Part shown: one piece after another, positions 1 through 33,959 of the stretch
How the letters are laid out: the number at the start of each line of letters is the position of its first letter
Position numbering within the stretch: position 1 is the first letter of the stretch
Assembly (NCBI GenBank): GCA_005778115.1
Contig: SXKJ01000462.1
Span: 1 to 33,959, forward strand
From: Planctomyces sp.
GTDB taxonomy: Bacteria > Planctomycetota > Planctomycetia > Planctomycetales > Planctomycetaceae
Reading direction: 5' to 3'
Length of the DNA stretch: 33,959 nucleotides
The notes under the pieces: model-generated
What the model was told of the DNA's origin: nothing
Databases searched by the model: none
Seen by the model: the letters and a program-made list of their open reading frames with translations, nothing else
Position numbers and translations under genes: made by a program

Positions 1-51
1 CACATCCACCATCACACGAACCCGCAAATCCTTCGCCAACGCTGCCGCCAT
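1..51 (-). CDS. Probable IS630-family transposase, first 17 codons only (runs off the left edge)
   Basis: Reading leftward from an ATG at 49-51, the frame stays open to the window edge and gives MAAALAKDLRVRVMVDV. The DLRVRV core resembles the start of the N-terminal helix-turn-helix of IS630-type transposases, which usually begin with a DLR-x-RV motif. A strong ribosome binding site (GGAGGAGGAAG) lies just upstream of the ATG, which supports a real start. Only 17 residues are visible, so the family call rests on one motif and the catalytic DDE domain cannot be checked. Its place beside a block of damaged genes fits a mobile element. It could also be another helix-turn-helix protein. Confidence 0.45.
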   Translation of the reverse strand, partial: MAAALAKDLRVRVMVDV

Positions 52-232
52 CGTCTTCCTCCTCCGTGAGTCCGAACAACTCCGGAAGACTACAGCAACC
101 TCAACAAAGACCTGAAGACCAATCACGAAGATGCTCTAGTCGGAATTACGGATGCTCCTATTCCGCAGCGAGATGGATACCTAATCGTGGGTGAATCGCC
201 TTGATTTAATCAGAGCAAAAGCAAAGTCACGA

Positions 233-3200
233 TTACTCGTCAAAGAGGACTTGCTGACGGAGTCCACCGTCCGGCCCCAGATTCGGGTAATCGCTGAGCA
301 CTTTTTCTGGGACGGGCTTTCCTGCTCTGAGTGCCTGCTCGACTCGGTATCGGTGCGCGAAATCAGTGCCAAGCCCGCCAATGGCTCGCAAGCCTTCTTC
401 GTCGCCGCTTTCCCGCAAGCGATCACGAAGTTGTGTCCATTCCGCCAACCGCATCTGCCAAGCCTCTCTCGGTTCTTGGACGCTTGCCATTAACGGTTCG
501 GGTTGTCTAACAGGTTCGACTTCCGCTCTCGGCACAAAGTGTGTGAGCGCCTTGTCGAGTTCAACTTTTAGTGCCTCGATCTCTTCACCCCGATGGTACC
601 ACCATTGGGTACTCCAGATTCGGTGCAGCCGCCAACCTCTCTTCCGAAGGATTTCACCTCGCCAAACATCGCGCAATCGAGCCGTTCGTTCGCTGTGGTA
701 TGTCGCACCATCACATTCGATTCCCAACAAATATCCATACTTGGGGTCGGGAGCGATGACACCGAGGTCGATACGAAAACCTGACTCGCCAACTTGGCTG
801 TGTGCCGTGAAGCCAAGCTTTTCCAAGACGCTTCGGACATCTTCTTCAAACGGCGATTCCGGGCTTCCGGTGGCCATCAAGACAGATTTTCTCCCCGCGC
901 GGTCAAGGTTTTGAATGATCCGTTCAGAATCTCCATCTGAAACCGCCTTCGCGTATGCCAAATAAAGCTGAAGGTATCCTGCCGGGGTCAGCAGGCTTCC
1001 CGGTGCGACGTTCGCCGATAACGCAGTGGACACTTCCTCGATTGGCATACTGCCCATCACGACGACCTGCTGCTTGGCACGAGTGACCGCAACGTTCAAA
1101 CGCCGCTCACCGCCGTTTGCACCCACAGGGCCAAATCGCCGAAAGAATCGCCCCGCAGTATCTCGACCGAACGTCGTGCTGAAGACCATGACGTCGCGTT
1201 CATCGCCTTGGACGTTTTCCAGATTCTTAATAAAGAATCCCACGTCCTGGTTTTCTTCTTCGCGCACAACTTCTTGCTCGTACCGGACACGAAACGAAGC
1301 GTCTCGCAAGCACTCTTCGTTAATCAAATCCTCGATCAGGTCACGTTGAGGTCGATTGAACGTGACGACACCGACTGTCGGAACTTGGTCATCGGCGTTC
1401 CAAATCTCCTTGAGCAAGCGAACAACTTGCCTCGCCTCCTCGGCGTTGGTTCGCTTTTCGTAAACTCCATTGACTTCGTGATAGCGAACGGGGCGAAAAC
1501 CATTTACGGAAGTCACTCGCGCCGGCGGCGCTTCAAGCCGGCCGCCGTAAAAAGCCCGATTACTGAATTCGATCAGAGCAGGGTGATTGCTTCGGTAATG
1601 AACGCTCAGGAACTTTTCTGGTAGGTTTCCGATCGCTCCGGCAAGTAAGTCTTCTACCTGTAGTAAATGAGCAACGCCCATTTGTTGAAGTTGCTGCTCG
1701 CGTGAGACAAGTTCATCGGTTGCATCTTGATCTGGCGTTTCCTCCTCGGAGTCGTCGTCGCTCAAACCTGAACTGAAGAAATTTGTTGGCGGGAGTTGCT
1801 TCTCGTCTCCGGAGACTGCCACCGCCTTGCCTCGATAGATCGCGGGCACAGCTTGCTCGATCGGACATTGGGACGCTTCATCAAAAATGACGACGTCGAA
1901 CAGCCCCTTTATTAGCGGAAACACCTCCGCAGCAGTTGTCGGATTCACCAGCCAACAAGGTCGCAGTTTGAGCAAGCCTTCCCCTAATCCGACTTCTACG
2001 GCTTCGCGAAGTCGCTTGGCGTCACGGAATTTTGATCGCCGCAACTGGAAGATCGTCTTCCACGGACCGCTGCGAATCGGAATCTGTTCGTTCAACCAAA
2101 TCGCTTGTATTGCGACGGCTTCAAGGTTTCTCTTTTCGCGGAGTGCTTTTTGCAGATCACGAATCTTCTGTGCATGATCGGGTGGAGTGAGTCTCACAAG
2201 GATTGGGTGCCGGCGATGACACTCCGCTTGCCAGGTCAGCACCGCCGAGCATCGGACAAGTGCCGACCACCACTGGCCGTAATCGTCAGCCGTGATATCA
2301 ACTGATGGAATCGGAATCTGTTCGCCAGCGAGCCGACGACCTTCGTATTCTTCGAGTGCAGCAAGAATCGAACTCAACGGCTCCGCACGACTCGCGCGTG
2401 AATGATCCCACGCCATGAGTGACTGAAGACCATCAAGCCCTACCCCGACCTTGCTCAACCAAGGCGAGATTGATTTTCCCATCCGAATAAGGTGTTCCGG
2501 TTCGGCGAGTGCCTCTGCTTTTAAGTAACTGCCGAACGCCGCCAGCCTTTGGATCAATTCAGCAGCCAGTGGAGCCCGTTGGAGTGCCTGCTCGATGGCT
2601 TCGATCTTTCCACTCAATGACGGGGCGTCGTCATTCGCAACAAGGGCATCCTGAAATTGTTTCAGCCATAGGTGGTGAGCTTCATGAAAACAGAGCTGCT
2701 CAGCCCGTTGGAATTCACCGAACGCTACAGACGGAAACGGAATTTGCGATCGCTCTTCTGCCTTTGGCCGACGGCTCGAAACCAGGCGGTTGTTTACCTC
2801 TGCAAGATCAACTCGCAGTTTCCGTGCGGAGGCGTAGGCAATTAGCTCGCGTGCCATTTGCCACATCACACGATCGCTTGAATTAGGCTCGAATTTGCGA
2901 AGCGTTTTTCGAGCTTGTCGAAACCGGACACTGAGAATTCGCAACCAATGTCCCTCAAATTCCAGTGTTGTCCGTGCCTCAGTGGCGATTTCGGCCAACT
3001 GCCTACCCGCAACGTTCTGGCATCTATCGTGCCACGTCGGATCAAGTGGTGTATTGGCGACTTGCTGGGCTAACGCAACCGCATTCTCGCATTCTTTCCG
3101 ATAGCCACCCCATGCCTCTGACGACACCGCTCGCAACTTCACGATCCAGGCGCGAAGTAGGGTTGTGTATCCCGCTTGGAGGTTGCTGGCGATGTTGCGC

Positions 3201-4315
3201 AACGTCGGTAAAACCTGCGTCGCTACTTCGGTGAATGCAGAAAGCTCACCGATCAATTCAACACCAGCCCCGTGTTGTTGAACTTGCCAAACGTGTTTTG
3301 AATCCAATTCGCGAAGATGACTAATCGCCGCATGGACGTCCGATTGTAGAACTGGGGTGACTTGAATTGTCGGCTGATGATGTTTCCACGGATTCGTCAG
3401 TGGTTCCGCTTTGCAAAACCATGTGCCCGATTCGGAGATGTCGCGATTTAGACTCTCTAATTCCTGCGCAGAAAGTTCCGCGACATGTGGCTGAAGTGAC
3501 GGCAGTGGTCGAACTGTTGGAAAATTGGCGTAAGTCTCGCCTTCGAGGGATTTCATTTGCCGATATGCCAATCCGACTTTGCTATCTCGTTCGTGCATCG
3601 CGCGGGCATAATCGTCCAACTCTGATTCTAGCCGATCAATTTCACGAGCAAGGCGATCACGTTTAGATTGCGATGCAACATTGGCTTGTGTTGGCAACAA
3701 ATCAACTTGTTCCCTGATCGCACGATAGATTGGCAGGCGACTCTTCTCGGTGTCCATGACCTCGACACACAGACCATCAAGGCCGACTTGTTTCAACTTC
3801 TCGAAGACCACCCGTGTCGCTGCATATTTCTGACACACCATCAGGACAGTGCGCCGATGCGCCAAAGCGTCAGCGATGACGTTGACGATCGTTTGCGATT
3901 TGCCGGTGCCCGGTGGACCATGAACGACTAACCCCGGCTCGTGGCGGGCCTGCCAAATGACACGCTCTTGCGAGAAGTCCGCATCATAGACTTGAAAACG
4001 ATCGCTTTCCTTCGGTCTGCTGACTTCTGACGGGCGCTGAAGCTTCGTGCCTGAAACAAAGCCGGAGCACACGCCGTCGATCTGTTCCAAGTTCTTGAGT
4101 CGGTCGATATCGGCAAGGATTGCCTCGTTTTGCCAGCGAAAGATCCCCAGCACGGCCGAGTTGAAAAACCGAGGACTCTGCTGAGGACTGAGCAGAGTCG
4201 GATTCGGTACGGGTTCGAGAGGTCCGTTGCAGTTGATGTGTGGAGGGTCGCGGAATTGGTTTGCCAAGGATGCGACCTGTTCGCCGATCGCTTCCCACGC
4301 CATTCCGCCAATCAC
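233..4315 (-). CDS. Superfamily 1 DNA/RNA helicase with C-terminal MTES_1575-like nuclease domain (N-terminus cut off)
   Basis: This 1360-residue frame starts at a GTG and is a large SF1 helicase of the DUF4011/DUF3320 type. Walker A is GPPGTGKSQ near residue 133. A long, probably helical insertion follows (about 200-750). Walker B is VVIFDEASQ near 808, and the late helicase motif NVAVTRAKQQVVVMGS lies near 1077. The last 200 residues hold a Vsr/DUF559-like restriction-endonuclease fold (about 1150-1260), with FRIDLGV followed by GIECDGATYH and later RIWSTQWW, matching the MTES_1575 pattern of acidic residues. Such proteins unwind and probably cut nucleic acid; a role in defence against foreign DNA is a reasonable guess only. 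The GTG start is unlikely to be native, because the same frame continues upstream to 4930 with homologous-looking sequence, broken by a TAA at 4328-4330 and a TGA at 4487-4489. Confidence 0.75.
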   Translation of the reverse strand: MIGGMAWEAIGEQVASLANQFRDPPHINCNGPLEPVPNPTLLSPQQSPRFFNSAVLGIFRWQNEAILADIDRLKNLEQIDGVCSGFVSGTKLQRPSEVSRPKESDRFQVYDADFSQERVIWQARHEPGLVVHGPPGTGKSQTIVNVIADALAHRRTVLMVCQKYAATRVVFEKLKQVGLDGLCVEVMDTEKSRLPIYRAIREQVDLLPTQANVASQSKRDRLAREIDRLESELDDYARAMHERDSKVGLAYRQMKSLEGETYANFPTVRPLPSLQPHVAELSAQELESLNRDISESGTWFCKAEPLTNPWKHHQPTIQVTPVLQSDVHAAISHLRELDSKHVWQVQQHGAGVELIGELSAFTEVATQVLPTLRNIASNLQAGYTTLLRAWIVKLRAVSSEAWGGYRKECENAVALAQQVANTPLDPTWHDRCQNVAGRQLAEIATEARTTLEFEGHWLRILSVRFRQARKTLRKFEPNSSDRVMWQMARELIAYASARKLRVDLAEVNNRLVSSRRPKAEERSQIPFPSVAFGEFQRAEQLCFHEAHHLWLKQFQDALVANDDAPSLSGKIEAIEQALQRAPLAAELIQRLAAFGSYLKAEALAEPEHLIRMGKSISPWLSKVGVGLDGLQSLMAWDHSRASRAEPLSSILAALEEYEGRRLAGEQIPIPSVDITADDYGQWWSALVRCSAVLTWQAECHRRHPILVRLTPPDHAQKIRDLQKALREKRNLEAVAIQAIWLNEQIPIRSGPWKTIFQLRRSKFRDAKRLREAVEVGLGEGLLKLRPCWLVNPTTAAEVFPLIKGLFDVVIFDEASQCPIEQAVPAIYRGKAVAVSGDEKQLPPTNFFSSGLSDDDSEEETPDQDATDELVSREQQLQQMGVAHLLQVEDLLAGAIGNLPEKFLSVHYRSNHPALIEFSNRAFYGGRLEAPPARVTSVNGFRPVRYHEVNGVYEKRTNAEEARQVVRLLKEIWNADDQVPTVGVVTFNRPQRDLIEDLINEECLRDASFRVRYEQEVVREEENQDVGFFIKNLENVQGDERDVMVFSTTFGRDTAGRFFRRFGPVGANGGERRLNVAVTRAKQQVVVMGSMPIEEVSTALSANVAPGSLLTPAGYLQLYLAYAKAVSDGDSERIIQNLDRAGRKSVLMATGSPESPFEEDVRSVLEKLGFTAHSQVGESGFRIDLGVIAPDPKYGYLLGIECDGATYHSERTARLRDVWRGEILRKRGWRLHRIWSTQWWYHRGEEIEALKVELDKALTHFVPRAEVEPVRQPEPLMASVQEPREAWQMRLAEWTQLRDRLRESGDEEGLRAIGGLGTDFAHRYRVEQALRAGKPVPEKVLSDYPNLGPDGGLRQQVLFDE

Positions 4316-4327
4316 ATCCTGCGCCGA

Positions 4328-4930
4328 TTAGTCCAATGAAAGACCGAGTTGGCGATTGATCCAGCCAGCCATTGCGCGACTGAATTGAACCGGAGCTGCG
4401 TTCTGATCTCGCGCGATCAATACTCGGCCTTCTCGCTGATGATCGAGCTGAATCGAAATTGGCCACAAGAATGCAGGCGCAAGAATTCACTGGCGCGAAT
4501 CACCTTCTCCCACCACAACAAATAGAAGTGGATAACCCAACCAAAGCGACTGTACCCCGGTCTCGCGTTTCACAAGTTCTGCGAATCGCCGCATGCGCAG
4601 ATCGAGAGCATCGTGTATCGCGCGATGTTCACGGACGATTTTGTTATCTCTCGAATCTGATCGCTCCTCGTCATTGTCTTCAGTTTCTCCGCCGCCGCCA
4701 GCGTTTGCAAATCTCAACCGTAGGTCGACGGAGACAGGACTGTTGTCTTCGACGACCGTCTGTAAAACGCGACGTCCAAGGCCATTGGCAACGGACTCAA
4801 ATCGCGCACAATCCAATAGCCTCCCCGTTCGGGACACTGTGGATTTCAACAATGAGCTTCGCGTGACCGCCGCAAGCAGGCGTTTGTGAAAGTGATCGAG
4901 AACAGGTTGATGATCGGACATGACAGCCAT
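4328..4930 (-). pseudogene. N-terminal part of the helicase, separated from it by two in-frame stop codons
   Basis: From an ATG at 4930 (with a second ATG three codons on) the frame encodes 147 residues beginning MAVMSDHQPVLDHFHKRLLA and ending GEGDSRQ before a TGA at 4487-4489. With no change of frame it resumes as ILAPAFLWPISIQLD and runs to GWINRQLGLSLD before a TAA at 4328-4330, then continues as SAQDVIGGMAWEAIGE into the 1360-residue helicase. The text on both sides of each stop reads as continuous protein, so the native gene was probably about 1566 codons long. Each stop could come from one C-to-T change (CGA to TGA, CAA to TAA). A TGA directly precedes the ATG at 4930, so no further N-terminal extension is possible. 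Confidence 0.65.
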
Positions 4931-5820
4931 TCAACGCAGATTCTTCTGCGGTGTTTCGGAGATGGTGGCGACTGCACGATCTCCGGGTTCGTCAGATTAG
5001 AAGTGGAAACAGAGTAACCACCCGAAATGAATTCTGAAATTCGTCGGTCAGATTCCAGATCTGGGAGATGAGATGACACAGAATCAATCCTTTGTGACTG
5101 CAAATAGGAATCTCGTGAGTTGCCTCGATCGGCTTGCGGATTGACTCCTCGCTAAAAAACTCGTCAAAAGCGCTGAAACGGAAGTAAAGAAATGGTTTGC
5201 CGACTCGGAGCCTAGCTTAGGGACTCCGCTACCAAACAGGGGTGGGGGGCTGGGCAAAAACACTAGCCAACGATGACTCCGCCGATGGTCCGCTCGAATA
5301 GTCATCAGCCTAGACCGGCCCGCTTTCGTCAAAGGCGATTGACGCATTCTGCGTTTCCAATTACTCACCGCGACCGAATGGAACCCGCTGGCCGAACGCC
5401 ACCCACCGCCGACGAAATGGTTTGCCGAACAAGAGTTGCCTGCTCCGTGACAGGATGTCGGCGATGGAACGGCCATCCGGACGCATTGCCTGGGCGTCGG
5501 TTCCCAGCCCGAGCGGGACGAACTCTAAGGTTGGCCCGTTGGTCATCGCGGCGTCGCCTGCCCCGATCGCTTCCCCGCCGTCGCTGTCACCACCAGCGTC
5601 GAATCGTTCGACGACCAATGCTGCGTTCGGTTGCCGTGGCATCGAGACTGACACCCACGAACAAAACAGAGATCAGTGTGCATCGCCGGTTGCGATTGGC
5701 TAATCTCATCGACTGTGGACCAGATCTCTCGCAGCGGTGGAATGGTGTCACAACACGTCTTGAATGCCATCCTTTTACGACTGCCGACGAGATGACTCGC
5801 CATCCCCCACCGCTAACACG
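4931..5820. other. Stretch of about 900 bases with no convincing gene
   Basis: Several overlapping open frames cross this stretch on both strands, but none shows a recognisable domain or a good start. The least unlikely is a minus-strand frame at 5361-5654 containing the text LEFVPLGLGTDAQAMRPDG. It has no ribosome binding site and could be a remnant of a decayed gene. The stretch lies between the broken helicase and the broken ceramidase-like gene, so it is probably decayed sequence. Confidence 0.4.
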
Positions 5821-6012
5821 TCAGTCCGCCGGAGGTGACAAAACTTCAACATCGAGGCCCGCCAGCCGAAGAATCTCGCCCTTCGCGTCGTCGTCGAGAT
5901 CCGGCCAACCTTCAATCAGCCGAGTGAGTCGCAAATCCAAAACGACGCAAACTGCGTCGGATTCTGCGTCGCCTTGCTCAATAACCTGCGATTTGCCCGA
6001 AGAATCTTGCAA
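5821..6012 (-). CDS. Small protein of unknown function (63 residues)
   Basis: The frame opens with a TTG (6010-6012) and ends at 5821. A TGA closes the frame 10 codons upstream and no ATG is available, so the start is uncertain. The second half, with LDLRLTRLIEGWPDLDDDAK followed by GEILRLAGLDVEVL, reads like a genuine amphipathic helical protein and not a shadow frame. From memory, short planctomycete ORFs with an (L/I)I-x-x-WP-x-L motif often sit beside site-specific recombinases, but none is visible here. It may be the surviving tail of a larger gene. No function is proposed. Confidence 0.4.
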   Translation of the reverse strand: MQDSSGKSQVIEQGDAESDAVCVVLDLRLTRLIEGWPDLDDDAKGEILRLAGLDVEVLSPPAD

Positions 6013-6039
6013 CTGTCCGGCCCTCTCCTGGGCACCTCA

Positions 6040-6070
6040 AAAACGGCACCGTCTCACACGGTGCCGTTTT
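6040..6070. terminator. Strong symmetric hairpin, likely bidirectional intrinsic terminator
   Basis: A perfect 13-bp stem, AAAACGGCACCGT at 40-52 of this kilobase and ACGGTGCCGTTTT at 6058-6070, encloses a 5-base loop. The stem ends in an A-run on one side and a T-run on the other, so it could stop transcription in either direction. There is no intact gene directly before it on either strand, so it probably outlived the gene it served. Confidence 0.65.
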
Positions 6071-6230
6071 CATTGGTGCTGATGGAAATCGTGACTTCCC
6101 GCGGCAATTCGGCGGGTTAATAGTGGCTCGCGTTCGCAACATCCTCCGCTCAAATGAAATCACACTCGGTTTAGTGTTCTCGGAACAGTTCGGTTCGGTC
6201 ACGTTCACTCAATGATGTCCGAGGTCGAAA

Positions 6231-6713
6231 ATGGCTGTTGCCTCTGGCGAAGCTCGACTCCTGTTGGCAGGCGTGGCGTGAGCGATCATTACGCCGCCGA
6301 TTGGGATTCGGCTGTTGGGTTACACGGTGCAAGAAGGCTGCTCGCAGGATGTCGAGCGAGAACTGACGGCGACGGTGCTCGTGCTGTCTGACGGTGTGAC
6401 GAGCGCTGTGGTCGTGGGACTCGATCTGCTGTTCGTGCCAATGCCGTATTCGGATCGCATTCGCGCGGCGATCGGACAGCGGCTGGGGATTCCGGGTGAG
6501 AATGTGCTGCTCAATGGCAGTCACACGCATCTGGATCCGATGTTTCCCGGCTGGCAGCAGGAGGAGTCTCCGCAACGCGGACTCCAAGAACGGTATGTCG
6601 AGCACCTGGAAGAGGTGCTCGTCGGCGCGGCGAGCACGGCGTGGTCGAAGCGGCAACCGGCCCGGTTGGGGAGCGGTCGCGGAGCCAGCTCCGCTGGGAG
6701 TCAATCGGCGTGA
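6231..6713 (+). pseudogene. Neutral/alkaline ceramidase-like protein, 5' part, broken by a stop codon and a frameshift
   Basis: An ATG at 6231 begins MAVASGEARLLLAGVA, then a TGA at 6279-6281 interrupts the frame, which continues as AIITPPIGIRLLGYTVQEG. The ITPPIG-x(n)-GY text is the usual opening of the neutral ceramidase-like hydrolase family (PF04734). It is followed by a GLDLLFVPMPY strand and the zinc-binding motif GSHTHLDP. The frame ends at 6713 after running out of family-like text around 6675-6690. The downstream family-like sequence (GVNRREK) is in the +1 frame, so there is a small insertion or deletion near 6680. With both lesions a full-length enzyme cannot be made. Re-initiation at the TTG at 6315 would rescue only a fragment. 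Confidence 0.7.
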
Positions 6714-6717
6714 GAAG

Positions 6718-8139
6718 ATGCCGGACTGCGGCATCATCATCGGCGAGAATTCGAATGGACCGATTGATCGCACCGTCGATGTGATTCGCATCGACGATCT
6801 CGCCGGCAAGCCGCTGGCGGTGGTGATGTCGGCGGCGTGTCATACTGTCGTGCTGGGACCGAAGACGTTGTCGTATTCGCCCGACTTCATCGGCCCGGCT
6901 CGCGAATTGATCGAGCCGGCGATCGGTGGTCCGTCGCTGTTCCTGCAAGGAGCTGCCGACAACATCAACCCGGCCTGCGGTATCGGCAGCGGTGGGCCAG
7001 AGCAGTTCGAGGACATGCAGCGGCTGGGTCTGATGCTCGGTGGGGAAACGCTGAAAGTCTGGGCGCAGATTCGGACACACAACCAGCGAGGGCCGCGACG
7101 GATCGTTAGGTCGGTCGCCGCGATCTCGACCTGGGACTACGAGCCGACTCCGCAAGCCACGATCAATCATCTGTCGGTGACACGCCGTCGCCTAAATCTG
7201 CCGCTGGCACCGTTGCCGGATCTGGCGACGGCCGAGTCAGACCTCGCGCGAACTCGAGCGGCGCGAGACGCGGCGCTCGCCGGCGACTCACTCGGCGCGA
7301 AGCACGTCGCGCAGCGAATGTTCGCGTGGGCCGAGCAGCGGCATCGACTCGTCTCCGCCGGCAATCGCATCGTTACTCGCGAGATCGAATTATGGGCGAT
7401 GCGGATTAATGATATCGGCATCGCGACGGTTTCGGCCGAACCGCTCGCCGAACTGGGACTGGAGATCAAGCGCCGCTCGCCGCTGCCGCACACCATGTTT
7501 CTCGGCTACAGCAACGGCTGCATCGGCTACATCCCGCCGCCCGAAGCATTCGCCGAAGAAGGCATGAAAGTCGTCGCCGGCGGAATGCCTGGTGGAGCGG
7601 TTGCGGGACGCGAGTCGGTGATGCGTGTCTTCGACATTACGGGCGATCCGCAACACGACCGGCATCGGCGAGTCGTTCACTTCGGCACATTCAACGCTTC
7701 ACCCACAGCGGCGGCGGCCGGAATCGTTGTGCTGCGTCGCGTGGCCGACGGTACCGCCATCGCACAAGCCGATGCCGCCGCGCTTCGGTTGCGAGCCGCG
7801 TGGGACGCGGTTCTCGAACGGCAGGGCGTCGCCGGTTACGTCTATGGTCCGGCCTCGACGTATCACGTCTACTTTGAAACGGACCTCGATCGCGTGCGGC
7901 AAGCTGGGGCGCGTCGCGATCTGCACACGACCGATGCCACGCGGCTCAAGGGAATGCCGAGCCGGCTGATCGCGCAGTCTCAACTGCGGATGCGATTCGG
8001 CGGCGTGGACAACATGAGTTCCACCGGCGGCTTGACCTGTGCCGCGCACACGCCCGACGAGATTGATCGCGCAACCGCCGTCTTTGAGAAAACGGTGATC
8101 GCGTTGCGTGACGAGAAGCTCATTTTCTCTCTCAAGTAA
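6718..8139 (+). CDS. Chimeric reading frame: ceramidase-like middle part fused to the C-terminal third of a class III aminotransferase
   Basis: The frame is open from 6496, but family-like text starts near 6680, and the first sensible ATG is 6718. The first part continues the ceramidase-like protein: SAACHTVVLGP (a second zinc-site region), YSPDFIGPARELIE, LFLQGAADNINPACG, then FLGYSNGCIGYIPPPEAF. Around 7555-7570 the text switches to the PLP-enzyme pattern KVVAGGMPGGAVAGR, then HFGTFNASPTAAAAG and YGPASTYHVYF, which is the end of a glutamate-1-semialdehyde-aminomutase-like class III aminotransferase. The PLP lysine (codon 7567-7569) is kept, but the first two thirds of that fold, including the ring-binding aspartate region, are absent. 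The product can be neither enzyme. A deletion joining two neighbouring genes in frame is the simplest explanation. Confidence 0.65.
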   Translation: MPDCGIIIGENSNGPIDRTVDVIRIDDLAGKPLAVVMSAACHTVVLGPKTLSYSPDFIGPARELIEPAIGGPSLFLQGAADNINPACGIGSGGPEQFEDMQRLGLMLGGETLKVWAQIRTHNQRGPRRIVRSVAAISTWDYEPTPQATINHLSVTRRRLNLPLAPLPDLATAESDLARTRAARDAALAGDSLGAKHVAQRMFAWAEQRHRLVSAGNRIVTREIELWAMRINDIGIATVSAEPLAELGLEIKRRSPLPHTMFLGYSNGCIGYIPPPEAFAEEGMKVVAGGMPGGAVAGRESVMRVFDITGDPQHDRHRRVVHFGTFNASPTAAAAGIVVLRRVADGTAIAQADAAALRLRAAWDAVLERQGVAGYVYGPASTYHVYFETDLDRVRQAGARRDLHTTDATRLKGMPSRLIAQSQLRMRFGGVDNMSSTGGLTCAAHTPDEIDRATAVFEKTVIALRDEKLIFSLK

Positions 8140-8164
8140 TATCCACGAACCTCTGGAGAACCTC

Positions 8165-8533
8165 ATGACTCAACCGCAAATCCCAACAGCTCACACGCCC
8201 GCTGAATTGCCGCCGATGCCGATTGATCCGGCTTGGGTTCAGGAAGGTTCGCCGACCGCTTGCGGAGCGGTGCTGACTCAGTCGCAGGACAAATTGTTGT
8301 CGTCCGGTTTCTGGAGTTGCACGGCGGGTAAGTTTCAGTGGGTCTTCTCGTGGGATGAGTTCGTCTGCATTCTCGAAGGGGAGGTCACGATCCGCGAAGA
8401 AGGGGGCGCGACGCATACGCTGAAGGCGGGCGACGTCGCTCATTTTCCGCGTGGTCTGACAACGTACTGGGATGTGCCGAAGTACGTCCGAAAATTCTTC
8501 ACGCTGCGCACTGCCGAACCGTTTCAATTATGA
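8165..8533 (+). CDS. Cupin-domain protein (Cupin_3-like)
   Basis: This is a 122-residue single-domain cupin. The beta-barrel text includes FWSCTAGKFQWVFSWDEFVC, then ILEGEVTIREEGG, LKAGDVAHFPRG and TTYWDVPKYVRKFF, which match the two conserved cupin motifs of the DUF861/Cupin_3 group (ureidoglycine-hydrolase-like and EutQ-like proteins). The substrate cannot be told from sequence. The ATG at 8165 is preferred over an upstream in-frame ATG at 8108 because a GGAGA ribosome binding site lies about 10 bases before it, and because it does not overlap the preceding frame. It follows the chimeric frame by 25 bases and was probably in one operon with it before that gene decayed. The C-terminus is complete. 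Confidence 0.8.
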   Translation: MTQPQIPTAHTPAELPPMPIDPAWVQEGSPTACGAVLTQSQDKLLSSGFWSCTAGKFQWVFSWDEFVCILEGEVTIREEGGATHTLKAGDVAHFPRGLTTYWDVPKYVRKFFTLRTAEPFQL

Positions 8534-8546
8534 GCTTGGGTGATGT

Positions 8547-8625
8547 GTAGGGTGGGTCGAGTCTTCGAGACCCGCCACAAACACTGAACGAATTTGGTGG
8601 GGCTCGATGACTCGACCCACCCTAC
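8547..8625. repeat. Palindromic intergenic element, family 1, copy A
   Basis: The element has perfect 17-bp inverted ends (GTAGGGTGGGTCGAGTC and its reverse complement at 8609-8625) and a partly complementary interior. It lies between the cupin and amidohydrolase genes. Related copies are at 9621-9724 and 12764-12820. Its small size and lack of a gene suggest a REP- or MITE-like element. Confidence 0.75.
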
Positions 8626-8668
8626 GATGGAAGAACGATTAAGCACCGAATTGAAATCGGAGCCGGAA

Positions 8669-9610
8669 ATGCAGACATCAACTCTTCTGGACCGCCGTGA
8701 AATGCTCATCGGCACGTTGGCGAGCGTGGCCTCGGCGACGGTGGCGACTGCGGCACCTCCGCAGCGGTTGCTGATCGACACGCACTTGGAGGTCTGGACG
8801 CTCGACCCGAAGTTTCCCTTCAATCATCCGGAGAGCGGGAGGAACCTGAAGGTGGAGATGGCCGCGCCGATCGAGAATCAGGTGGAGCAGATGCGCGACT
8901 TCGGTCTGCGCTATGCCGTGTTGATCAATCCACGCTACTTCGGCTGGGACAACTCGTATATCGCTCACAGCTTGAAGAGCTATTCGAAACTTTTTGTCGC
9001 GCATGGGCTGCTCAATCCGGAAGATCCCAAGGTGGCCGACAATCTTCGCTATTGGGTCAAGGAGCATGGCTTTCAGGGGATGCGGTTCAGTCCGATCTAT
9101 CACCCCAAATCGACGTGGCTGAATTCCAAAGAGCATTACCCGCTGTGGCGCGAAGCGGAGAAGTTGGGGACCGTGTTCAACTTCTACATCGCTCCGCATC
9201 AGATGCCGATGCTGGCGGACATGGCGGGCCGCTTCCCCGGCGTGAAGATCATTGTGGACCATGCAGGAAAACCCGATCTGAAGTCGCCCGATTGCTGGCC
9301 AGAGTTTCGCAAGATGTTCGCGTTGAAACGATTTCCCCAGGTGTGGATCAGCAACTCCGAGCCTTACGAGATGTCGGAACTCAAACGCTATCCCTACGAG
9401 GACACGTGGCCGTTCTACAAGGCGATCTACGAGGAGTTCGGCAGCAAGCAACTGGTGTGGGGCACCGGCTATCCGCGTCCGCGGTGGGAGTTGCCGATGG
9501 ATAAGGAACTCGAATTCGTGGACAAGTACTGCGACTTCTACAGCAACGCGGATCGCGAATTGATGTTGGGCAAGAACGCCTTGCGGATTTGGAAGTTTCC
9601 GGGGGCGTGA
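8669..9610 (+). CDS. Exported amidohydrolase_2-family TIM-barrel protein with altered metal ligands
   Basis: The 313-residue protein starts at the ATG at 8669, which has a GGAG site 7 bases upstream; the longer open frame from 8594 would start inside a repeat. Residues 1-30 (DRREMLIGTLASVASATVAT) look like a Tat-type or Sec signal sequence. The rest is an amidohydrolase_2 barrel: LIDTHLEVW near the start, HGLLNPED, GMRFSPIYHP, IIVDHAGKPD, and WGTGYPRPRW near the end. In most family members the first motif is H-x-H and the last is GSDxP with a catalytic aspartate. Here they read H-L-E and GTGYP, so the second histidine is glutamate and the aspartate is glycine. The protein may use a different mechanism, bind a ligand only, or belong to a divergent subgroup. 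It probably acts outside the cytoplasm. Confidence 0.75.
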   Translation: MQTSTLLDRREMLIGTLASVASATVATAAPPQRLLIDTHLEVWTLDPKFPFNHPESGRNLKVEMAAPIENQVEQMRDFGLRYAVLINPRYFGWDNSYIAHSLKSYSKLFVAHGLLNPEDPKVADNLRYWVKEHGFQGMRFSPIYHPKSTWLNSKEHYPLWREAEKLGTVFNFYIAPHQMPMLADMAGRFPGVKIIVDHAGKPDLKSPDCWPEFRKMFALKRFPQVWISNSEPYEMSELKRYPYEDTWPFYKAIYEEFGSKQLVWGTGYPRPRWELPMDKELEFVDKYCDFYSNADRELMLGKNALRIWKFPGA

Positions 9611-9620
9611 TGCCATTGAC

Positions 9621-9724
9621 GTAGGGTGGCGTCGAGTCATCGAGACCCACCAACTGATCGGCGATTGGTCACCGAGATTGAGGAAGCATTCGTGGTGGGT
9701 CGCCTGATGGTTGACCCACCCTAC
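9621..9724. repeat. Palindromic intergenic element, family 1, copy B
   Basis: Its ends, GTAGGGTGG at 9621 and CCACCCTAC at 9716-9724, are inverted, and the inner text (TCGAGTCATCGAGACCCACCA against GGTGGGTCGCCTGATGG) matches copy A imperfectly. It occupies the gap between two converging genes (ending at 9610 and 9739), where such a hairpin could also end transcription from both sides. Confidence 0.65.
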
Positions 9725-9738
9725 TGCGATCAACCGAA

Positions 9739-12720
9739 CTACTTGAGAGAGCTAAGGTACGCCAACAGGTCAGCGACCTGCTGTGCGGTCATGTCTCGAA
9801 GAAGCAGGTCGGGCATCAGTGACTGACGCTGGGGGACGAGTTGCTCAATTTGCTTTGGCGGAATGCGGAGCAGTTTGTCCTGAGCGTCTTTGAGGACCAC
9901 TTCGTTCTCGTCTTTGCTGATCAGCAGGCCGGTCAGCAAGCGGCCGTCGTCCATCTCTGCGAGGTACGTCACGTACTTCGGGTCGATCAGTTTTGAGGGT
10001 TCGAGAATGCTCTCCAGTAGTTGAGCACGAGTCAGTTTCTTGCCGATCGTGGTCAGTTCGGGGCCAATTTCTTTTCCCTCTTTTTGGATGCGGTGGCAGT
10101 TCTTGCAGGCGACAGCGGCGTTCTCGAAGAAGACACGTCGGCCTCGGTCTGAGTCGCCGGTCAGCGCGAGGATTTGCTCTGGCCGCACGACGCTGCCCAG
10201 GCGCTTGATGCGTTTGTCGGTGGGGAGAAATCGCTCGAACAGATCGCGGACGCTGACGTCGTTGTGCTGAGCCGCTTTGTCGATCGCGAGAGCAACCGTC
10301 GGTGGTGAGAGCGTGCGGTCATCGACCGAACGGGACAGCAGCAATGCGCCGCTTGTCGATGACAAGAGGCGGTCCACGAGTTCGGCTTGATCCTTCGCTG
10401 GCTTCGTCGCACGCAGGCGGTCGAGATCGGCTGCCTCCTCTTTGCGGAGCTTCGCCGCCGCTCCATTGCCGGTGGTTTCCTTGGCGCCATCTGGGGAGAG
10501 TTGGCGAATCCAGTTGTAGATTAGCTCGACCCCTTCGCGATCAATTTCTGTGGAGCCAATGTGCGGCATGTGGCCTCCGCCGAGCTTGGCCAGGCGGAAC
10601 AACAACACCGAGCGGAACGGATCGCCGGGGGCGATGACTTGCGCGGCGTGGATACCGAACGTCCCTTGCGTGGGACGGACGCCGAGCATGTTGGTTTTCT
10701 CCAGCGTCAAGTCGTAGTGCATCATCGAGAGGACCGCTCCGCCGGCATGTTGGCGGTGACAGCCGGAGCAATTCGCGTGCAGATACGCGCGGGCTTTGGC
10801 TTCCAGGTCCGCGGAGGCATCGCGCGGGTTGGCGAGTCGCGGCCACTTGTCGGTCGGGGGCGGCGTCTCGATGAGTTTGATGTGCGCCAACGTGTCGAGT
10901 TGCGAGGCGACGGTGTCACCGTAACCGTGGTCTCGATTCAACTGTGCCGGGATGAAGCCGAGTGCTGAGCCGGACCACTTGTTGTGACAGCGCTGACATT
11001 CCGCTCGGCCGGAGAACCGCCAGGTCTGCTGGCGTTTTCCGCCGGGGGCAGCGGCATCAACGATGTCGAACGTCTGGTCCGCGCCGGCAGCGGCCAGCAG
11101 TACCGCGTCAGTTTGTTCGTTGTTCCATTGATAGGTGTAGGTCTGCCAGTCCGTGCCGTCGAAGTGCAGGAGTTGCGTTTCAACTCGGCGACGGCTGGCC
11201 GGGTTTTCTTGTTTCATGTTGAGCAACAGGGTCTTCACAAGCACGCTGTCTTTGGGAAACGTCGTGGCCGCGCCGACCGCTTTGACCGGGAAGAATTTCG
11301 GAATCGAAAGCTCATCGGGGATGGCGACAAATCGCTCGGCCACGGCGTGGTCGGCCCACGGTTCGGCGTTGATGGAATACGAGAGGACTCCCGTGGCCGG
11401 CGTCTGTGCGGTGACGGAGGCGAACAACCCGGTCTCGCTCAGCTTGCGCGGGAATGTGGCGCTCCGGTCTTCTTGCGGATTGGGCACGAGACGGTGGATC
11501 GTTCCGGCGACGTGATCCAGGAAATACATCTCGCCTTCGTTGTCTTCGCCGAAGCCAACGACTCGGTGGGTAGTGTCGGCGAGCTTGCGGTGATCGACGA
11601 CTTGTCCCTTCTCGAAACGAAAGCCCCAGAAGTTGCCGGTGTCGTAGTCGCTGTAGATGTGATGTCCGTGAAGTTCTTTCAGCCGCGAGCCGTAATACGT
11701 CAGCCCGTCGGTGATGGAGGAGGACTCGGAGTGCGGCACGTCGATGGTCGGCGGCAGGATGGGAGTCGGTCCGCGCGGCCATTCCGGGTTCGTCGGCTGC
11801 CGGCCTTCCATGATGCTCCAACCGTAGTTGCCGCCGCGTTCGATGCGATTGAGCATCTCCCACAGTTCCCAGCCGACATCTCCGACCCACAGATCGCCGG
11901 TCTTGCGATCAACGCTCATGCGCCACGGGTTGCGCAGCCCGTAGGCCCAGATCTCGCCACGAGCGCCTTTCAAATCGACGAACGGATTGTCGGGCGGGAT
12001 GCGATAGTTCTTGCCGTCGTCCGCGTGATCGACGTCGATTCGCAGAATGGCCGACAGCAAGTTGCCGACGTTCTGTCCATTTCTGTTTGCGTCAGGCGGG
12101 TTCGGCCCCACGCCATCGCCGGTCGAAATATAGAGGCAGCCGTCGAGACCAAACTTCAACGCGCAGCCGTTATGGCCTCCCGCGAACCAGGTGATAATCG
12201 TCGTCTCGCTGGCTGGGTCGATCGTGGGAGGGTCGGTGTCCGACACACGAAATCGCGAGATGTGCGAGCCCCCTTCGACATTCGATCCACGGATGCTGCA
12301 CACATAGCAGTAGCGATTCTTGGCAAACTCCGGATGAAACGTGATCGCGTAGGTGGCCTGCACCCCTTTGATCGACTTCGCGAGGTCCACGACCAGGTCG
12401 GCTGCTTCCACGTCTGGCCGACTAGGAAACGAAACAATCTTTCCGCTCTGCTCAAGAACAAACAGCCGATCGCTGCCCGGAGCACTGGTGACGTCGATGC
12501 AGTTTTTGAACGTCAGCGCGGGAAAGGCTCGCTGGGCCACATAGGGTAGAGGCTTTTCAGGCGAGCCTGTGATTCGCGACGTGGTCCACGGGACGCGTTT
12601 CTCGATGCCGACCTTGGGCGGGTCGGCGAGTGCGCGGCGGGGCACTGTCGTCAGGAGACAAGAAACCAACATCAATACTGCAAGGAATCTGGAAGCGTGA
12701 GTTCTTGCCAAATCACTCAT
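9739..12720 (-). CDS. PQQ-type dehydrogenase-like propeller with three CxxCH heme sites (PVC-type cytochrome c protein)
   Basis: The protein has 993 residues from the ATG at 12718-12720, which has an AAGGAA site upstream; the open frame extends to 12762 without a better start. A signal peptide ends near ADPPKVG. Residues 50-430 form a glucose/sorbosone-dehydrogenase-like beta-propeller (GGHNGCALKFGLDGCLYIST, YGLRNPWRMSVD, GNYGWSIMEG). A linking region follows with CQRCH near 576 and CSGCH near 652. The last 150 residues are the Pirellula/Verrucomicrobium heme-binding domain with CKNCHRIQKEGKEIGPELT near 870 and a closing VADLLAYLSSLK helix. It is probably a periplasmic oxidoreductase of sugars or similar alcohols that passes electrons through three c-type hemes. 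No axial methionine was assigned. The gene lies downstream of two minus-strand neighbours and may share their transcript. Confidence 0.85.
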   Translation of the reverse strand: MSDLARTHASRFLAVLMLVSCLLTTVPRRALADPPKVGIEKRVPWTTSRITGSPEKPLPYVAQRAFPALTFKNCIDVTSAPGSDRLFVLEQSGKIVSFPSRPDVEAADLVVDLAKSIKGVQATYAITFHPEFAKNRYCYVCSIRGSNVEGGSHISRFRVSDTDPPTIDPASETTIITWFAGGHNGCALKFGLDGCLYISTGDGVGPNPPDANRNGQNVGNLLSAILRIDVDHADDGKNYRIPPDNPFVDLKGARGEIWAYGLRNPWRMSVDRKTGDLWVGDVGWELWEMLNRIERGGNYGWSIMEGRQPTNPEWPRGPTPILPPTIDVPHSESSSITDGLTYYGSRLKELHGHHIYSDYDTGNFWGFRFEKGQVVDHRKLADTTHRVVGFGEDNEGEMYFLDHVAGTIHRLVPNPQEDRSATFPRKLSETGLFASVTAQTPATGVLSYSINAEPWADHAVAERFVAIPDELSIPKFFPVKAVGAATTFPKDSVLVKTLLLNMKQENPASRRRVETQLLHFDGTDWQTYTYQWNNEQTDAVLLAAAGADQTFDIVDAAAPGGKRQQTWRFSGRAECQRCHNKWSGSALGFIPAQLNRDHGYGDTVASQLDTLAHIKLIETPPPTDKWPRLANPRDASADLEAKARAYLHANCSGCHRQHAGGAVLSMMHYDLTLEKTNMLGVRPTQGTFGIHAAQVIAPGDPFRSVLLFRLAKLGGGHMPHIGSTEIDREGVELIYNWIRQLSPDGAKETTGNGAAAKLRKEEAADLDRLRATKPAKDQAELVDRLLSSTSGALLLSRSVDDRTLSPPTVALAIDKAAQHNDVSVRDLFERFLPTDKRIKRLGSVVRPEQILALTGDSDRGRRVFFENAAVACKNCHRIQKEGKEIGPELTTIGKKLTRAQLLESILEPSKLIDPKYVTYLAEMDDGRLLTGLLISKDENEVVLKDAQDKLLRIPPKQIEQLVPQRQSLMPDLLLRDMTAQQVADLLAYLSSLK

Positions 12721-12763
12721 GGAATTGGTTCCTTCATAAATGACGAACTTCAAGCTGACCAAT

Positions 12764-12820
12764 GTAGAGACCCACCACGCACGTCGATTGTCTTGGTGGG
12801 TCTCGATGACTCGACCCTAC
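12764..12820. repeat. Palindromic intergenic element, family 1, copy C (shortened)
   Basis: GAGACCCACCA near the left end pairs with TGGTGGGTCTC toward the right, and the right end GATGACTCGACCCTAC matches copy A apart from a missing CCAC. At 57 bases it looks like an internally deleted copy. It sits between two minus-strand genes. Confidence 0.6.
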
Positions 12821-12849
12821 GTTGGCGCGAAGCGTGAGTTCGGAGTTTA

Positions 12850-15522
12850 TCACCAACCCAAGCAACAGGGCATTTCGAGCGACGACCAGAACAGACGCTG
12901 GGCGAGTGGGATTGGTTTTCGATCGGCGCGTGAATGAACCAGGCGGCCATCGACGACGACGTGCGTGACGTGCGTGGCGTACTCGAACGGATCGCCGTCG
13001 TAGAGGACGAGGTCGGCGATTTTGCCTGCTTCGAGACTGCCGTAGCGGTCGTCGATGCGGAGTACCTTCGCGGCGTCGAGACTGACGGCTGATAGGGCTC
13101 TCTCGAAGCCGAGTCCGTGAACAGCGGCGATGGCGGCCTCGAAACGTGCGACGCGAGTCTTGGGGACATAGCCTTCGGCACCGCTGGTGATCGCCAGCGG
13201 GATCTTCGCATCCGCCAGCGCGGAGGCATTGCCGAGGTGCGAGTGATACGTCTCTAAGCTGCCGCCAGATCGCTGCATCGTTGGATGCAAGAAGAGCGGC
13301 ACTTTGGCGGCGGCGAGTTCGTCCCGCACGAGATAGCCCTCCGCCGCGAGCGCGATGGCCGCGTCGAGGTTGAACTCGCGCGAGAGTCTCAGGCTGGTCA
13401 GGATGTCGTCGGCTTGCTGCGCGGCGAAGAGCGTTTGAATCTTCTTGTCGAGCGCGAGTCCGAAGCTCTCCTTCTTGAGACTCCGATCGGCGGGAGCGTC
13501 TTTGTCTTTAGTTCCCTCCGCTTTCCTCTTGGCGTTGGCCGCGTCCGAGAATGCTTGGCGAATGAGCGCGGCGATCCCCATGCGTGTCTTCGGCAGGCGA
13601 TCCTTGTAGGTCTCCTTCGGACTCTCGCCGAGATTGATGACGAGTGCCTGCGGAAACCGAACGGTCATTGTCTCGACGTTGCGTCCGTGAGTGCGGAAGA
13701 CGCCGCTCAGGCCGCCGATCACGTTGGCTCGGCCTGGGATAGAATGCACGACGGTGATGCCTTGTTCGAGCAAGTATCGCAGCAGCGGCTCGGAAGGATT
13801 GAAGGCATCGAGCACGCGGGCATCGGCTTGATTCGGATCGCTGGCCTCGTCGGCGTCTTGATCGGCGGGGATGTTGTACTCGCCAGAGAGGGGCACGATG
13901 GTCGCCGCGTCGATCAAGCCGGGGGTCACGTTGGCGGCGGTGAGCACCGGGACTCCTGCGGGGATCGCGCGGTCTCGCTGCGCACCCGCGAAGAGGATTT
14001 TTCCGTCCTTCACATGCACGGCTCCGTCAGTGATCGTGCCGTTCGCGACCGTGTGCAGTCGGTGGGCGAGGATGATGAACTCGGTGCTGTCGGTCGTGGC
14101 GGGCTGCGTGAGTCCGGGCTGCGCCGGAACCTTCGTCGTGGGAGGCAACGGCGTGAGCGGCTTGAACTCAGGCAGCCGCGATTTGTTAAGCGATGCGAAG
14201 CCACCGGTTTGAAAGCTGCGATCGCTTTCGTTGTCGAGTGCGAAGACTCGTTTGCCGTCGATGTAGGTTTCGAGGACTCGCGTGTAGGCCGAGAACGGTT
14301 CGCCGCTGAGGATCGCGAAGTCGGCGTCTTTGCCGACTTCCAGCGAGCCGACTCGGTGATCGAGCTTCAGTGCTTGAGCCGGATTGATCGTGATCGTCTT
14401 GAGCGCCTCGTCCGGCGAGAGTCCACCGCGCACGGTGATGGCGGCCGTTCGCAACAGGAAGCGGCTCTCCGTGACGGGATCGTCGGTGTTGACGTGAACC
14501 TTGATGCCGGCCTTGGTCAGTTCGGCGGCGCACTCTTCGATGAAGCCGACGACTTCGGCCTTGCCGCCGGGGCTGTCGGGGATCGTCAGCGAAATCGGGA
14601 CGCCCGCTTTGGCGATCTCGTCGAGCACTTTGTAGGACTCGGTGCCGTGCTGGATGACGAGATCGAATCCGAACTCGCGCCGCAGCCGCAGCACGGTCAG
14701 GATGTCGTCGGCTCGGTGCGTGTGGAAATGGACGGTCCGTTTCTTCTGCAAGACCTCGACGAGCGGTTCGAGGGCAATGTTGCGTTCGGGCGGGGTGGGC
14801 GTGTCCGTTTTCTTGGCGTCAGGTGCGACAGGTTCCGCAAGCCTTTGCCGGTGACGCTCCCATTTGGCGAGATACTCTTGAGCCTTGATGAATTCCGAGC
14901 GTTGCAGCGCGGCGACTTTCATGCGAGTTGAGGGGGCTTTGCCTTTCCCTCCGTAAGCTCGTTTTGGATTCTCGCCATTGGCCATCTTTAGACCACCGAG
15001 AACGTGCGGGGACTCGAACCACATTTGTTCTGGCGAGTAGCCGCGCAGCTTCACATAGACCGTTTGCCCGCCAATAACATTCGCACTACCCGGCATGATG
15101 TTGGCCGTCGTGATGCCTCCGGCATTCGCCATGCGGATGCCAGGATCGAACGGGTTGAGCGAATCGAGTGCTCGGACAATGCTGGTGACGGGATCGGTGG
15201 TTTCATTCCCGTCCGAGTTCGCCGTCAACGCCGGCCGCGAGTAGACACCCAAGTGCGAGTGGCTATCGACCAGTCCAGGAATCACGACCTTGCCACTGGC
15301 GTCGATGACTTTCACGCCGACAGGTAATGGGACTTTGTCGCTCGGCCCAACCGCGACGATGCGACCGTCATCGACAATCAATGTTCCGGACTCGATGACC
15401 GGCCCAGCGGCGGTGTGAATGCGAGCGCCGCGAAAAACAACAACTTCAGCGATGGCGGGAATGCCTTGGCACAGACCAAGGCCAAGAGACAGGCCGAGCC
15501 ACAAGAGTCGTGCGTGATTCAT
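12850..15522 (-). CDS. Exported double-domain amidohydrolase; second half a likely pseudoenzyme
   Basis: The product is 890 residues from the ATG at 15520-15522, preceded by GAGGAT. The open frame reaches 15906, but that part overlaps the next gene and reads as nonsense. A signal peptide (LLWLGLSLGLGLCQGIPAIA) is followed by two imidazolonepropionase-like amidohydrolase units in tandem. The first (about 27-470) has VIPGLVDSHSHLG with H-x-H at 88-90, FHTHRADDIL near 266, VIQHGTESY near 290 and the aspartate motif VNTDDPVTESR near 345, so a metal centre is plausible. The second (about 479-870) lines up with the first but reads TPGLIDAATIV, FAAQQADDIL, IALAAEGY and ITSGAEGYVPK at the same places, so every ligand is lost. 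The substrate is unknown. The partner upstream at 15660 is a secreted protein on the same strand. Confidence 0.85.
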   Translation of the reverse strand: MNHARLLWLGLSLGLGLCQGIPAIAEVVVFRGARIHTAAGPVIESGTLIVDDGRIVAVGPSDKVPLPVGVKVIDASGKVVIPGLVDSHSHLGVYSRPALTANSDGNETTDPVTSIVRALDSLNPFDPGIRMANAGGITTANIMPGSANVIGGQTVYVKLRGYSPEQMWFESPHVLGGLKMANGENPKRAYGGKGKAPSTRMKVAALQRSEFIKAQEYLAKWERHRQRLAEPVAPDAKKTDTPTPPERNIALEPLVEVLQKKRTVHFHTHRADDILTVLRLRREFGFDLVIQHGTESYKVLDEIAKAGVPISLTIPDSPGGKAEVVGFIEECAAELTKAGIKVHVNTDDPVTESRFLLRTAAITVRGGLSPDEALKTITINPAQALKLDHRVGSLEVGKDADFAILSGEPFSAYTRVLETYIDGKRVFALDNESDRSFQTGGFASLNKSRLPEFKPLTPLPPTTKVPAQPGLTQPATTDSTEFIILAHRLHTVANGTITDGAVHVKDGKILFAGAQRDRAIPAGVPVLTAANVTPGLIDAATIVPLSGEYNIPADQDADEASDPNQADARVLDAFNPSEPLLRYLLEQGITVVHSIPGRANVIGGLSGVFRTHGRNVETMTVRFPQALVINLGESPKETYKDRLPKTRMGIAALIRQAFSDAANAKRKAEGTKDKDAPADRSLKKESFGLALDKKIQTLFAAQQADDILTSLRLSREFNLDAAIALAAEGYLVRDELAAAKVPLFLHPTMQRSGGSLETYHSHLGNASALADAKIPLAITSGAEGYVPKTRVARFEAAIAAVHGLGFERALSAVSLDAAKVLRIDDRYGSLEAGKIADLVLYDGDPFEYATHVTHVVVDGRLVHSRADRKPIPLAQRLFWSSLEMPCCLGW

Positions 15523-15565
15523 CGTGATCCTCAGAAGTGAATGCGATACGTGGCAGCGAATGAAC

Positions 15566-15646
15566 CAGGCGAGCGGGGTGGCGTCAGCCCCCCCCGGTTC
15601 GGCGGCGATTGAATCACCGGGGGGCTGAAGCCACCTCGCTCGCCTG
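15566..15646. repeat. Palindromic intergenic element, family 2, copy A
   Basis: CAGGCGAGCGGGGTGGCGTC at the left and the near-complementary right arm ending GCTCGCCTG form a long imperfect hairpin rich in G and C, with a C-run and a G-run facing one another. A second copy is at 16857-16943. It lies between two minus-strand genes. Confidence 0.75.
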
Positions 15647-15659
15647 AGTCCAGTGGGTC

Positions 15660-16532
15660 TTATTCCTGTCGCTTGGCGACGAAGCCGAGCTTGCGATTGG
15701 CCATCACGACGGTGCCGGACATCGTGGACTTGTCGCTGTTGAAGAGGAACGCCTCGATCGACATGTTGGTGTTGGCCAGGTCGATCTCCAGCTTGGCCTG
15801 ATGCGGGATGTTTGAGACTTTGCCGTAGAGCTCGTACCGGCTTTGTGTGTCGTCGGAGGTGAACTTGCCGAGGACCGTGCGTTGTTCGTCGACGCCGATC
15901 TCCCAAGTGCCAGTCCAGCGGCCGTCGATGCTGACTTTCCAGGTGCCGGCGAAGTCGCGTGGCAGAATTCCTTCGTGATCGTTCGGAGTCGGCTTATTCG
16001 CATCGGCGGCGGCAAGCTGCGAGCCGTTCAGCGCGAACAGCTTCGCCTCGCCGAGCGGTTTGATGAGGCCGGCTTCGGTGAACTCGATGTCCGCGCCCGA
16101 TCCGGTCGGAACCACTTGGCCGATGTCGAAGCTGAAGGAGTGGCCGGCGAAGAGCATCACGTCTTTGCCGGTCGCCGTCGTCTGCCCCTCGCGGTCGCTG
16201 CGATAGGTGACGAAGCGTTCGAGGACCAATACGGGATGAGGTTGCTCGCGCCCTTTCAGTTTGCGTTGCCCCCAAGCCAGCAGGGCCTTCGACCAGTGAC
16301 CGTCATTGGTTCGCACGATCAGACAGGGGGCGCTGATTCGCGCGGAGAGTGGCTTCCACTTTGCGGCGGTCGCAGCAGTGATCTCGCTGAGCGAGTTGGG
16401 GTCTTTCGCCGCTGCTTTCAAATCGGCCAGCGTGTGGCGGTCAAACAGGTCGGACGCGCCAGCCGCATTGGCGACGAAGAAGATCAGACAGCAACTGGCG
16501 GTGGTTCTCAGGCATGACGTGAGGCGGTCCAT
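15660..16532 (-). CDS. Secreted protein of unknown function (290 residues)
   Basis: The ATG at 16530-16532 has a GGAG site 8 bases upstream, and a Sec signal peptide (SCCLIFFVANAAGASDL) opens the protein. The rest has no motif I recognise. The middle (ERFVTYRSDREGQTTATGKD and then LFAGHSFSFDIGQVVP) and the C-terminal part (GTWKVSIDGRWTGTWEIGVD, FTSDDTQSRYELYGKV) look like alternating beta strands, possibly a lipocalin-like or other beta-barrel or sandwich fold. It is encoded 137 bases upstream of the double amidohydrolase on the same strand, with repeat element 15566-15646 in the gap, so they may be co-transcribed. A partner role in the periplasm is a guess. Confidence 0.7.
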   Translation of the reverse strand: MDRLTSCLRTTASCCLIFFVANAAGASDLFDRHTLADLKAAAKDPNSLSEITAATAAKWKPLSARISAPCLIVRTNDGHWSKALLAWGQRKLKGREQPHPVLVLERFVTYRSDREGQTTATGKDVMLFAGHSFSFDIGQVVPTGSGADIEFTEAGLIKPLGEAKLFALNGSQLAAADANKPTPNDHEGILPRDFAGTWKVSIDGRWTGTWEIGVDEQRTVLGKFTSDDTQSRYELYGKVSNIPHQAKLEIDLANTNMSIEAFLFNSDKSTMSGTVVMANRKLGFVAKRQE

Positions 16533-16987
16533 GAACTAGCTCCAGGAAGGATGGGGATCGGCAAGGAGGTCATCTTCGGCAGCCTCTTCCTAACCAGCAA
16601 GCCGCACACTCTGAGAAACTTTGCGGCGATGCGATCTGTCTTCCGCGCTTCGCTGATTCGGATTGCAGTCACGACTGCGACCACCGCTCGTTGGTCTGAA
16701 AGATTTAGTACTGCGAGCGAAGTTCGACGAAAGTCCCGTGCGTTAGGCGCGGGTAGAGTTGCGACGAGGGTTTTCTACGAGGTCGAGCCTGAGGCACAGT
16801 CTCGCTGGAAGTCAGCGCCGTTGTTCGAAACTCGCCAATTTTTTGGACGTGTTTTGGCGAGCGGGGCGGCGTCAGCCCCCCGGTGTCTGCGACCAAACTA
16901 GCGTCTGCTGCCAAACCGGGGGCTGACGCCGCCCCGCTCGCCTGGATCATTTTTGGTTGCGGCCTAAGGCCGTATTAGGGACACACG
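16533..16987. other. Divergent intergenic region, 455 bases, no gene seen
   Basis: This is the gap between a minus-strand gene starting at 16532 and a plus-strand gene starting at 16988, so it should carry promoters for both directions. I could not pick out convincing -35/-10 boxes. Its right part holds the repeat element at 16857-16943. A plus-strand frame (16551-16901) has no ribosome binding site or recognisable product and was not called. Confidence 0.5.
16857..16943. repeat. Palindromic intergenic element, family 2, copy B
   Basis: The left arm GGCGAGCGGGGCGGCGTCAG and the right arm CTGACGCCGCCCCGCTCGCC are perfect complements over 20 bases, and the arms continue inward (CCCCCCGGT facing ACCGGGGG) with one extra base. 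The loop is about 30 bases. It is the more regular of the two family 2 copies. Confidence 0.8.
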
Positions 16988-18529
16988 ATGCGATCTCAAC
17001 CGCGGAGAATCTTGGCGGTTCTGTTGCTGACCGGATTGGTTGGCTGTCAAAGCTCTGGTCGCGCAGTGTCCCCAAGGCGAGTGCAGCGCGTGCCGGCCTG
17101 GCCGCCGCCGATGACCTCTCCGGCGCCCAGGCCCGCATCGCCAACCGTCGCACCGTGGATGCGATCCGAGCCAGCACCGATCGGCAAACCCGTCCCGACT
17201 CCAACTCCCGATCCGCAGCAGAAGGCGGGTGCGAAACTTTCGAATGAGATCGACGTCCTCGAAGTTCTACCCGATTCGGCCGACTCGTCGGAGCAACCTC
17301 AAATCCGTTTCAAGCCGGTGACGCCGGAGTCAGCCAACGGAGCGGGAGCCAATCAAGACCTGGACCTCCTGCCGCCTCCATCCGTTGTTCCCAAGCGAAG
17401 CGGGGACTCGCCAAGTGGCGGCGCTGAGCGCAAGCCCTCAGGGCCGAGCTTGGGATTTGAAACGCTCAACGCGCCAAATGATTCGGCGCTGAGCTTTGAG
17501 GTCCGTGCTCAACGGCAGCGTCCCGTCGGTGGGCCGGCGACGTTTGACGTCGTCGTGCGAAACAACGGAACGGAGACCATCACCGGCGTACTGGTCAACG
17601 TGGATTTCGATGAGGCGCTCGTCTTTTCCGGCCGCGCGGAGAAGCGGTTGAAGAAAGACCTCGGCCAGTTGCTCCCGAGCCAATCGCGCGAGATGCGGCT
17701 GACGCTGACGAGCGATCAACTCGGCAAACACGTCTGCCGCTTCTCGACGACTGCGGAAGGGATTACGGCCATCGAACGCGAAGTCCTCGTCGAGTTCATC
17801 AATCCGAAACTCCAAGTGGAGTTGGTCGGCCCAGCTCGGCGCACGGTCGGCAGCCGCGCCGAGTTCACGGTGAAGATCGCCAACACATCGGACAAAGCGA
17901 TCGACGACTTACGAGTGACGTTGCAGCACGACGCGGCACTGACTCCGCACATCGCGACCGGCGGCTTCCAGCGTGAAGAGCATTCGCTGCGCTGGTCGCT
18001 CGGCCGCCTGGAGGCCGGAGCCGGCATCCAAGTTCAAGCCGAGTTCGATTGCCGACAACTCTCCGAGCAAGCGTGCGTCGCGGCGGAAGCTCGCAGCACG
18101 GAGTTATCAACCGATCCCATCGAGAGCTGCCTGACAGTTGTGGCCGTTCCAGGATTGCTCGACCTGCGCGTCTCCGATCGCACCGATCCTGTCAAAGTTG
18201 GCGAGGAGGCCGAGTTCGAGATCACCGTGCAGAATCTCGGCTTGCAGGCGGTCTCCGAAGTGCAACTCGATGTGCAAACCTCAGAGCATCTACGAGCCGC
18301 CACTCACACCGCGAAGGTCGGTGACCGGGAGATCAAACTCACAGCGACGCAACGCGACGGCACGCTGCGACTGGTCCTGCCGGACTCCCTGCCGCCCGAC
18401 GCGACGTTGCGAATCGTGCTACGAGCCACCGCGCTCCAACCTGGCGACGCTGAATTCCGTGTGGTCGCGAACGCCGGAGCGGACGGGACTCCCGCAGAGT
18501 CCTCCGAATTTACGTCGATCAATCCGTGA
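16988..18529 (+). CDS. Lipoprotein with DUF11/CARDB-like repeats
   Basis: The 513-residue protein starts with MRSQPRRILAVLLLTGLVGC. LVGC is a lipobox, so Cys20 should be lipidated and the protein anchored to a membrane. A proline-rich, low-complexity stretch (about 25-160) acts as a stalk. Three Ig-like beta-sandwich repeats of the DUF11/CARDB kind follow: one with FDVVVRNNGTETITGVLVNV (about 165-275), one with FTVKIANTSDKAIDDLRVTL (about 276-390) and one with FEITVQNLGLQAVSEVQLDV (about 391-500). A GGGA site lies 7 bases before the ATG. No catalytic residues are apparent; a structural or adhesive role at the cell surface is likely. It precedes the giant FG-GAP gene by about 400 bases on the same strand, so they may be functionally related but need not be one operon. 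Confidence 0.8.
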   Translation: MRSQPRRILAVLLLTGLVGCQSSGRAVSPRRVQRVPAWPPPMTSPAPRPASPTVAPWMRSEPAPIGKPVPTPTPDPQQKAGAKLSNEIDVLEVLPDSADSSEQPQIRFKPVTPESANGAGANQDLDLLPPPSVVPKRSGDSPSGGAERKPSGPSLGFETLNAPNDSALSFEVRAQRQRPVGGPATFDVVVRNNGTETITGVLVNVDFDEALVFSGRAEKRLKKDLGQLLPSQSREMRLTLTSDQLGKHVCRFSTTAEGITAIEREVLVEFINPKLQVELVGPARRTVGSRAEFTVKIANTSDKAIDDLRVTLQHDAALTPHIATGGFQREEHSLRWSLGRLEAGAGIQVQAEFDCRQLSEQACVAAEARSTELSTDPIESCLTVVAVPGLLDLRVSDRTDPVKVGEEAEFEITVQNLGLQAVSEVQLDVQTSEHLRAATHTAKVGDREIKLTATQRDGTLRLVLPDSLPPDATLRIVLRATALQPGDAEFRVVANAGADGTPAESSEFTSINP

Positions 18530-18931
18530 CTGTGGATCGTGACGAGGGGCCATGTTGGTAGTGTTGCCGTGCCTGTCATGCACGCGAACCGCGTGTGCCA
18601 CCATTCGATGATCGGATCCGCTCCGCGAATTAAAAAAAGATTCGCCTTGGCTGCCGAGGTGATTTTGCTTTGCGAGTCCTGACGGGCTTCTTACTCTATC
18701 GCCCTCCCACCGCCGCCGGTTTGCGGATTTGCGAAGACACGCGCGACGGCGTTGGGAGTGAACCCCCTGAGTGCGGTCTGGTTCAAAACGCATTTGGATT
18801 TGTGCCAGAGGTTTCCGTGCTCTAAGGCAAGCTGTTTTGCAAACGTAAATGCCGTTGTGCAGCAGTGCCGAATCAATCGATGCGAAGTTGGTGGCGAGCG
18901 GATTATCGGTCATTTGTGAGGAGGGCTCCCG
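18530..18931. other. Intergenic region before the giant FG-GAP gene, no gene seen
   Basis: About 400 bases lie between two plus-strand genes. Near the left there is a short hairpin, CACGCG-AAC-CGCGTG at 18581-18595, inside a GTGCC-rich segment that looks like another intergenic repeat. No frame has a convincing start. The promoter of the operon beginning at 18932 is expected here but was not pinpointed. The ribosome binding site GAGGAGGG lies just before the ATG. Confidence 0.45.
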
Positions 18932-21900
18932 ATGCGGTTAGGCTCCTGGCTGAATCGACGTTCCGCGCGGCAGGTACGTCCGAGGCGAGAGAGCCTCCGC
19001 CATCGAAGGTCAATGTCGGCCATTGAGCGCCTGGAGGATCGTCTCCAATTGACGCCGACGACTTACACAGCGACTGGCTTGCCGTTGCCTGTGCCGCCCA
19101 TCGTGTCCGGTTCCGCGAGCACGTCGGTCTCGACGATTCACGTCGCGGATGAGTTCGTGATCCAAGACGTCAACGTGCGTCTCAACATTCAGCATACCTG
19201 GGACGCGGATCTGGATGTCTTCTTGATCGCTCCCGATGGGACGCGGGTAGAATTGTTCGCGGCGATTGGCGGTAGTTTCGACAACTTCACCGCGACCACG
19301 CTCGATCAGCAGGCGGACCAATTCATCGTGAATGCGTTCGCGCCATTCACGGGAACGTTTCGGCCGAGTGGTGATCTGTCGGCGCTGAATGGCCACTCGG
19401 CACAAGGTGATTGGCAATTGGAACTCACCGATACGTTCCTGGCCGCGGACAACGGCACGCTCACCACTTGGTCTCTGGAATTGCTGACGGATGTCGAAAA
19501 CGCCGCACCGTTGACTTACTCGGCCACGGACCTGCCGCTCCGAGTCCCTCCGGTTCGGCCCAGCACCACGGTCTCGATGATTTCGGTCGCGGACGAATTC
19601 GTGGTTCAAGACGTCAATTTACAACTCACCATTGAACATACCTACGACTCGGATCTGAGAGCTGTCTTAGTCGCTCCGAATGGGACGCGCGTGACATTGT
19701 TTTCTGGAGTTGGTGGAAGTGGCGGCAACTTCATCGAGACGAACCTGGATCAGCAAGCGAGCCAGGCGATTGCCAGCGGGACGGCTCCGTTTACCGGAAC
19801 GTTTCGGCCGAGCGGTGATCTATCGACTCTGAACGGTCTGAATTCGCAAGGTATTTGGCAATTGGAAATCACCGATACCTTTCTGTCGGCGGATTCGGGC
19901 CGGCTGCTGTCTTGGTCGCTGACACTGGATGATGTTCTCCCCGATATTGTGGGCGGGACGCTGGGAACATCGGCAACCACCAATTCGCGATTGGCCTCTG
20001 GAACGATCAATACACCCTCCGATGTCGATCTCTATTCGATCAACTTGCCAGCCGGGTTGAGCGTCACGGCAAGCCTGACAGTTCCGCCGGGAAGTCAACT
20101 CGAAGGCTACTTGCGCGTGTTCGACGCGGCCGGTGTTCCCTTGGAATCCACCGGAGGCGACACGAACGGTGGGGCCACGCGGATCACATTCACTCCACAA
20201 ACGATCGGCCGCTACTACATCGGAGTCTCCAGTCTTGGGAACGAGACTTACGACCCAGTCACCGGTGCGGCCATTTCCGGTTCCACTTCAGGTGCCTTTG
20301 AATTCCGAGTGACGACGGATGCCACTCAGGACTTCACCGAGTTCCCGGCAACCAACTGGCAGACATTTGCCGAGGGTGGTACCGCATCGGTCTCAGACGA
20401 CCAAACACATGTGATCGCGGGGAACCAGTCGCTCAAGTTCGTCACCACAAGTGGCTTCGACACGGGGGTCATTCTGACAACGGGCGGTTCCGCTTGGGAT
20501 CTCTCGGATTCCGATACCTTGGAATTCTCAACCTTTGCAGAAAATCCACATCCGCTTGGGTTCCAGGGCAATCAACCAAACATTGACTTGGTGACGACCA
20601 GCGGGGTCATTCATTTGAGGCCCAATCGATTGCTGATTCGCAATCAGCAATGGCAGCAAATCAAAGTGCCCTTGGCCGGCGACTCTGTTTGGAGTTTGAC
20701 GACGGAAGGCGCTCCCGATCTCTCGGCCGTCACCAGCTTGGTGATTCATCTCGATACCTGGGATTTCGGCTTCACGGTCTATTTTGATGACGTGAAGTTC
20801 TCGGCTCGCCCCGACGTCGTCGCGGGAACAGCATCGGGAACCATCGAGACTCCGTCGGACGTGGAGTTGCTCTCGATCGACTTACCGGCCGGCTTGAGAG
20901 TCACGGCGAGTTTGGAACTCACATCGGGCAGTGACTTGGACGGCTGCTTGCGCGTGTTCGATCTAGCGGGTCATCCCTTGGACGTGAGCGAAAGTGTCAC
21001 TGCGGCGGGTCAGCCACAGGTCACCTTCTCTCCGCCGACGCAAGGACGCTACTTGGTCGGAGTCTCCAGCCTTGGCAATGAAAACTACGATCCCGTGACC
21101 GGCACGACCGTCGCAGGTTCCACCACGGGAGGATTCTTGCTGCGAGTGACCACCGATGCGGCCCAGGATGTGACCGAATCCGCGGCCAGCAACTGGCAAA
21201 CCTTTGCCTCGGACGGTAGGCCGGCATTCGTCTCTGACGATCAATCGCATGTGTTGGCAGGGAACCAGTCGCTCAAGTTTTTCACGAGAAGCGGGTTCGA
21301 CACGGGCATCGAACTCTCGACGGGCGGCTCGGTTTGGAATCTCTCGGATTACGACACCTTGGAGTTGTCGGCCTTTGCCGACAATCCGAATCCCTTTGGT
21401 TTTCAGGGAAACCAGCCGATCGTTGAGTTATTCACTCCCAGCGGCAGCCTTCGTCTGAGGCCGAACCAACTCTTCCCGCGGAACCATGAATGGCAACGGC
21501 TGCAAATCCCACTGGCTGGCGATGACGACTGGGTACGGACTTTGACGGGGACTCCCGACCTCTCCGCCGTCACTGGATTGTCGATCCAACTCGATACATG
21601 GGATACCAGTTTTACCATGTACTTCGACGGCATCCGATTCTTGAAGTCCGACGAACCTGCTCTCGATCACGCCGCGAGCCAAATGATTCCTCTTCCGGCC
21701 CCACTGGATTCGGCTGGCGCTGTCGAGTTGTCTGACACTGGAATTGCCGGCGAATACGTTCTGAATGTCGCGGGAACGGGCACGCTAACTCTTTCGCTGC
21801 TCGATTCGGAGGATCGACAATTCCTGGGAACCGTAAGCTTGCTGGCGACAGATCGGCGCGTGTTGCGTGAGCAGAACTTCGTAGACTCATCGGCCGACGA

Positions 21901-24900
21901 GCCAAGTCGGGTGGTGGAACACATCGGACCGGGGAATTATCTCGTGGTGGTCCGACCGCGTGACATCGCGAGTCTTCAAGAGCTTTCCGTCGAGGCGAAT
22001 TTCGTCACGACATCGGATCCACGTTTACCGACGTCCGTCGGTGCTTTTCCGAAGTCGGCGCTGACCGTGAATCTCAACGATGATGAGTTTCTCGATGTCG
22101 TCACGGTCAATGAGTTCTCGAATGATGTTTCCGTGCTGTTGAGCCGGGGTGATGGGACGTTTGAGTTGGAACGTCGGTTCTCAGTCGGCCTCGAACCGGT
22201 GACCGCGCAGGCCGTGAACGTGGGTGGCGATCACCATTTGGATCTCGTCACGGTCAACGAAGCCTCGAACGATGTCTCCGTGCTGTTGTGGCGAGACGGG
22301 ACGTTCCTGCCCGAACGAAGATTCGCCGTCGGCGTTGGCCCCGTCGCGCTTCGAGCCCTGGATATCGACGGCGACCTCACGCATCAGGTCGATCTGGTCG
22401 TAGCCAATCGTTTTTCCAACGACGTCTCGGTGCTCATCAACCTCGGTAACGGGATGTTCGGGGAAGAACAGCGGCTGACGGTCGGCGACAGCCCAAACTC
22501 CGTCCAAGTCTTGGATGCCAACGGGGACCAGCAACTCGACATCGTCACGGCCAATGAATTGTCGAAGGACATCTCGGTGTTGCTGGGGACAGGAGGCGGA
22601 TTATTTGAGTCGCAGCGAACATTCCCGGTCAGCGGCAATCCAACAAACGTGCAAGCCGTCGATGTCAACGGCGACCATCGGCTGGATCTGATTGCGCCGA
22701 ACCATGTGCGACTCTTCGGCGATTCTCTGAATGCCTACGAATTCAACCCGCTCTCGCTGCTGCTAGGGACGGACAATGGGAGCGTTTTCCAGTCCGAACG
22801 AAGCCTCTTTGGAGTCTTTGGACCGACGGCAGTGGAAGGCGTGACTCTGAATAGCGATCAGACGCTCGATCTTGTCGTGTCGAACGGCTTGTTTCGGTCC
22901 GTGACCGTGTTAAGCGGATTCGACGCAGATCTCTTTTACACCGGTTTCTTTCCCGTTGGCACATTTCCGACCGACCTGGGGGTCATGGATTTGGACGGCG
23001 ATCAGCTCTTGGACTTCGTGACTTCCAATGAATTCTCGAACGATGTGTCGATGGGACGGGGGTTAGGCGACGGAAGTTTTGAGGAAGAACAGAGATTTCA
23101 AGTCGGCCCGTCACCGCAAGCGGTGCAAATCATCGACATGAACGGTGACGATCGGCTGGACCTCGTGACACCGAATCTTGGCCGATACGACTATGCCACG
23201 GGCAGCTATTCGGCGGGAAGCGTTTCGGTGCTGCGAGGCAACGGCGACGGCACGTTTGCCGTTCGACGCCGTTTCAGCATCGGGGATTCTGGAATCGGCT
23301 ACATTCCCCTGTCGATGAACGCCGCCGATGTCAACGATGATGGCCGCGTCGATTTGATCGCACCGAACGGCTTCGGCAACGATGTCTCGGTGCTGTTAGG
23401 GCGCGGAGACGGAACCTTTGAGCCGCATAAGCGATTTGACGTCGGGGCGTACCCCGCGAGAGTTCAGACCGACGATTTGAATGGCGATGGACGACAAGAT
23501 CTGATTACGCAGAACTTCGCCTCGGGCGACAACTCGATTTTGATCGGCCGTGGCAACGGAACCTTTGAATTCTTTCAACGGCAAGCTCCATTGGTCGAGC
23601 TTCCCGATCCAGTGTTCTCAACGGACGTTAATGGAGACGGCGTCCTCGATCTCATTGTGGACGTCAATGGCGACGGACTCACTGACCGCATCATCCCCGA
23701 CTTTCTCGCAGGTGAGGTCGAGGTGCAGCTCGCGGACTCCGCAGGAGCGTACTCGAATGCATTGTCGGTGGCGCCGATCTCCATTGGGACACGCCCCGTC
23801 ATTGAAAATATCAACGGTGATCGGGACGCCAACGGGCAACAGATTGATGACGTGTTGGTGCTCAGCCGCGATGGCGATGTCCTCTACCGTCAGGGAATGC
23901 GCGTGGTCTCGGCCAGGAGAGTCTCGGCCGAAGAGACATCCCTGAGTGAGTTTCAGACAGCCATCGTGGTTAATGCCGGCCAACCCGCGCGTGATTTCAC
24001 GGTGCTGCGGACTTCCGAGGGAATTCAAATCGCGACGCTGGACCGCACCGGAAATTCCGTCAGCCTGTTCGAGTTTCGCGTCCCATCGCAACCGGGACGG
24101 CCGCCATCGTTTGAAAGAGTCGATACCGTGCCGATCAACGGCTCGCTGCCGGGGCGCATCGTCAGTGGTGATTTCGACCACGACCCGGCGGGTCGAGAAG
24201 ACTTCGCAGTGATCAATCAAGGCACTCAAACCATCAGCGTGTTTCTCGCGGCTGCGAACGGCTTTCAGCCAGCAGGCTCCTTGAACGCCGGAGCCGGACC
24301 TATTTCGTTGACGACGGCCGATCTGAATCGTGACGGTTGGTTGGATCTCATCGTGCCGAATCTTGGTTCTGGCGACATCAGCGTGCTGAGGAATGTCGGT
24401 AACGGACAATTCGAGCCTTCGCTGATTCGTGCCGGTGCCGGCCCGTACTTTATTGGACCCTCTCTGACGGACGCTTCGAGACTGGAAAGCCAGTCGTTTG
24501 ACGAAACTTCCAGCGCCGAAGCTGGTGACTTCAACGGCGACGGTTTCTTGGATGTGATCGCCACCAATCCCGGAAGCAACAGTTGGTCGATCGTGTTTGG
24601 AACCGATCAGGGCTTGAGTTCCGATCCGCACGTCACCTTGTTGCAGAATTCGCCTGCGCGATTCGCGGTGGTCCGAGTGGAGGACATCGATCAAGATCAC
24701 GATGACGATTCGGTGTTTCTGAACGAAGCGGGAACACAGTTGACCGTTTATCTGAATTCGAGTGACGCGAACGAGCGGCAGCCTTTGTCATTTACCCCGA
24801 CGATTGATCTGCCGACGCCGCTGACGGGATTCACGCTGCGTGACGCGAATGGCGACCACTTGCCGGACGTGTTCGCCACGAATGAGTTCGGCGACCTGCT

Positions 24901-26827
24901 GGTGTTGCTCAATCGAGGCGAAGGACGGTTCACGGAAGACCGCCACGCCGACCGCCGCACGAGCCTGGCTGTGTTGGATTTTGACTTAAACAACGATGGA
25001 CAGTTCGATGCCGTGGTGACCAATCTGGAATCCGATCAGGTCTCGATCCGGGCTGCGGGAAATGGAGCCTCCTTGGGCGATTTGGCGTCCAATGCCGGCA
25101 ACGTTACGGCACCCGGAGCACCGCAGCTTACTGACCTCAATAACGACGGAGTGGACGATCTGATCGTGCCCAATACCGGCGGCAACAGCGTGATGATTTA
25201 CCGGGGAATCGGAAATGGGACGTTCGGCCTTGGCGAAGAGATCTTCACGGGTTCGAATCCTTCGAGCGTGACGGTTAGCGATCTGGATGGCGACCCCTTT
25301 AGGGATTTGGTCGTCACCAACCGCGGCTCCAACTCCGTAGCGGTGTTCTATGGGCAACCGTTTGCCGATTTTCAAACGGTGCCGGGAGTGACTTCGATTC
25401 CCTTCCGAGCCGGTGCCCTCTCGAAACTGCCCTCCGGTTCTGGCCCCGTGGACGCTCAAGTGGTCACCCTGCGCGATCCCGTTGATGGCACCATGCAGAC
25501 CGGTTTGGTCGTGACCAACGGCACGAACGATTCGGTGTCGTTCATCCCGAGCGCCGGCAACGGCATCTTCGATGCGAGGCCGTCCAATACGGTGATGTTG
25601 AACTTCTCGCCGTTGCCGGGTGCGATCGTGAATAACATGCTGGTGTTGCCGAATCCCGACGGAAGCAATCTGGGATTTCTCTCTCTGTCGGCGGGCAACT
25701 TTAGGGACGTGCCGCCGGTGATTTCCTATTCGGTAGGTCTGCAGAGTCAACCGGTCGGTATTGACGCGAGCGCCCACCTCAACGACGACGCTTTCCTCGA
25801 TCTCGTCGTGCTCCTCGCGGCCGACAATGGGGCCTCATCGGTGTCGCTGTTGTTGGGAGACGGTAACGGCTTTGATTTCTCCGGTTCGTTTTTCCTCGAC
25901 GGGATTACTCAGGCCAGCGACTTGCAAGTGGCTGGAATGAACTTGTACGTCACCGAGGAAGGTCGAGACTTCTTCACGGTCTTCGATCTGGCCGACCTGC
26001 AACGCGAACACGGGGACGTGATTCTCGACTTCGCGGAGATTTCCGGCGGATTCGGGAACAGCGTGGCGGGTACGAATCGTCCGATTTTCGGCGTCGGCCC
26101 GTTTAGTCCTCTGCTCCTGGCGTTGTTCGGCGCGTTGCCCTCGGACGACCAACAGGAACGTGGTGCGACAAACCTCGACGACCAGCCTGCGAGTTGGCAG
26201 ACCTTGGTCTCAATGGTCACACAAGTGATGCAGAAGTTGGACGGGTTCACGAATGACCTTGGCAACAGCTTACTGGTTTCGGCGTTGACGACGATCAGCA
26301 CAGACTTGGGGCTGCTCAAGCTGAGTCAATCCGACACTCTGCGGACGAGCGTTCAAGCAGTAGTCACATCGCTGAGTTTGCTGCCGGGAACACAGCCGGT
26401 GACGCAGGTGCTTCGCGGACTCCGCAGTCTGCGACTCACTCGGCCCAATGCGCCTGCCAGTCGTCCGTCAGGCTCCGCGACGCCACCTGCCGTCAAGCCC
26501 CCCGTCACGGTTCCGATAAAAGCGGCTCTCGACCAGTCCTCGGCAGTCTCCACGAACGATCAAGCCGAGCTGGCGAATTACCTCGGCCAGCTCGTCACCG
26601 ACAACAAACTGGCGAGCGAGTTATTCGATCACGGTTCGCGATCGTCGGAGTCCGTGTTCTTGAAAACGGCCGATGAGGAACTGAGCTACGTGGTTCCCGG
26701 TTGGCCGATGTTCGCGGGGAATGGATTGGTCGCATCCGCCGTCGCGAAATTCAGTCCGCGTCCATTGCGACAACGCCATTCGCCACACAGAAATGCTCGA
26801 CGGATCGAGCGGGACATCGCCGATTGA
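18932..26827 (+). CDS. Giant exported FG-GAP/VCBS repeat protein with tandem P-domains
   Basis: The 2631-residue protein begins with an arginine-rich leader and ERLEDRLQL (about 32-40), a variant of the planctomycete LEPR-type motif found at the start of giant exported proteins. Two proprotein-convertase P-like domains follow in tandem (about 46-187 and 193-331). Next comes a two-fold repeat of a pre-peptidase C-terminal-like domain plus a jelly-roll, carbohydrate-binding-like domain (341-624 and 628-906), then a spacer. Roughly 20 FG-GAP/VCBS propeller repeats run from about 1030 to 2345, with cores such as NDVSVLLSRGDGTFE and calcium-loop text DVNGDGLTD. The last 285 residues are more helical. 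No catalytic domain is visible, so it is probably a surface binding or adhesion protein. The P-domains here lie at the N-terminus without a protease, which is unusual. It heads an operon with a kinase 58 bases downstream. Confidence 0.85.
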   Translation: MRLGSWLNRRSARQVRPRRESLRHRRSMSAIERLEDRLQLTPTTYTATGLPLPVPPIVSGSASTSVSTIHVADEFVIQDVNVRLNIQHTWDADLDVFLIAPDGTRVELFAAIGGSFDNFTATTLDQQADQFIVNAFAPFTGTFRPSGDLSALNGHSAQGDWQLELTDTFLAADNGTLTTWSLELLTDVENAAPLTYSATDLPLRVPPVRPSTTVSMISVADEFVVQDVNLQLTIEHTYDSDLRAVLVAPNGTRVTLFSGVGGSGGNFIETNLDQQASQAIASGTAPFTGTFRPSGDLSTLNGLNSQGIWQLEITDTFLSADSGRLLSWSLTLDDVLPDIVGGTLGTSATTNSRLASGTINTPSDVDLYSINLPAGLSVTASLTVPPGSQLEGYLRVFDAAGVPLESTGGDTNGGATRITFTPQTIGRYYIGVSSLGNETYDPVTGAAISGSTSGAFEFRVTTDATQDFTEFPATNWQTFAEGGTASVSDDQTHVIAGNQSLKFVTTSGFDTGVILTTGGSAWDLSDSDTLEFSTFAENPHPLGFQGNQPNIDLVTTSGVIHLRPNRLLIRNQQWQQIKVPLAGDSVWSLTTEGAPDLSAVTSLVIHLDTWDFGFTVYFDDVKFSARPDVVAGTASGTIETPSDVELLSIDLPAGLRVTASLELTSGSDLDGCLRVFDLAGHPLDVSESVTAAGQPQVTFSPPTQGRYLVGVSSLGNENYDPVTGTTVAGSTTGGFLLRVTTDAAQDVTESAASNWQTFASDGRPAFVSDDQSHVLAGNQSLKFFTRSGFDTGIELSTGGSVWNLSDYDTLELSAFADNPNPFGFQGNQPIVELFTPSGSLRLRPNQLFPRNHEWQRLQIPLAGDDDWVRTLTGTPDLSAVTGLSIQLDTWDTSFTMYFDGIRFLKSDEPALDHAASQMIPLPAPLDSAGAVELSDTGIAGEYVLNVAGTGTLTLSLLDSEDRQFLGTVSLLATDRRVLREQNFVDSSADEPSRVVEHIGPGNYLVVVRPRDIASLQELSVEANFVTTSDPRLPTSVGAFPKSALTVNLNDDEFLDVVTVNEFSNDVSVLLSRGDGTFELERRFSVGLEPVTAQAVNVGGDHHLDLVTVNEASNDVSVLLWRDGTFLPERRFAVGVGPVALRALDIDGDLTHQVDLVVANRFSNDVSVLINLGNGMFGEEQRLTVGDSPNSVQVLDANGDQQLDIVTANELSKDISVLLGTGGGLFESQRTFPVSGNPTNVQAVDVNGDHRLDLIAPNHVRLFGDSLNAYEFNPLSLLLGTDNGSVFQSERSLFGVFGPTAVEGVTLNSDQTLDLVVSNGLFRSVTVLSGFDADLFYTGFFPVGTFPTDLGVMDLDGDQLLDFVTSNEFSNDVSMGRGLGDGSFEEEQRFQVGPSPQAVQIIDMNGDDRLDLVTPNLGRYDYATGSYSAGSVSVLRGNGDGTFAVRRRFSIGDSGIGYIPLSMNAADVNDDGRVDLIAPNGFGNDVSVLLGRGDGTFEPHKRFDVGAYPARVQTDDLNGDGRQDLITQNFASGDNSILIGRGNGTFEFFQRQAPLVELPDPVFSTDVNGDGVLDLIVDVNGDGLTDRIIPDFLAGEVEVQLADSAGAYSNALSVAPISIGTRPVIENINGDRDANGQQIDDVLVLSRDGDVLYRQGMRVVSARRVSAEETSLSEFQTAIVVNAGQPARDFTVLRTSEGIQIATLDRTGNSVSLFEFRVPSQPGRPPSFERVDTVPINGSLPGRIVSGDFDHDPAGREDFAVINQGTQTISVFLAAANGFQPAGSLNAGAGPISLTTADLNRDGWLDLIVPNLGSGDISVLRNVGNGQFEPSLIRAGAGPYFIGPSLTDASRLESQSFDETSSAEAGDFNGDGFLDVIATNPGSNSWSIVFGTDQGLSSDPHVTLLQNSPARFAVVRVEDIDQDHDDDSVFLNEAGTQLTVYLNSSDANERQPLSFTPTIDLPTPLTGFTLRDANGDHLPDVFATNEFGDLLVLLNRGEGRFTEDRHADRRTSLAVLDFDLNNDGQFDAVVTNLESDQVSIRAAGNGASLGDLASNAGNVTAPGAPQLTDLNNDGVDDLIVPNTGGNSVMIYRGIGNGTFGLGEEIFTGSNPSSVTVSDLDGDPFRDLVVTNRGSNSVAVFYGQPFADFQTVPGVTSIPFRAGALSKLPSGSGPVDAQVVTLRDPVDGTMQTGLVVTNGTNDSVSFIPSAGNGIFDARPSNTVMLNFSPLPGAIVNNMLVLPNPDGSNLGFLSLSAGNFRDVPPVISYSVGLQSQPVGIDASAHLNDDAFLDLVVLLAADNGASSVSLLLGDGNGFDFSGSFFLDGITQASDLQVAGMNLYVTEEGRDFFTVFDLADLQREHGDVILDFAEISGGFGNSVAGTNRPIFGVGPFSPLLLALFGALPSDDQQERGATNLDDQPASWQTLVSMVTQVMQKLDGFTNDLGNSLLVSALTTISTDLGLLKLSQSDTLRTSVQAVVTSLSLLPGTQPVTQVLRGLRSLRLTRPNAPASRPSGSATPPAVKPPVTVPIKAALDQSSAVSTNDQAELANYLGQLVTDNKLASELFDHGSRSSESVFLKTADEELSYVVPGWPMFAGNGLVASAVAKFSPRPLRQRHSPHRNARRIERDIAD

Positions 26828-26885
26828 ATGCGGCGAGATCATTGGAATTCAGCCGCTCAGGACGTCCCCTTTGGAAAGAACTTGG

Positions 26886-28853
26886 ATGAGCATCAACAAT
26901 CCGGAACCTCAGCAGACTCAGGTCGACAGCTCGAATCCCAGTACCGCCGTGACTGGCGGGGTGTCGGCACAGGGGTACTCCAAGACGGACCAGGTCAATC
27001 AAAGCAATGAAACCCAAATGGAGAGTTCCGGCGATTCCAAAGAGCTGAACCTGACGCAACCCTTTGAGGATGGCCTGGAGATTACCTCGTTGCGTTTTCC
27101 GGTCCCGGACCTGGCCGCCGGTCAGGTCTTCGGACGCTATCGAATCGAATGCGAACTTGGCCGGGGCGGCATGGGGGCCGTCTATCGGGCGCATGATCTC
27201 CACTTGCATCGCACCGTGGCCTTGAAGATCCCGATCTTCAAACGCAAAGCCTCCACGGACATTGTCCGGAGGTTTCTCCGAGAGGCCCGTGCCGTTGCAC
27301 GATTGTCACACCCGAATCTGTGCCGTGTCTTTGATGTCGGCGTGATTGATGGAATGCTGTTCCTCACGATGGAGTTCATCGAAGGCCGCTCGCTGGAGCA
27401 ACTCTTTGAATCAGGCCAGGCGATGCCCGAAGCCGAGGTGATCGCCGTGATTCGGCAATCCGCGCTGGCGCTGCAAGAGGCGCATGACTGCGGCATCATC
27501 CACCGTGACATCAAGCCGGCGAACATCATGCTCACCACGAAAGGCCAAGCCATCCTGATGGATTTTGGACTGGCTCGGCAGGTCACTGGCGTCAACGGCG
27601 AAGAAAACGAGGTCACGAAGGACGGAACGTTCCTGGGGACTCCCGCCTACATGTCTCCCGAACAGATTCGTGGAATCTCTCGCGAAATTGGACCGGCCAC
27701 GGATATCTATAGCCTGGGGGTCGTGATGTATCGGCTCTTGAGTGGACGACGTCCGTTCGAGGGAACCTTTACCGCGATCGTGGCGGTCATCTCTACAAAG
27801 ACTCCCCGCGCGCTGCGAGAACATCGCGACCAGATATCGCCAGCCATCGAAGCAATCTGCCTGAAAGCGATGGCCAAGGAGCCGGCCGATCGGTTTTCAT
27901 TCGCCAAGGACATGGCGCTCGCCTTGGACGAGATGCCGACAGCCACGTTTTGCTCGCCAGAAGAATTCTGCTCCGAGATCAATGAGGAAACCATTGAGTC
28001 GGAGAATGCACCAGTCGCGCGAATTGAGTCGCCGATCGAGTCAGTCGCCGGCAAGTTGGAACGACGGAGCAATCTCCCCCCCATCGTCGGCACGATGGCA
28101 GTGGCGGCGATCGTGCTCGGCGTGGCGTGGCTGAATCGTAGTGGGAACGCAACGACATCCCCGCAATCAGAAGTCGCGCCGCCTTCAGTTGGTCAGACCA
28201 ACGAAGCTGACATCGGCACAGCACTGGTTGCCGGCAAACATGTTCCTCCGCAAAGCGATGACACTGCCGAACAGCCGAAGGTGAAACCGGGCACCGCGGT
28301 TCCGATCCTCGAAACTCATCTTCAACGAGCCAACCAGTTGCAGGGCTATGAAGTCTTGAGCCAGAAGTCTCTACCGTTGCGCGCTCACGATAAATTGCAA
28401 TTTCATGTGAAGCTAAGCGCCACGAGTTACGTCTACCTCTATTTGATCGACACGAACGGCGTCCCAGAACGCCTTTGGCCGAAGTCCTCTGAAGACCTGG
28501 ACCAGCAACAGCCGGTCGCGGAACTTTGGGCACCGCCGCTCGCTTCCGAAGGACAGAAACAAGCGATGTATTTCCTGGATGAACTCAAAGGCCGCGAGAC
28601 CGTCTTGGTGACGACGTCGCAACGGCCGCTGAGCCACGCGGAGCTGCAAACCGTCGAGTCGGTACGGCTGAAGCTGGGACCGATTGAGGAGGGCCAGCCA
28701 ACACTCGTGTCGTTTCGGCGCGCGGAGAAAGAACGGGGGATCGGTGGGATTGTCGAAACCGATAAGGCGCTGCCGGTCGAGATCGACCGGTTCACCGAGC
28801 AGCTCAGCCGAGTCTTCGATGGTTATACCGGGATTGTCTTTCCTCACGAGTGA
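26886..28853 (+). CDS. Transmembrane Ser/Thr protein kinase with DUF4384-like C-terminal domain
   Basis: The 655-residue protein starts at the ATG at 26886, with GGAAAG upstream; the open frame begins earlier, inside the previous gene. After an acidic, Gln/Ser-rich leader, the kinase domain spans about 86-350: glycine loop ELGRGGMG near 90-97, ATP lysine K114 (VALK), catalytic loop HRDIKPAN (H206 to N213) with D208, DFG at 226-228, and GTPAYMSPEQ. All key residues are present, so it should be active. A single membrane helix (IVGTMAVAAIVLGVAWL, about 400-416) puts the remaining 240 residues outside. That part (HVKLSATSYVYLYLID, RLWPKS, GRETVLVTTSQRPL) resembles DUF4384, a sensor-like domain common beside CHAT proteases. 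Near the end lies RGIGGIVETDK, a short repeat shared with the next gene. It is probably translated together with the CHAT gene that starts 6 bases after its stop. Confidence 0.9.
   Translation: MSINNPEPQQTQVDSSNPSTAVTGGVSAQGYSKTDQVNQSNETQMESSGDSKELNLTQPFEDGLEITSLRFPVPDLAAGQVFGRYRIECELGRGGMGAVYRAHDLHLHRTVALKIPIFKRKASTDIVRRFLREARAVARLSHPNLCRVFDVGVIDGMLFLTMEFIEGRSLEQLFESGQAMPEAEVIAVIRQSALALQEAHDCGIIHRDIKPANIMLTTKGQAILMDFGLARQVTGVNGEENEVTKDGTFLGTPAYMSPEQIRGISREIGPATDIYSLGVVMYRLLSGRRPFEGTFTAIVAVISTKTPRALREHRDQISPAIEAICLKAMAKEPADRFSFAKDMALALDEMPTATFCSPEEFCSEINEETIESENAPVARIESPIESVAGKLERRSNLPPIVGTMAVAAIVLGVAWLNRSGNATTSPQSEVAPPSVGQTNEADIGTALVAGKHVPPQSDDTAEQPKVKPGTAVPILETHLQRANQLQGYEVLSQKSLPLRAHDKLQFHVKLSATSYVYLYLIDTNGVPERLWPKSSEDLDQQQPVAELWAPPLASEGQKQAMYFLDELKGRETVLVTTSQRPLSHAELQTVESVRLKLGPIEEGQPTLVSFRRAEKERGIGGIVETDKALPVEIDRFTEQLSRVFDGYTGIVFPHE
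28734..28780 (+). repeat. Coding-embedded short repeat, copy 1 (in the kinase gene)
   Basis: This in-frame segment encodes RGIGGIVETDK. At the DNA level it resembles copies at 31863-31910 and 32022-32072 in the protease gene (roughly three quarters identical over the first 36 bases, by eye). It lies in the C-terminal part of the kinase, between the DUF4384-like region and the last helix. Confidence 0.6.
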
Positions 28854-28859
28854 CGTCTG

Positions 28860-31800
28860 ATGCGTTCAATCACACTCACCCGCAGAGCAAGTTTTGTTGT
28901 TGCGGTGTCTTCAGCCGCGAAGCGGCGACGGAGTTTAGCCGGGGGTGTAAACTCCCGGCTTCGTGACAAACAGTGCAATCAAGCCCCGGAGGGGCGACGC
29001 TTGGATTTACGCATTGAGGCGAGCGTCGCCCTTTCAAGGCTTTCGATCCTAGACCTCTTTTCCGTGGGCTTGCGCCCACGGCTCAACTCCGTCGCCACTT
29101 CGTGGCGAGCGAAAAGCGCAACATCACAACTTGCATTTCGGGTGATTGTGCAGAGCGTGGCATTATGCGGAGCATCCCTGCTTTTGATTTTGGCCAGCGT
29201 GTCGGCTATCGCTCAAGAACGTGGTCGGGATTTGCTCGCGGCCGAAGAGTTGTTTCGGCGCGGAGCCTGGGCACAGGCGGAAGACAAGTTCGCTCTGGTT
29301 TTGGCGAGCACCACTCAAGGGGCATCATCCGATGAGAAGGTTCGGTTGCGGCGGCGATGTTTGCTCATGCTTTCCGAGTCGTGCCGACGTCTCGGACGGC
29401 ATTCGGAAGCGTTGGGATTTGCTCTGCAATACCGCGACGATCTCAAAGAGGAGCGGAACGCTGAGTTTGCGGACATCTTGCAGCAGAACGCGATCGGCAT
29501 CGCTGAAAGTCAGATGGCCTTGGCCGATTTTTCGGAGGCAAGGGCCACACTGGAAGAGCTGTTGGCGAATCGCTTCGCAAAGCTCAAGGACTTCCGAAAG
29601 TTGCAGGTGCTCGTGAGCTTGGCGACGGTCGAACATTTGACCGATCGCGCACAACCAGCGACCGATCACTGGAGCCAGGCGGACGCGCTCGGACGTGAGT
29701 TCCTCAAACGATTTGAAAGAAGTCTTTCGCCCGATGAAGGAGTTTCTGTCATCTTGCGGCTGGTCGAATGCCAAGAGGCTCTTGATCGAACGGCTCCGGC
29801 AGATCAGATGTTCGAATCATTGCAACAAAAACTCTCGCGATTGCCGGATGGAAAGCCGCGTCAACTTCGGGCGTTGCTGGAGTTGGGAACACATGCTTCA
29901 TTGAGGAAAGATTTCCCGCGTGCCGAAAAGCATTTTTGGCAAGCACTCGAATTCTCTGTGCCCGAAGAGAATCCGCGCGGGGCTGCGCAGATCCATCAAC
30001 TCTTGGCCAACGCTTACCGCGAACAGCAACTTCGAGACAAAGCCCAAGCGGAACTCGCGGCAGCGGCCGAGTGTTTGCAGCGGGTCATTGCCGCAGCCAA
30101 ATCTGACGCGACGTCGGCCGGGGCAGCACCGGGTGATTTGAAACAGCTTCGGAATCTGTATCAACAACTTGGCCGCATTCCAGAAGCCATCTCCATCGGC
30201 GAGCAACTGTTGCAGATTCAGTCCGCCGAGTTGGGACCAACTCATCCACTCGTGATGGAGTCGAGTTCTATGCTTGGCGGCTTGTACGCCGCGTTGGGCC
30301 AGTATGGTCGAGCGAAGCCGTTGTTGCGCGCGGTGGTGAATCACTTTCGCCAGTTGGAGAAGTCTCCGACGTCGCTTGCTCGTGCGCTCAACAATCTGGG
30401 AGCGGTCGAGCGCGGTGTCGGCGAGTTCGCGCTGGCGACTGAATCGTTTGGTGAGGCTCTCCGACTTCGCGAGAAGCACTTGGCGTCTGACGATCCGGAA
30501 TTGGCGACGTCCTACAACAATCTTGCCAGCGTCTGTCTGGTCCAGGGGCAATTCAAGCGGGCCATTCAGTTGTACCAGCAGGTTCTGGAACGCTGCCGTG
30601 AACGGGGACCGCGAGCCAATGGACTGCAAAGCGTGACGCTCCTGAATCTCGCGATGGCTTATAAGTCACAGGGGCAGTTTGAGCGTGCGGCCGAACTCTG
30701 CCAGGAGTCGCTGCGGTTGCTGGAAGAGTCGGCCGGCCGAGAGACGATGGCATCGGTGGGCCACTACAACGCTCTGGCCACGATGGCTCGTGGGCAAGGA
30801 CGCTATGCCGAGTCGTATCGGTGGGCTACGAAGTCGTTGGCGGTGTGTGCGACGCATCATCAGGAAGACCATCTCGCCGCCGCTGCCGCTCATACTCAGA
30901 TCGGGATTGTGGCATGCATGGGCCGGGCCTTTGAAACGGCTGAGTCACATTGGCAACAGGCACTGCGCATTCAACGTGCTAATCAGCAGACAGCTTCCGT
31001 CGCGTTTACGCTCAACATGCTGGGGTTGCTGGCCTACCAGCAGGATCGCTTTGCGGACGCCCAGCAGTTCTTCGAGAACGCACGGCAACTCCACGAGGAC
31101 GTCGAGGTCGCTCCACAAGACCGATACAACACGCTCTGCAATCTGGCGGCCGTTTATCGGAAGGCAGGACGAACAGCAGAGGCTCTTGCCGCTCTGCGCC
31201 AGGCGATCGCGATCCCCGAAGCGTTCCGCTCCGAGACGTTCGGCGAAGCGGAGCAAGGCCGTGCGAAGTTTCTGGCTCAGTTTGCGTCCGCGTTCGACAT
31301 GCAGGTGCAATGGCTGCTCGAAGACAAGGACTACGACGCCGCGTTTGTCGCCGCCGAACAGAGCCGCAATCGCACCTTCCTGGATCAACTGAACTTGGCT
31401 GGTGTGGACGTGCGCAAGACGCTGCCCGACGAGGCGGCCAAACGGCTGTTGCCTCGCGAACAAGAACTGCGACTGCAACTTCAACGCCTGCGAGTTCAAG
31501 CCAAGCTGTTGCCGGAACACTCGAACCAATCCGCCGAATGGCAAAGCCTGACGCGCGAACTCAATCAAGCTCAATCCGCGTATGCCCAAACCTGGAGCGA
31601 GATCCGCGATTCCAGTCAGGTCTATTCCAAACTGCTCACTCAAGAGCGGAAGGTTTGGACGCTCGACCAAATTCGCCGTGAGGTCATTGCGCCCGACACG
31701 TTGGTTCTGTTCTATCACCTGGGAGCACAACAGAGCGTGGTGCTGGTCATTGGCGACCAAACGAAAGCCGTGGTCGCGGTGCCCTTGGAGGTGACCTCCG

Positions 31801-33101
31801 AGCAAGCGACGCTGCTTCCCGATTTGCCGCAACTCCGCGGTGCCGCAAATGCGCTGGCTCAACGCGGCATCGGCGGCACCGTCGAGACAGACAAGGGCAA
31901 AACGATTGAAGCCGATAAGGAGCAGACCGAAGTCACAGCGGGGCCGTTGACTCGGCGGAAAGGGGCGGACATCGTCGCCTGGCATCGCCAAGTGCTGCGT
32001 CAGAAACAGTTCGATCCCACACGCGGAATCGGTGGCACCGTCGAGACCACGAAGGGGACCGCCGTCCCGACGACCTCCTTCATCGCCGTGGCCGACATTT
32101 TGTTTCCCGAACAACTCCGCAAAGTGATCCGCGAACGTCGGCCGAAGAGGTTGGTCATCATTCCTGACGGAGCGTTGCACAATCTCCCGTTTGAAGCGTT
32201 GCTGGTCCGCGACGGCGACTCGCCCCGATTCGTGCTCGATGAGTTTCCGCCGATTGCATACGCCCCGTCGGCCAACATCCTGGTGAATCTGATTCGACGC
32301 TCCGCTTCATCACCAGAGAGCCGTCGCAGTTTGCTGACGTTGGGGAATCCTCAATACCGGTTGCAGACCAGCATCGCCAAGACTGAGGCAGAGTCGAATT
32401 CGGAAACACCCAACACCGTGGGGACAGCGGTCGTCTCCGCAGACCGAGGTGGTGAGCTGACCCGCGACATGATGTATGGCCTACACGGCTCGTTGCCACC
32501 GCTGCCGGAGACGGCGCGTGAGTGTGCGCGATTGGCCGAATGCTTTGAACGCCGCGGCATGACGGTGAAAACATTGTTGGAGACCAATGCCACGGAACAG
32601 CAATTCACGGAAAGTGTGCGCGGTCGCGGCCTCGTGCATCTGGCTGCTCACGGACTCGTGGATGAGCGATATGGCAATCTCTTCGGAGCCATCGCGCTGA
32701 CGCCACCGACCGAGATGGCACTGGCCGAACACAACGATGGGCTGTTGTCCTACAACGAGATTCTGCAGTTGCCGCTCGCGGACTGCGAGTTGGCCGTGTT
32801 GAGTGCCTGTCAAACCAACGTCGGTCCCGATCGCCCGTTGGAAGCAGGATCGACGTTGGCACAAGCCTTCCTGGCCGCCGGCGCGCGTCGAGTGGTCGCC
32901 AGTCATTGGAGCGTTTCCGATGCCTCCACGGCTGAGCTGATCGCGAGCTTCTTTGAACTCATCGCCGAGGACTTGGCCAAGACCGATCAACTGGGCGCGG
33001 CGGCGTCTCTGCACGCAGCCAAGTTGAAAATCCGCAACGATCCGCGCTGGCAAGCCCCGTACTACTGGGCTTCCTTCGTCCTGCTCGGTCCGAGCGATTG
33101 A
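28860..33101 (+). CDS. TPR-CHAT caspase-like protease, probably exported
   Basis: The frame of 1413 residues starts at an ATG 6 bases after the kinase stop, suggesting translational coupling. A GTG at 29142 is an alternative start. Residues 1-94 read as hairpin-repeat DNA in frame (28914-29107). A signal peptide (VALCGASLLLILASVSAIAQ) then ends near 119. About ten TPR units cover 121-830, with text such as YNNLASVCLVQGQFKRAIQL, and may bind a partner. A helical linker leads to the CHAT domain (about 945-1410). Its catalytic histidine is H1264 in HLAAHG and its cysteine is C1317 in VLSACQT; the GARRVVASHWSVSD text near the end is also typical, so the dyad is intact. Two copies of the RGIGGTVET repeat are inserted early in the CHAT domain. 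CHAT enzymes cut specific partner proteins; the target here is unknown. Confidence 0.9.
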   Translation: MRSITLTRRASFVVAVSSAAKRRRSLAGGVNSRLRDKQCNQAPEGRRLDLRIEASVALSRLSILDLFSVGLRPRLNSVATSWRAKSATSQLAFRVIVQSVALCGASLLLILASVSAIAQERGRDLLAAEELFRRGAWAQAEDKFALVLASTTQGASSDEKVRLRRRCLLMLSESCRRLGRHSEALGFALQYRDDLKEERNAEFADILQQNAIGIAESQMALADFSEARATLEELLANRFAKLKDFRKLQVLVSLATVEHLTDRAQPATDHWSQADALGREFLKRFERSLSPDEGVSVILRLVECQEALDRTAPADQMFESLQQKLSRLPDGKPRQLRALLELGTHASLRKDFPRAEKHFWQALEFSVPEENPRGAAQIHQLLANAYREQQLRDKAQAELAAAAECLQRVIAAAKSDATSAGAAPGDLKQLRNLYQQLGRIPEAISIGEQLLQIQSAELGPTHPLVMESSSMLGGLYAALGQYGRAKPLLRAVVNHFRQLEKSPTSLARALNNLGAVERGVGEFALATESFGEALRLREKHLASDDPELATSYNNLASVCLVQGQFKRAIQLYQQVLERCRERGPRANGLQSVTLLNLAMAYKSQGQFERAAELCQESLRLLEESAGRETMASVGHYNALATMARGQGRYAESYRWATKSLAVCATHHQEDHLAAAAAHTQIGIVACMGRAFETAESHWQQALRIQRANQQTASVAFTLNMLGLLAYQQDRFADAQQFFENARQLHEDVEVAPQDRYNTLCNLAAVYRKAGRTAEALAALRQAIAIPEAFRSETFGEAEQGRAKFLAQFASAFDMQVQWLLEDKDYDAAFVAAEQSRNRTFLDQLNLAGVDVRKTLPDEAAKRLLPREQELRLQLQRLRVQAKLLPEHSNQSAEWQSLTRELNQAQSAYAQTWSEIRDSSQVYSKLLTQERKVWTLDQIRREVIAPDTLVLFYHLGAQQSVVLVIGDQTKAVVAVPLEVTSEQATLLPDLPQLRGAANALAQRGIGGTVETDKGKTIEADKEQTEVTAGPLTRRKGADIVAWHRQVLRQKQFDPTRGIGGTVETTKGTAVPTTSFIAVADILFPEQLRKVIRERRPKRLVIIPDGALHNLPFEALLVRDGDSPRFVLDEFPPIAYAPSANILVNLIRRSASSPESRRSLLTLGNPQYRLQTSIAKTEAESNSETPNTVGTAVVSADRGGELTRDMMYGLHGSLPPLPETARECARLAECFERRGMTVKTLLETNATEQQFTESVRGRGLVHLAAHGLVDERYGNLFGAIALTPPTEMALAEHNDGLLSYNEILQLPLADCELAVLSACQTNVGPDRPLEAGSTLAQAFLAAGARRVVASHWSVSDASTAELIASFFELIAEDLAKTDQLGAAASLHAAKLKIRNDPRWQAPYYWASFVLLGPSD
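28914..29107 (+). repeat. Run of five palindromic hairpin modules in the 5' end of the CHAT gene
   Basis: The modules are GCCGC-GAA-GCGGC (28914-28926), AGCCGGG with CCCGGCT (28937-28960), GCCCC-GGA-GGGGC (28983-28995), CCGTGGGC-TTGC-GCCCACGG (29062-29081) and CGCCAC-TTC-GTGGCG (29093-29107). They resemble intergenic repeats of planctomycetes but here lie inside an open frame, between the start codon and the signal peptide. No stop codon is produced in the coding frame. Confidence 0.75.
31863..31910 (+). repeat. Coding-embedded short repeat, copy 2 (CHAT gene)
   Basis: Encodes RGIGGTVETDKGKTIE in frame, early in the CHAT domain. It is the copy nearest to 32022-32072, with 111 bases between them. 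The following text, EADKEQTE, may be a decayed partial duplicate of its end. Confidence 0.6.
32022..32072 (+). repeat. Coding-embedded short repeat, copy 3 (CHAT gene)
   Basis: Encodes RGIGGTVETTKGTAVPT in frame, directly before the text SFIAVADILFPEQLRK of the CHAT fold. It is the longest copy. The ending GTAVP also appears, without the first half, as PGTAVPILE in the kinase (near 28290) and as TVGTAVVSA at about 32415 in this gene, which may be decayed fragments. Confidence 0.6.
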
Positions 33102-33592
33102 GCAAAGTTGTTCTCCGGACGGGGATCGAATGGAACACCGTCCCCCGTCGCTGCGTTGCACTGCCACGAATTCACCGGGGCACGTCGTGAGTGAAACTTC
33201 CTCGGGCGAACTGACCGGTTCGGGGCAGATCGTGATTGAAGCGGCGGGATTGCGACCTATTTTTGAGAAGTGAACGATCGGCGAACGGTCCGCTCGCGAT
33301 GGAGCACTCCCCGCGCAACCCGAAATCGAGTTGGAACTTCCGTGGCAATTGCCACACAGGAAAGTGGGCACCTACTAGAGCCAAAATCCCCCAGCTCAGG
33401 CATTTTTGTAAAATTGACCAAAAGAAATGTCGCCGACTGACAACGTTTCTGCATTGAAAGGGAGGGGGGGCAAGTGATGCGAAACGTTGTGGTGTGACCC
33501 AACGATTCCCAGACCATTCTTCCGTTGTGAAGATTGGGTCTGCGGGCCTCTCCAACCTTAATTAACACGTTCTTCGGGGGGAGAGAGTGATC
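33102..33592. other. Intergenic region of about 490 bases, no gene seen
   Basis: This gap lies between the CHAT gene and the next plus-strand giant gene. A weak hairpin (GACGGGG at 33118-33124 with CCCCGTC at 33143-33149, no T-run) may mark the end of the operon. A perfect 14-bp palindrome, GTGGCAATTGCCAC, is at 33342-33355. Minus-strand frames here have no recognisable product. A strong ribosome binding site (GGGGGGAGAGAG) precedes the ATG at 33593. Confidence 0.5.
33342..33355. promoter_or_regulatory. Perfect 14-bp palindrome, possible operator
   Basis: GTGGCAATTGCCAC reads the same on both strands and lies about 240 bases before the start of the giant gene at 33593. A dimeric regulator could bind such a site, but a single occurrence by chance is possible in 34 kb. 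Confidence 0.25.
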
Positions 33593-33959
33593 ATGACTAC
33601 GATGTCGTTGGGGCGAATTTTGTTGGGACGATTGAAGGCACAACAGGCGAGTCGTCGCGGACAAAGGCGGGTACCTCAGGTCGCTGCGCTGTCGCAAAAG
33701 TCAGAGAACTTGGAGCCGCGGTTGTTGATGACCGCGGACCCAGATGATCAGATTCAAGATGCGATCCGGCTCGGCACGATCACGACGCCGGTCACGCGTA
33801 GCGATTCGGTCAGTGTGGCGATCGACGTGGACATGTACCGTGTTGATGTGACCGCCGGAACTCGGTTGTCGTTTGACATCGACCGTCCGAGCACAAGTCG
33901 ATTGGACTCGTACATTCGTCTGTTCAATTCGGCAGGACAGCAGTTGGCGTTCAACGACG
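33593..33959 (+). CDS. Start of a second giant exported protein (LEPR motif plus pre-peptidase C-terminal domain), cut by the window edge
   Basis: The visible 122 residues begin at the ATG at 33593, just after a strong ribosome binding site. A basic leader (GRLKAQQASRRGQRR) precedes LEPRLLM at 40-46, the canonical planctomycete LEPR-type export motif. From about residue 52 the text (DAIRLGTITTPVTRSDSVSV, then DVDMYRVDVTAGTRLSFDID and LDSYIRLFNSAGQQLAFND) is a pre-peptidase C-terminal-like domain, a beta-sandwich found in secreted proteins. The frame is open at the edge and the full protein is probably large. It is the second LEPR-type gene on this strand within 15 kb, and its start differs from that of the FG-GAP gene, so the two are not recent copies. 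Confidence 0.8.
   Translation, partial: MTTMSLGRILLGRLKAQQASRRGQRRVPQVAALSQKSENLEPRLLMTADPDDQIQDAIRLGTITTPVTRSDSVSVAIDVDMYRVDVTAGTRLSFDIDRPSTSRLDSYIRLFNSAGQQLAFND

Follow-up and report, generated by a model that had tools for sequence, protein, structure and literature searches.

The TPR-CHAT protease Csx29 of Craspase is composed of a TPR region and a CHAT domain with a His-Cys dyad. The accessible text of PMC9729208 reports that this protease and its substrate Csx30 are encoded together in type III-E CRISPR systems and cites L407 for the cleavage of Csx30, and that of PMC10028731 describes Craspase as RNA-activated and cutting Csx30 at residues 427-429. DdvA (8rot, 8rw5) is, by its entry titles, a transmembrane protein with a CHAT domain and an anti-sigma factor. 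Gingipain R (RgpB, 1cvr) is a secreted, extracytoplasmic protease of another family, with a caspase-like fold and Arg-specific by its PDB title, and we know of no kinase partner for it. PknB-type PASTA kinases carry a Ser/Thr kinase domain, and PknB has a one-pass membrane layout. Separase also cuts itself, at sites resembling its substrate's. According to the accessible text of PMC9729208, separase cuts after Arg (EXXR) and its D2151 holds the P1 Arg, a position taken by K670 in Craspase.

We analysed a 33,959-nt stretch (the window; forward strand of contig SXKJ01000462.1, assembly GCA_005778115.1) from Planctomyces sp. (Planctomycetaceae). The ORF listing showed a module of three plus-strand ORFs, 18932-26827 (2631 aa), 26721-28853 and 28860-33101, in the order ectodomain protein, membrane Ser/Thr kinase with a DUF4384 outer domain, and exported TPR-CHAT protease. 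The main new result is a motif common to the kinase outer domain and the CHAT linker, and we put at about an even chance that the locus is a transmembrane signalling module in which protease and kinase are coupled via this motif. Using Foldseek, we found that the CHAT model best matched Craspase 7y8t (E 3.3e-11), with further matches to separase (5fc2, E 9.9e-11) and RgpB (1cvr, E 7e-7). In a sequence comparison with solved structures, the CHAT profile matched DdvA best (E 5.3e-13). The co-encoding of protease and substrate in Craspase resembles the linkage of CHAT and kinase here. Unlike Craspase, the CHAT protein carries a signal peptide and lies beside a membrane kinase; moreover, protease and kinase share a motif here, whereas the accessible texts of PMC10028731 and PMC9729208 mention no copy of the Csx30 site in the protease. 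The Pfam scan gave no gRAMP/Cas7-11 or Csx30 annotation among the 12 window proteins. In place of the anti-sigma factor of DdvA, the output domain here is a kinase, and domain scans found no anti-sigma domain in P0001-P0003. The position of D2151/K670, counted from the alignment and not by superposition, falls on Ala in the window CHAT, with an invariant Asp four residues before it (D430 of A1); the motif of separase lies upstream of the cut, whereas the covariation here lies downstream of Arg. The kinase scored 292 bits with the PASTA kinase model NF033483, below its 450-bit cut-off, and differs from the PknB type in that Pfam found no PASTA domain and the outer domain is DUF4384 with the shared motif.

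The first gene (18932-26827, plus strand, as are all coding features below) was assigned by ORF, Pfam and conserved position as a giant FG-GAP/P-domain/PPC ectodomain protein of 2631 residues. The FG-GAP propeller named in an earlier sequence-only reading was found by Pfam (E 4.6e-76), together with two proprotein-convertase P domains and two PPC stretches. Its translation contains LEDRLQL (19031-19051), a variant of the partners' N-terminal motif, which we take to be LEPRxLL-like; no NCBIfam or Pfam model matches LEDRLQ, and an LEPR-like motif was present in 14 of 15 adjacent partner proteins having their N-terminus within the stretch. Hydropathy showed a weak C-terminal hydrophobic stretch (26690-26743, peak 0.99) with a basic tail after it. 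The ectodomain type varies by lineage, with FG-GAP in the window and RTX, cadherin, Calx-beta or dockerin elsewhere, and FG-GAP is not defining for the module.

The kinase gene (26886-28853; ORF, Pfam and relative alignment) starts at ATG 26886 by comparison with the relative G004, which fits the 58-base gap after the first gene noted before. The kinase domain (27138-27905, residues 140-395 of P0002; Pkinase E 1.1e-48) keeps all catalytic motifs, GRGGMG, VALKI, HRDIKPANIM and DFG, as the sequence-only reading had it. A single transmembrane segment predicted by hydropathy (28077-28133) marks the boundary to the outer part, and in all 26 kinases whose kinase domain was detected a hydrophobic segment separated that domain from the motif. 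On this topology we rejected the idea that the kinase phosphorylates the motif. The DUF4384 domain (28380-28628; Pfam, genome search and AF2 model) scored 22.1 bits with PF14326 for the protein alone and 27.2 bits with in-frame neighbours in the genome search, against a cut-off of 27, and relatives scored up to 52.6 bits. The AF2 model of the outer part had a mean pLDDT of 83.4, and its fold gave no PDB match at E 0.001.

The longer ORF of the third gene opens at 28860. A genome search revealed that the region of about 28871-29150, between the kinase and protease genes, is a multicopy, partly palindromic repeat with no assigned strand, probably not coding, with nine matches in its own genome, two of them at the locus itself (the query and a reverse copy). 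For the CHAT proteins of the two closest relatives, the alignment to P0003 begins no earlier than its residue 101 or 102, directly before a signal-peptide-like stretch, and GTG codons lie at 29142 and 29148. Translation therefore probably starts at GTG 29142, giving a gene of 29142-33101 (ORF, Pfam, relatives and hydropathy); with a start at 29142 or 29148, after the repeat, the spacing to the kinase gene becomes about 290 bases. Thus the ORFs, domains and 58-base gap reported earlier held, whereas the ATG at 28860 and the six-base gap did not. The proposed signal peptide was recovered as a signal-peptide-like stretch (29142-29213) by hydropathy rather than by a dedicated predictor. It is followed by an approximate TPR region (30138-31229; Pfam and relatives) and the CHAT catalytic core (32088-33089; Pfam PF12770, 188.2 bits against a curated cut-off of 24, E 2.9e-55). 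The alignment placed the catalytic residues, which had been called intact, at His1264 (32649-32651) and Cys1317 (32808-32810), and the dyad was complete in 38 of 39 aligned CHATs. By family and dyad the third gene encodes a CHAT protease, for which proteolysis is predicted. Hydropathy, together with a kinase-CHAT fusion read by eye (G685), agreed with the suggestion that the outer domain and the protease lie on one side of the membrane. Promoter and terminator scans gave no excess over shuffles.

As anticipated from the single locus, the three families are kept together in other genomes, and the outcome that the sequence-only reading had named as refuting it, three genes joined in this genome alone, was not observed. 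The order ectodomain protein, kinase, CHAT was found in 19 loci with separate genes (window included) and two with a fusion, and the kinase was linked to CHAT in 28/32 loci of the CHAT subfamily with usable flank (out of 39 CHAT loci, the other seven ending at a contig edge). One natural fusion, that of G685, joins kinase and CHAT, the outer domain reading RGLYIDV and CHAT reading RGLVIDV; the other joins ectodomain, TM, kinase, TM and DUF4384 in G654:C206. These results support the three families as a conserved unit across several families of planctomycetes, and the grouping exceeds chance by synteny and covariation. The set of 207 ORFs covers partner genes too, one entry being a kinase fragment of G008; the kinase of G616 is interrupted by the contig end.

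The motif RGIGG(T/I)VETxK occurs once in the kinase outer domain (RGIGGIVETDK, 28734-28766, R672 of P0002) and twice in the CHAT linker (RGIGGTVETDK, 31863-31895, R1002 of P0003, and RGIGGTVETTK, 32022-32054, R1055), by pattern search and AF2 models, and the exact pattern is found nowhere else in the genome. A degenerate pattern hit three places in 7.43 Mb, all in the kinase/CHAT pair, and the reversed control none. We discarded a mobile in-frame repeat as origin of RGIGG, the pattern being confined to this pair. All three copies had pLDDT under 50 in the AlphaFold2 models: the two CHAT copies lie in low-confidence linkers, and the kinase copy lies in the outer domain, where no other internal segment falls so low. 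Kinase copy and CHAT copy 1 use different codons at 7/10 shared residues, indicating that the sharing does not stem from recent DNA copying.

Across lineages the general form is R-[G/A/S/E]-hydrophobic-x-x-x-x, once in the kinase and normally twice in CHAT, and the kinase and CHAT versions change together. The Arg is one of only four invariant columns in 17 kinase outer domains; at CHAT copy 2 it is present in 39/39 aligned CHATs, followed by G in 34. We compared the partner C-terminus with the CHAT linker by the best ungapped 12-mer in 15 representatives, and found that true pairs reached 483 vs 348 (sd 18), with none of 100000 permutations as high. Nine of the 39 CHATs were excluded from the covariation test, as the partner C-terminus was not ready (G002, G008b, G491, G529, G608, G657, G669, G682 and G705); the motifs of G608 (RGMSW) and G669 (RGAIIKK) were read after the test and not added to it. 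The best 12-mer differed from the motif in three of the 15 (G586, G566 and G654b). Of the 30 pairs in the unbiased test, only 10 placed their own linker at the top, and Gemmata-type pairs were weak. Position by position, anchored at the Arg, z ranged from -1.4 to 2.1 at -8 to -1 and from 2.5 to 3.8 at +1 to +6; the Arg positions were assigned visually, which could give true pairs an advantage downstream. Covariation begins at the Arg and extends downstream.

Kinases on separate contigs also match the version of their own CHAT, as in G023 (RSLGQAVPVPKG vs RGLGEAVPVPKG), and two kinases on other contigs in G662 carry R-E, as does the G662 CHAT. The motif version thus points to the partner kinase even on another contig. 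Only one CHAT copy was recognisable in G558, G755, G654b and G742, and the region aligned at copy 1 of G669 was out of frame. In G034, G722 and G608 the kinase end has no such motif, and the weaker RGMSW lies in a separate DUF4384 protein; for G657 no partner was found, its three DUF4384 matches being of another kind.

These results make it very probable that the shared motif couples CHAT and kinase. In the proposed mechanism, the anchored ectodomain protein would sense or bind something outside, the kinase would have its catalytic domain in the cytoplasm and DUF4384 outside, and the exported protease would lie on the outer side together with DUF4384. One short peptide may couple the two, its copies lying in flexible parts, a loop of the outer domain and the CHAT linkers. 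Active CHAT would cut its own linker at two copies after the Arg (R|G) and the outer domain at the third, altering kinase output, and recognition, or the function of a freed N-terminus, would reside in the approximately seven residues after the Arg. We infer each of these steps, namely that CHAT acts at the motif, that it cleaves rather than binds alone, and that kinase activity changes; whether the coupling works by cleavage at R|G seems to us a roughly balanced matter. The fold matches to separase and the Arg-specific gingipain accord with it, whereas the Ala counted at the D2151 position tentatively speaks against it. In a zymogen-like form of this circuit, which we regard as doubtful, CHAT would cut itself twice and the kinase once, and the three freed, lineage-specific N-termini would all fit one pocket; mutual recognition of protease and kinase would then rest on identical self-made ligands, re-tuned per lineage.

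The only CHAT of the 39 without the catalytic Cys belongs to G002, where copy 1 is missing and copy 2 reads R-S, and a search of that genome found no outer-domain match; this joint loss speaks for the coupling. G002 is a single MAG whose contig begins inside the CHAT gene. In its genus the outer domain was present in 8/12 genomes, identical to the eight with intact CHAT.

Docking without cleavage is possible, though we hold it less probable than not. The motif would then be a short linear ligand, led by an anchor Arg, that fits a single pocket; the TPR region or the vicinity of the CHAT active site could, for instance, provide it. CHAT's own copies would fill the pocket and hold the protease off, and the kinase copy would compete and switch it on. 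The covariation downstream of the Arg is ligand-like, the copies lie in loops of low confidence that are probably exposed, and peptide binding is common among TPR domains; caspase-like proteases mostly read the side upstream of a cut, and on this count, which speaks against cleavage, a docking peptide does nearly as well. However, the small residue after the Arg in most copies (G in 34/39 at copy 2) suits a scissile bond, and docking alone does not predict the motif loss in the Cys-less CHAT of G002, although the absence of the kinase there would also explain it.

The sequence-only reading had suggested a module that senses, processes or sheds the giant protein, or a regulated proteolysis unit. 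In one form of the former, the protease would cut the surface protein and the kinase would report on it. The three-gene neighbourhood is conserved, and in G034, G722 and G608 the ectodomain gene lies immediately before CHAT, as such processing would have it. However, the covarying motif lies in the kinase and in CHAT itself, and no clear copy was seen in 10 partner proteins scanned. In the window protein, RGIGNGTF (about residue 2091), the nearest sequence, and RGLGDGSF (about 1376) resemble the motif in their first residues, sit inside FG-GAP repeats and are absent from the G004 listing. RGLRSLRL, which both FG-GAP proteins carry close to the C-terminus, has no match in CHAT. Partner ectodomains also carry unrelated domains, and the ectodomain-kinase fusion of G654:C206 suggests a sensor, not a substrate. 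We therefore consider this processing improbable: the conserved three-family unit was supported, the cutting or shedding of the giant protein was not, and we still favour a regulated proteolysis unit, one whose targets would be the protease and the kinase.

A role in immunity or cell suicide, with CHAT as a death protease released when ectodomain or kinase detects phage or a rival, is very improbable. CHAT proteases do act in Craspase and are named among conflict-system effectors in the accessible texts (PMC9729208, PMC10028731; PMC10907252), and the ectodomains are variable; however, the signal peptide places CHAT outside the cytoplasm, and in the loci read we saw, by eye, no defence genes adjoining the module. 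PADLOC gave kinase-type matches (34, of which 25 were listed), one TPR and one weak CHAT-end match, with no system-defining set among the matches listed. An accidental origin of the motif, through insertion of a repeat element or by gene conversion from one gene to the other, is extremely improbable: a multicopy repeat does occur in the locus and 36-nt direct repeats are reported at the motif, but the pattern is absent elsewhere in the genome, the codons differ, and in many genera, as well as across contigs, true pairs match although the versions are unrelated.

Planctomycetes are rich in Ser/Thr kinases, giant surface proteins and caspase-like proteases, and the module joins one of each. In the literature searched, whose coverage left out most subscription papers, we found no account of a kinase/TPR-CHAT/ectodomain module. 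Kinase R672 and CHAT R1002 and R1055 are the residues that should be cut or bound, and the natural motif versions offer a ready specificity map for an extracytoplasmic CHAT protease. Coupling would link extracytoplasmic proteolysis to kinase signalling inside; if proteolysis is confirmed, a bacterial receptor kinase would be under a caspase-like protease via a site copied from the protease itself.

Among loci L137-L153 (17 loci, no CHAT score above 345), a kinase match was found only in L146 and L150, and only L144 has RG[ILVFM] at the linker position, so we set aside other CHAT subfamilies as motif carriers. In L150, outside the subfamily, a DUF4384 kinase adjoins CHAT, but RG[ILVFM] occurs neither in this kinase nor at the CHAT-linker position, indicating that the kinase-CHAT pairing is not always accompanied by the motif. 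The DUF4384 places in 10 genomes (18 on both strands) comprised three stand-alone proteins, eight other proteins (under 40 bits or no match) and seven outer domains like the module's, over 100 bits.

The ORF scan of the window recovered three plus-strand ORFs where the sequence-only reading had placed them. Two P domains and PPC stretches accompany the FG-GAP repeats of gene 1; gene 2 combines DUF4384 with a protein kinase domain, and gene 3 combines TPRs with CHAT. The complete set of kinase catalytic motifs and the His-Cys dyad of the CHAT, both proposed earlier, were also found. Comparison with a 76%-identical relative in genome G004 set the kinase start at ATG 26886, and the 58-base gap between genes 1 and 2 therefore stands. 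The protease start at 28860, and with it a 6-base gap, was not upheld: the first ~95 codons run through a repeat of ~280 bases (28871-29150), present in multiple copies and partly self-palindromic, which lies between the kinase and protease genes and is traversed by the protease ORF. Compared with their own reverse strand, these 280 bases give a match of 66%, and other partial copies were found on contigs C412, C140, C281, C46, C471, and C304. The closest two protease relatives (90% and 80% identity) are alignable only from residue 101 or 102, and a signal-peptide-like stretch directly follows the repeat, with GTG codons at 29142 and 29148. The window is the whole of contig C452 in a genome of 7.43 Mb and 515 contigs; promoter and terminator scans of it were no better than shuffles.

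The protease query detected relatives in several genera and families among 59 genomes, including its own. Using a CHAT-region profile of 15 rows (A1), we found matches at E 1e-55 in 45 of 397 genomes of the class, 32 of which held matches of at least 390 bits, one or two each, at 33 places in total. Among 392 genomes drawn from the phylum, the window's own genome alone reached the 390-bit level. The neighbourhoods of 39 CHAT genes (the 33 places and six more from the protease search, in G002, G005, G006, G009, and G008, the last with two) were fetched and compared; seven of these neighbourhoods are cut off by a contig end (G002, G008 for its second CHAT, G491, G529, G616, G682, and G705). The results showed that a kinase was linked to the CHAT in 28 of the 32 loci with usable flank, and was directly upstream in 21, counting G008, whose contig holds the outer part of the kinase only. 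The gap between the two ORFs was ~0.4 kb in G654, 1 kb in G522, and 1.6 kb in G586, the CHAT of which is frame-broken. The kinase lies 4.6-4.7 kb upstream in G034, G722, and G608, downstream in G742 alone, and in broken frames in G669; it is not adjacent in G023, G047, G657, and G662. The 28 also include two natural fusions, which join kinase and CHAT in G685 (locus L133, 2790-8693, minus strand), and ectodomain and kinase in G654 (contig C206; locus L136, 5089-13773, plus strand), where one ORF of 2895 aa runs from an LEPR-like start through the ectodomain, a TM, the kinase and a second TM to DUF4384. No published account of this module was found in our literature searches.

A search for conserved order of the three families had been suggested as a check. 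Nineteen loci have an adjacent but unfused kinase with an ORF before it, and in all 19 this ORF is ectodomain-like. Most of these ORFs end in a hydrophobic segment and a basic tail, and an LEPR-like motif is present in 14 of the 15 partners whose N-terminus lies in the fetched stretch, the window's own being the variant LEDR. Gene 1 of the window has the weakest hydrophobic C-terminal end among the intact partners (0.99); the reading frame of the G586 gene is broken, and in G566 and G685 the tail has no net basic charge. When 207 ORFs of at least 250 aa in these loci, CHAT and kinase excluded, were tested automatically for the motif and the C-terminus, 17 passed, and 16 of them adjoin the kinase or the CHAT, two (G608 and G630) passing through a doubtful N-terminal match. 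The domains of six scanned partners are unrelated: G039 has RTX-type calcium-binding repeats, G034 bacterial cadherin/Ig repeats, G755 Calx-beta, and G558 dockerin, and no domain was recognised in G056 and G001. Against loci L036-L055, the FG-GAP protein matched the G004 partner only, apart from a short match in L055. We read gene 1 as a putative sensor subunit anchored beside the kinase.

The kinase outer domain carries the peptide RGIGGIVETDK, starting 39 residues from the C-terminus, and the CHAT linker carries RGIGGTVETDK (copy 1) and RGIGGTVETTK (copy 2), 53 residues apart, before PDGALH. A degenerate DNA pattern of the motif matched exactly these three places in the own genome, and the reversed control pattern matched none. 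A looser pattern, applied to six genomes of the genus, found the same three places in the own genome, two in G004 (both CHAT), four in G008 (three in the kinase/CHAT pair and one elsewhere), and none in G002, G003, and G010. The kinase copy and copy 1 agree at 10 of 11 residues, and 7 of these 10 use differing codons, which rules out recent DNA copying as the source of the motif.

The kinase and CHAT versions of the motif differ between lineages and agree within a lineage: RAPVGVV and RAPVGTV in G039, RGLVYKK and RGLVYKS in G056, RGLGSNPV and RGLGSDPV in G755, RGTVKRLK and RGQVRRLK in G742, and, within the fusion of G685, RGLYIDV and RGLVIDV. We had expected unlinked kinases to bear the version of their own CHAT, and searched 12 genomes for DUF4384. 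The unlinked kinase of G023 reads RSLGQAVPVPKG and its CHAT RGLGEAVPVPKG; two kinases of G662 read REPTGMVSSQKGG and REPLDIVESEKGE and its CHAT REVVGTDSTKRG and REVVGTEQTERGG, with R-E in all. The kinase and CHAT versions are RGVVVKK and RGVAVRA in G047, and RGVAVKR and RGIAVKA in G616; this search found no outer domain of the module's kind in G657. In a motif-blind test, the C-terminal 95 residues of the kinase side were compared with the CHAT linker, and the highest-scoring ungapped 12-mer was taken. For 15 representatives, the true pairs reached 483, whereas permuted pairs averaged 348 (sd 18, maximum 459) and never scored as high in 100,000 permutations; the best 12-mer was not the motif in three of the 15, and the own linker came first for only 10 of all 30 pairs. 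C-termini of kinases or DUF4384 proteins exceeded the control 95th percentile in 14 of 29 cases versus 9 of 207 ORFs, and held RG[ILVFM] in the last 62 residues in 22 of 29 versus 22 of 207, a comparison set that includes one kinase fragment.

The excess of true over permuted pairs was then located per position, with 12 representatives for copy 1 and 14 for copy 2 and Arg positions set by eye. It covered positions +1 to +6 (z 2.5 to 3.8) and was also present at +7 in copy 2 (z 3.4) and at +10 (z 3.6 and 2.5), with no clear excess at -8 to -1 (z -1.4 to 2.1, the highest at -3 of copy 1), indicating that the motif starts at the Arg. This Arg is among only four invariant columns of 17 kinase outer domains; all 39 CHATs have it in copy 2, and in 34 of them Gly comes next. 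In the AlphaFold2 model of the CHAT region, copy 1 (78-88) and copy 2 (131-141) fall within two of five segments with pLDDT below 50 (69-97 and 125-142). The outer-domain model (mean pLDDT 83.4) falls below 50 only at 7-11 and 160-172, the latter containing the motif (162-172).

By hydropathy only, a hydrophobic segment lies between the kinase domain and the motif in 26 of 26 kinases with a detected kinase domain, and a hydrophobic peak stands near the start of 29 of 30 CHAT ORFs of at least 1200 aa, the exception being the fused one. The motif and the protease should thus be on the same, outer side of the membrane, an arrangement that the sequence-only reading had supposed for the outer domain and the protease. 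This topology speaks against the motif being a phosphorylation target of the kinase. Most likely, the motif is a putative processing site between Arg and Gly used three times, twice in the CHAT and once in the kinase, and the freed N-terminus or a downstream recognition would have co-evolved between the two proteins. A rival reading, in which the motif is a docking ligand that is not cut, is almost as good a fit, and in one respect a better one, since the covariation lies downstream of the Arg. The CHAT of the window resembles the Craspase protease, separase, and DdvA, with a weaker resemblance to Arg-gingipain. In separase the P1 Arg is held by a residue that is reported as not preserved in Craspase (PMC9729208) and is not evidently preserved in this CHAT either. 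A candidate output of the kinase is a sigma factor: beside the ectodomain gene of G007 lies a divergent gene for an ECF sigma factor (PF07638; L042, 11358-12242), and similar divergent genes were seen by eye in G005 and G006 (L043 and L045). No ECF sigma factor was found among nine other window proteins scanned.

One of the 39 CHATs, on contig C9 of G002 (L039), has Gly in place of the catalytic Cys; in the same protein, copy 1 is missing and copy 2 reads R-S. The kinase outer domain was sought with a profile that takes five of its 17 rows from these genomes. Of the 12 genomes of the genus, eight gave a match, the same eight that have an intact CHAT. There was none in G002, nor in G003, G010, and G011, the last three having no CHAT of this kind; in seven other genomes of the family, the profile matched G015 only, weakly (30 bits). 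The joint loss of catalytic Cys, linker motifs, and kinase outer domain in G002 is suggestive only, because it concerns one MAG whose contig starts inside the CHAT gene.

DUF4384 and CHAT may have been paired through an RG peptide before this module arose, because such pairing is present in further loci. In four Acidobacteria-type MAG loci (L166, L170, L175, and L185), a separate DUF4384 protein over the cut-off carries RGLGL ~39 residues from its end, and the CHATs have RGLG[ILV] in the linker and RGLG in another loop and the TPR part; the upstream kinase, where on the contig, is without such an end motif. The corresponding position in G034, G722, and G608 is filled by a DUF4384 protein of its own gene, bearing RGMSW. 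The pairing is not universal, since in locus L150 (G647, contig C40) neither the DUF4384 kinase nor the linker place of the CHAT, which is of another subfamily, has the RG motif, though the two are adjacent.

Several minor observations were also made. In locus L202 (Planctomycetaceae SZUA-33), a CHAT of another subfamily overlaps a kinase with TRGLKLK, and the sole RG[ILVFM] in the last 650 residues of this CHAT is RGLGG near its C-terminus. DUF4384 proteins of a different kind (L239, L248, and L250, in G657 and G669) have LRGPVAVE, LRGFVRDE, or LRGTFGEV ~40-50 residues before the stop. Incomplete copies of CHAT occur on G004:C6, G001:C200, and G002:C65, with 80-87% identity to the window protease and stops in some. 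On G005:C110 (L050), a stretch of 20 kb holds three long ORFs and one short piece of CHAT, together with what looks by eye like a caspase-like protein. In the window, several inverted and direct repeats, GC-rich and nearly identical in sequence (GGCGAGCGGGG...GTCAGCCCCC), lie ~1.3 kb apart at 15559-15644 and 16856-16951, and a second repeat family, with a hairpin and dispersed copies containing GACTCGACCC, lies at 8547-8625, 9626-9653, and 12793-12820. On the minus strand, 233-4315 encodes a possibly defence-related protein of 1360 aa, which has AAA_11/AAA_12 helicase parts and, at its C-terminus, an MTES_1575 nuclease domain. Another protein with an LEPRLLM motif begins at ~33587, 3' of the protease gene, and is open at the contig end.
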